DNA of 64,000 nucleotides from Neelides folsomi (lineage: Eukaryota > Arthropoda > Collembola > Neelipleona > Neelidae). The notes under the pieces were generated by a model, which searched no databases, was not told the origin of the DNA, and saw only the letters and a list, made by a program, of their open reading frames with translations. The stretch spans positions 1 through 64,000 of the forward strand of contig JAQGBZ010000335.1 of assembly GCA_034687125.1 (NCBI GenBank). The letters run 5' to 3'. This document shows positions 1 to 64,000 of the stretch, in pieces. How positions within the stretch are numbered: the stretch's first letter is position 1; every line of letters starts with the position of its first letter. A program made the translations under genes and the position numbers.

Positions 1-457
1 TGTCTCCTTCCTGAAAAATAAAACTTCACTTTTCTTGCTTTCTCTTATTTCTCAAAAATGTTACCTGTTTTTAATATACGTATCTTTCAATTCATGAGTC
101 TTCTGTTTTCTTCTAATAATCTTGTGTATTTTCCTTTTAATCAACCGACTGACCCAAGATTGGCTAATGTCCAGTTTCTTTGCCATTTCATTTTGGCCCG
201 GGGGATTCTCCATTGAGGTGAAAAGCCTCAACTTTCTGATTGTTTTCTGGTCAACTTTTCTTGGAGTTTGAACAATTGGTGGAGTAGGCAAGCCTTGATT
301 TTTTGCCCTTCTTCTGATTCCAACTTGATCTCTTATTCTGACAATTGTGGATCGTGAAATATTATGACCTAACTCTTTTAATTTTACTTTGAGAGAGTTG
401 TAAACTTAGATATGTTTTTATCATTCCTTCTAACTCTGGGTTAAGTTTCTTACCCAT
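1..457 (-). mobile_element. Tc1/mariner-superfamily transposase fragment (N-terminal part, maT-like)
   Basis: The reverse strand encodes the start of a mariner-type transposase: an ATG at 457, a first helix-turn-helix region, then a second one around positions 120-230 (KKLDISQSWVSRLIKR), followed by a basic stretch. A frameshift lies in the first 25 codons and a stop near position 61; reading resumes towards the window edge, so the element is degenerate and continues off the left end. The catalytic DDE/D domain is not in the window. A possible terminal repeat lies near 570-605, but its partner is outside, so the boundary is unproven. Wording of the HTH fits the mariner/maT group common in crustacean and insect genomes (inference). 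Confidence 0.75.
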
Positions 458-605
458 TTTATTTTAAACTTATTAAAACTTTGATTCTCTTAATTAAAGG
501 GTATTAAATAAGCAAAAGGTCATTTGGCGGTAAAAAATTAGCATATTTATGAATATTTATTATTAAGATGTCAGTATGTGTCCAAATCCAGAGCATAGTC
601 CTGTA

Positions 606-2321
606 TGTATTTGACAATCTGAATCTAATTCTAAAGACCAAAGTGGCTGTGGCTTAACTAAACATAGAAAATCCATTAAAAATTTCTTTGATTAATTCGT
701 TTTTTGCCTGAATATTTAGTAAGGTCTTAATTAAGCTTAATATGTATACGTACTTGTACTTACTGCCTGTAATTGAATTCTGTAAATGCTCATGAATAGT
801 TATTTTACAGAATTATACTTTGCGAATCTAATAATAATGGAGTAATTTAATAATATGGTAATAATGGCAGAGAATCATTTATTTGGTGTGCTTATTATAA
901 TAATTTATTAATGACTTGGATGAGTCACTTTGTATACGATGCACTTATAAAATTGTGGTATATAATACCTAAAAGTATTATGCACCTCTGTAAAATATTT
1001 TTACTATTATTTGCCATAAAAAGGGTTTATTTAGTTTCAATGAAAAGTATCCACAGTTGAACCATATTCTTGGATGCAATTTGGGAACAAGGTTACCTTT
1101 ATTTGGGCATATTTACAAGAACATCCAACGAACATTCATATAAGCAAACACTTAATTATGGTAATTACAGACATGGAATAAATACGCATATTAGACATCA
1201 ATTCCAACAAACTACATTCTTAATACATGTTATGGATATGTACGCCAATACACGCGTTCATAATTATTATGCACCGTGTGACATTGACACTTACCGTTAT
1301 TTTATTATTTATAAAATCTATTCAACCCAATGCAATGCATTGCAATGTCTAAAAATATAAATGTGAACTTAACAACCTCTTCACAATGGATTTCAACTTC
1401 AACCTTACCCATTAAACTTTAACTTTATGATAGGTATTTATGAACGTAATTATAGGACGGTAAATTATGGATAATTGTATTAGCGGCTACACGTGCTTGA
1501 AATGATAAGATTAATTTTTTATAAAATATCTTGTATAGTATAGGGGCATTCCTTATTATTTTCATGGTGTGTGCGTAAAATATGTATGTGCACTATAATA
1601 AATATACTTATTTTATAGTTGGTTATACACATGTATTACCTTATATTAAAAGTTATTGTTATGTACGATTGGATATGTTAATGTTCGGGGAATCTTTTGC
1701 CGTTAGAAAAGAAAGCTAGGAGAGATTATAATGGAACGGTTAAACTGCAGCTTTGTATTTCATGTATGAAGTGTTAACTTTGTCTTAAAACTCTGTAAAC
1801 TTTTTTGTTGTAAAATAATTTATTAATGGTCTAGATATTTTTACTCTTCATAGTATGGCAGTCCTACAATGACAATTTATTTAATTATTCTAATTTATTA
1901 TACTAAATGTAAGTTATACACATTATAATCTTACAATTTATCAAATATCACAAAGTACAAAAAATGAACAATAGACTATATTATTTTTAGTAGATAAGAA
2001 CTTTGTAAAAGATTTTATTCAATTTACTCATTAAGTTATAAATAGACAAAAAGTTAATGTTTTTATTATAATATCCGTAAGTAATGAACCTGCATTTTAA
2101 TTAATTTTGTAAAAAGCACCTTATAATTATAGCTAACTTGTACAAGTCTATAATATATTATCTTATTAAGAACTTTTTAGAATTTTCATACTTAGAATAA
2201 GGAAAATGCTTATAAGCAATAAGATCATTTAAGTTATTGAATTCGGGCCAATAGAAGAAGATTAAATATCTATGAGCATTAAATTTACTTTGTATGGGAG
2301 GTTGAAAAAAAGTATTGTAAT
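606..2321. other. AT-rich spacer, no gene seen
   Basis: No ORF with domain-like content or coherent splice sites was found on either strand. A 96-codon ORF at 1070-1360 is low-complexity and isolated and is not considered coding. The right end is the 3' flank of the CLC-7-like gene. Confidence 0.6.
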
Positions 2322-5300
2322 TCATCTATCTAAAATTGTAAGTTCTTCCAGACGCATTTTGCCCATGTGAGTTTCAACTCGATATCTTGCTAGGTCCTTT
2401 CGTGTTACAATTCCTACAACCTAAAAAACCAAAAAAAATATTAGCTAAAATAATTCGCGTACTTAGAATTAAAGATTGAAGTTGTAGCCAAACTAAATAA
2501 ATTATTGTAATACATTCAAAACTATCAAAAAACTTACTTCGTTGTTATCATTAACGATGACAAGATGCCTTAGTCCCAATCCACGGAATAATTTAAATAT
2601 TCTCGGTAAAGAAGCATTCTAAAAATATTAAATAATATAAGCATAATATAATATTAATATAAAATGAAACGGCAAGTACTTATAGGTAGTACAAAAATTT
2701 TTTTTGATATATTAAACAACATTGAAATTAAAATAGTTAAATAAAATAATACATGAAGTGCTGTATAAGGAGCAGGATTCATAATGGGACGAAGATCAAC
2801 AGTGAAAAATCTTTCTTCTTCAGATATGTGAACTTGCTATTGTAATAAAAAATAAACATTGATCAGAATTAGGATAATTAGAATATTCAGCATATGAATA
2901 TAATTTAAAGGTGTTAAGATTACTTGAATAGATGGAAAACGAGGATAGGCGTCTCTGAAATACTTCAACGTAACTCCTGAATGATTCCAAGTTTCAGCTG
3001 TTTCGTTAAAGAGTTTATGCTGAAGGATAACAATGAGTTGCGATCTCAATATTAACCCTCGAAAAGTTCCAAAGTTTCTCTGTATAAAAATTAAAATAAC
3101 ATTATGCATCTTTCAATTAAGCCTGTCAAAATTACCACAATGGTGTTAGATCCTGAATATTAAGTAATCATAACTTACCCCGTCATCTGAAGTTGGGTTA
3201 TCAACAACAGGAAATCCATTGTAAGTCTCTCTTGTTAACGTGTCAATGATCTTCCCAACCTTTTCAACAGAATTTAAAGTGGATACAGGGCAACTCATCA
3301 CTTCAGTTGCGTAGATATTGTGAGATAATGGAGGTGGCTGCCACGGTAAAATTGGAACTCCCATCAGGTGGATATGAGTATCGTAAATTCCCTATTCAAT
3401 TACAGAAATTCATTATTTGAATGATAGGATACGAAATACCAAAGATAATTGATATGTTTATATAAAGTAAAGAAATGGAAATCATACATCATTGAAATAA
3501 TCTCCGACCCATTTTGATATCATGAGCGTGATCATCAATGGAAGACCAAGGGACAAATTCCCGGTTGCCTCAATAAGAATTACTGTCAAACTTATTGTCA
3601 TTCGCACAACGCCTCCCAATTGAGCGGCTGCTCCAATTAATGCATATTTCCCAGGGTCAACCCAAGACTAATCATTTAACACGTATATTAAGATCACTTA
3701 AAATCTTTAACTTTAAGGTGAAATGTAAATAAATGTAATAAATTACCTTTTCAGGGAAAAAATATTCCATCCCCATTCCCACAACTCTACCCCATGCAGC
3801 ACCAGTTAATAGAGATGGAATGAATAAACCACTTGAAACGCTAAGTCCGTATGTCCAGCACGAGAGAAGAAAATAAACAGTGAAAAATATCAAAATAGAA
3901 GTAAGTTTATGCGATCCTGAAAAGATAAAGATAATTAATTTCCTGTGAATAAATGCAAACTAAATAGAAGAAAAAGAACTAAAAGAATAATAATTTCTAT
4001 GTCCATTTATTATGATATTCACCTGGTGGATCATGAAACAAAGACCGAACACTTGCTTCGGGAGTTTGAAACCAAATAGCACCAATGGTACTATACTGTC
4101 CGTCCCCGCAATACATTTGTATTGGAAATTTGGTAGGGTCGTCTCCAATGGGTTTACAATCACTAATGAAAAGGATCATAGTGAATCCAACAGTGGCAGT
4201 TATAGCGGCAACCATTAAAGCTTCTACGACTTTGGCCCAATTTCGGTAAATATGTCTGAAAATACATTTTAATGAAATGAGTTTTAAAAATATTATCAAA
4301 AAGTTAAAACAAGATTAAATTCTTTATATTTAAGTTGTATTATTACCGCATCCTGAAAACAGTGAGCTTGTAATTAATAAAATTGAAAAGTGCACCAAGA
4401 AGGCCACCAATTACTCCCATCAACAGAAAGACAGGAATCTCAATGAAATCGTAACTAGTGTTGTCAAATTTTCCAAAATTCAAAAGTCCGGCGTATGTTA
4501 ATTCACCTTCAGAAACAATATAAAGAATGTAAAGAATGTAGAGAAAGTATACCAATTTTGCGTAAATATAAGGAAATTATAAAAAATAAATTGTAATTTT
4601 AAAAGATAAATAAAATATGAAAAACATTCACCTGGTCTTCCGTGATAAGCACTTAATACAACGTTAAGAGTAAAAGTGGAAACCATTGAACCAAAAAATA
4701 TTCTCCATGTTAAACCTTGGTTCCAAAAACTTGCTCCTTCTTCGAGACTAAACAATACACCACCTATGGACGTCGAAAATTTTAATTATTGAATAGCTTA
4801 CAATTTAGCCAATAAAATAATAATTTAACCATTCATTTATTAACTATACTAGATTTTTCATCTTGGATTTGTAATTACCAACGGGAGCCCCAAAGGCCGC
4901 AGCGACTCCGGCTGCTGCGCCACCAGAAACAAAATCTCTCTTCTCGTGATCCTCGCGAAAATATTTAAAAATCTTAAAGTCTTTTCTGAAAGACGTCGTT
5001 TTTCCTTGAGAAATTCCGGCTGCCACAACTGCACCTGAATGGATCATTGGCCCTTCCTATACGGTAAAATTAATATCAGGATTTTCCAATATGGTTATCA
5101 AAATATTATATAAGTGACATATTATTAATATTACCTTTCCAACAGCCAATCCTCCAATGACGGAACATGTAACTCCAATTGTCTTAACAAGTAGCGTTTT
5201 AATACGAACAATCCTTGGAATTTTAACTCCATTAAGGTAACATTTGACTTGCGGAATTCCACTGCCAGCAGCTACGGGCTATAAACACAAAATATTAGAA

Positions 5301-6249
5301 GAAACCTTATTAATAGCAGTTTTTACATTTATTTAAATATAATCTATTTATATTTGTAATTTATTAATCAAACCATCAATAATATTGTAGAATTTATAAC
5401 TGACCTCGATGAAAACCACCATGCAGACGGAAATTAAAACAGGAATGACATTCCAAGTAATCCATAAGAAAAACGGAACGTAAAGACAGCCGTCAACTAT
5501 GCATTGGTCCACTTGGTCCTTCAGCATTTTGTATTTTATCGAAGAAACTTCTTCTATAGAGATGTCAATGGTAGAGGCAATGAGAGCTGTCAAGACGCCT
5601 ACGAAAAACATTATGATCCATCTGTAGAGATCTTTTCTAGAAATGAACCGAAATCCTTTGGTTCTCTCTTCGTCAATCAATAAAGTATTTTCGCAAACGT
5701 CATAGTCCAAACTCTATAATAATAAAAATATATTATTAATAATTATTTAATTGAAAACGTTAAATAGTTTAATTACAATTAACATCAAAGTTGAGTAAAT
5801 ATAACAAATCATTTCATACCTCGTATTTTGCCGAGAGTAAATGGAGATTTCCAGGTTCCATTTTCTTAACATTGATGCTTTCTCTATCATTAAAGAGTGT
5901 TGAACTTAAGGTTTCAGATTGACTCCAATAACTTCCATCATCTCCGCCCGTTCGACGAGATCGAGAACCTCTGCGATCAGCATCGAAGGACACGCTTGCC
6001 TCTTCCTCCGTCGTGGTTGAGGATAGGAAAGAAAACTCGATCTGTGCAAACCAAGAATTATTAATTTTATTATTAATTATTTTTACAATGTAAATTGCAC
6101 CATTTAATAGGTGTATGGTATCATTTATATTTATATCCATACAAGTTTTATTGAAACAACAAACATACAGATTCGTATTCTCTTCCTTGTGTTGAAGGTT
6201 TATGGCTAGCACTCAACAGTGGAATTGATTCGTTAATATCCACACTCAT
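2322..6249 (-). CDS. CLCN7: CLC-7-type lysosomal chloride/proton antiporter
   Basis: Fifteen exons: 6249-6169, 6041-5820, 5713-5405, 5278-5135, 5056-4879, 4763-4632, 4506-4347, 4255-4023, 3916-3747, 3667-3488, 3391-3179, 3079-2924, 2836-2753, 2618-2538, 2420-2322. The product is 813 aa, close to vertebrate CLC-7 (about 805). Family marks: GSGIPQ and [10 protein letters not shown] with gating glutamate (residue 253), the [12 protein letters not shown] segment carrying the proton glutamate (about residue 320), [15 protein letters not shown], and two C-terminal CBS domains. The N terminus has an acidic dileucine signal, ESIPLL, of the type that sends CLC-7 to lysosomes. By family knowledge it exchanges 2 Cl- for 1 H+ in lysosomes or late endosomes with the OSTM1 beta subunit. 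All splice sites are GT-AG and phases agree. CLC-6 is the alternative, but the cytosolic loop and EEGASFWNQ wording favour CLC-7. Confidence 0.93.
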
Positions 6250-7304
6250 TATTAAAAAAATTAAAAACCAAACTTTAGCAAGCCGTAAAAATTATTTTTC
6301 GATGTTTTAGTTAAAAGTTCAATGATAAGGGTAAAATTCATTTGGTATGTACGTACTAATTTACATATAAAAATATGAATTGGATAATTTTTAGCCATAA
6401 TCACGATCGCTTCCAAATTTTGTGGTTTGTGGTTTTACTTTATTAGGTAGTATTTTGGATTAACAGCGTAGATTTGATATAAAAGTAAAAGTGCCAATAC
6501 GGGTAATTTATTATTAATAAATAATAATTTATAAATTAAAGATAACATTCTTATACATAGAACTATGTATACGATATAAGTACGAATATTCAACAAGAAT
6601 ATTCAATCTAGCAATAAGAATATTTAAGAATGCTTAAAATGAAGAATGTGCTTTTCTAATAATTGTAATCCCATCGCATCGTCATCATACATTTTCGAAG
6701 CTAAAGATTAACCACCATGTACAAATAGTAGTATAGTCGAAATGAAAATATATAAAACGGTATGGTATAAGTATAAGTATAAATAATTTCCTAAAGAGGA
6801 TGACTAAGAAATGAATATTTTAAATTAAGAATTACTACCATAATGTGAATATTTTATACTGATGCTCTGATGCAACATATTTAGGTATGCTTTTCAATTT
6901 AGAAATATTTCTAATACCAATAGTCAATAGCATGAAACACAATTGATTAATTAATCTCATATTAATTTTCCTTAATGCCTTAATCCATAATGGCTCGCAT
7001 ATAACTAATATAAATACATAGATTATATTATATTGTAGAACTTGATCATTTGATCATTAACTGCTCTACAGAATATTCCTTCGATAAATGAAGATAAACC
7101 TATATAATATTTATGTATTAGTGTTTGATAAGAAGAGTTTTTAATTCTCCTTTTATCCAACCTTTCTTTGGTGTTAATTTCACATTGAAAAACATAGCAG
7201 AAGGTCATCCACATCCAAAGTCATTTTGTAAAGCTTATATGAAATTAACTTTAATTATAACATTGTTTGAATTTTACATTTAATCTTATAAAATGGTTAT
7301 TTGA
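6250..7304. other. 5' flank of the CLC-7 gene, noncoding
   Basis: AT-rich sequence with no supported exon. A 63-codon reverse ORF at 7023-7214 lacks usable splice signals and domain-like content. The region probably includes the CLC-7 promoter, but no convincing TATA or other element was identified. Confidence 0.5.
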
Positions 7305-7486
7305 GCTGTTGATCCGCAGAAGGGGATTAAAATTTTGAAGAATTTTCGAAAACAAGTTACCAAAGTGAAATTTAACTATTATTGGCGTACTAGCAGTATA
7401 AGGAGGTATCGATTATAGTAAATTAGTAATTTAGTGAATTAATTAAAATAAACAAACTTTCTAACCCCCTTCTGCAGATCAACAGC
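7305..7486. mobile_element. Short inverted-repeat element (MITE-like)
   Basis: The arms at 7305-7325 and 7466-7486 are inverted copies matching at 20 of 21 positions (GCTGTTGATC-Y-GCAGAAGGGG) and weaker similarity continues inwards. The roughly 140-base centre is AT-rich and has no ORF. A target-site duplication is not clear, so the superfamily is not assigned. Confidence 0.7.
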
Positions 7487-7959
7487 ACATTTAATCCAAC
7501 AGACATTTAGTCACAGCACAATAAAGAAAAGCGATATTATTCAGTTATAAAAATAATTACATATTAAATAGGGTTAAAACATACATTAAAAGATAAATTA
7601 TAAACATTACCTGTTTTGGTATTAGTTCGTTTATTTTCTGAATAACCTTTAAACACACACATTAACAAAGAGTGGTTAAGGATCTTAACTCAATGTCAGA
7701 TTTATTTTAGGCGTATTGGGATTTTTGGATCAAAGAATAATTGTGTATTATTAATGACTTTAATATTAACTCACATTAAATGATTGAGGATGAAGATACA
7801 ATGTTACAATATTAAAAATTTACATTAATTATGATAGTCAGTATTAAAATTATACTGGTAAAGAAGGGAGAAAACTAAGAAAAGTGGGAGGGTATTTTTA
7901 TCTTTTCTTTTAATGTTTTTATATTTATTTACATTGTTCAAATTTGCCTCATTGCTCAC

Positions 7960-8019
7960 CTTTGTTTGGTATGAGTCCTCGTGGATTTTCTCAATCTTCT
8001 TCGACAATGAATTTCCCAT
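7960..8019 (-). other. Possible orphan first exon, N-myristoylation-like start
   Basis: The reverse strand has ATG at 8019 followed by MGNSLSKKIEKIHEDSYQTK and then a good donor (AAG|GTGAGC) at phase 0. The MGNSxSK start is a plausible N-myristoylation signal. No downstream exon could be joined with confidence before the CLC-7 gene, so this may be a chance ORF. It lies head to head with ferredoxin-2, about 315 bases from that start. Confidence 0.2.
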
Positions 8020-8333
8020 TTAACAAATGAATAACATCCACCTTAAATAATATAATTAATCTAATAATAATTCGATTGGAATTTTGAATAAGAAAAAATT
8101 ATTAGCATATAATACACAAGTATTTATGTAAATTGTTCTATTCATATTTTATCCTTTTATATAGCAAAACCCTAAATACTATTCAAAGACTTCTTGTATA
8201 AAGTTTTATAAGCCATCTAAACATCGGTTCTTATTTTCTTATTTTCAAATTATAAATTGTGAAAATAAAACGTAGAAAGTTAAAGTTAAATTCCTAAATT
8301 AACGTTAAATAATTTTCATCGTTTTATTATATA

Positions 8334-9539
<1,206 letters not shown>

Positions 9540-10176
9540 TCGTGTAAAGATTTTTTAAAATAAATATTATATTTTGAAATTGGATATATCAACTCACTCA
9601 ATTCAAAGTTAATATGCATAAACGGCATAAGTCATAATGACAAACATAATACTTAAGTATGTTATGTGTTGGTGTCATTCTTTAATTTTTCAATACAAAT
9701 GTAAAATTACTTTCAGCCATAGGCCATAGTAACTTTTTAAAGAACAGTCTTTTTGATAATTTCTTGTTTCAATTCAAATTTATAAAACTGTTTTAAAGGT
9801 TATTGTTGAAATTGTGTTAACGTTAATCAATTAAATAATAATCCATTCAATAAAGCATTAATAATAATTATCTGAAAGGGCTTTAATTGGCTTGTTTTAA
9901 AAATATATATTATCCTTGGGACTTGTGTGAATTAAGAGTTTTTAACGTGAAGTGAATAAAATTACGATTGAGTGAGTGAATCGTGATTGTGTGAATTGTG
10001 AAGCCAATAAATTCATTAAGATCATTACAAATCAAATTAACATTATAGCAATATAAATTTTTCAGCTATATTTACTTTCAAACTTAATAATTTATACAAC
10101 TCATTGTTTGGTTTCATTTAATAATTATTCCTCTAATTTGACCTTATTAGAGCATAAAAATATCCAATAAAATATA
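9540..10176. other. Spacer between ferredoxin-2 and the dynein-tail gene
   Basis: No ORF or RNA gene seen. Probably contains the 3' end of ferredoxin-2 and the 5' flank of the dynein-like gene. Confidence 0.5.
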
Positions 10177-13100
10177 ATGGAGGAATATCGAGGGGAAGAC
10201 GGTGAGCATTATCCCAATTACAAGTTTGCATCTGAAAAGGGAATCCTCCGTAAGCCAACTCATCAGAAAACTGAAGAAATCACTGACACCCCTATTGTGA
10301 AAGTGACAACACCCACAGAGAATATATATTCAACGAATATTCGTGCAACAAATCCAACTACCGGCTATCGGGTTTATCCAATTAAGCCAACCCAAGAATT
10401 TCTTTCTTCTCAAACTGTGACTGTAAGACTATTATATAAAGACTAAGATTAATGTTTAATTTCAAGTATAACCAATTAAGCGTTTTTTTTCATGTTTTAG
10501 ATTCAAGATGCAGATTGGGGTCTTAAAGTTGGATTTACTCCCTTGGTTGGAAAAAATTTTCAAGATCCTTCTGGCAAAGATCGAGCCGACAGTCTTTTTG
10601 CTGGAAAGTTTCCAGAGCTCTACGCTAACAATTCCAATAATGGAATAAACAAAGAAGAACGTGGGATCAGACCAGGGGCGATGAATGATTTTGCAATTGT
10701 GAAAGGGAAATATGTATTTCCTTATTCAACATTTAAGCCCAAAGTCCATGTTCCTTTGCATGCAAAAGGGGAGTATGCTGGGCAAGTGGCGGTGTTTGAC
10801 CGGCTCATTAAAAAATATCGTAGATTGGAAATGAAGAAAGTTTGTGAAGGATTTTCAATCATGCAAGAGGAGTTGATCCCAATTCCAGTAAATGGAGAGC
10901 CTTATGCCAAATTTTACGAAGAAACTATGAAAAGAAGTCGAATTAAAGTTCGAGGAGTTCCTAAAAAGACATATATGGATAAATTATATGCTTTTCATGA
11001 GTTAATTAATTCACATATAATTTCAAGCTAGAATTATTTTTTAATTTTAATTTTTTAATAGAATTGTTTAATTCATTGTTATAAATCATTATATGTTCTT
11101 AAAACTTTATTATCATTATTACAGGACAAAAATCGGCAAAATAAAATTGAAGCAGCAACTAGCCAGGGAAAGATGTGATGATAAAGATGAACGCGACACG
11201 ATTGAAAAAATGGAGCCGTATGAAAAAAGATCCTCGATCTCAATTAAGGATTATGAGAAATTTCTTGCCAAATTGAACGTTGAAGAAGATCAGGAGGAGG
11301 AAGAGACGAAGCAAGACAGAGAGCGAGATTCGGAATTACGCAAAGAGCTTCTTAAAGACGGGCTCGAGCCTTTTCTTCCCTTGCACTTCTTTGACGATGA
11401 CGACTTTAACATTAGAAATCCCGAAGAGTGGATTAATTTGAGTAATTTGGCATGGAAAAAGAAGGGAAATCCCATCCCAGGGAGAGCTTTCCTCCCAATT
11501 CCTCTTGACTGCAGTGAGAGAAATAAAATACCTGATTCGAGAGCAACATACGGCCGACTTCTCAAAACAAATCCAATATTTAAGAAATTCAGAGACGAGA
11601 CTTTTGAAATTTGCAAAATTAGAAAAAAGATTAAAGAGAAACCGGAAATAAGTAAAAAAATAATTATCACAATTATAAATATTTATAAAAATAACCACTT
11701 TAATACCAACTTGGTATACTTCGTTCATGTTCGTTTCATTAAAGATCTTATTGGAAACACGATTCTATTACAATCCGAATTTGCCAAAAGTTTTGCAAAA
11801 GTCCATTTGAGCTTAAAGATCGCCAAAGAAAGGGAAGAACGTGAACAGTTGGGCTATTCTGAAGAAGAATTCAAAGGGGAGGATCATCACTATGGCGAAG
11901 GACATTCGAGTTCAGACAACTCGTCATTTGAGGAATTACCTTCGCCCAAGTTTTCTAATGAGACGATCTCTAAAACTGTTGTTCCAGCTAAATACGCTCA
12001 AGATATGTCAGCCGATTTAGAAGCCTACTACAATACGGATGATTTCCCGGATATATTCATCCCTAAGCCCAAACCTAAGGAGTAATATGAATTTCCTATT
12101 TTATATAATAAAATTTCCTCTTTTCCTATGATATATACCATAATATACTAACCGTTTTAAAATAATAATTTTTAAACTCACCAATCATTTTATTAACCTA
12201 GATTTCCGTTAGCATTTAATAGAAAATCATCGAAATTCAAAATTGGTCAAACCATCAAAAGTTCGAAATCTGCCGTGAATGTAATGTATTTCGTATTTAT
12301 ATTTATGATTTTGCATTTATGAATTTAACTTTCATTAATGTATGGATAATAAAATGATTCCAATTCATAAAATTTTAGGTGGTTCGATCGATTTTGGGTG
12401 CATATCAGGAAAAGAAGAAAATTGCAGAAAGAGAATCTCATATAGCGCCTTCCAAGCGAGCCGTTTTAATTAAAGACGAATCACTGGGAGAAGCCGAAAA
12501 AGAACACCTAGATAGAACGATAGTTGAAAATATGTTTCATGAAGATATTCATGATGAAATGGATCCATATGAAACAAACAGCGAAGAATACGTCTTTGAT
12601 TATGATCTTATGAGAAACGTTCATAATTTTACTTGGGCTTGGGTTGAAGTTGCTGTTTTCCAATATAATCCAAAGAATCAAAAGTTAGCATTATTATGAA
12701 TAAAAATTAGTTCCAATATATAATATTAAAATCTTTACATCCTTAGATAAGATTAATATGTTAAATTCAACAATGTTTAATTGAGTTTAACTAACATTAA
12801 GTTATGGAAGTATTTTCCATATATATTACATATATGAATGTTGTGAACCTTTTAGGTATTTAGTAAAGGCGATTTACGGGAAAACAATTTCTGCTTGGGT
12901 CCCAAAGATTTACCTTGTGTTTGACGGGGAGGATCCTATGGTCCATGGATGGCGTCTGAGCAATGCCCTCATCAATAGATTAAAATGCGAAAGAATGATT
13001 CGATATAACTTGTGCGTCGATAATCTTCCGATCACGAAAGTGGAACTCAAGAATTGTGATTTCCTAATGTTTGACCGAATGGTTCAGAAAATTTTTAAGC

Positions 13101-16100
13101 AACCTTCATTTTCACATTTGAATCCAATGGCTGAACAAGTAAACTAACGCTGGAATTTACTTAAAAAATATTTAAACATTTTAATTTAATTTGTTTGTTT
13201 AATTAATTAAGAAAATAATGAGATATTTGAAATAAAAGTTAAAAGGAGAATTGAGTCTAAGCTACATTCGTGTCAATATGGTTTTCGCTTTCGACGCTAT
13301 CATAAAACTGAATCCCGCAATTTCTGCTCCATGGGTTTACGAAAAAGAAGATCCCATCGAACCTTCTCCACTTCTTAAATGGGTCAAAGTTCAAAGATAT
13401 CTAGACAAGTATGACGTTCTTAACAACGACATAGAGCCAGGTCATGTTCACCATCATCATCATCGCCGTACGCGAACTTCGTCCGGGGTGAAGAAACTTG
13501 TTAAGAGATTTTCTAAATTTGATGACAAGTACATGCGAGTGAGGTTGTTGAAGAACTCGGTCATTCACAGTCAAAAGCCATGGGGCACCTTGTCCCAAAT
13601 TTACGCATTATGTCAAAACTTAGATGATGCTGATTTGATTTTCAAATCTTTTGAAAGTCCGTTAGTTCTGGACAATTATGTCAAAGCACAAGTGAACAAA
13701 ACTAAAGCGGTTGGACCTTTTATTCTTACATATTACTTAAATAATAACGAATATATTGGATTATTTATATCTTTTAATTGATATTTTTCAAAAAATTAAA
13801 AAATATAGACAATTGAATACTTAAAAGGCGAATGGATGGACAAATTAGAACAAATTGTTAGATCGAGCTTTTCAGGAAAACAAAAAGGATGGCATAATGT
13901 TGATGAAGACGACTGGAGTGAATTTTAAAATATAATATATATACTCTAATTCTTATTCTTGCTTTGATTTACCATATTTAATATTTATAAAAATAAATGT
14001 TATTTACATATAAGAATACCAATACAATTGAAAAATGTTTTGACTCTATCATCCTTTGTTCAAAGGTATGTTCGTGCTTTCTAAAACACCAAGATTCTTG
14101 AACCTGGTCAAAGTAATTATGGAAGTAAGATTTTTAAATTTATAAGATTTATAACAGTTATAAGTAGTTTTATATCATATAATGTTATCGTAATTATATA
14201 TGTTATAAATGAAATTGACTATCTTATTATTTCAAATTATATTACAGAGCAGTTTGTGGACTTTGGTTAAGCGCTCATTAGAAAACATGGTCAAATATTT
14301 TGAAGATTGTTCAAACATCAAAGAAATTGAAACTGGAGGTGAAATGTTTGACGAGCGTTTTAAAGACTTTCAATTGGAATCCAGTTTAAGATTCACACCA
14401 TATCCCACCCCAATTGACTTCGTCCCAGTGTTTTCTCTTGAGATGACCATGTGCGAGACTGGACCAACTTTTACAAACTACTTGAAAGAATTCAAGTCAG
14501 CTTTAAATAATCTTTTTAAGGAAACAATGCATGCAGCTGATAAGATTCCGGAGGTAATATTGAATTGAAACTGTACTAACATTGTAAGCTATTTTTTAAC
14601 TATTTGTTATTAATCGTTTAATATCATATAACTTGATTTAACAGTTAACTCCCATTTTGATGAGCAATTTGAAGTTTGGGGAACACAAAAACCTTCGAGT
14701 TTACAGATTAGAAATTGACATGTTTGAAATGAAAACGAAATTAATTCATTGGCTACATCTTGCTCTTGTTCACGCTGACGGATATGCTCAAAGATACAGA
14801 CGTTATCAAGGCATATGGAACATTAACATTGAAGAATCTTTAAAGTGATAAATTACATTTCTTAATACTTTCATTGATATTTTTGAGAATGCGAAATGCT
14901 AACACGAACCTTATATATAACAATGCAGTTACATTTTCAATAATTGTTTTAATTATACATTATTTCTAAAAACACATTAAAAATACCATTTTTAGTGAAA
15001 TGGTCGAAACTTATGAACAATATCTTGCATCAATTGGACATGTACATCACAGCCATGGCCATGTTGAGCCTTCAGGAGATCCAGATCATGATCATGGGAC
15101 CCAAGAGCATAAACAACACGATCATCATGAGCATCATCATGCACATGTTGAACAATTTTTTCTAGGCAAAATTGTTGAAAATAACAGCATCATTGATCAA
15201 CTTGTAGCAGATATTCCTTTTTACATTGACATCGGTCCAGTTCGAGTTGATGTCAAAGGGTTGAAAACTGCTTTGATTAAAAAACTCAAAGATTTCAATG
15301 ATCTCGTTCTAAATCATTATGCATCAATACTCCGAAATCGCGTAACAAAAGTAATATTTAAAAAGATGAATTCCTAAATTATATCACAAAATTGATACCT
15401 TGTTCAATTCTAAACTTAATCTATGGTAGAATCTAACTATATTTATATGGAATATAACTATCTCTTTGTTTTAGATAAGAGCCCATTTAGAATACATGGA
15501 CGCTAATATCAATAACACATTGGATCACATTGAAGATTTGGAAAAGCGAAAGTTCCATTTTAAAACAGCTTTGAAAGAGCTTGAACATATTATCAAACAA
15601 CTCCGGAGGATCAATCTTAAATATGACAAATTGGAGCATTTCTTCTTCTTGCCCGACTATAAACATTTAAACGATAGAATGACAGCTCTTGTTTGGGCTT
15701 ACAAACTGTTGAATCTCCTCCCAAGCTCGGAAACAAAGTTAGAGGATGATTATGATCGACTCTACAAAGCCCACGTTCAACAACTTACAGATTTGAGCGA
15801 AAGCCTCGACTCGGCCTTTTTGGTCCTTGCAGGTCTTACAGCTCATTTGGAGCTTGAAAAGTCCATCGAAGTTGCTCAGGAAGTCAAAGGTCTCATGAAG
15901 AGCATTGTTCTGATGGAACGGCAAGCTGAAATATTGAACAAAAGACAAGATATTCTTGAACAACCGCATGTGGCTACGGAGGCACTTCAAAGACTTAGAA
16001 CCGACATCGAACCCTTTAAGGTTAAATTCCTTTGATTTCCACTAATTAAACTAATAATTTCAAAATGTTTATTAAAGTTGATTTACATTCTAATATGAGC

Positions 16101-17670
16101 ACTAACATTTAAAATTTTCTTGTTTTGTAGCATTTGTGGTACACAGCCTCAGAGCTTGTTCGACTCAAGAATGTGTTCCAAAAAGATACATTGAATAAGT
16201 TAGACATGGATACTTACACGAGACTCGTCAAAATTGGAGGTCACGTTATTAAGAAAAGCATAGAAGGATTCAGAGAAAATGGAGTAATTCAACAATTAGC
16301 CCAACAAGTTGAACATCAAATTGATTATTTCAAAAAAATCCATCCTGTCGCTGACATTCTCAAGAGTAATTACATGAGACAGAGACATTGGGAACAGATT
16401 TCAGAGATATGCGGTAAGGAAATTTTACTTATTCTAATTTTCTAATGTTTGTTTAAAATGAAAAAATTTATATGTTTTTCTTTAAAAAATTTAGGGTATA
16501 CCGTTGTCGTGAAAGCTTCGGAGCCTGTTACTAAAATCCTTGATCAAAGATTAATTGACAATGCGGAAGCAATAGGAGTTGTGGGAGCCCAAGCTAAAAG
16601 TGAAGCATTGCTCGAAGATGAACTCTTACTAATGTCAAGTGTAGCTGAATCTTGGCGTGTTGAAACTGAATTGGAACTTGGTGAGGAACGGACAATTCTA
16701 ATACAATCAGCTAAGAATTCATTTGTTTAAGAATACGTGAGATGCTTACCATATAGATTATTTGTTTATAATAATTTTATAACTATTATTATTCCAAATT
16801 ACAAGGTCAAGAAAAGGTGATCATATCCAATCTTGTGAGAAGAAAAATAAGATATTTCATGAAAGAGACGGACAAGATGCTCGATAATCCGAATAAAACC
16901 GTTTTCGTCGACATTCTTTACCCATGGGAAGCCAAAATTCACAAAACAAAGGATGTCGTTGAAGGATTTTTAGAAATCCAAAAGGCGTGGATTGAGATGC
17001 AAATGATGGTCGTGCCAAGCAAAGAGAATTTGGAAGAAATGGCCAAGGGCCTTCCCAATGAACATAAAATGTTTTTTAAACTGGATAGAATTTGGAAACG
17101 AATCATGAGATTAATTAACAAAGACCGAAAGGTGATTTTACTAATTTCATAATGTAATTATTTAATCGTTAAGAAAATTATTTCATTAATTACTCATTTG
17201 CCATATTATATTATGCTAAATTATACCTTATTCTCATATGTATAGTATATATAGAGTACAATATACTATAAATCTTATTATACCCTAATATTAATTTACA
17301 AAATATGAGGAACATTAAATAGAGGTAGTAGTTTATTGTAAAATTATTTCTAGTAATTAATACATAAATTGATTATTTATTATATATAATATAATGTACA
17401 TTTAATATTTAGATCATGACTTGGAGCAATGACTCAACTATCATCGTGAGTCTAGTACAGTTTAGGCGAATTCTCCAAGATCTTCAAATAAAGATTGATG
17501 AATTCATGAGTAAGAGCGCTTTCGTCTTGGATGATGAAAAAGACGAGAAGCGAGAACTTCAATTAAAGGAAAAGGAACAGAAAGACATGGAGGACAAAAT
17601 GATGGCCATAAGTTCTTGGAACATGGATAATGTGGCTGCTAGTGCTGAAGAATCTAAAATAAAATTTTAA
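10177..17670 (+). CDS. Motorless axonemal dynein heavy chain, DNAH1-like tail and partial linker
   Basis: Seventeen exons, all GT-AG with agreeing phases: 10177-10422, 10501-11000, 11125-12081, 12223-12280, 12379-12683, 12856-13138, 13239-13691, 13809-13917, 14066-14124, 14248-14553, 14645-14844, 14996-15350, 15475-16020, 16131-16413, 16495-16680, 16806-17131, 17413-17670. They encode 1,809 aa (1,778 if an in-frame 93-nt intron-like stretch at 11652-11744 is removed). DNAH1-type landmarks in order: FDDDDFNIRNPEEWINL; WVPKIYLVFDGEDP; KGWHNVDEDDW; then the linker with RQRHWEQISEICG and LDRIWKRIMRL (about residues 1707-1718). The protein stops at EFMSKSAF plus about 50 charged residues, just where family members continue with AFPRFYFLS and the AAA+ ring (DNAH1 is about 4,300 aa). 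No P-loop follows on this strand before SMC2. Two His-rich inserts lie near residues 853-861 and 1174-1211. Likely a tail-domain protein that can bind dynein partners but not hydrolyse ATP (inference). Confidence 0.85.
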
Positions 17671-17756
17671 AATGTCAAATTATTATGTAATGTTAATTTA
17701 TTAAACAAAATTGTATGTAAATTAATCTCAAATTAATCTTAGAGCTTAACTTACAC

Positions 17757-18804
17757 CTAACATTGAGTCCTGGGATCTTCTCCCAGTAAATCTTTCCCTG
17801 GTTCTTCTTGAGGTTGAAGAATTTGAGATTTTGCGGCATTTAATGTTACTTTGAAAGTGTTGCAAAAATTATAAAGATTCAAAAGCCGTTCCTGGGTTTT
17901 AGAAGTTCTTTTCATTATGTTTTCGAAATATTCGAGCTTTTCGACTTTCATTCTAATCAACTCTTTATCTTCGCCAACAAAATCGTCTTCTGAGATTTCA
18001 ATTTGGAGCAAATTCATTTTCTCTCGCAGCTCAATTTTGTTCTATTATATAATACATCGGAAAATATTATATTATAATAAGAATAATAATGGACAAATTA
18101 AATATACAGGATGTACTCAAAATTTATGAATTACATATTAGTATTTGGTGTTTATTTAGTATTACGAACAATTGCAGTTGACAAATATTTTACTACTATC
18201 ATATTTGCATAGGTATAATATTGTACTATTTAAAATATAATTATTTTTTCACCAATTCACGTAAAGGATATTATTCATCTACCTTAATACCATTTGCAAC
18301 AAAGGCATGAAAATTTTCAAAAAAATTCATTTCTCCGGCCGATTCTTGGACTTTCACTGTACGTTTCCTCCCGATGTTTTTCATTGTTTGCATCATTTTT
18401 AAAGCAATTGTCCATTTGTCAAATTCTTCATATTTTAAGACGAACTTTACAACGAACTCAACTGCCATTTTTAGTCCTCCATTATTCTGATATTCCAACG
18501 GAAGATTCGACATGGACATTGCTATACTTTTCAATGTAGTTCTTGAACTATTATGGCTTTCCATGAGTTTGGACATCATGTCGTCGATAGAAATCCCAAG
18601 GTACTAAAAATTCAATTCAATTCATGAAATATAATAAAATACAATACAATAAAATTGATAGAAAACGAATGTGATTTTGTTGGGTAAAAATTTGCCTACC
18701 CAAAAGACGACGTTGTCCATATCTTCACGTGTAATTTCTCCTTGTTCTGAATCTGAATTCAAGTGTACTCTGTTATTGACAATTTGATGATTGCTCCCGC
18801 TCAT
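17757..18804 (-). CDS. Unrecognised helical, charged protein, 236 aa
   Basis: Three exons on the reverse strand: 18804-18700, 18603-18283, 18041-17757, all phase 0 and GT-AG. The protein begins MSGSNHQIVNNRVHLNS, is rich in Lys, Glu, Met and Asn, has no signal peptide or membrane segment, and contains likely helices (ELREKMNLLQIEIS, LIRMKVEKLEYFENIMKR) that could form a short coiled coil. The end is GEDPRTQC. I do not recognise the family. Its stop lies 87 bases from the stop of the dynein-tail gene, so the two converge and their 3' UTRs probably overlap; this placement rules out a directly continuing dynein motor on the + strand. Confidence 0.75.
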
Positions 18805-20393
18805 CTTCTATTAAACTTGTCACTTTCACTCTATTTGCAATTCACTAAGTCGTATTTTACTAATAAAAATAAACTCGTAATATTATAAAATTATAATGAA
18901 TATCTTTAGTTTTGACTCGGAACTCTTTAAGACTCATGACGTCATGACGTGCGTTTGAAATACAAAAGTATATAACAAAAATGATATATTTTAGAAAGTA
19001 ATTCAAGGACGCGTTTTGGGGCATCAATTAGTGTACAATGTGCTTTAACAAATTATGTATGTACCGTTTTTCATTATACCTAAGTTATGAGATTTTAGAC
19101 ACTAGGTATGCACTATACTAGGTGTCCAATGTTAGGCCAATTATTTTTTCAGTTAAACTTGGGCGAATTTTCTATGACCATATTCTGATTTAACTTGGCC
19201 TTATGTGAAATAATTGAGTATATTTTATTAAAATTAGCCATTTCGATTGAAAATGTTAGAAAATCATTTTAATGAAGCAAAATATTTATTGGGAACGAAA
19301 CGGGAACCGGGGATTGTTTTTTGAACTATCATGGTAAAATCATGGGACACTTATAAGCACTTTTACAGGGAAATTTTGCATCGGTAGATAAAGCGTGATA
19401 GGTATATAGGATATTACATACACGCCATAGATATATCAAAGCATCATTATATTATACTTAAAATGTAACACAAAATTATATTTATATAAAACTTTTAACC
19501 TTATATTATGTGAACAATTTGAATGGTAATTTGGTAAAAAAATAAAGTACGAGATATCGTATGATATCCTTGTTCATATCAAAATAACAACTACTAATTC
19601 GATTTTAGAGTTAATAAAGGTAAATCATTGAAAATATTCTATAGATCCATAAATTGTGATAATTAAGACAATTAGTATTGACATTGTGAATACGTACATA
19701 GTAGTTTTATTATACGCACCTTCAAATCATAAATTCAAATCATAAAAACATTTATTTATTTTATTTTCATAAATTGAACTTACATTTAACTGTGTATAAA
19801 ATATTTATAGTGAAGGTCGCGCAATAAGCTACATGTGTTACAATTGCCAATCAAGTCATTTTATATAATCAATTGCTTACTATTTGCAATGATCTCTGAA
19901 TCTCAATGAAACTCAAATTCAAATTGAATTAACATCATCAGCAACCATTTTTATTTAATTGTTGCGTACTATCTACTAAAATACAGTAGTATGTGAATAC
20001 CTAGTATGTACCTAACCTATATAAATATGAATAATTCAATGATCAATCACTGAAATGCTTAATATATTGTATTATTATTCCTAAAATAGGTTTATTGATA
20101 TTCTGTTTGAAAGAGCAGATCTATCTGTATAAAATGTTATGTATAATTAAGAGAAAGTTGTGATCAAATCAAACTAGGTATTAATCTGCTCTGTACCGGT
20201 ATACTGTTCGCATTCAAATAATATTTAATGTAATTAATTCTGATTATTAGATTTAATAATCAGGTAATTTTGTATTCAAACTAAAGGTAAATCTAATCCC
20301 ACTTATGAAGTTAACGAACTATATAGTAGTGCTAAATATACATTTAGGATGAATGAATTCACTATGAATTATTCACTTCCTTCTCTGAAGGTT
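18805..20393. other. AT-rich spacer, no gene seen
   Basis: No supported exon on either strand. It probably holds the promoter of the leftward 236-aa gene near 18805-19000 and the 5' region of the rightward secreted-protein gene. Confidence 0.5.
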
Positions 20394-20400
20394 TATAAAA
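20394..20400 (+). promoter_or_regulatory. TATA box of the small secreted-protein gene
   Basis: TATAAAA sits about 170 bases upstream of the start codon at 20563, in a context suited to initiation near 20425. A 5' UTR of about 140 bases would follow. Assignment is by position only. Confidence 0.45.
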
Positions 20401-20562
20401 CCAAAGCTTAGCTCGTTTGTCTGATTAATCTCCCATTATTTACTTCGTAGCTTTTCTCAAACACAATCTCTGTATTTATTATTTATACCAACGATAAACA
20501 TACATTTATATCTAGTTTTAATTTTCAGGCAATTTATATAGAAAACCACCTATTATAATATC

Positions 20563-21296
20563 ATGCATAGACAGATTACGTGTTCATTTCTTTTATTCAC
20601 ATGTTTAATGAAGGTAAGAAAAAATTGAATACTTTTGTCATTATTGAAATTTGAACATTGTATAAATGCAGGTACCTACATAATTATTTGTATCTGGGTA
20701 TTATTGTTATGTTCATTCATATTTATCTGTATAATACATACTTACCCATCCACTTGATATTGATATTAGTATTTTTAATTGTCATTATTTACTTATTAAG
20801 TTATCATTTACGGAGATTCCGATCGAAAAACAAGGATTAGCGGCCTCAACTCAAGCTTTTGTTGCTTCTGCTACAGAAAAAGAGTCCGACACTTCGACGC
20901 TCAGAGCTCCTGACTATGCTTTCAGCATTAACAAAGTTATTGACGGGTTTTTAAAGGGAAATCTGGAGAAAGTCATAGCTGGAGGTTTCTCTTTCATCCC
21001 TGACCCCATCAGAGCTGGTGTGACGAGCTTATTAGGAGTATTTACTTTGCAACCAAATCTTGAAAAAGTATGTTAGTTATTACAAAAAATGATACATTGA
21101 GCTCTATTAATTATTATTTAGATACATATTATACAATAGGTACTATTCATTGCTAAAAATATAGTGCAATTAATTTTTATTTAATAATTATGGTATAATT
21201 TAGGATAGCCGAATTAGGAATACGACAAGAAAAAGTGTAACTCAGGCTCAGGCCGAAGATGAAGATGAAGAAGATGAAGATGGTGGTGAAGAATAA
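20563..21296 (+). CDS. Small secreted protein with acidic tail, unrecognised family, 136 aa
   Basis: Three phase-0 exons: 20563-20613, 20801-21067, 21204-21296. Exon 1 plus the first codons of exon 2 make a signal peptide (MHRQITCSFLLFTCLMKLSF). The mature part has a Thr/Ser/Ala-rich stretch, a central amphipathic segment (FSINKVIDGFLKGNLEKVIA, then FIPDPIRAGVTSLLGVF), and ends in an Asp/Glu run (AEDEDEEDEDGGEE). No cysteines remain after signal removal, so it is not a disulphide-rich toxin-like peptide. The ORFs are individually short, which makes the gene easy to miss. An abundant secreted or extracellular protein of a lineage-specific family is plausible; function unknown. Confidence 0.7.
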
Positions 21297-21436
21297 ATTC
21301 GTTTGCCCAATGAGAAATACTCATGCATGCCCGCTAATTAAATCTCATCCACAATTCGTTTTATAAGACAATTGATTCAATTTCCCGTCGGGCTAAACTT
21401 ATTTGATATTTCATATAATATATTATTTACAACATA

Positions 21437-21647
21437 CTCTCAAGTTTAGAAATAAATGGAAGATTTACGCGAAAAGATAATATCTTTTCGCGAAAATATA
21501 TATTATATTATTTCTATTATATATTATAAAAAATGTCGTGTGATTTTGTATTAAAAGTTGAAATTTTTCTTAGAAAATATTACAATGTCACATGATATTT
21601 TTTAAATATTTTCGCGTAAATCTTCCATTTATTTCTAAACTTGAGAG
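21437..21647. mobile_element. 211-bp foldback MITE with perfect 39-bp terminal inverted repeats
   Basis: The arms 21437-21475 and 21609-21647 are perfect inverted copies beginning CTCTCAAGTTTAG and ending in CGCGAAAA, and the element is flanked by TA on both sides, as for Tc1/mariner-type insertions. A second, nested palindrome at 21468-21492 repeats the CGCGAAAAGAT motif. There is no ORF. It sits just 3' of the secreted-protein gene. Perfect arms suggest recent insertion (inference). Confidence 0.85.
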
Positions 21648-21964
21648 TAATTTCATTTATTTGAATGGTCATAAACGGCATAAAGATATTTTAAACATTG
21701 TAAATAAAACAAATATTTTAGTACTAATAAATATAATAATAATACCTATATGTAATATTAAAACTCAAAAATTCTACATAACTCAAAGTATGTAGGTATT
21801 CTAAATTTACTCATACATGCATACCTAGCTAGAGCACATTAGTATTTATGAGAGCAAAATGTAGAATGAACAAAGAAAAACGTTAAAAGTTACTGTATGG
21901 GCAATTTAAGAAATTAAATAAAGCAAACATAAAAACTGCGATTTGGTTCAAGAACATTAGGAGG

Positions 21965-21972
21965 TATAAAAA
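21965..21972 (+). promoter_or_regulatory. TATA box, probable SMC2 upstream promoter
   Basis: A strong TATAAAAA in GGTATAAAAAGG context, about 155 bases before a short upstream exon (22121-22141) that can splice to SMC2. It may instead drive another transcript. Confidence 0.4.
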
Positions 21973-22120
21973 GGCGGTTGTTCGTTCATTCCTATTATTT
22001 CCTATCTTTATTTCTTCTTGTTCATTTTTGGAGTTAAGACAGTAAAGTTGAGGTTGAGTGAAGACGTGAAGCTAAATCTGAAGTCCATCGAAAAAGATTT
22101 TCTTTCATATCTCCATTTCA

Positions 22121-22141
22121 ATGAAATTTCAGCAATTAAAG
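22121..22141 (+). other. Possible alternative first coding exon of SMC2
   Basis: The exon reads MKFQQLK and ends at a donor (AAG|GTAGAA), phase 0. The SMC2 exon begins after TTTTTTCAG at 22588 with ATC AAC before the usual ATG, in frame. Splicing would add nine residues (MKFQQLKIN) to the conserved MHIK start. It could equally be 5' UTR with an unused ATG. Confidence 0.35.
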
Positions 22142-22336
22142 GTAGAAGAATCTTAATTATAGTTAGCATGTTATTTAAAACTGCATAAAGTCTTTACTTA
22201 TTTTACTGTACAATTGTCTAAATATTTTGTCGTTGTAAGTCATTTAAATATCTCTATCTGCTATCAGTCAGTATACTACAAACAGACCCCCTTTGTCATA
22301 TTTGTTTTCCCTTTTGTTTATAATTAAATTTATTAA

Positions 22337-22530
22337 TAGGGAGTTGAACCCTACCTGTCGACGACAGGCTGTCGTGCCACTGATTGACTCATGCCCTTCC
22401 TCACTAACTGAAGAAATTGTCTGCACTCTCAGCAACACATTCCTCCAATTCCAATCATCACTTTGATTCGGTAACTCACTTTGTTCCAAGTCCTGCGTTT
22501 CACCTATCACTCCCAATGGGAGTGATCATT
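22337..22530 (-). repeat. GC-richer interspersed block with a tRNA-like T arm
   Basis: On the reverse strand TAGGG-TTCAACT-CCCTA (22353-22337) forms a perfect five-pair stem with a seven-base TTCAACT loop, as in a tRNA T arm or pol III B box. It is preceded by a small stem with GTC in the loop, and CAGTGG resembling the end of an A box. The rest up to about 22530 is unusually GC-rich for this window and ends in a perfect 10-bp palindrome (ATCACTCCCA/TGGGAGTGAT). The acceptor stem does not pair, so this is not a functional tRNA. A tRNA-derived SINE relic is one reading; the block lies in the likely 5' intron of SMC2. Confidence 0.35.
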
Positions 22531-22593
22531 ATTAAAATAAATTTATCATGTTTTTGAGTTTCCTTACTCTTATCTTGATTTTTTCAGATCAAC

Positions 22594-25500
22594 ATGCATA
22601 TCAAACATGTTATTCTGGATGGATTCAAATCTTATATGGACAAAACGGAAATTGGTCCGTTCGATCCACATTTTAATGCAATCACAGGATTGAATGGATC
22701 CGGCAAATCCAACATCCTCGATGGGATTTCTTTCGCGTTGGGTCTTTCATCTTTAGCTCATGTAAGCAAATATGCCATGTAGTAAAATGCAGTTTTTATT
22801 GCGTATACATTCAGTCAGTGTAACATAATAAATGTTTAATATAAATTTACAATTGAAAATATCAGGTGAGAGCAGCGACTTTGAAGGATCTCGTTCACAA
22901 AGGAGCTGGTGTCACAAGATGCACAGTTTCTATTGTTTTTGATAATACGAATAAAAAACCTGGTTCTTGCCCTCTTGGATATGAGAAATATGATGAAATC
23001 ATTGTTTCTAGAACTATCGAACCAGGCTCGATTTGCAAGGTAAAATATTAATTGTTGAAACTAGATATTTGACTTTAATACTTATATATAAAATAATTTA
23101 GAATTGGGCAAAACAAAATAAATGTTAATGGTGGTTCTCCAATTTCAGTACTTTTTAAACTCACTCGTCGCTACGAAGAAGCAAATCCAAGATCTGTTCG
23201 AATCTGTCCAGCTCAACATCAATAATCCCAACTTTATCATCATGCAAGGAAAAATTACCAAAGTGGTGAACATGAAGCCAAAAGAGATTCTTCACATGAT
23301 CGAAGAAACTGTCGGAGCTTCCGTCTATCAAAACAAAAGAGACAAAGCCGACAAAGATCTAACTGACAAAAACAGAATGATTGAAAATATAAATTCTGTA
23401 ATAACATATTTATCGTATAAATTGTTATTTTAATATTTGTTGTTCATTTAAAAAAGATTTTCAATTATTCAATTTTATGATTTTAGCTTATGGAAGAATC
23501 AATTATTCCTGCTAAGATGAAGCAGCAACAGGCGAAGGAACACGAAGAACGATACAATATCCTTTCAACGGAAATAGCCAAAAAAGATTGCGACCTTGCT
23601 ATTAACCTCTATGTCCATCACAAGAAGGAAAAAGTAACGATTGAGAAGAAACTGAACGAATTTGCGAATATTGCCACCGATGATTTGAATGCTATTCAAG
23701 AGTTGAAGAACGCCATCAAAGCCAAGAACGGAAGGCTGGAGGATATGAAGAAAGAGTCGGTGAATAAATTCGATCAAGAATTGAAGAAGTTGGATGATTT
23801 GCAGCAAAAGGAAAAAGGAGCATTTGACATCATTGATGCTGAAGTTGAAGAAATGAAAGCCGGAGTTACCCAAGCTGCCGCTCAAGTTAAAAAGGCTGAA
23901 AAGGCCAAGGAGAAGGAAACTCGTAATTTTGAAAAGTTTAAGAAAGAAAGTGAGAAGCTTCTCGGAGAATTCAACGGACTCAAGGAGCAAATGAAAACTG
24001 CTGAAGATGAACTCAAAGCAGCAAAAGAAGCGTAAGATTAAATTTTGTTATTGTTATAATTTAAAATAGACTTAAATTCTGATTGTAATTTTATAATAAC
24101 CACAATCTTTTTAATTTGATCTTTAGCTAATCAAAATTTTAATTATTATAGCGAGACGCAACTTGATTCAGGAAAAGTTCTCAACGATGGGAAAACCATT
24201 GATATTCAAGATGAATTAATTCGTAAAGATTTTTTTTTAATAATACACTATTAATACACTAAATTCCACATAAGAACTTTTGTTATTTAACATTATGTAA
24301 TTTTGATATAAAAAGATAAATAGTTCTATGAATTTATCCTATTTTTTATAATCTCTTCTCTTACATTAAACCGTCAAAAGCACAATTTTAAAATTTTAAT
24401 CTCTGGGGAAAATTAGGCGCAGAAAGGGAGTTGGGAGAAATACTTCCTCGACACGAAGAAGAACAAGTTCTACTTAAAACTGAAACCCTTGCTCTGAAAG
24501 AAAAGAGTAATAAATTGGCGAACACGGCGAATGATAAAGATATCGAAGCCGATTTGAAAACTGCTCAAGATAAGGTCAATAAAATGAAGGCGGAATTGAA
24601 GGCAAAGAATATTGATCCAAACGAAGCTGCGAGTCTTAATGATGTTCTTCATGAAGCTCGGACCAGGAGGAATCAAGCCAAACAGACTATTGATATGAAA
24701 ACTCGGGAAGATAATAGATTCAAATTTGATTACACGTAAGATTTTAATCTATTTTTAATTTCATTTTATACTTTATTTAATCAATATGTTAGGATTATTC
24801 TTTATTAAATGTTATTTTGATTTAGGACTCCTCCGAATTTCAATCCAAATGGAGTGTTTGGTTGTCTTTTTGAACACTTTACGGTCAACGATTTAGCTAA
24901 ATTTGGTGGAGCAATTGATGTTGGGTGTGGGGGGAGTATCTTTGTTGTTCTTGTTGACAAACCCGCTACTTCAGCAGCTCTTATAAAGTTTGGAAGTATG
25001 AAAGGATTTTATTTATGAATAATATTGTTACTAATATCGTTTTTACTCATTTTGTGATTTGCTCTATTCATTAATCAACAAAATAATTTGACAATATTTG
25101 ATAAAAACTTGTGGATAATAAATTAAAAATATAATTAATATAAAACAGATTTGTCCACAAGGAGAAATTTCATGCCGCTTGACCAAATTCAGGACAGGCA
25201 AACCTTGAATCAAGAAGCTTTGGATCGAAAATTAGGTCCTGGTAAAGCTTACTCTGCATTGGAATTAATTGACTTCGATCCAAGATTTCTTAAAGTGATG
25301 AAACAATATTTTGGCTTTGTCGTTTGCGAAGATATGGCCACAGCAAAGGTAATTTGGGAAAACACCAAATATTCATTTGTCATAATTTAGAATATTATTT
25401 AACCTATTTATGTACATGTATTTCAGATCGTGGCTTACCAACTTCGGACCAAAGCAATAACACTTGATGGAGACGTTGTCGACCCTGATGGAATCATGCA

Positions 25501-28500
25501 AGGAGGTACACGAAGAAATCTAGGGAAAAATATTTCAATTGCAAATGATATTCGAAACCTCAATATGGAATTGAGGGAGTTGGAAGGAAAGATCAGGAAG
25601 TTGGAAATGAGATTGCAAAATTGTCAGCGGTGAGGAATTCATAAATGCAAAATATTCATAGATTTTACTTATTATTCGGTGTGAGTTGGTTGAAATGACA
25701 ATGTTTTATTATTTAATATAGGAATGATAAATTTCTTCAAGAATACGCCATTGCAGAGAAACAATTGCAAAACTGTATACAAACACGAAATTTGACCGAT
25801 ACTGCATGTCTGGAAGCTGAAGTTGCTGCTCTTACAGAAAGCACAAGTGAGTATATTTTAGTTGTGTTTGTTTCAAGCAAGTTAATTAATATTAGATGGA
25901 AGTTTATATTGGAAATTGTTTTGTTTTAAATTAGAACGACGTCAAGAATTCATCAAGGAGTCAATGAAGGAAGTAGGGAAGCGCAAAGGTGAAATTAAAA
26001 CGTTGAAGGATCAAATGATGAACATGTCGAAGTTGAAAAACGATTCTCGGAAGCAGATCGCAAATCGGATTAAAAAAGCCACTGCGGCTTTGGCTGCCGC
26101 CAATGATAAGTACAATATTAAAAAGAAATCGTTTGATGAAATCGATCTTGAATTGAAAGCAAAAGAAGATTTTCTTCAAGGCCTTCAAGCTGTAAGTTCT
26201 TTAATTTAAATGATTTTCTTAAGTATCTAGAATATTTAACTTACTATTTCCTTAATATAAAAATTACCCTTTAATATCGAATAAAAACATTAAGTGCTGG
26301 TAAAGTAGAATCAAACATTATCATTATGTTTATCGTGATTTAAAGGACATTGAAAGAGAAAAGGAAGAGGAAAGAAATGCTTCCGAAAGGGAAAGAGCCA
26401 AAATTGTTCAATGGGAACAAATTAAAAAAGTGTTTGATACTGCGGAAGCCAAATTGAAAAAAGCTCAGGAAGAAAGAGATTCATGGGGAAGGGAACGTGA
26501 GGCCTTGGCCAATGAAATCAACGACAATGAAGCGGAAATAAACAAAATCGAATGTGAGAAGGAAAAGAGAGGACATGAAGAAAAGGAGATTCGTGCAAGA
26601 TTAGATGGTGAAATTATTTATTTTACATTATCGCGTGAAATATTTGCTTATTATAACATATTATGTATTTGTAAAATAGTAATATTTTTCAATTTACTGT
26701 TTGTTTAGGATTGGAAAGAGAGATGAATGAAATGGAGGAAAAACATCGAAACATGAATTTCAACGAAGAAATGGAACCTCCAAGCAGAAAATCTATTGAA
26801 GTGAGCGAATAACATTAACGTTCATTAATAATTAATTTTCAATTTGAGTTTATTCAAAAATTATTTTGTTTTTATTAATTTTATATACAAATATTAAATG
26901 AATTTCATATTTTCAGCTCCTGAAGCGTGAAGTGGCTCATATGAATAAAAAACTTGAAGAAATGAGAGTGAAGTTGGACAAAGAATCTGCTGATATGCTG
27001 CAGTCTACAAATGATGCCGTTTTACAATCTGAAAACAAGATCAAGCGAATCACATCAAACAAAATCAAAATAGAAGCTGCCATTGATGAACTAGATAAGC
27101 AAAAGGTCGAGAAATAATCCTAATATAAACATATTTTCAGTTTGTCTTAACATTTAATGCTAATTGTATTTATATTCTATCTCAGCTCGATATCGTCTCA
27201 AATGCTTACAATCGAGTCAATGATGAATTTAATACAATGATGTCAACACTTTTGCCTGGATCTCAAGCCCGCCTCGTACGTGCAAATCCAGATGATTTGA
27301 GCGAAGGGCTAAATGTAAAGAACAAATACAAAATATTATTCATTTGCATAAATATAGAAGTTATTCCTAATTATTGGGAATCCGTAACAGTAATAATGTA
27401 ATAAATTATAGAATAATGATACCTGTATTAAATTAATTTGTTGTGAAATTGTTTTATTTTCTAGATCCACGTGTGCCTTGGTGGAGTTTGGAAGGAATCA
27501 TTGACTGAGCTGAGCGGTGGGCAAAGATCTCTTGTTGCACTTGCTCTTGTTCTTTCACTCTGCATGTATTCCCCAGCTCCATTCTACATTCTAGATGAAA
27601 TTGATGCAGCTCTTGATATGAGCCACACACAAAACATTGGATGTTTGATTAAACAAAAATTCACTGGAACTCAGTTTGTCTGCGTTTCGTTGAAAGACGG
27701 TAAATTGTCAATTATACAAATGATCATTCTCTTATGTACTAGATGGGGCGTTCAAAGTGTCTGACTTGCCCAATTTTTACCTTTCTTTGCCTTTTGCGAA
27801 GGCTCCCCGCCGCCCCCTTCATGGGGAAGGCACTGCCACCCGTCCCGCCCACCCACGCCACTTTTATTAAACGCCAGAAATCAAAATGGTGACCACCAAA
27901 CAAAAGCGCGGTGCAATTCAAACTTCAAATCAAAATTTTCAAGTTTTATAAGATTTTTACAATTGAAGCGCACTTTAATAAGCAAAACGATAAAAATTAC
28001 GCAAAATCTACCAAGGATATTAATGAGAAAAGTTACTCGTCAGCAACATCCAGCGTCGGTAATGGTTTGGGTTGGGATAAGCTGGAGAGGGAAGACCAAA
28101 CTTCCCTTTGTCGAGCATGGTGTGAAGCTTCGTGCAACGAATTACCAGCCCGATATTCTGAATCGATTGTTCTTCCACTCAACAAAGGCCTTTTTGAAGA
28201 TAAAAACTAGACATTCATGCAGGATTCTGCCCAATCCCATCAAGCAAAGCAAACTCAGGAATGGTTGAAAAACAACGTTCCCAATTTCATTTCTAAGGGA
28301 GATTGGCCCTCGGCGTCTCCAGATTTGAACCCATTGGACTACGAGATATGGAGTAAGTTGGAGCTGGATGCCTGTTCAAAGTGTCATGCAAATCTGGTAA
28401 GCCTCAAAAAAGATTTGAAGAAAGCATGGAAGAAATATCCAATCGTTCAAATTTGTTCTGCAATTGACATGTGGATCCCGCATCTTAATGAGTGTGTCAA

Positions 28501-28875
28501 GCACCAAGGAGGAATTTTCGAATAAGTGATATGGTGATTATCATATTAAGCTTCAATTTGATACATTATTCTTGGAAAAAATGTTAATATTTTTTTTTTA
28601 AATCGAATATTACTGTCGGACATTTTGGGCACCCCCCTCCCCCTAGTATACCTAGGTACATAAGTTGCCATTTACGTTTATGTAAATTTTAATGTTTTAT
28701 AATCGTATGTATATTTACTATCTGTTATTGTGTGGTAGGAATGTACTCGAACGCGAATATCCTCTTCCAAACTAATTTCGTGAATGGTAAGTCCACGGTT
28801 AGAAGAAATGTTAGAAAGGAAACCGTTCAAAAGACTTCTTCGCATCACCATAAAATGAAGAAACCGAGAATTTAA
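22594..28875 (+). CDS. SMC2: SMC2, condensin ATPase subunit
   Basis: Seventeen exons: 22594-22761, 22866-23039, 23149-23397, 23487-24031, 24152-24222, 24417-24735, 24826-24995, 25149-25348, 25427-25629, 25722-25846, 25935-26191, 26346-26607, 26709-26800, 26917-27105, 27186-27314, 27465-27699, 28739-28875; 1,174 aa, the usual SMC2 length. Walker [10 protein letters not shown] is at residues 32-40; then [20 protein letters not shown] (SMC2-specific wording), a coiled coil, a hinge from about residue 509 ([10 protein letters not shown] ... [15 protein letters not shown]), the returning coil, signature LSGGQRS (1067-1073) and Walker [12 protein letters not shown]. Known role: pairs with SMC4 and CAP-H/D/G to compact mitotic chromosomes. 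The last intron (27700-28738) carries a mariner relic. All introns GT-AG. Confidence 0.96.
27742..28643 (+). mobile_element. Degenerate mariner (maT-like, DD37D spacing) inside the last SMC2 intron
   Basis: Imperfect terminal repeats (about 27751-27765 and 28615-28629) are flanked by TA at 27740 and 28644. The inside retains a start-like [12 protein letters not shown], then [26 protein letters not shown] and [12 protein letters not shown]. Counting from the Asp of QDSAQSH to the Asp of PLDY gives 37 residues between them, the spacing of the maT/DD37D group. Much of the N-terminal half is missing and the frame shifts in the middle, so at about 900 bp it is a dead, internally deleted copy. It runs in the same direction as SMC2. 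Confidence 0.85.
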
Positions 28876-29506
28876 ACATCCACAAGTTCCAAATATATAA
28901 AATTTATATATTTGCTAATTTATATTTTAACTACCTTAAAATAATACATAATTTTATATGTCTCTATCTTTAAGCTATTTCATTCGTTTTTTAATTCATT
29001 TTTAACTTTTTTAAATGCATTTTATTTAAGGTTTCACTTTTAAATATTCATTTTTTGTATTCACTATAAAGTACATATATTATAACTAAATATTTGTATG
29101 CATTTGTTTAAGAAATTAATCTTTGAGTCCACGAAGATACTTTGCAATAAAAATTGAATTATGTTAGTTCCTCTTTTATCTGAGGCATTTAATAAGAAAT
29201 TCTACGAGTTTTATTTATACACGTTCATAATTTGTAAGTTGTAATTAAAATTAAAATTGCATAACATCTCTCAGACTATAATTAGCAAACGGAATTCTTC
29301 CTAAACTCCTAACCTAATTCGTTGTTTCTTAATTGTAAAAAATCATGAATATTTATCTTAAATGTTACCGTTCTTGTAATTTAGAATTTCCCTATTACGC
29401 TTTCATTTACATAATGGATGAATTATGAAAAAGTTTTTCGAATAATGAATAGGATTTATAACATTTTTGTGTAGCATTTTCATCGTTTTAACAAATTTAG
29501 TGGAAA
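28876..29506. other. SMC2 3' flank and spacer
   Basis: AT-rich, no supported exon. Includes the SMC2 3' UTR. Confidence 0.5.
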
Positions 29507-30560
29507 TTGGTCCAATTTTGCGTAAGGCTCTTTGAAATAGGTGAAATGGATCTTTCATCTGGGAATTGTGTCACACATTCAATTTCATCAATAATCCCAT
29601 CCAGTCCTATAAATGAACTTTCCACTTTACTTCTTCTCTTGGCAATTCCTAGTTCAAAAGCTGTATGGAATCGAATTACTTTAACTTCAATGACATCCAA
29701 ATGGTATTTCAGACTCTCACAATTTGAACTCATTTTTGTGGAACTCATCGTTATGCAGGTCTAAACACATAATTTATAATACTTCTTTAATAATAAGCAT
29801 TGTAGAATTGTGGAATTTGACTTTAATTATAAGATAAATGCAATTTGAATAAATATTGTGTATTTCCAGATTTTCATTCTTCGCTATTTGGAAATATTGC
29901 CTTTAAATCTAAATGATCTTTTTGTTGGAGATCCTGCAGGAAGAAAGCGACGAGAAGCACCAGAAGTAATTATTGAAAAAAATCGTTTAGCAGATACAAT
30001 GTTTTCCGTAAGATGCTTTTTTTTATTTCTTATACAAATTCTCCTTTACACATTACACGTCTTAAAATACTACTTACTACATTTATAGGTGTGTATTAAT
30101 ATACATAAAAATGCATCGAGTATAGTATTTATGTTTAATTTTTTACAGATTTTAAGAAGACTTGATGAAGAGGATTGTTTCTTAAGAACATTATGCGAAT
30201 TGGAATTCGAATCATCGAAAGGACTAAAATTAAAAGATACAACACGATCAACACTTCAAGCTTTAAAAATGTAAAAAATAATTTGATTTAATTAGATTTT
30301 GATTTGGAATTTTGTATTTTTTAAAAAAATAATTTTTAAGGTCTGCAAAAAAGAGAAATCGATACGAAATGACCCCAAATAATGTGACAATAGAAGAACG
30401 AACTTTAATATCTGTTTTTGAAGAAGCTGTTGAAATTGGTAGCGTTTCAAGCAAATCAAATGGAAACTCTACATGCGGCATTCGATATACTCTTTGTTCC
30501 CTTGAAACAAACGATATTCTTTTTTATATTGACAAAATTGAAAATGCTGAATTTTTTTAA
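29507..30560 (+). CDS. DM4/12-domain protein, copy 1
   Basis: Four exons: 29507-29758, 29870-30007, 30149-30270, 30341-30560; 243 aa (230 if the ATG at 29546 is used). Intron phases are 0, 0, 2. The C-terminal half has the DM4/12 pattern: LRRLDEEDCFLRTLCELE, then FEEAVEIG and NSTCGIRYTLCSL, giving two conserved cysteine pairs. The N-terminal part has a hydrophobic stretch (STLLLLLAIPSS) followed by WYFRLSQFELIFVELI. A basic KRR lies between the halves. The family is widespread in arthropods, usually predicted secreted or membrane-linked, with no established biochemical role. Start codon uncertain. An antisense ORF over exon 1 is a shadow, since the plus-strand reading matches the neighbouring paralogue. 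Confidence 0.75.
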
Positions 30561-31109
30561 ATTACAAATACATTGTTTATTTAAAATTGCCATTCTAAAT
30601 GACACTATAAGAATTAAGGATATTTATGGTTTCATTCATATTTAGTTTGAAATGACATTTACGAGATAAGAGTTAAAGTTTTCAGTTGATTATATGTTTG
30701 ATATTTAAAATTCCCTTGAATAAAGTTAAATTATTAATACAAAAAACACAAATAAGTAATATATGTTTTATACAAATATTTTGCTTTGCATATTTCATAC
30801 AAACGAAAAATAACTTATGAATCAATATAATTTTATGCACTGATAAAAGGTAAATGTTAATTATGATAAACACTACACAAACGTATATTATGTAGGTATA
30901 AGTATAATACAATGTATGTATGTCAGTAAGGGATTATGTAATGACCAGATTATAATTTTTAACGGGTATAATAAATTGAATTGATTGACGAAGCAAATTC
31001 ATTTCTTAAATGAGCAAAAATCATAACATTCATTTCTTAACAAGTTAGAAATATTCCAACAAAAAATACTTTTAGAATCCAAGTCAAAAGGAAATTTCCC
31101 CAAAGGGAA
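30561..31109. other. Spacer between the tandem DM4/12 genes
   Basis: AT-rich, no exon seen. Short enough that the second gene may be driven from within it. Confidence 0.5.
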
Positions 31110-32104
31110 ATGTCAAATCTCTTAAACTTTGTTAAAGAAGAAGGAATTTCTTCCTTATTTCTTTTGCTGTCTCTTGAACCCCAAAATGTAAATGGAGGAC
31201 TTTTCACAAGAGTGACAATGACTTCTATGACTGGTGCTTGGTATTACAGACTCACTCCATTCGAACTCATCTTTTTCCAATTGCTCTTATTTAAGGTAAT
31301 AAACATTTGTATTGGAAGATTTCCGTAGTTGATATCTTTATATAATTTTATTTAATAGTCTTCATTTAACATGTCTGTTTTACCATTTATAGATTTTGCT
31401 CTTTCGGTATTTTTTGGTCCTGCCTATTGATTTGAGCAATCTCATTAAAGAACAAAATGTGCTTGGTAGGAGGAGGAGGAGGAAGAGAGAAGACTATGAA
31501 AGCAGAGCAAAAAAAGAACTACTAGGAAATACAATTCTTTCAGTAATTAAAATTACATGGATTGAAATGAAATATTGCTAATATTGGTTTTTGAACATTA
31601 GAGTTTGAGGCGACTGGATGAGCAAGATTGCTTCTTAAGAACACTTTGTGAGTTACAATGGAATTATTCAAATGGGTACAAAATTCCTAACTCTGTAGAA
31701 TCAATAATTCTCGGGCTAAAAAAGTATGGTTCCTACAATTAATAATAAAATTTTTATATTTAATATACTTTTTATAATTTAAACGATCTACCAAACATAA
31801 TTAAAATAAATACATACTTATGAAATATTGTATATATATTTTTTATTGTGAAATTGAAATTATGTACCTTACACATAGAAGTGGAACTAAAAGAAAAAAG
31901 ATGGAAATTCCAAATAATCGAACAATTATTGATAAACCGATCGTCTCTGTTTTTGAAGAAGCTGTGGAAATTGGAAACTTTGGATTTGCAATAAATAACA
32001 ATTCCACATGTCAACTCCAATATTCACTTTGTCCATTAACATCTGAAGAAATTGTTTCTTATGTTCATGATATGTCATTAGATGAATTAATAAATACCAG
32101 TTGA
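31110..32104 (+). CDS. DM4/12-domain protein, copy 2
   Basis: Four exons: 31110-31295, 31393-31542, 31602-31723, 31879-32104; 227 aa. Intron phases 0, 0, 2 and exon layout match copy 1, which proves tandem duplication. Shared landmarks: LEPQ/AIPSS then TMTSMTGAWYYRLTPFELIF, LRRLDEQDCFLRTLCELQ, SVFEEAVEIG, NNSTCQLQYSLCPL. A run of basic residues (GRRRRRKRE) sits before the Cys-containing half, a possible furin-like processing site if the protein enters the secretory path (inference). Exon 3 is the same length in both copies (122 nt). Function unknown. Confidence 0.78.
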
Positions 32105-33891
32105 GGATAAAATAATGATATTTGAAAATCGACAATTTATTCTTTTTTAAACAGACAAACATGAACTATAATAATGGAAATATGAATATTGTAAATACCT
32201 AATAAAAATGTATTCTTTTACTTCTTTTGTGTCGGACCATGATTATATTAATATTTGAACCCATTCATTTTGCCATATAAAATATGCACAATAGTTAACC
32301 ATGGATCGAATATTATTTCATTGCATGAGTGCATCTTTTAATGGAAGGTTATTATCCGAATTTACATTCAAATAAAAGAGCAGAACACGCAAACAGAAAT
32401 TTAAGTCCATATTATTAAGAAGTTATGAACCATATATCATATACAATAGACAATATATTAACCCTAGCAAGATATAATATTTAAGAGTAGCATATCTTTT
32501 GCATAAGGATAAAAATCATGAAAAATTGCCAAATGTTTGCAATACATAGATGTAGGCATAAAGAATATAAAGTTGTATATTCAATTAATATACAAAGGAT
32601 ATACTCTCCAGACGCCGAACCAATGCAGTTCCCGGGTTTTAGAATTTGAATAAGTTTAGTAATTCAAATCAAAAACCGCGAAATGCATTGGCTCAACGTC
32701 TGGAGAGTATCTTCTTACTCATCTTAAACAGAATTTTCTTATTTAATTTTTTAACACAACTAAAATGAACAACAATCAATAAAATCAAGCAGTGCAATCC
32801 TAAAAGAGGTAATAAATCATACATTTATAGAATTTTTATTAATGCTACTAATATAATAAATGATAAAAAATTTACGGCGTACAAGTGCATATTCTAAAAT
32901 GGAAAATCAGATAAAATGTTTTTATTTTCTTGAAAAATGGGAGATTTCAAATTAAAAATCATTTTAATATCAAACAAGATTAAACATTTTTAATAAAAAT
33001 GACAGGAAGTTGAAAAAATTCACCTTTGGTTGACTTTTATTGAATTTCATCTTTGTGAGAAATGAATACAAGCAAAATGATAGGCATAGCATTTTATTTA
33101 AACATGATTAACTATTGAATATCAAGAGAGTTTGAGATTATTTAATTAAATTTAAGTAAATCGATAGCGTAGAATTTAAATAAAATGTCAATTATTATTC
33201 ATTTGGTGATCTTAAAATAATATTAAATATTTTACAAATAATGTTTAATCGCCATTCCATTCTCCGTTCAGGAAATCTCATGTACAATTTATCGCTATAT
33301 TTAGTCATTAAACAATTTTTTATTGAAATAAAAGTTTTAATTAATTTCAAACTGCAATTAAATTATTATACTGACAATGAGAGATTGGAAATATACGTAC
33401 TTTTATAATTATATTTATATTGTAATATTTTCCTAGTTCTATGTGTATGTACATCATACAAGTAGATTCTACTATATAATCGATATTGCAGCGCAACATT
33501 GACCTGTATCAGTAATTTTATCACTTTTAACAACAAAGGTTAACTTACCAGAAATGAGCTGATGAAATATGAAGCATACATACCAATTAGATTAAGGATT
33601 CAAACTGTTCAAGTGCATTACTTAATTTATCAGTATCACATTTGGATCATATGAAAAAATACATCCTGTGGTGTATAGTTTATGTATCTATAATGATAAA
33701 ATTTCAAGATTAATAAACACGTGAAATGATACACAATCACACATATTGGATCGGTTGAATATAAATGTTAATTAATAATTCTGCGATTTGAAAAATTTCC
33801 AATTTACGTTCAAACTATGGCATAGGCTTACTTAGAACCAATAAATTTTTCGGTTGATTTACATTCTTAAATAAAAAAATATACATTAAAT
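32105..33891. other. Spacer with a foldback element, no gene
   Basis: No supported exon on either strand. Contains the inverted-repeat element at 32604-32707 and the 5' flank of the XK-related-like gene. Confidence 0.5.
32604..32707. mobile_element. 104-bp near-palindromic foldback element, TA-flanked
   Basis: The left half, from CTCTCCAGACG at 32604, and the right half, ending CGTCTGGAGAG at 32707, fold into an imperfect hairpin of about 45 pairs with a loop near AAGTTTAGTA. TA lies on both sides. It starts with CTCTC like the element at 21437. There is no ORF. A hairpin RNA precursor is an alternative but nothing else supports it. Confidence 0.75.
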
Positions 33892-36800
33892 ATGAACACG
33901 GATACGATTGCCTCTCCGTTTCCGACTAATATTGTAAGAAAACAATCTTTTATTATTAAAGATTTCAATTTATATATACCAAAATTAAAATAAATAAATA
34001 TTAGGTATTGGCATTTCATTTCACTGGCAAAAAAGACTTTAATAGTAGTTATTATAAAACTCTTTTATTTTGTGTAATTAAAATGAAGTTTTTAGGCATT
34101 TTTTGAAGATACGCTGGATTGTAATCACAATCCTAAAAAGCCAACAAGGACGCATGCCGATGCTGCAGGTTCCTTACAAATGTTATTCTGTTATACTAGT
34201 AATTTATTAGTATTATGATATGAGGTGTGATTTTGACTTTTGTTTTTTCAGACCCTCCTGAAACAATGTATGATTCCGATTATGATAATGTTGATAAAGA
34301 CGGAAAGGAAATTCCTGCTAAAATTAAAGGTAGATTTAAAAATATTTATTGATTCCAAATACACAACCATAGTGCCATATTTTAATTTTGTATATCTCAT
34401 GAGCCAAAGTATGAATTTCAATAAAATTTTAACCATGTGTGTATCAAAGGGTTTAAAATAAGATGGAAAATTGTTTAGTGCTTAAAGTTCTAATTATTTA
34501 GCAAAATAATTAAGAAACTATAAAAAGTCATGTTTAAATTGGTGCAAAGCCATAAAGACACAAGGTATTGTATGAATTCTTGCAAGTTAAATAGTTGCAA
34601 CAAATTTTAATGGTCAAATTAATTAATATAATTAATTGGACTTTCATTAATAAAAACAATTTGATCGATCTAATTTAGTATATTTAATAACAGTGTTTGA
34701 ATCATGGGTGGCAAGAAACTGTATCATGTTTCTTTGATGGCGACTACGCCTAAGATAAATTGATGAAATTTTTTAATTTCTTATAAATCAATTTTAAACG
34801 AAAACTCTGGAGGTTTTCCCTCTAATTTACTACTTTGTAGAATACAATTGACTTAAAAAAGTAACAATTTGTTACGAACAAACCCGTAAGGGTTTAAAAG
34901 ATCATAACTTAAAACACTTCATTCAAGGAGTCCTTTAAAAAAAATGATTTGGACAATTTCCAAAACTAACAGAGGCCCTCGAAGGGGCATGATGCAATTT
35001 CGTTTCATTCACAATCCAAGCACTATTATTTAATGTTCAAACCTGGACCGATCAAGGTATTTTCATTAATGGAGGTTTACTTTATAACTTTAACTAGTTT
35101 GATCATTAAAATTAGTCAATTAAACTTTGGAAGATGGGCACATAATGCCGTGTCTTTATGGTTTTGCACCAAATTAAAATTGACCGATTTGTTAAATGTT
35201 TAATCATTTCATCAATTGTGATCATGTGGTATTGTTGTTGTTTAACAATGTTTTGTTCATATAAGAGCATATATAGTTAAAGTTGTATTAATTTATCTTA
35301 AAGGTTTAATAAGATATTAAGAAAAATCGGGTGTCACTATCGTTGTGCATCAAAGTGTACATATAATACATAATATTTGTAAATAAACAACACAATGAAT
35401 GCTTTTCATGAAAAATAATAATAAATTGATTTTTGGAAACTTTCAGAAAATGTTGTATTTATTAGCCCGTTTCCTCCTTCGATTAAGTGTGAAATAAAAA
35501 ATGAAACCAATGTCATAAAGCCGCCAAATGAAGGAGAAACAAGTTCACTATTAGAAAATAAGGAAAATGTGAAAAAAAGCTCTTCAGTGTTTGAAATGAG
35601 CAAAGAAGTCTCAAATGGATTGATCAAAGCAGAGAAAATTGAAGGCTACGATGAAGGGCAGAGTTATTTCCCCGAAGAAGGTTTAATTGATGCTTTGACT
35701 TCTCTCTTCCTTTCGCTCTTCTACTTAACTTGGAGCATTGGGATCGCTTATTGGTATTTTGTTGATGAAGAATATCTAATGGAATACTTCACATTGGCCA
35801 TTACAATCCTCGGTGGCACAATCACGACATTGAGCTATTTTCTTAACAGGTCTTTAATTAAATTCAATGCTGATTTATTTATATTTTAAAATGCTACTAC
35901 TAATTATTTTCTTTAAAAGAAACATCGAGAAAATGATGATTTGTAGAGAGAGCGGATGTTTCCTTTTAGTATTATCATCAATACCATGTCTAACGTCTTT
36001 GACATTGTAAGTATTTAACATGATTAAAGTTAATTAGCTTGAAGGTCATAAATATATTATTATTTTTTGCAACCAAATTAATAAAATATTCTTCCCCATA
36101 TTCATAAGTTATAAAACATCCCTACCTAATTATAAGGGCTATCTAATTTTAGGTCTTGCTCAAATTTATATTACTCAATTCGGGAGTTAATTAATCCGGG
36201 ATATGATAGACCATGGAAGAAGACGAAAATGGTATTTCTCGTGGAAAGTCTCACTTTAGCATTTCCTCAAGGGATCCTACAACTCCTTTATCTTATTGAT
36301 AAAGATAGAGCAAGTCCGTTAAACAAAGGTGCGTAGCTCAGAATGGCACAATATTTAATATGTTTAGTATTAAGAAGTAAACTTAAATGGTCAGATAGGT
36401 AGGTACTGAAAAATTTGTTAGTGTTATTAAAATGTAGCGTTAGCCTATTGAATATTTAAAAATGCAAGTTTTAATTTCACAGGTTTAGTGCTAACTGGAG
36501 GAATAATTATCATAACTATCGGAATTGCATTTGCGAGAATCCGCTATGATTGTGCCAAAAAACGAGATCGGTTTGGAATGGGAGCCGACAAGGTGATAAA
36601 AGGAGTCATTGTTTGGGCACATAAAGGTTCTTATAAAATATTCATTCATTCAATTTACCGTTAACGTTTATTTAATCTAGGTATTATTGTAATTTATATT
36701 ACTTAATAATTTTACATAATGTACCTATAAATAACGTGTTTATATATAAAAAGTTCTATGGATTGTTACCTACACTTCACTCATCCTCGCCTTACGGAAG

Positions 36801-37157
36801 TTGATTGTTAACTTGTGGATCTCGACGATTGTGAGCATCAGCATTTTGATCTGTATTTATGAAGCTCCTGTGATTCTCGCTTCGATCAAAGGATGCATGC
36901 GGATCACTGGGCATTTCTCCGATATCTTCTTCCTTCTTCCTCAATTCATTTCCCTCGCTTCACTCATCTTATGGATCAATGTTGATGCTAATGTTTATGA
37001 TACGATTGTCGGAGTGAGCATCCTTGGGATTTACTTTTGGCTTGAGCTCATTGTCATTTGTGGATGGATTTTGGACAGCACGCAAGGAAGAGACATTGAG
37101 TTCATTTCAATGTATCCACATTTCTTTGGGAATATTTTGGCTCATTGTTGTAAGTGA
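33892..37157 (+). CDS. XK-related-like multipass membrane protein
   Basis: Eight exons: 33892-33933, 34096-34168, 34252-34329, 35447-35849, 35920-36006, 36153-36328, 36483-36626, 36754-37157; 468 aa, about the size of XKR proteins. A hydrophilic N-terminal region of about 140 residues precedes at least seven hydrophobic segments, starting with LTSLFLSLFYLTWSIGIAYW and ILGGTITTLSYFLNR. The VESLTLAFPQGILQLLYLI segment resembles the (E)xxPQLxLQLY motif of the XK family, and a later WIVTYTSLILALRKL also fits. XK-family members include caspase-activated phospholipid scramblases; no caspase site is evident, so activity is not inferred. Translation ends in LAHCCK, read through a possible donor. Intron 3 (34330-35446) holds a decayed DNA transposon. 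Confidence 0.62.
34537..35174. mobile_element. Decayed TA-flanked DNA transposon in intron 3 of the XK-related-like gene
   Basis: Terminal inverted repeats of about 25 bp, matching at about 23 positions, carry the core TGGTGCAAARCCATAAAGAC at 34541-34560 and its complement near 35151-35170. TA flanks both ends. A second inverted pair (TTTTAATGRTCAAA) lies further in. A short MGGKKLYHVSLMATTPK-like ORF near the left third could be a transposase remnant, but no DDE domain is visible. Tc1/mariner superfamily is likely from TA and repeat style. Confidence 0.7.
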
Positions 37158-37617
37158 CAAATATCATAGCGCAGTGATGTGACTCAAATGCATTAAATTA
37201 ATGACTTAATAAGTTGAAATTATTTTTTAAATTAATATTGTAGCATATTTTTGATTTAATCAGTAATACTTAACATAAATATAATACTTGCAATATTATA
37301 TGAAACTTTACATTTTCTATTTTATAAACTTATTGTAATAATGGGAATAATTTATATTATAGTTACTATACCTAATTAAATTTTTAATTAAGTATTAACA
37401 TAACGTAAATTCGGCGTAAAAGTTCAAATTCTTATATTATGTAAATTTTCATAGATCCCAAATAAAACATTGAAATATTTACATGAGCTTTATTTTATAA
37501 ATTAATCTTTACAATCTTTCATTTTCCGTGCCATCTTCATTTCTCGATCCATCAAAGTTCTTTATCATTACAATTATCCATTGTGATTTCTATTAAGTAA
37601 TTTAACTTTTTAGTACG
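37158..37617. other. Spacer between the XK-related-like gene and the type I membrane-protein gene
   Basis: AT-rich, no exon. Splicing the upstream gene across this gap was tested and gives an immediate stop, so two genes are annotated. Confidence 0.5.
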
Positions 37618-38747
37618 ATGAAAAAAATCATCATTAAATTGTTCATGTTATCATTCTTCTTACGAAGCGCATTTGGATCAATTTTCACCCCAGATGACAC
37701 GGCATTTTATGAAGGTGAAGATATCGAAGAGTTTTTGAATCTTTGTAGTGCCCAAAACTGTGGAATTGATGTTTGCACTTTGAAACAAGTAATGAAACCG
37801 GGAAAAAACGTCTCCAAAGATTTTCCCTCGGATTTTATGGTAAGTTGAACTATACACATTTTACAAGAATAATAAAAAAAAGTCTTATAGGTACTATAGG
37901 ATAACATACTATGTATTTGTACATAACACATTTAACGTATTAATAACTATAATATTATAAATATTTTGAAACAAGACAGGAAGTGCTGTGGAGAATTTGA
38001 CCAAAATTGAAAAATGCGACTGTTCTGGAAGAGATGAACGAACTAATATTGTCTGCTGCAATCTTCCCATTGCAATAATTGTTTGTCAACACCAGAGACG
38101 GATCAAATTTAATATGAAACTAAGGAGTTGGCAAGATCCAGTCATCATCTTATTGACCATTATCCTTATTTTGTTTGGGGGAGGACTTTTCTACTTGAAA
38201 CGCTTTCGATTCTCAACTTTGTGGAATCCCTTTGCTTATGATCCCACTGACGGACCTTCATTTTGGTTACATGCTGGAAGAGAAACGGTCATGAAGAGAA
38301 TTTCTGATAACGATGTATTTTTAACAATTTTTGTTTATAAATTAATTTTGTTATAAAGTGTTAGATTAATGAAAAGATTAATGAAATTAAGTAATTATTT
38401 ACAAATAATGGATAAAATCAACAAATATTTTCGTTTTAAAGAGACTCGAAAATGCAAAGAAAAATCTTAAAGAGCAACAATATACAATTTTCAAAAGAGA
38501 GCTTCAAAGGCAACAGGAAGGATCAAAAGCTAGGAAAAATCATCTCAGCTCAAAAAGTCAAGAAATGAGCAAAATTGGTGTGTACATTATAGTTAAACAT
38601 TTATTGATTTAAACATGTAATGAAATTAAATAACAATTTCATCACTCTTCATTTAATTATTTATTTCTAGTTGAGAATGAAAAGTCAAAAGAAGAAAAAC
38701 AAGTTCACGATCGATTTACATATAAAAGAAGAGCGGCAGTAAAATAA
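37618..38747 (+). CDS. Unrecognised single-pass (type I) membrane protein, 257 aa
   Basis: Four exons: 37618-37839, 37976-38314, 38442-38577, 38671-38747; phases agree. The start MKKIIIKLFMLSFFLRSAFGS is a clear signal peptide. The predicted luminal part of about 115 residues has spaced cysteines (LNLCSAQNCGIDVC, EKCDCSG, IVCCNL, IVCQHQ), suggesting disulphides, and an N-glycosylation site (ENLTK). One membrane span, DPVIILLTIILILFGGGLFY, is followed by a cytosolic tail that starts FRFSTLWNPFAYDP and ends as a Lys/Arg/Gln-rich helix. I do not recognise the family. A receptor-like or adaptor role would be speculation. Confidence 0.75.
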
Positions 38748-40989
38748 GCTAAAATTATAAAATTTTAACCATTAAATTTTTAATTCATGTCCACTTGTTG
38801 CATCAACAGAGCTATTTATTATTATTACCTTTAGCTAACCATAAGTTTATGCAATTTAACTGTTAAAACTTTAACTTTTCAATCAATGTTAATTGTAAAT
38901 ATTGAAATGTATATTAACATATATATTTTTATGCAAAGTAAATAAGCAAAAATTTTATGAATAAATCCAAACTCCTAATCGTAAGTATTATACATAATTT
39001 TATTCGCAAATAACTACAATATTAGGTAAGTTTAACAAAAGCTTAAGTTAAAAGTTACATTATACGATATTCTATGCAGTATTCAGTATTATTCAAACTT
39101 TATTAGATGAATCAGATACGAATTATTATTATTATATATTGTATCATTTTATTAATTGCCCATATATTGAAATTCACGGGTAATATACAAACTTAATTTG
39201 TTTAACGATAATGAATTGAACGTTTCTTCCCATACAGGTATATGTAATCATGTAACGTACATAAATACATACTAGATATGTATGTAATACCAGACGCTGC
39301 ATTTAATTCATACTTACACCTTATTTACAATAATACAATGTAATTAATAGCGATAATTTGTAGGTTCTTTTAACGCATCAAAGTAAGCAAGGGATGATAA
39401 CGTGAATGTGAAAGGAAGTAAGACCTCATTTGTCAATCCCATCCATATCCTGTGAACTGTGAAGCAAAAAGTGTAATTATTACATAAAAGGTTCAATGCA
39501 TCCTCTTATCTGACCTTTACGTATTTTAACATTTACGCTACAAGTTGAAATGCATATCTCGACTAATGAACTTTAAGCAATTCTATTTAATGTATGTGGT
39601 CAAAAATATACGCAACCACAAAAATTGCATGCTAATATTCATAATCATATAAATGCACCTACAATTCCCCAACAATTAATAAGTACAAAATATGCTCAAA
39701 ATTGAGAGAATTTCTTCATGTGCTATTTATAAAAGGAAATCTAGGCAAAATTACAATAATAGACATTTCGTGAATATTTCGTACATTCAATTTACTAATT
39801 ATTTTCTTCATCACAAATAAATACTTGACTATATTTTATATGCTTAATAATTAGTATGGAACATTCCTTGTACTTAATTGAAAAATATTGAGGTAAAATT
39901 AAAAATAAATCAATATGATTTAACTACATAATTATAGTAAATAGAGAAGGTATTCTTCAATTCTTTGGCATTGCATCAAAGGCATTCAAGTTCATTATTG
40001 CTTTTGTGTTTACTATTAAATAATATTATATAATAATATTAACATAATGATGATGATGAATGGCGATTCCTGACAATGACTTTCTTGAATATTACCCAAG
40101 ATGAAATTAATCATGAAAAGCACTTAAATTGCATTAAACAAGTAGCCTGGTGCCACTTTCAATATGAATCCAACATGTTTGGTCTGCTTGTCTTACTTAC
40201 TTTGGCTGACAGGGAACGGCCGAAGTTCGAATAATAAAACGATAAATTGAAAAGGGTCATTTTATAACTCAAATGCAAAGGTGGGTAAATTTTTCAATAG
40301 ACAAGTTAGAGAAGACTCACTTAATATTCCTAGTGCGAATTGGATATGTTTTCTATAGTATAACTGTTTAAATTAAATAGGGACATACTTAGTACATACT
40401 AGGATATTTGATATTAATGTAGCCGCCAATGTGGTTTTGATAAACTGGTAAGAGAAGGTTTAGCTAAAAGGGAAAAGTGAAGGACGCTTGCGACGGCCAA
40501 CCCAATTAATTTTTCTAACAATCACCATCTCCATTACTTGCATTATTAGGGGGAGACAATGAGAAAGAATTGCTTGTTTTTTCCATATTCCTCCTTTATA
40601 AGAAGTCAATGGGTTTTGTACATTTTTACACATACATGCAAGTCGAGGGATAAGTATCAAGGAGTGCAATCAAAGTCTTGATTCTCTTCATGTTAAAATA
40701 TGAACGGTGGAATGCGTATGCTCACATTTGATTCCCTTGCAAGGTGCAGAAAACATCATCGATCTCAACCTTCATTAAGTGAAGTTCAGTTTAGAAACAC
40801 GTAAAAAGTGGATTAATAACAACAAGGATGGTGGTGATTAGCTGAACACCAAATATCCTCCTCTACCAATGTCCTTAATTAAATTAAATGTCTGTTTGGG
40901 AAAGTGCGGCGGCATGATACATTGTTATTAACCCTTAACCATTTCCACTTCATTCCATTTGCGTTTTTCTCCCTGGGAGGATTGTCAAA
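38748..40989. other. Spacer, no gene seen; GC-richer part near 40440-40900
   Basis: No supported exon. The last 500 bases are richer in GC and may hold the carboxylesterase promoter and 5' UTR. A 69-codon reverse ORF at 40460-40669 has no recognisable content. Confidence 0.5.
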
Positions 40990-43900
40990 ATGGTCCTCGG
41001 TGTGTCTTTCTTCGTTAATCTGCTTTGTTCTCTCGTTCCTTGTGATTCAAACTGGGGGTATCCAAACAACCCTGCGGTTCGCGATAGTGACATCAGACGA
41101 GTGGACAGAAATGTCATATTTAATCAACAGGACTTAAAAGTCTTAACCAATTACGGAGAAGTTGAAGGGTGATTATTTCATTTCAAATTGAAACATCAAT
41201 TATAATTATAAACTCGTGTTCATAATATTCCCCACATGATTCCCGTCATATTTGTAATATTGTAATATTACATTAAGATTTTTTAACTCTTTAAAAGATA
41301 ATCATATTAATAATAATAATAATTATTATTAAAATAATATTAAATAATTTATAGATTATAGATAAAAGTTTTTATAATTGCTTGATGGGAAAAATTATAA
41401 AAACTACATCATATCATGTTAATAGTTTTATTATAAGAGTATACAAATAAAAATGTTCAATCAAGTATTTAACTAATTGTAAATGATAAATTTAATATAC
41501 CTTATAATTTTAAAGGTATTTGATGAAGAGCATAAGCGGAAAACATATTGTGGCATATGAAGGAATTCCGTACGCAGAACCTCCAATTGATTATTTGAGA
41601 TTTAGAGTAATTAAGAATTATAATTTTTATATTACATAAATAACATTATTAATAGAGGTGCCCATTTTTCAATAAGCTTTAACTGTGAATGTTTCTCAAA
41701 GGCTCCAGTTCCTAAGAAAAAATGGAAAGGAACGTTAAAAGCCCACAAAGTTTCTCCTTATTGTCTCCAAATGAGTATTCCCCGTCTCTCCAGAATTATT
41801 GGAACTGAAGATTGTCTTCAACTAAACATTTATCTTCCACAAGAGGTAGAAAAATCTTTATTTAAAAATTAAATATTTTCGTATAAAATATCTATAGATT
41901 GAATAACCCTTTCAATTAACTTGTTAAAATATATTAGTGTATAATTAATCCTTCATGATCAAGTACGGTGTTTATGATATTAGAAAATTAAATAAAATAA
42001 AACTTCGTTTCAAACATTAAATTTTGTTTATTTTTGAGATTGACGAATATGAAAAATTGCCTGTAATTGTTTGGATCCATGGAGGGTCCTTTACATACGG
42101 CGGGGCTCAAGAGTTCGGCCCTGCTTATTTACTCGAACAAAACATCATTCTTGTGACTGTGAATTATCGAGTGGGAGTTCTTGGGTTTCTGAGCACAGGA
42201 GACGAAGCCAGCCCTGGGAATTACGGACTCAAGGATCAAGAAAGCCCAATTAATTTAAAAAAGACAACATTTTTATCATTATTTTATAATCTTTTTATAA
42301 TTACAGGCTATGGCATTGGAATGGGTTCAATCTAACATTGAGTATTTTGGTGGTGATATTGAAAGAATTACGCTAATGGGTCAATCAGCAGGCGGCGTTA
42401 GTACTCATCTTCAAATGATGTCAAACTTTCAAAAGTCAAGGAGCGTGTTCAGAAATGCGATCTCAATGAGTGGAACTGCATTTTCATATTGGGCCGTTCA
42501 AACCATGAAATTTGGAATGAGAAGAACGAAGAAATTTGCTAACAAAGCAAAATGTCCCTTTGAAGCCAATACCACAACGCTAATGGCATGCTTGAGGAAA
42601 ATTAATCCAGTAGAACTTGTTTCTCTCCAAAAAGACGTCTTGGTATAATTAAGATATTTACACGCTTCGTTATATTACATTACCATCATTGTTTTGATTT
42701 TTGATTATTCAATTATGTAATAATCGTGTGCGTGTGGTTATAAACAAATTATAAATGTGTCAATTAATTATAATTACCAAATTATACATTATGGATTATT
42801 AGTTTTATTAGTAATTTACTCTAATGTTTTACATTGTATTTCGATTGTAATGATTATGAGTAATTGTGGGTTTACTAAATATAATAATTGCTAATTTTGA
42901 TCAAAAATTAATAGCTTCAAAATGCAATGCGTTATTTTGCATTGTATTTTATTTTAATAGTAAACATGAGTTTTTTTATTGTAACATACCAATTCTTATA
43001 TCTTTGAGAATTTTCTTTAAGGATCGAGCTCCAATTTATCCACCAATTTATTTTGGACCAATAATTGAGCCTGAACATCCAGAAGCATTTCTTACAAAAT
43101 CTCCTGACGAATTATACGCTAACAAAGAAGTTGCTCAAATACCTTGGATTTCATCTCTAACTAAAGATGAAGGCGACTTACCGCTTATATGTAGAGATGA
43201 ACAAAGATTTTTTACATCATTTTCATAATTTTGTTAATTATAAAAATGTATAGCAATGTTATCTTTTATATTTTATATTCTGCCATTTTAAAATTATTGC
43301 ATTAAATATTAATATTTTTTAATTAGTTATTAAAGGAGTGAACAGATTACGCAGTTTTCTCCGTTTTTGGCCAGAAAGATCTTCAATTTTTCTTGATTTT
43401 AAACACGTTCTTGAGAGCAATGAGACTGCCATTGACATCACTGCCAATAAAATCAACCAATATTATTTTGAGGGCAAAAATGTCACTCAAGTGCCATTGT
43501 CTTTAGTGGGTCTTGTAAGTATTTTTTAAATAGACAAAAATAAGATAATTGTGTAAAAAAATATTTACAGTAAATACTTAAATAATTGCCGGGGTATTAA
43601 ATAATTACCAGGTATTTAATAATTGTCGGGGGAATGAATAGTTTTCATATAATTGCCGGATCTTAAATAATTGCCGGGTCTCGAATAGTTGCCGGATATA
43701 CATATCTTTTTCACATATGAATCTAAGGATGGCAATAGCATTATGAAAGATGCAAGTTGAAACATGATCTGACAAGTAAGTTTGTCCGATTTAGTTCTCC
43801 GAGCGTTTACAATCTTTCTCATTGTCACTTAAAATGCCAAAATATAAGTCATATACAGTCAAAACAAAGCTTCAGGCAATTAAATATGCCGAAGACACAT

Positions 43901-44859
43901 CAGATTAAATTTATTTTTTAAGTAAATCAATTAATTACAAATGCCCTGAAATATAATTTTTATCCAATATTTTCATATTTCTAATAAAATTATTATTTTT
44001 TACGATATTTCAATATATGTTGAATATGCCATTTTATTTAATTGCCAGGTCTGTATTAATTTCCGGGTCTGAATTAATTGCCGGGGGGAACGAATCAAAG
44101 TTTCATATAATTACCAGGAGCAATTATTTAAGTATTTACTGTATGTACAGACATATCATGTCTATTACATAAGTATGTAAGATACATTCATTATCACACG
44201 AAGTTTTAAATTTTGTTCATTGCTTTGATTTTTTTACTACAGGTTCATTCAGATAGATATTTTAATTATGGAGTGTACAAAGGTTTAAAAGAACATCAAA
44301 AATTAGCCACAACTTATAGCTCTGTATTTGGATATAAGGGAAGATTCGGAGTAGAGAAAATGTTCAATTTTAAAACATCAGATTGGGGTAATTTTTGAAT
44401 TTATAAAAGACACATTTTAATTACTTTTTAATATTGGGTAAGTTTGTATTATTTTAAGTTGTATGTTAATAGTGGTGGTATTTTTTAGGAGTTCCACATA
44501 CCGAAGATGTGTTTTATATCTACAACAGCACAATTTTTTCCAAAGGGCTGAGCACGACTGATCCCGAGTATATGGTTTCTCAATTTATGGTCAACTTAGT
44601 CACGAATTTTGCGAGAAAGGGGTAAATTAACGATAATGAAGGAGAGATAAGCGGTTAATGCAAATTGAAACACAGGAAGCCGGTGCACACCGCTGACAAC
44701 GGCCGCGACGAGGAAATCTGGGAAGAAATCTCAAACAGAGACAATCTCACTTTCTTGCATATCAACAATTTGGTTCAAATGGAGTTGGATACTTTCAAAG
44801 ACAGAATGGTCTTTTGGACAACCCTTGGGCTCCCTGACATGACGCCATGGAGTAAATGA
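40990..44859 (+). CDS. Secreted type-B carboxylesterase with intact catalytic triad
   Basis: Ten exons: 40990-41168, 41516-41606, 41702-41845, 42039-42239, 42307-42642, 43022-43190, 43327-43514, 44243-44387, 44489-44621, 44676-44859; 589 aa. The signal peptide is MVLGVSFFVNLLCSLVPCDS. Family marks: VAYEGIPYAEPP, EDCLQLNIYLP, oxyanion-loop HGGSF, GNYGLKDQ. The triad is Ser232 in GQSAGG, Glu367 in TKDEG, His488 in GVPHTED, so it should be an active hydrolase, unlike neuroligin-type relatives. No C-terminal membrane span is seen. Substrate (hormone esters, lipids, xenobiotics) cannot be told. Intron 4 (42240-42306) appears to start with GA rather than GT; every other intron is GT-AG. Intron 7 holds a pogo-like element. 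Confidence 0.88.
43568..44141 (+). mobile_element. Internally deleted pogo/Tigger-like element in intron 7 of the carboxylesterase
   Basis: Terminal inverted repeats CAGTAAATACTTAAATAATT at 43568 and its complement ending at 44141, with TA on both sides. The subterminal parts carry about ten degenerate copies of an AATAATTGCCGG motif, in one orientation at each end. The centre keeps only MPKYKSYTVKTKLQAIKYAE (43834-43893), which matches the start of pogo/Tigger transposases, and then stops. At 574 bp it can move only with help from a full copy elsewhere. Confidence 0.8.
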
Positions 44860-45820
44860 ACTTAAACCCAATTCTCCTCATTATCAACCATTTGATCATT
44901 ATTAAGCCCTGATTTTACTAAATTGGGCATAATTCTGTCATTTCTATACAAAATACAGATAATACCTTTGTAATGTTAATTAGCATTTATGTAATCTGAG
45001 TTTAATTTTTTATTTGCTTTTACTTGCCCAAACATAGAGAGTAAATTAGTAACATAATACTATACAGTATGGTTAATGCTTCAAATTATTTATTTATATT
45101 TATGTATGTAAATTAGGTAGGTATACTAACTAAATTAGGCACTATTCATATTTATAAAATGGCTCGTTACATTATGTGTATGGCACATGTAGTTTCATAC
45201 CTGTAGTTTCAATAATGTCAAAATATAAGTATGTTATTTATTAAATTTCTTGGAAATACATTTACATATATGTACATAATGTAATACTAATAAGTATGTA
45301 AAGTAAATCTGTTACATCGTTAGATGATAAATATCCATTCCATGGATAGATAACCATTTATATACCATATGCAAATACGATATACCACAAGCTCTTTAAA
45401 AACACGAAATTTTTACTTTTACACTTATATTTGATTACCACTAAGACTTATAGAATAAGAATCAACTAATGGCAAAGATCGTAAATAAAAGTTGGATAGG
45501 CTTAAAATACAAAGTATTAATCATGTTCAATTATCTATCTGGGGTATTATAAACTAATGTTCAATTTACTTTATATTTTTATATCAATTGTTTTAGGCAT
45601 ACTATCTGTATGTAAAAGTATTTAAGCAATCTCAATTATGGAGGGGTTTAAATTGTTACAATAGAATAATCTTTATATTTAATTATTAAGATATAAGATA
45701 TACCTATTGTTTAATTATATATTATAAAGTATTAAATCTGATAGCTTAAAGTAAAGAAAGGAAGAAACGAAACTAAAATACTTTTTCAAAATCACAAATG
45801 TTATCGTAATTTCCGTGCTT
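44860..45820. other. Spacer, no gene seen
   Basis: AT-rich sequence between the convergent carboxylesterase and the dehydrogenase fragment. No exon supported. Confidence 0.5.
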
Positions 45821-46102
45821 TCAGCAAGTGCTCAATCCTCCATCCATGTTGATGTTTTCTCCTAATTTAAAAAATGAATTGTTTGTTAGAATTAAAATTT
45901 AAAAAAAGTTATTTTATTAACTCATCACCTGTAATCATCGAAGATTTTGGACTTGCAAGATACATGATTGTATTCACAACTTCATCAACTTCCAGCAATC
46001 TTTTAAACATGGCACGAGCCACAATCGGACCAGCTTCTGGTGGAAGTTGAGCCACCATTTGCGTGTCAACTCCAGTTGGGCTAATGGAGTTAGCTCTTAT
46101 AC
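45821..46102 (-). pseudogene. Short-chain dehydrogenase/reductase, last two exons only
   Basis: Two reverse exons, 46102-45929 and 45861-45821, join at phase 1 and encode GIRANSISPTGVDTQMV ... LASPKSSMITGENINMDGG and a stop. This is the classical SDR C-terminal part (N-S-[IV]-x-P-T-x-x-x-T and the closing TGxxxxxDGG). The upstream exon must end at phase 1 and carry the Rossmann TGxxxGIG and YxxxK motifs, but nothing of the kind is found on this strand up to 47030. Either this is a fragment copied or cut from a gene elsewhere, or the earlier exons lie beyond Hsp90 in a very long intron. Confidence 0.7.
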
Positions 46103-46856
46103 CTTTAAATATTAAAGATGAATGTTAATAAGGGGGAATTCCAGTCGCCATGTCAGTATTGTCTTTTCAACCAACTGTCCATGTGCGAGTCGAATTATTA
46201 AAAAATATTCTAAAATGCTCATGTTTGTTTAATATTCAAATGTGCATAAATTGGCAATTTCCATTCTAGAGCATTTTTCAACATTTTTAATAGTTAATAA
46301 TTCAACTATGGATCCTTGGACACGTGAAATGGAATACACAATAATTAAAGACTTAATAATTGACTCAAATTTGTTAATTATTCTAAATATATAATTACCA
46401 GTGACTTTAATCAATAATTAATCAACGAAATGTTATTAAATTGGTAATTTCCTATTTAATGTGTATATAAAACTTATATAAACAATTCATTAATTAACGA
46501 GTTATTGATTCCGAAATGAAACACCATCCATCAGGTTTGTAAAGTCTTTATTGGTGAATTAAGCAACATTAAAACAAAGAATCAAACGAAATGTATTATA
46601 AGAAAGGTTGATAAATAAAAAATGTATTTGAAGTTTTTTGATAACTTTAGTGTAAAAGCCTCAGTAGATTTCGTAAGATACATTTAAAGGGATAGGGCTT
46701 GTTCTAATTCAACCTTAAGTAGCTGATAATTAATGATATTTTTATTTACATTATCTGTCTCTATAATGGAACCTATTCAGTGAAAATATGAATTTATAAA
46801 TTCTAATATTGTAGGTACTTTTATATACCTAACAGTTAAACCCAATTGAAAATTAC
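46103..46856. other. Spacer, no exon supported
   Basis: Searched on the reverse strand for missing dehydrogenase exons; none found. A slightly GC-richer patch lies at 46130-46195, of unknown nature. Confidence 0.45.
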
Positions 46857-47030
46857 CTGGGTTTGAAGATCTTCCAAATGCTTGATTCGTGACAATTTTT
46901 TTTTCCTTGCTTTCTTTTGACTCTTCGAACAAATTGGTTCGTGGTCGTGGTCTTGATCGTAGTCATAGTCAAAGTATTCGACTTTTGGCTTCAATTCAGT
47001 TATATTCATGTTTTCCATGCTCACTTGCAC
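46857..47030 (-). other. Probable first coding exon of an unrecognised gene
   Basis: Reverse ATG at 47030 (or 47018, giving MENMNITELKPKVEYFDYDY). The exon has an acidic Tyr/Asp/His stretch, then a basic run (KSQKKARKKKLSRIKHLEDL) and a donor, CAG|GTAATT, at phase 0. The basic-then-leucine pattern vaguely recalls a bZIP start but lacks its Asn. No later exon was found; phase does not fit the dehydrogenase exons downstream. Confidence 0.3.
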
Positions 47031-47164
47031 ACCAATTGCTCACTTGTGTCCCCTCACTATTTCCAATTAATTAACTCGGCTCAACGACAAAACAAATTGT
47101 GTTCCTGTCAACACAGGATTTATGGAGTAGAAAAATTTAGAATTCTTCGAAGTGTTTGACCCGG

Positions 47165-47560
47165 ATTATATTATAGAATGAAAAAATTAATAATAAATAA
47201 ATTTCTCAGTACAAGTAAATTAGAGACTTGTTGGAAAATAATTATTAGATTAAAATTTCTTGATCGTTTCTGCCAAGGGGTTACTCGGGAGTTAAACCCA
47301 GTGATAAAACCGTGGTGATCAAGACGTGGGTGGAGACTCTCTTGTTGGCAAAGTCGAGGGACGACTGAGGAGTTAAGGATGAGATATTTTAGGAACCCGG
47401 GAGAGGAGGGAGTCAGAAAAATGGTCCCAACCCACCCACCACCACCACCGACGAGTCCCGAGATCTCCGGACAGTTTCCTTCTCTTTCCCTTCTGAGAGT
47501 CCTGACTCTACCCCATGCTGAGACCTCAACACTTGGGCTCATTCATTAGCCGAGAGAAAA
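47165..47560 (-). repeat. GC-rich repeat-like block, family unknown (solo LTR possible)
   Basis: This block is far richer in G and C than its flanks and has long pyrimidine/purine runs. Read on the reverse strand it begins TGTTGAGGTCTCAGCATGGG near 47531. An open frame of 123 codons here has no recognisable protein content. A solitary long terminal repeat is one possibility, but no second copy is present in the window to test it. Confidence 0.3.
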
Positions 47561-48045
47561 ACAATGAACAACTGTCCTTTATATTAACATGACTCAAAGG
47601 AACAACTGAGCCTTTTACTCATTTCGTGTCCCTCTTCCTCTCCTGATTCCTTCTCTCACAGACTTACATGAACTAAAACAAGAGTTTACCATTTATCCTT
47701 TTCGGTTACTTATATGGGAAATAGAACCATTGTCGAGATATACATTTGCCCTTCTTCCTCTTTTAATCCCCTTCGTCCCTTGGCTCCTTGTTTTTACCAG
47801 GATTTATAAATGAGAGACCTTAAAAATAATAGCTCTTTCGGAGATTCACATTATTCATCATTCGACCCTTAACTTCAACGTCAACCCCGACGGTGCGGCT
47901 GTCGTAAACTTTTTATCTTTTTTCAAACTTTTAACATTTTACTTTTTACATTTTATTTGATTGAACTGAAATACCCTATTGCACTTTGGACTTTTGCTCC
48001 TTTCTCCATTCTAATTTAACTTTAATCTCAATTTATTTATAAAAA

Positions 48046-48073
48046 TGTCACATCATGGAGGTACTAGCAGAGG
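48046..48073 (+). other. Possible orphan first exon (MSHHGGTSRG)
   Basis: After a pyrimidine-rich, UTR-like stretch (about 47560-48045) an ATG opens a ten-codon reading ending at a good donor, GAG|GTATGT. No acceptor with a coding exon follows before the Hsp90 3' end. May be chance. Confidence 0.2.
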
Positions 48074-48466
48074 TATGTTGTTAATACTTATATGAAACTT
48101 GAGTATAGTAAATGCTATCGTTAGACTTCATGTAACGGCGAATTGTGTAAGCTCGTATTTTTTAACTAAAAAATACTTTTTTTGTGATTAAATGTTAAAT
48201 TAAAACAATGCAGTTAAATAATAAAACGCACCTTTATTCAATTTTCGAAGTTCACAAAAACTTTTGAAGCTAAAACCAATGAGGTTTTGAGTAAACAGTT
48301 TATAGGAAGTTTAAGTTAAATTGGTATTTTGTCAGGTGGAGTAAATCAAAGTAACAAATGAAAAAAATAAGATCAGACTTCAAGTGGGGAAAGCTGGAAT
48401 TTCCCAAATAATTAACAAGTAACATTGTGTATAAAGATAGTTAGCGTAATTAATTGTGAAGGAAGT

Positions 48467-50995
48467 CTAATCCACTTCTTCCATTCGAGACGCATCTTCA
48501 GTCTCGCCCTCCAAAGGTGGAATGTCATCCTTTGCTTCTTCAACGACTGGAGCAACCTCGTCGTCATCAATTCCAAGTCCAAGCTTGATCATACGATGAA
48601 TACGGGAAGCATGGACCTAGTGTCAATAAAAAAATTCAATTAAAACTTCCATCCAATCAAGCATGTCAGAATAAATAGTTAAATTATCTCTATATTTATT
48701 TTATTCTTACGCCAGGATCTTCAAGACTGAAGCCAGAGCTGAGAAGACTGGTTTCAAAGAGGAGCATGACGAGATCCTTGACGCTCTTATCGTTCTTGTC
48801 CGCATCCGCCTTCACTCGGAGATTCTCGATGATTGGATGATCGGGATTAATCTCGAGATGCTTCTTAGCTGCCATGTAGCCCATTGTCGAGGTGTCTCGG
48901 AGAGCTTGAGCTTTCATGATTCTCTCCATATTAGCCGTCCACCCATATTGAGAAGTGACAATGCAGCAGGGGCTGTCGACGAGCCGGTTACTCACGACAA
49001 CCTTCTCTACCTTCTTGTCCAAAATCTCCTTCATGACTTTGCAAAGCCCCTCGAGCTTCGACTTCGACTCCTCGAACTTTTTCTTCTCCTCTTCGTCTTC
49101 AGGAAGTTCGAGTCCTTCTTTCGTGACACTGACAAGGGTCTTGCCATCATACTCCTTCAATTGTTGGACAACATACTCATCAATTGGCTCAGTCATGTAG
49201 ACAACTTCAAATCCACGCTTCATCACTCGCTCAACGAAGGCAGAGTTGGCCACGGTCTCCTTGCTCTCGCCTATAAATCACGATATTTATTAGTTAATAA
49301 TATTATTTTAAAAATATTAAAAATGATAAACAATAAAAGTTTTAAAAATAATCTTTTAAAGTTATTACCAGTAATGTAATAGATGTTCTTTTGTCCTTCC
49401 TTCATTCGACTGACGTATTCCTTGAAGCTGCAAGCCTCATCTCCAGAAGCAGAGGTGTGGTAGCGAAGGAGTTCGCTCAACTTCTTCCTGTTGGTCGAAT
49501 CCTCGTGGATTCCGAGCTTCAAGTTCTTGCTGAATTGTTCATAGAACTTCTTCAAGTTCTCTTTGTCCTCGGCAATTTCGTCGAAGAGGTCCATGCACTT
49601 CTTGACGAGATTCTTCCGGATAACCTTCAAGATCTTGTTTTGTTGGAGCATTTCTCGAGAAATGTTCAAAGGCAGATCCTCACTGTCGACAACACCTAAG
49701 AAATAAAACAATTAGATTGTTGAAAATAAATTTTAAAATAATTATAAAATAATAAACCCTTTACATTAAGCTTTAAGTATAAATTTACCTCGGACGAAGT
49801 TGAGATATTCAGGAATCAATTCCTCGCAGTTGTCCATGATGAAGACTCGACGAACGTAGAGCTTGATGTTATTCTTCTTCTTTCGGTTCTCAAAAAGATC
49901 GAATGGAGCTCGTCGTGGAATAAAGAGAAGAGCACGGAACTCAAGTTGTCCCTCAACAGAGAAGTGCTTGACAGCCATGTGATCCTCCCAGTCGTTGGTG
50001 AGCGACTTGTAGAACTCTCCGTACTCGTCTTGGGAGATATCGTCTGGGTTGCGGGTCCAGATCGGCTTCGTCTTGTTAAGCTCTTCCTCCTCATTGTATT
50101 TTTCCTTGATCTTCTTCTTATCCTTCTTGTCTTTCTTCTCTTCGTCGTCTTCCTCAGTGACGTCTTCGATCTTGGGCTTGTCTTCTCCTTCGGCATCATC
50201 TTCAGCCTTTTCTTCCACCTTCTCTTCGTCTTCGACTTCCTTCTCGCGCTCTTTCTCGACAAGGAGCCGAATTGGGTAGCCAATAAATTGAGAATGCTTT
50301 TTGACGACATCCTTGATCTTGCGCTCCTATAATAAAAATGTTTGCATTAGTTGATAAAATACAAAATATTATAAGTTAATTTTTATTTTATTTTTATAAT
50401 TTATGTATATAGTAGTAGGACTCACCTCGCAGTACTCAGCCTGATCTTCCTTAAGGTGAAGAACGATCCTGGTTCCACGTCCAATGGACGGTCCAACGTC
50501 GGTCTTGATGGTGAAGCTTCCTCCAGCGCTCGACTCCCAGACGTACTGCTCGTCATCATTGTGCTTCGAAGTCACGGTCACTCGGTCAGCAACAAGGTAA
50601 GCCGAATAGAATCCGACACCAAATTGTCCGATCATGCTTATGTCAGCTCCGGCCTGAAGGGCCTCCATGAAGGCCTTCGTTCCAGACTTGGCGATAGTTC
50701 CCAAGTTGTTTACAAGATCGGCCTTCGTCATTCCGATACCGGTGTCGATGATGGTAAGAGTCTTGTCGTCCTTGTTGGGCTCAATTCGAATGTTGAGTTC
50801 CTTTCCAGAATCGAGCTTGCTGGCATCAGTAAGAGACTCATACCGGATCTTGTCAAGAGCATCGGACGAGTTGGAGATCAACTCTCGCAAGAAAATCTCC
50901 TTGTTCGAATAGAAGGTGTTGATGATGAGAGACATCAACTGGGCGATCTCCGCCTGGAAGGCGAAGGTCTCGACTTGTTCCATTTCCTCGGGCAT
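48467..50995 (-). CDS. HSP90: Cytosolic Hsp90 chaperone
   Basis: Five coding exons: 50995-50426, 50326-49789, 49695-49369, 49270-48711, 48616-48467; 714 aa. It starts [20 protein letters not shown], with the GHKL ATPase motifs ([28 protein letters not shown]), a Glu/Lys-rich charged linker around residues 205-255, the middle-domain catalytic-loop Arg region, and the C-terminal MEEVD that binds TPR co-chaperones. MEEVD and lack of a signal peptide mark the cytosolic form rather than GRP94 or TRAP1. The first coding exon begins at an acceptor directly before the ATG, so a 5' UTR intron is present. Higher GC than its neighbours fits high expression. Long antisense ORFs across it are shadows. Confidence 0.98.
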
Positions 50996-51445
50996 CTACA
51001 AGAATGTTTCATAATTAATATTACACCAATTAATAGTAGGCTATGATTCAACTTATAAGCACGTGGTAAGAAAATTAAATAAATTATAAAAATGCCAATA
51101 AATTGCAAAAATAAGAATGTGTTTCTTAAATAATAGTATCCTTTTATTCTAAATAAATGTTTTCACCAGTGAATGTGAATTAAAATGAAATGGTAATAGA
51201 ATTAAAGTTGAAAATGGATGATGAAAGGGGAAGCGGCATGGCTAGAGTCCAATGCGCGAGCGGGGCCACAATGTAATTACATGGAGGCCCTACACGCGCA
51301 GTGGAAATGCTCTAGAACCTTCCCAACCGGCTTCTTTTCCTCACAATTTTAATTTCGGTTAAAATTTGTTAAAATCCGCATGAAAATGGGAAATGACGCT
51401 TATGAGCTAATTAGGAATGAAAGAAGGATGTAATTTTAACTTACT

Positions 51446-51540
51446 TTGTTAGTTGTCGAAGAGTTTGAACTTGAAAATTGACGAGTGGAAAAGGATTCTG
51501 GTGAGAATCGAGTCGCACACGGCACGCGAGATGAGTGGAA
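51446..51540 (-). other. Hsp90 noncoding 5' exon (approximate)
   Basis: A donor (AAA|GTAAGT on the reverse strand) at 51445 pairs with the acceptor just before the Hsp90 ATG, defining a 450-base leader intron (50996-51445). The upstream limit is set only by the promoter position and is approximate. Confidence 0.6.
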
Positions 51541-51585
51541 ATGAGAAGGAGTTTTGCTCTCGGCTCCTATTTATTACTTCTCCCC

Positions 51586-51652
51586 TTCTAGAAGTTTCCA
51601 TATAGACTTCCCATACAAACCGGCTTCCAGAACATTCGCGAACCTTCCAGAA
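51586..51652 (-). promoter_or_regulatory. Two perfect heat-shock-element arrays of Hsp90
   Basis: A three-unit HSE (TTCTAGAAGTTTC, 51586-51598) and a six-unit HSE (51625-51652) both keep exact five-base spacing of alternating TTC and GAA. An AT-rich TATA-like AATAAATAG (reverse strand, about 51565-51573) lies between them and the leader exon. By established knowledge HSF1 trimers bind three such units, so the long array could bind two trimers side by side. Confidence 0.9.
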
Positions 51653-51659
51653 CCCCCAT

Positions 51660-53281
51660 CTTCTAACATTGGATGGATTTCGGGAGCTTTTTTAATGCTA
51701 CCTATACTGCCAATATAACAAAGCACATTGGGGCCGGTCAGGTTTGGGGTGCCTCTTGGTTCCACTATGATGTTGTTTGTCTAATAAGGTTCATTTGATT
51801 TAAAAAAGGATGCTTATGAGAATTATGGCAGATAACGAGAGTTCACTGTAAAAATTAAAAATTATACGATAAGGTCTTTTATGAATAAATGATTCTTATA
51901 AAATGATTTCTTTATGATTTATATTACGATTAATCCTCTACATGCAATTACAAAGTGAGGTTTTATATGTTAAATGATATTATTTATTTTATGCTTGCAC
52001 TTTCATTTCAGTTATTTCATAATTAAATTGCTAAAATAAAAATTACATTTTGAGTTAAAAAGTGTATGACTAAATTATAATATATGTAATGCGTGTATAA
52101 ATATAAATGAGTGCATTACCTATTATTTATTACTTAATTTTAAGTGTAATATTTATTATATTAAATATACATTTTATACCTACAATAAAATAATGCGTAG
52201 GGGAATTAACTTTTACAAAATGATTAAAGAATCGACACCATTATATAATAAGATGCCTCAATTAAAGACAATGATAGGTTTTCCCTTTTATTGTTTAAAC
52301 AATTTTATATTTTATAAATAGGTTCTAATGGCGAAACTTGTAGTCTTCCAATTCTTGATATATTTAAGTCAGGTCAATAATAGTATTTGAAATTGGAATT
52401 TGTCATTCATGGTCATGTCAATGGTATGGATCAGAATACGTGCCAAAAGTTTTATAATGTTTATGAATATACGTGCTATGTATTTAACCTTAACATTTAT
52501 TCTTACAAAGTGAATTTCTTCCTCAGTTAGTTTTAAGGTGATTGTATTATTTATCTAAGCATAAATTATAATTTGATAACGGCTGAATCCAAATATTACA
52601 CAATCCGACCAACACTTTGAGTTGAAGCCTACCTAATTAAATAATAAGCATTTATTAAATGTAAAAACAATGTTTGCTTGGAGTCTTCGTGTGAGTGAGT
52701 GAAAACTCTCAAGGAGGTTGATGGGAAGTTGGATGTTAAAAACAAGAAGTTGGTCGATGAATGCGTGAGCAACTTGAGTTCTCCTCCATGGGGCAACCCC
52801 AAAATTGAGCCACTGCTAAATATCCCGCACCATACATCAATTCGCCAATATTCACAGTACATTCGATCCCAGCAGTTCTGCTTTCTCCTTCCTCTCTCTC
52901 CAGATATTTGTAGTATTTGCCGGTCCATTCGGTTTTTACATTTCAATTAGCCGATACTTAATATTATACAATTAAATACTCTTTATTGGTTGAAAATACA
53001 TTTAGTAAGGAGAGAGAGGAAAAAACTAAAAGGTAAAGATTGTTAAAATTGTTATTTATTACTTGCTTGACTAGTTTTAATATAAGGATTGCGTATGAGA
53101 AATAAGTGAATGTATAATTTCATAATCATTTATTACGATTTTTCTAGCCATTGTCTAATCGATATAGCATTAATTTTTTCATAATAGAAATATATTTTTA
53201 TTGGAAAATTTGATTTGTCATTTGACAGGAAGTTTGAATTGTTTGAATCATTAACATTAATTATCTTTTTTTTGGTTTAAG
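51660..53281. other. Spacer between Hsp90 and TMEM53; GC-richer island at 52680-52950
   Basis: No gene seen. The island has overlapping ORFs on both strands (83 and 105 codons) without splice logic or recognisable content; a promoter or 5' UTR of TMEM53 is more likely. Confidence 0.45.
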
Positions 53282-54791
53282 ATGAGCAAACCAGAGCATG
53301 ATGATTTAGATTTTCATGTTGAGTTTCCTTCTCCTAATATTCAAGAAGGTCAACAATTGATTTGGCCAAAGGAGAAAGCAGATGAAAAGGAAATTATGGT
53401 GATTCTTCTTGGATGGGCTGGAGCCGAAGATAAATATCTTGCGAAATATTCGGACATTTATCATAAAAGAGGGTTTGTTATTATGATATTTAATGTATGA
53501 GTAATAATTCTAAATGTATTATGATTTATAATTATAAATATTTCATTAATTAAAAAGTTTATTCATTGTAAATAATATTCTTTTTAGGTGTGTTGTTCTC
53601 CGGTACACTGTTCCAATTCGAGTTCTTTTTCTTGAGAGCGAAAAATTACCTGTGAGATTTTACTTTTATTATGAAGAAAAATTTTACGATTCTTTTTCTT
53701 AAATTACTATAAAGTAAGAAGAAAAAGAGATCAATTATTGGTGATATATTTCAGATTTTGGCTTCACGGTTAATTGACTTCATTAAAGATTTACAACTCG
53801 ACTCGCACCCTATTTTTTTCCACGTCTTCTCCAATGGAGGAACTTTCATTTACTCGAACATTCTTAAAGAGTTGCAGAGGGAAAATGTCAATTTGGATAT
53901 TCGAGGGTCAATATTTGATTCGGCTCCAGCTCCTCGGAATTTGGTTGTCTGTTATAGGGCTTTAGCAAACATATTCGGTCGCTTCAGCCAGTAAGACATA
54001 AAAATCAATAGCAAGTTTTGCCTTCATTATTTATGTATTATATGATTCAGATGATTCCATCATACTTATTCATTAAGTTGATTCCTATCATACAATCAAA
54101 AAACTATAAAGAATTAAGTATTGAAATATAGCTTCTTAAATATCAATCAAATCAGTCAATTTTTAACTCAATAATATATAACTTAATAATATATATTACA
54201 TATTATCTTATGTTTTTAGAAAATTATAAGCCAATAATAATTTTTAACCTTTAATTATTTAGTTTACGATGGATCATGGCCGGTTGTGTCGTTTTTCTTC
54301 TTGTCATAAAAGTAGCTGCATTCTACGTTAAATGCTGTTTCTGCCCTAGTTGTTGGGAGAAAAATTTTTCGTCAATTGGGAAAGGAAGTCGAAGAAGTCA
54401 CATTCACTCCGATCCACCGCTTCACAATTGGCTCACTAGAATCATCGGCATGAAAAACCACACGTTTCTTTTCATTTACTCTGATGCTGATGAGCTCATA
54501 CCAGATAAGAAAGTCGAGGATTTTGCTGAATCTGCCAGAGAAAATGGGAATGAAATAAAATTAATGAAATTTTATGGATCTCCTCATGTCCAACATTATC
54601 GAAAATACCCAGAGGTAAAGATTATTTATTTGGATTAATAAGTAAATAAAACAATACAATATTATTTAATACTTAACTAATAATTATTTTGTTAAAATTA
54701 TTTTGTGCAGGATTACGTTTTTGCTGTTAAAGACTTCATCAAAACCACAATGAAAGAAAATAGAGGAGCAACGATCTTAAGTGACGAATGA
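53282..54791 (+). CDS. TMEM53: TMEM53-like (DUF829) alpha/beta-hydrolase protein
   Basis: Five exons: 53282-53472, 53588-53651, 53755-53990, 54263-54614, 54711-54791; 307 aa. Motifs: VILLGWAGAEDKYLAKYS near residues 40-60, the nucleophile elbow HVFSNGG with Ser111, YSDADELIP with the acid (Asp238 or 240), and SPHVQHYRKYP with a conserved His. One hydrophobic segment (CVVFLLVIKVAAFYV, about 172-186) could be the membrane contact; a Cys cluster follows (CCFCPSC). Family members sit in the nuclear envelope or ER in vertebrates; the natural substrate is unknown. The triad looks intact, so hydrolase activity is possible. Confidence 0.9.
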
Positions 54792-56952
54792 GGAAATGTT
54801 TGATAATTAACAATCTTTTACTCACTCTTGATCACATGTCAGTTGCACTTCCGAGCTGTTGTTTAAAATTGTAACGATAATGTAAGCGGAATGTCGAGTT
54901 GATTAATGAATATTATAATATTTTAGATTTGGAAATGGTGATATCTATAAAAGTAGCTTTAAAAAATAGTTTTGACCTTTAGGCCATTCCATTAAGCACA
55001 TGGAAAATATTTAATAATATTAGTAAAATAGTAATTATGTATGTTTATTAGTAAATTGGTGCATTCTGATTTTCGTGGATAGGTTCATTAAATTCAAATC
55101 TTATAAAAATAAACGTTACTGTTATAATACGATAACAGTCTTTAATAACATTAGCTTTACATTATTAATGTAGTATTTTGATCTGAGAAACTACCTACAA
55201 GTTAGGATTTGTGAGAACTTGTTTTTTAAGTTAAATTTAAGATATATAGTAGTGAGAAGATTTCTACAGGGCGATTTAAGACCTAATTTACACATATTTA
55301 GTCCTAATTTTACTAATTCTATTCCATATTGATGGAAAGAGAGAATTTCTGGAGTTTGGTCCTCTCAACTCTCCTTCGATCTCGATTTTATCTGGTTTGC
55401 TAATCCTTGGGTCTTTGTTGTTTTTATTAATCCAATTTAGTTCTTGATGTTATGCATTGTTCCAATTTACCAATCTAAACTGAGTTTTAAAGATTTGCAC
55501 GGGTATTTCTATTGCATTAAACTTTCCCGGAAAAATGCTTTTACCACACTTTCATTTTCCGGGTGTATTCTTTTACCCGTTATAATTCTAAACAAAACTA
55601 TATTTTGATTTTAACCATAAAAGGTATATTAGCAAAGAAATATCGCTAATTGGAATATTAATGCTGATTTTAGCTATAAAATAATTAATAAATAGTGTTC
55701 AAACGTTAACGAATCGCCCTGTAGATCTGACAGTATGAGTAAGAAATACGAGAGCTGACTGAGTTTTAAAGAGTTTTAGATTTTAAATAATTTTAATAGC
55801 TGCTCAGTTTGTTAGTGTAGTAGACCGTACTTTCGAGATATATTGTTTTATATAAATATTTTAGATTTCGTTCTCAAAACTAGACAATGATTTTATTTAA
55901 TTATTGAAAATGAAGATCTGACATTTGACAGTTTGATTATTTATGAGTCTCAAATTTATGGGTATTATATCGGGATTTCAAAGAAATAGAAAAGCTTTAA
56001 GATCACGATCAAAGATTTCAGTGTTCAATCGTTCATAGTTCTTTATTTTTATAGATTATAATAAGAATTTAACTGCTCTATAATTTTTAATAGGTATTAT
56101 GTAGGTGATGGAAGAAAATTCTTTTTAGTCATATATTTTACATAGCATTAATTAAAAGCTTTAGTTTAAAATGTATAAAATTAAATGATTCGGAATAGAT
56201 TTCCGAGGCAAATGTCCAAATTCCCTATTTGTGATAAAGTTGACATGATAGGCATTAAGGCCGATGACAATGGCCAACTGTTTAATGAAAGTTGACATTT
56301 TGATTATCAAATTATCAACTCATTCAATTAATTCTTCAAAACACTTTAAGCGAGCATACACAATAATTGTAAAGCAAGTACCTTAAACTACATCGCAATT
56401 CCATAGGGCATTAATTATCTGAATATATTAATTAGTATCTTAATAAATACAATAATGTAACAAATATTGAATTGGGTTGATTCCCAACTTAATGAAATAT
56501 GTATGTATTTGCCTTCTTAATTTTTAAACATGTAAATGTAATCAAAATATCCAAAGTACCTCACAAATTAATAGATAAAATTCATCTTAAGTCATTGCAT
56601 TGTTAAATGTGAAAGTCAATTCGAATTAAAACAAATATTATTTATTAATTTCTTCTTATTTTTTCATCCTACATTATACAAGGTCACGTTAAAATAAAAT
56701 TTTAAAGATGAATCTCATAAATATTTTGGCAAAAAATGGAATTCTATCATCATACATTATAAGTTACAAAAAACTAAATATAAAAATTTAAAACACTATT
56801 TGATCGTATATAAATAGGTATGTCGATTATTGCGATTGGCTATACATTGTCATTTAATTGTCATTATTACTGGAATGATTTCAGATTGACATCATGGAAT
56901 GTTTCCTAATCTCTAATTGTTTCATAGCACAGGTACATAAAAAAACTATTTA
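54792..56952. other. Spacer with one inverted-repeat element, no gene
   Basis: AT-rich sequence between convergent TMEM53 and melted. No supported exon. The element at 55267-55721 is listed separately. Confidence 0.5.
55267..55721. mobile_element. 455-bp TA-flanked inverted-repeat element
   Basis: The ends read CAGGGCGATT (55267) and AATCGCCCTG (55721), with TA on each side. The inside has no transposase ORF. CAGGG-type ends and TA duplication fit a non-autonomous Tc1/mariner-like element. Because the terminal repeat is short, its reality rests on the symmetric TA and the clean 10-bp match. Confidence 0.55.
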
Positions 56953-59900
56953 CTACGATGCTCCCACAGACCTCAATCCACTCAAACTCACACATTTCCC
57001 AACTTTCGCTTTTCCAACCAGAACGCTCAGAGCTTGGACCCATTCTTCCGCATTCTTCCCATCTTTTGGTTTCAATATATAAGAATTCTCATCAGTGAAA
57101 ATTTCAAAGGCCTTTGGTATATTTCGTGAGCTCCTGCTCACACGGACGGATCTGATTTGATTTAACGAGAGACTCGAATTCTCCTAAAATTTCAATAATC
57201 ATTGTTCAGTGCGTGGACAAAGGACCAAGATTTTGATTTAACTGATAAATACACAAATGGTGTTAATATGGAATATTTACCCCACAAGATAAAGTTCCAC
57301 CAGAAAGAGTAAAATATCGAGTTCTCCAACGTCTAAATATTCTCCATTTTCCCTTCTTTTCTTTCAATTGACCTTCAATAACGGGTCGATCCTCCAAAAA
57401 CTCCATAGCTTTGTCAGGATTATGGCAGAGAAAACAACCCCAAATAGGTAGCTTAAACTCGAACATGTCTTGGAATCCTGAAGCTCTCAGTTCTTGTAAA
57501 AGCATGTCTTGGTCCTACATTAAGATACAATTTAATATTATTTTTATAATACTAACATTATTAATAAGAAACAATAAGTAATTACTGTAAAATAATAAAC
57601 CAAGTTTCCTTACACTTCCTGAAGGAAAAGCCGAAGTGACGAGGGCTAAAAATGATTTGTTTTCCGATTTAAGTACATCCCAACAGTTTTTCAGACTGCT
57701 GACGCTCGCTTCTCGAGTGCTTAAAGCTGTATTACTTCGAGCTTGAAGGGCAAGAAACATGATGTGAATCCAAACACGAGCGTTGTTCGTTTTAAGAGTG
57801 AACAAATTATTGCTGTAGATGCAATGGGAAGTTCCAACATTGCATGCAAAATGAAGCTTTGCATTTTTCTTCGACTTTCTCTCTAATAAAAATTACCAAA
57901 AAATTAATTAAAACTGCATAAATTCTTATTTAAGGGTGAAATTTTTAACATAAAGTATGTAAAATAAAAATTTACCTTCAATTGTACACTTAACTGGCAG
58001 CGGAACCAAAATCTTGTCCATATAACTTTTTATCTTATCTAGATGTTTTTCGCAAAAATGTTGAACCGTGTCTCTCATTGGATATGGTTCAAAAACGCTT
58101 ATTCTTGGATTCTGAAAAGGAAATTAAGTTTATTTATATTTTTAATTTTATCAACATAATTTGTATCATTAAATTAGGAATGTTTTTATAATTTACCGGT
58201 GTTATGATTTCATTCGGGATAGGAAGATTTTCTTTCACTGGGGTCGATGGTGGAAGACTTTTTAATACAAGTGCCTCATTTAAGCTACTGCTTAAGCTGT
58301 GATGTTTTTTGACAGGTGCTAAATAAAACATCATTTTTTAAATTTAAAGAAACTGATTTTCATCTAAAACAATGTGGTTACAAAAATCTTTGCAATATAG
58401 TAGGATACTTGCCGACATTTATTGAATACGTCGAGTCGTGAGTTAATAAACTTCCACTGGAATAAATATCCATAAAGATTATTCTCATTAAAATAATTCA
58501 TTTTTGGGCAAAAAAAGTAAAATGGACAATTCAGCCATTTTACTCGGATTTAAGTATAAAAGTTAAATATAAAAGTTACCTTGATTTAAATGTAAGCTGA
58601 CTAACGTAAGGAGGAGCATATTTGATCGGGCTACTCTTATAATTTAATCTCGTTAAACTTTTGTGTTGACTGTGATTCTTTGAGACTATAAGTAAAGACA
58701 CTTGTGTTAAACATTATCCTTATAATATATTTATTATAAAGTTATTTATGATCTTGATTAAAAAAATATTTATAAGAAATTACCATTTAACCGAGTTAGA
58801 CTAACTGGTCGTAGATTTTTGCTATCTCTTTTCATCCTGATGATAGTTAAAATGAAACAAATTAGAATTAACAAAATACATCGATGCATTGTAAAGCTAG
58901 CTTTAAGATATTGTTAAGAAATGGGAATTTCCAACCTTATAAGTCGAAGGGTTTCTACAAGACCCCTATAGCGTGTAATTTCAAAAATTAAATCTTCAGT
59001 AATAAGCTCATCGTTAGCTTCAAGTAGTCTTGTCAAATTTTTGATCAATTTGGCTTGGATTTGCGTTTCTTTGAATGTGTTCAAATACTTTATTAAAATA
59101 TTGAGTGACTGATGTGCTTTGTTCTGGAAATCCAAAATCATAAACAAATGAATAAAAGCTTTCTTAATAAAGGTTATTATTCATCTTATGTTAAATAGGG
59201 GTGCTTATAAATTGATTTTTTAACCTTTGTATTTAAACCAATTTCAGTAATTACGTCGACAGCCACTCCAACGCAATTATAACCAGCTCTATCAATTCTA
59301 TCCAAATAGTCAGAAACTAGGTTGGATCGTTTGCTCATTGCATGAAAGACTTGCATGCTGGCATAAGCAGTGCTTCGGCTATTGAGACAATTTGAGAGCT
59401 GTGGTAAACTTGGTTCCAAAAGCTACATAAAATCAATATCATATTTTACTCATCATTCAATTTTGATCAATTTAAGTCATTGTTATTGTAAATTACAATT
59501 AATTTACAAGATAAAACATCAAATCACATTTTTATGCAAACTACAAAAAATGTCCACGAAAAAGAACATAAAATTAAATCAAAGTTCAATAAATCAATTA
59601 CATAAGGAAACGTCTCTCCAATCGATATAAACAAATTGAGGAGGGCGAGTTTCTCAAAATCTTCGCAGTTTGGTAGCAAGTTTGCCAGTGCCATGACGTG
59701 CTCATTGATCCTCTCATGCGATAATGGATAGATTTGCGGGAGAACTCTTGTCAATGTGTAGTTCCCTGTAAGATCCACAAGTTAGAATCATATCATGAAA
59801 CGAGATCGCATTTCCGGCTCCATTACTCACCACTTATGACGGAATCAATGATAATCTGAGTGTGTTTGGAGAGGAGGTCTGGGAACTCAATGGCGGCCAG

Positions 59901-61448
59901 AGGAAGATAAGAAGAAATGCTCCGTAGCAAATTCGGGTTTCCCTTGTGGAGAAACTTCACAGCCACCGGCAAGGAGAGTTTCATCACTTTGTACTTGTTA
60001 TAATTCTGTAAATGCAAATGAATCCAACTAAATCCTCTTTTGTTAACCATTTATCCTCGACAAGAAAAAAACTTAGGATCATTAATAAGAGTTGGGAGGA
60101 ACATGAAGGAAGTATAAATATTCAAAGAGTTATAAATATTGATGATTTAATTAAAAAAATGTATAAGTGTGAAAGAAATGATATACCAAAAACAAACATG
60201 CCATCACATCACTTGCAATTTTTGCATGTGGAGGATCTTTATCGCGTTCAATCTTTAAGTCATTGTTCAGGCAGGTTATTAAGAGGCTAACTAGAGAATT
60301 CACGTGCTTCTCTATCGTCTGCAACTCTCTAAACACATATCAACATGTAATGGCAATCTGTATTTTTTATAAATTGACTAACTACATTATAAGTGTGTTC
60401 AAGAACAATTTGTTATCGTTTTCAAAAAAATCAACATCTTCCGTATATTCTCCCAATAATAATAAGCATTATCATAAAGCATACAGTTAGCAAATAAGAC
60501 CATAAAATCAGAGTGCAACATCCCCATCATCACCAGTGCACCAAAACCATCAACAATAAAATTACTCCCTGTTACAATTTAATGTAACCAAAGCAAAACA
60601 TTCCAAATTAGAAGAATTTAAACCAAAACATAACATAACCAGTTAACCCAATCCAAATAAAAAAGCTATTAATTTGCAACAAGTCTATAATATACGCAAC
60701 ATTACTTCATGGTTTAATAAAACTCACTAATGTCGTGCGGTGATTAAAGAGCATATGTATACCATAATTATTTAAAGTTTATGTGTATAAATGTTTATGT
60801 GTACAAATAGCTTCTACTTTAGAGTTCTCCTTACAAATCAATGAAAATTATTTAAAAACATTGTTAGGAATAATAATTCACACTTATTAAAAACAAATAA
60901 ATATCATTACGTACCGAATGCTACTTGTGACTCTGCTAATTGTTATCTCGACCACACTTTGATCATTGTCGTTAACAAGGTAAGAACGAGATGAGGCGAT
61001 CTCGTTGATTTTTCTTATAACTTCGTTCAAGTCATTGCTGATGATGATGTCCGGTATGGAGAAAAGATCCCCAGCCTGAAATAAAGAAAACAATTTACTC
61101 TAACCATTATATCACATCTAATGAAATGATCATGATTATGTAAAAATCGTCAATTTGAACTTTCTAGAGATTCCTCCCTAAGACAAAAATACCGAAAATG
61201 TATCTATCTGCAAACTGGCAGATTGAGAGGAAGGAAATTCATCTTTTTATATTACTTAAATCACTTAAATGTATGGGAGAGATGTTAAACTAAATATTGT
61301 TGACATATAGAATTGGATATAAATAGGATTACACAACGAATCCCTTTAGAATAATTAAGGAATTGATTAGATAGTTGAATGGATGTTAATGGTTGATTAC
61401 CTTTGACAGATCTTTGAGGTTGAGGACTTGGGAGAAGAGTTCGTGCAT
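56953..61448 (-). CDS. VEPH1: Melted / VEPH1, PH-domain signalling adaptor
   Basis: Fifteen exons: 61448-61401, 61075-60915, 60328-60187, 60005-59831, 59765-59602, 59422-59225, 59123-58936, 58836-58784, 58685-58580, 58456-58413, 58318-58197, 58111-57976, 57882-57614, 57514-57281, 57183-56953; 756 aa. The start MHELFSQVLNLKDLSKAGDL and DPPHAKIASDVMACLF match the melted/VEPH1 N-terminal helical-repeat region; PVAVKFLHKGNPNLLRSIS follows. The C-terminal PH domain runs from VIEGQLKEKKGKWRIFRRW to NAEEWVQALSVLV. Known in flies to bind phosphoinositides at the membrane and tune FOXO/TOR insulin signalling, and Hippo in photoreceptors. The intron 58412-58319 starts with GC (GCAAGT), an accepted GC-AG type. 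The middle is shorter than in vertebrates (833 aa). Confidence 0.93.
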
Positions 61449-62792
61449 GATTCCCGGGTGTTTCAATTCTCCCGACTCATGCTCAGAAGGGGAGCTTCTT
61501 TTTGGGCTGGGCTTTTCGGTGTCCTCGGAGTGAGGGGAAGAGTGGAGAGTTGGACGAGAGCTGGACAGCGAATTGTTGAGACGACGAAGACTGTGGACGA
61601 CAGCTGTGTCACCATTGTTGCCAGGTAAGGTTGATCCCCAAGGCTCTCCTCACTCACCTGTCAATTCCCTATACCACTAGTCCAGAGATGAGCCGTATCT
61701 CGGCTCCATTATCTCACACCTTCAACACGTAGCAAATACTACATACGCGCTGTTCGAATGACTAAACACAATCCGTACACGATGAAAGAGAAAACTAATA
61801 TTGATAAAAATAACGGGAATATGCAAATCCATTATTATGATTAATCAAATCGGTATTTTATTTACTATTCTTATTATAACTTATTGACATTTAGCGCAAT
61901 GCTACTTCAATTCTCGAAACCATCAAACACAAGCAAGGAAATTGTAAACATGAAAGTGCAAGCTATAAAAGCATTTGTGCGTGTAGATACGCTATAAAAT
62001 CTATAAAGCCGTGAACACTTGTTTGGTTTATTTTCTAATGTTTTACAACTACGATCTGCGATAGAGTATTTTACTGTTTACACACAGACAATACAAATCC
62101 TAATGCCAAATATTTTTAATAAATAGTAAGCCTTTAAACCTTATCAAATGAAACAAAGCTACACGTGGACAATGCAATTACTATTAGTCTTAAGTAAATG
62201 AATCATTTATTCAATTATATGAAACAAATATCCAATTCATTTTCGTACCATTTAAGACAGTTTAAGCATTTTAGCAGTTTTTGAATTATTTTAATCTGCG
62301 AATTGAAAAAGATTGGGTTTATGTCCTACTCTATTCTTCATGTACTAAGAAGTAAAAACTTACATAATAAGTTTAAATAGTTAAGAAAAAACGCTGTGCT
62401 AACAAAAATAAGAAGGGCATATTAATTATTCCTTATTAGCATGTCTTTTAAGCACTCTAAATTAAAAATAATTTATGTAATATAATGAATCAATAACTAC
62501 ATATTATGTAGTAGTAATACTACTGTAGTATGTATCTTATACTAATCTAAAGTATATTAATTGTAGCTGGGAAGGAATATAAGATAAAACCAACCAAGTA
62601 GTGTGTCTTAAATAAATACTAAATAAGTCAAATGCACGAAGTTGCAATAATTTGGTATTAACCAAAATCCGATATGCAATTGCCGATATTTTTTACATGC
62701 AATAAGATTTTAACTATTTTGTGTTTTTCAGATAAAGCCATTCCAACCTAGTCCTAGTTTATTCAATCATCTAAAAACTTCCTGGCGACACA
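61449..62792. other. Shared upstream region of melted and the M-Ras-type gene
   Basis: The two genes are divergent. The first 250 bases (61449-61700) are GC-richer and likely hold the melted 5' UTR and promoter. No exon was supported in the rest. Confidence 0.5.
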
Positions 62793-63057
62793 ATGTCAAA
62801 GCCAATAAGTCCAGAAAACCTGCCTGTTTTCAAGCTAGTCGTTGTTGGGGATGGGTGAGGATTTTCAATCTTTAATACAATATTCTATTATTCTAATACA
62901 ATTAAAAGTGAATTTCGATAATTTTCAATAATTCAATAATAATTAATAAACAAAAATTAATTCCAATAATGAATGGAGAATTTTTATTTGTTTAGGGGCG
63001 TAGGAAAAAGCGCTCTAACAATCCAATTCTTCCAAAAAATGTTCGTGTCTGATTATG
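62793..63057 (+). CDS. MRAS: M-Ras-type small GTPase, first two exons (partial)
   Basis: Exons 62793-62854 and 62996-63057 join at phase 2 and end with a donor at 63057. They encode MSKPISPENLPVFKLVVVGD, then the P-loop GDGGVGKS and [20 protein letters not shown]/PENLP before [22 protein letters not shown] is typical of M-Ras rather than R-Ras1 or H-Ras. Switch I, switch II and the CAAX end must lie beyond the window. The intron after exon 2 contains an LTR-retrotransposon relic. M-Ras with SHOC2-PP1 activates RAF in other animals. Confidence 0.88.
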
Positions 63058-63084
63058 GTAAGTTGTAATGATGTGTTGGTAGGA

Positions 63085-64000
63085 TATTGTGGAAGTAGAT
63101 TTAATGATTGTTATGCACCAGAGCCTTGTGGCCCACTCGGTCACATTTGAAGCAAATTCCGGTGAATTTCAATTTTCCACCATCCTTTCTCTCGGATTGG
63201 TATTGAAGCTTCTTGCCTTTTTGCTGGAAACCCCTGTTTCTCATTGCTTTAATGTTCTCAAATGGAGCGTCGGCAAATGATTTATTTGAACTTCCGGTTT
63301 GGTTCCTCCTTGAATTTTGACCAGCCATTGTTCTCCAGTGAGTAACATTAAAAAGTGCAGTTAGTAACAGCTCAACTGTTGAAAAGCCATGCATGATTAA
63401 TGCCTCTTGCATTTCATGTGGAACACCCTGAAAAATGAGTTCAATTTTTCTTTTAACACTAATTCTTGGATCCATCATCTCGAAAATTTTAAGCTTTTCG
63501 CTTACATACGTCTGTGGGTTCTCATCTACTTTGAACTTTAATTGACTATTCATAGCGCGAGCCGACCTAGCTCTTGCCTTTGAATCAAAGAAAGCTCCCA
63601 TGTTTTTTTAAGTTCCTCCCAAACAGCGTTAACCTCATTGTTTGACTTCGCTGCTCTGCATTTCTTAAGAATGCCTGTCTTCATTGAGAACCACCAGCTG
63701 CTTGCTGCTTTATCCATCAACTTGTCAAAGTTGACTAAACACTATTTCTTCGTGAAATTGATGTTGATTAATTCCTCCTCGAGATAATTAAAATATTCGT
63801 CCACATCTTCTAATCCGTCAAACTTATTAAGGATAGCTAAAGCATCATTAATGGAATAGGTACGGTTTACCATCTTCACATTATTTTTAGTATCCTCATC
63901 ATCGGAGAATCGAGGTCCCTTTTCCTCCATAGCCTTCTTTCCAGCAAGCTCTACCATTGCTTTAAAGGCATCATACTCTGCTTTTGTCTTAATAAGCTCT
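63085..64000 (-). mobile_element. LTR retrotransposon gag region, broken, runs off the window
   Basis: The reverse strand carries gag-type sequence: an N-terminal part (63957-63742), a longer part (63601-63101) with NSQLKFKVDENP, then a basic region and a zinc knuckle beginning CFKCDRVGH. It is not one open frame and looks broken at a few places. No reverse transcriptase, protease or LTR is inside the window. A Ty3/Gypsy-like element is the best guess; the family is uncertain. It sits in an intron of the M-Ras-type gene in opposite orientation. Confidence 0.75.

Follow-up and report, generated by a model that had tools for sequence, protein, structure and literature searches.

The locus considered here raises the question of whether a gene that reads as an axonemal dynein heavy chain, and stops before any motor, encodes a protein kept in that form or is what is left of a longer one. 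It lies in a 64,000-nt stretch (the window) at the start of contig JAQGBZ010000335.1 (C335 below) of the collembolan Neelides folsomi (assembly GCA_034687125.1). In our gene model it occupies positions 10177 to 17670 of the forward strand, with 18 exons (Table 1), a CDS of 5,358 nt, and a product of 1,785 aa; the 17 introns (78 to 281 bp) are all of the GT-AG type with agreeing phases, and the single stop codon is at the 3' end. Inspection of the 5,358 nt and 17 introns revealed no premature stop, frameshift, or splice defect. An earlier note, made from the letters alone, had counted 17 in-frame exons with agreeing splice phases over 5.4 kb of coding sequence; the open frame and the phases hold, but the exon count rises by one because positions 11652 to 11744 are better read as an intron by their length, G+C content, borders, and frame neutrality, even though retaining them in the CDS leaves the frame unbroken. 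The note also placed a neighboring gene 87 bases on, and a convergent ORF does end at that distance from the dynein stop, its status as a gene being presumed. Our first home-made predictor cut the window gene, used as a control, into 24 pieces and could slip round stops, and a stricter version was then used. Trained partly on the window gene, this version reproduced the 18 exons, the sole difference being a donor at 13709 rather than 13691 (same phase), in a path of 5.4 kb scoring 1028; on four control stretches it gave either nothing or paths of at most 2.2 kb scoring at most 261.

Table 1. Features of the dynein gene and its neighbor (positions in the window)
Feature	Positions	Strand	Basis
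Exon 1, start codon at 10177	10177..10422	+	gene model
Exon 2, N-terminal region	10501..11000	+	gene model
Exon 3; contains FLPLHFFDDDDFNIRNPEEW, aligned to human DNAH1 240-284 (weak)	11125..11651	+	gene model, PDB match
Intron, frame-neutral, 93 nt, 21.5% G+C, GT-AG; alternatively retained	11652..11744	+	gene model, composition
Exon 4	11745..12081	+	gene model
Exon 5, 79 nt, required for phase	12202..12280	+	gene model, both predictors
Exon 6	12379..12683	+	gene model
Exon 7; weak alignment to human DNAH1 from ~353	12856..13138	+	gene model, PDB match
Exon 8; alternative same-phase donor 13709	13239..13691	+	gene model, predictor
Exon 9	13809..13917	+	gene model
Exon 10	14066..14124	+	gene model
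Exon 11, DNAH1-like tail	14248..14553	+	gene model, PDB match
Exon 12, tail	14645..14844	+	gene model, PDB match
Exon 13, tail; histidine-rich first part outside DNAH1 alignment	14996..15350	+	gene model, PDB match
Exon 14, tail end; DNAH1 = best PDB matches	15475..16020	+	gene model, PDB match
Exon 15, linker start (DHC_N2)	16131..16413	+	gene model, Pfam
Exon 16, linker	16495..16680	+	gene model, DHC_N2 profile search, PDB match
Exon 17, linker; DHC_N2 up to ~position 278 of 403	16806..17131	+	gene model, Pfam
Exon 18 part 1, final linker-like residues ...FMSKSAF	17413..17523	+	alignment
Exon 18 part 2, charged 48-codon C-terminal extension + stop; no Pfam match	17524..17670	+	gene model, Pfam
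Convergent ORF, presumed last exon of neighbor gene; no Pfam match	17757..18041	-	ORF list

The best PDB matches of the predicted protein are the DNAH1 chains of three entries (235, 227, and 220 bits), and further matches include Chlamydomonas DHC2 (153 bits), DNAH12 (77 bits), and three chains whose names go no further than putative dynein heavy chain (142, 114, and 82 bits). Two N-terminal segments align with human DNAH1 240 to 474 at no more than 15 to 20 bits each, so their relation to it is uncertain. The tail and linker matches confirm the earlier reading of the predicted product as a DNAH1-class heavy chain (inner arm d, DHC8, IDAd) represented by its tail and the greater part of its linker. 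Identity to human DNAH1 in the tail is 23.4%, against 14.6% and 8.3% for the paralogs C66 and C399. Single-exon Pfam scans (exons 1, 3, 7, 11, 14, 16, and 18) returned no dynein domain, though exon 14 is dynein by PDB match; the DHC_N1 profile, unmatched in the window gene, was matched on only five of the eight contigs carrying AAA_6 (AAA1-bearing) loci. A full-length DNAH1, whose search the earlier note had proposed, was not found in the assembly, nor was any other copy: besides the window gene, only C674, C399, and C122 were listed, at 22 to 32% identity.

Where does the protein end relative to its family? DHC_N2 is recognized only as far as profile position 278, leaving the linker incomplete, and the protein stops just before the FPRFYFLS motif, with ...FMSKSAF followed by VLDDEKDEK...KIKF. 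The motif is not present in the three forward frames over 17500 to 17900, and a frameshift hiding the motor at the 3' end was rejected, as the other forward frames over that interval appeared by eye to be free of motor-like sequence. Searches of C335 with five motor families (AAA_6, AAA_8, MT, Dynein_C, and Dynein_heavy) were all negative, and the contig extends 52 kb beyond the break with no motor match. Thus, the missing AFPRFYFLS landmark and AAA1 of the original description are indeed missing, and the charged tail before the stop is there, at 48 rather than 50 residues. This extension has an exon-like G+C content (37%, versus 19% in the gene's introns). The aligner placed it opposite the region that follows FPRFYFLS, with little identity and with a gap of 7 residues in front of it, so it may be a decayed remnant of that region.

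We then consider whether the motor could be encoded elsewhere. Eight AAA_6 loci were found in the assembly, each with its own DHC_N2 upstream on the same contig, and no linker-less motor was found among them. Seven were compared with PDB, and the best match of every one was a class other than DNAH1; the eighth (C44), judged by a motif, probably lies outside the DNAH1 class too. A split dynein, with the motor as a separate gene, was an alternative in the note, which suggested looking for a DNAH1 motor half without a tail. Such a motor would be joined to the window chain by trans-splicing or protein association; trans-spliced split genes occur in Giardia, dynein chains among them. No such half was found, and this alternative is not supported because all eight AAA1-bearing loci found have their own linkers; we give it hardly any credence. 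The searches turned up no motor in the assembly that would match the window chain.

A second chain with the same cut, a fact beyond the earlier note, is present in the same genome. This chain (on contig C33; DNAH5/8-type) has an open tail-and-linker frame and departs from its family at the alignment column at which the window gene does. For this chain the stricter predictor found 16 exons in an open path 4.8 kb long with consistent phases, to be set against the ≤2.2 kb of the four control stretches; it omitted an exon at ~2245 to 2379 because the preceding intron (59 nt) is below its limit. The contig runs 339 kb past the break with no motor match. Like the window chain, it consists of tail and linker only and is followed by minus-strand ORFs. 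It differs in belonging to the outer-arm gamma class, in its less diverged linker (0.85 versus 0.35 bits per DHC_N2 position), in having only 9 residues past the shared column, which read through an apparent old splice donor, and in that, unlike the window chain, it has a motor-bearing paralog (C500) in the genome.

The linker of the window gene was accelerated in five of five relative-rate tests (control, 22 versus 22); when human DNAH1 served as the third sequence, unique changes numbered 39 versus 58 (P = 0.067) and 30 versus 34 (P = 0.71), neither difference being significant. Over the initial part of the linker, identity to human DNAH1 is 38.1% for C399, 27.4% for the window gene, and 23.6% for C66; just one of the two compared paralogs is therefore nearer to human DNAH1 there. 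A neutral-decay estimate puts the probability of an intact frame at 0.012 for 1% neutral divergence without indels and at 3 × 10−4 with an indel ratio of 0.1, so that, under neutrality, the time since loss would be limited to roughly <1% divergence. The claim that the splice phases argue for selection is thereby upheld insofar as neutral decay is bounded, but the phases alone are compatible with a very recent loss. The larger claim, of a headless DNAH1 kept as a protein, gains from the intact frame and the lack of a matching motor and meets its limit in the same scenario.

That scenario, in which the motor half was deleted lately and the tail is a disappearing relic, we regard as somewhat unlikely. 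A lineage can do without the gene: PMC6367277 gives Drosophila as lacking a DNAH1 ortholog and Apis as having an apparent one. The fast-evolving linker would fit, as would the degenerate look of the DNAH6-like chain C453, which has no Dynein_C match and reads SIP at a site that is MNP in four other chains. Against it stand the 5.4 kb free of defects with its narrow neutral time limit, the exon-like G+C of the extension, and the C33 chain, which is cut alike and keeps its frame open. An assembly fault or remote exons, with the motor misjoined, placed beyond a very long intron, or missing from the assembly, is improbable in our estimate. Assembly gaps do hit dynein genes, since on C674 and C117 the contig end interrupts the gene, and orphan C-terminal ends lie on C159 and C224. 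However, the long motor-free sequence past both breaks, the shortness of the gene's introns, its own stop with the adjoining convergent ORF, and the linkers already possessed by the eight AAA_6 loci all speak against this, and two faults at one alignment column would be an odd coincidence. A tail-only chain holds the docking half alone and could thus act as a regulator or competitor, occupying the d site to exclude motor-bearing arms or titrating light chains; the results neither favor nor contradict the dominant competitor that the note suggested, but no full-length DNAH1 rival was found in the assembly, and we consider such a role very unlikely.

The reading that we prefer, with about an even chance of being right, is that the window gene is a motorless DNAH1-class chain whose tail is kept as a structural subunit. 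In human and Chlamydomonas axoneme structures, as described in PMC10266980, the tails of IDAd (DNAH1) and IDAg (DNAH6) are merged at radial spoke 3 (RS3). As these tails form one complex there, the window protein, if made, may still occupy the inner arm d place through a tail retained as half of the shared base, where it would hold IDAg and RS3; the motor of the d site would have been shed, and the linker, no longer swinging a motor, would have drifted. The expected partner would be C453, which is DNAH6-like by a narrow margin (130 bits versus 121 for DNAH2). In a comparison drawing on 23 of 27 profile-match rows, C453 and the window gene have 0.40 and 0.35 DHC_N2 bits per position, and the other eight chains have 0.76 to 1.27. 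Acceleration need not follow truncation, however: C453 retains its motor matches despite about equal divergence. The C33 chain could play the same part in the outer arm.

Loss of the motile axoneme as the background is not supported: profile searches of the genome matched the radial spoke head family and the GAS family of DRC4 (GAS8-type), although of 14 control prokaryotes, 4 also gave a sub-cut-off signal for the latter. A search with PF10211, the family of the p28 light chain, run without a working positive control, had no match. A prokaryote scan returned one Chryseolinea stretch (35% identical across 70 residues), which we attribute to chance similarity between coiled coils, and viral contigs yielded no similar sequence.

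Inner-arm dynein mutants often lose force and tail together, so the need for one is hard to tell from the need for the other. A natural chain with a tail and no motor, if real, would separate docking from force and could mark an intermediate step between animals that have a full DNAH1 and Drosophila, which has none. The two chains cut at one point suggest that a motor protein can persist as a fixed part of a structure; in one genome, they would point to a repeatable evolutionary route. We only tentatively extend this to an arthropod lineage that uses genome-encoded motorless heavy chains (a DNAH1 tail completing the IDAd/IDAg base at RS3 and a DNAH5/8-type tail in the outer arm) as fixed parts, their motors shed at the same linker position and docking separated from force. 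Heavy chains reducible to docking parts would also caution against equating dynein gene counts with motors.

Among known systems, DNAH1 and Chlamydomonas DHC2 have the tail and linker sequence, and perhaps the two weakly aligned N-terminal segments, in common with the window chain. The latter differs in stopping short of the linker's end, in its own 48-residue extension, and in its fast-evolving linker, and neither an AAA ring nor a stalk nor a C-terminal domain was found for it. The truncated chains of the Chlamydomonas mutants oda4-s7 and oda2-t assemble in the axoneme. Like the window chain, these are heavy chains (outer-arm beta and gamma, respectively) without a motor domain, as given in PMC11496786; they are, however, outer-arm chains of laboratory mutants, whereas the window chain is the product predicted from a gene of a wild genome and belongs to inner arm d.

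The window gene (the DNAH1-like dynein heavy chain on C335, a contig of 69,523 bp whose bases 1-64000 make up the window, in an assembly of 75.1 Mb and 840 contigs) comprises 18 exons, with a coding sequence of 5,358 nt and 1,785 residues, when exons and splice sites are read from the sequence. All 17 introns (78 to 281 bp) are GT-AG, and their G+C content is 19% versus 38% in the exons. An exon predictor trained partly on this gene itself recovers the 18 exons except for one donor (13709 versus 13691, phase unchanged). Thus, the coherent frame and agreeing splice phases over ~5.4 kb claimed in an earlier note hold; its count of 17 exons differs from ours in one 93-nt frame-neutral stretch of intron-like composition. 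When PDB chain sequences were searched with phmmer, DNAH1 from three entries ranked highest, at 235, 227, and 220 bits; below it came Chlamydomonas DHC2 (153 bits), three chains annotated just as "putative dynein heavy chain" (142, 114, and 82 bits), and, at 77 bits, DNAH12. The DNAH1 match spans the tail and linker, ending near residue 1325 of human DNAH1, and two N-terminal segments match DNAH1 weakly (15 to 20 bits each). In Pfam profile searches of the assembly, which also returned 39 matches to the cuticle-protein family Chitin_bind_4, indicative of an arthropod genome, the linker domain DHC_N2 was recognized in exons 15 and 17 only to profile position 278 of 403 and DHC_N1 gave no match in the gene. 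A DNAH1-like tail with most of the linker, as previously proposed, is therefore supported.

The last exon reads ...IDEFMSKSAF, then VLDDEKDEKRELQLKEKEQKDMEDKMMAISSWNMDNVAASAEESKIKF, and then a stop. Aligned with other chains of the genome, its first part corresponds to the last helix of the linker, and we read the protein as departing from the family at the column where the FPRFYFLS motif starts. Past a 7-residue gap, the aligner placed the C-terminal extension opposite the region behind this motif, with little identity. The extension is exon-like (37% G+C), and the other two plus-strand frames over 17500-17900 contain nothing motor-like. Polyadenylation-type words occur near the end (AATAAA at 17658, which still belongs to the reading frame, and ATTAAA at 17700); being frequent in such DNA, they prove little. 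Both the missing landmark and the convergent neighbor (an ORF ending at 17757, in a cluster that presumably forms one gene) thus agree with the earlier description.

The headless architecture is confirmed and is strengthened by a second case in this genome. A chain of DNAH5/8 type, one exon of which matches DNAH5 at 135 bits, opens contig C33, and the contig start cuts off its 5' end. The predictor joined 16 exons (4,782 nt) into an open, phase-consistent path from contig start to stop (score, 846); four controls (C33 and the window gene each read on the opposite strand, plus two window pieces of 7 kb) gave at most 2,226 nt and a score of 261, or no path. The protein ends ...GFLEHKYWSPVVPTQK. 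It and the window gene part from the family at one and the same alignment column, beyond which the C33 protein has 9 more residues; CATAAGTACTGG looks like an old splice donor that may now be read through. Five motor-family searches found no motor match on C33 (345,861 bp). The second-best PDB match of this chain and of C500, its motor-bearing paralog, is a 4,730-residue chain labeled CFAP57, which we took, from its length, to be DNAH8.

Features of the window (C335, 1-64000) and dynein heavy chain loci on other contigs
Contig	Position	Strand	Feature	Remarks
C335	64-405	-	ORF resembling transposon and gag remnants	By eye
C335	10177-17670	+	Window gene	
C335	11652-11744	+	Stretch counted differently in the earlier note	93 nt; frame-neutral; intron-like composition
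C335	12202-12280	+	Small exon	79 nt; required for phase
C335	17757-18807	-	Convergent small ORFs adjoining the window gene's 3' end	Coiled-coil-like; three without Pfam match
C335	27765-28265	+	ORF resembling transposon and gag remnants	By eye; no Pfam match
C335	42301-42645		Carboxylesterase exon	Near the 18-bp repeat arrays
C335	43578-44085		Three arrays of 18-bp repeat	Core AATTGCCGG
C335	48699-50995	-	Cytosolic HSP90-like gene	By eye
C335	63104-63607	-	ORF resembling transposon and gag remnants	By eye; no Pfam match
C33	1-6782		Second headless chain (L047)	Minus-strand ORFs downstream
C453	About 30000-43000		Very divergent DNAH6-like chain (L045, L046)	Motor matches; PDB match, 130 bits versus 121 for DNAH2
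C122			Cytoplasmic dynein 1	PDB match
C66			DNAH2	PDB match
C500			DNAH5/8	PDB match; motor-bearing
C117			DNAH9/17	PDB match
C399			DNAH7	PDB match
C674			DNAH3/7/12	PDB match

The assembly was searched for motors with AAA_6, AAA_8, MT, Dynein_C, and Dynein_heavy in six frames, exon by exon, with the best candidates scored; none of the five matched C335. AAA_6 matched eight contigs (C122, C66, C399, C117, C500, C44, C674, and C453), each of which also carries DHC_N2 upstream on the same strand, which argues against the suggested split dynein with a separate motor gene. DHC_N1 was matched on five of them (all except C399, C674, and C453), so that this statement covers linkers, not whole tails. 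Nor did the assembly yield a further DNAH1 tail, whether as a second or a full-length copy. No DNAH10 was recognized among the motor loci, seven classed by PDB match and C44, which looks like dynein 2, by a motif. The two-headed inner arm contains both DNAH2 and DNAH10; of these, DNAH2 is present, on C66. The p28/DNALI1 family (PF10211) had no match in the assembly in a search without a working positive control. The C453 chain retains the P-loop of AAA1 and the Walker B DE, reads SIP where four other chains read MNP, has an altered sensor-I region, and gave no Dynein_C match in the profile search.

The most likely reading, to which we give about an even chance, is that the window gene product is a headless structural subunit. 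Recent loss of function ranks below it and appears unlikely: by a simple estimate of disabling changes under neutrality, the probability of an intact gene at 1% neutral divergence is 0.012 if indels are ignored and 0.00034 if one indel accompanies every ten substitutions, so that any relic would be very young. Scans of prokaryote genomes and of viral contigs turned up no usable relative. In the linker, unique changes are more numerous in C335 than in C399, C674, and C66 in five of five tests (uncorrected p, 1e-6 to 0.02), versus 22 to 22 in a control of C399 against C66, and C33 deviates in the same direction from C500 in three of three (p < 0.05 in one), all on short and mutually dependent alignments. 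When human DNAH1 takes the place of the third sequence, the counts are 39 versus 58 (p = 0.067) and 30 versus 34 (p = 0.71), where a clear C335 advantage would be expected since human DNAH1 is its ortholog and no outgroup. Identity to human DNAH1 in the tail is 23.4% for C335, 14.6% for C66, and 8.3% for C399 over 108 columns, and in the first linker part 27.4%, 23.6%, and 38.1%, respectively; one of the two paralogs, C399, is thus nearer to human DNAH1 there than its ortholog. Bits per DHC_N2 position, counted over 23 of 27 rows (four of C66, C399, and C117 omitted), are 0.35 for C335, 0.40 for C453, and 0.76 to 1.27 for the other eight chains. Such divergence is hence not confined to headless chains, as C453 has motor matches. 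An assembly fault, improbable and also placed below the structural subunit, draws on visible incompleteness: C674 and C117 end inside their dynein genes and C159 and C224 bear orphan C-terminal ends, so that a motor could lie in unassembled sequence.

In human and Chlamydomonas axonemes, the tails and subunits of inner arms d (IDAd, DNAH1) and g (IDAg, DNAH6) are joined in a single complex at radial spoke 3 (RS3) (PMC10266980), and published work describes each inner arm as positioned by its divergent N terminus. A tail-only DNAH1 should hence still fill the d half of the IDAd/IDAg base, where, as a headless structural subunit, it would support IDAg and RS3; we infer that it is expressed, assembled, and functional. 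That C335 and the DNAH6-like C453 have the two most diverged linkers of the genome agrees with a change affecting the d/g pair as a whole. As to phylogenetic spread, one study gives Drosophila no DNAH1 ortholog and Apis an apparent one (PMC6367277). Among the papers listed by literature searches, which left most subscription papers outside their reach, none concerned an axonemal heavy chain that is headless by natural encoding, and this lack of precedent is weak evidence of novelty. Wickstead and Gull (PMC2239267) applied a score threshold and discarded sequences of <1000 aa, by which truncated chains might have been missed.

Motorless beta and gamma chains of Chlamydomonas reportedly assemble. 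Laboratory strains carrying either chain without its motor domain are in use (PMC11496786); the window gene likewise appears to encode a heavy chain without a motor domain.
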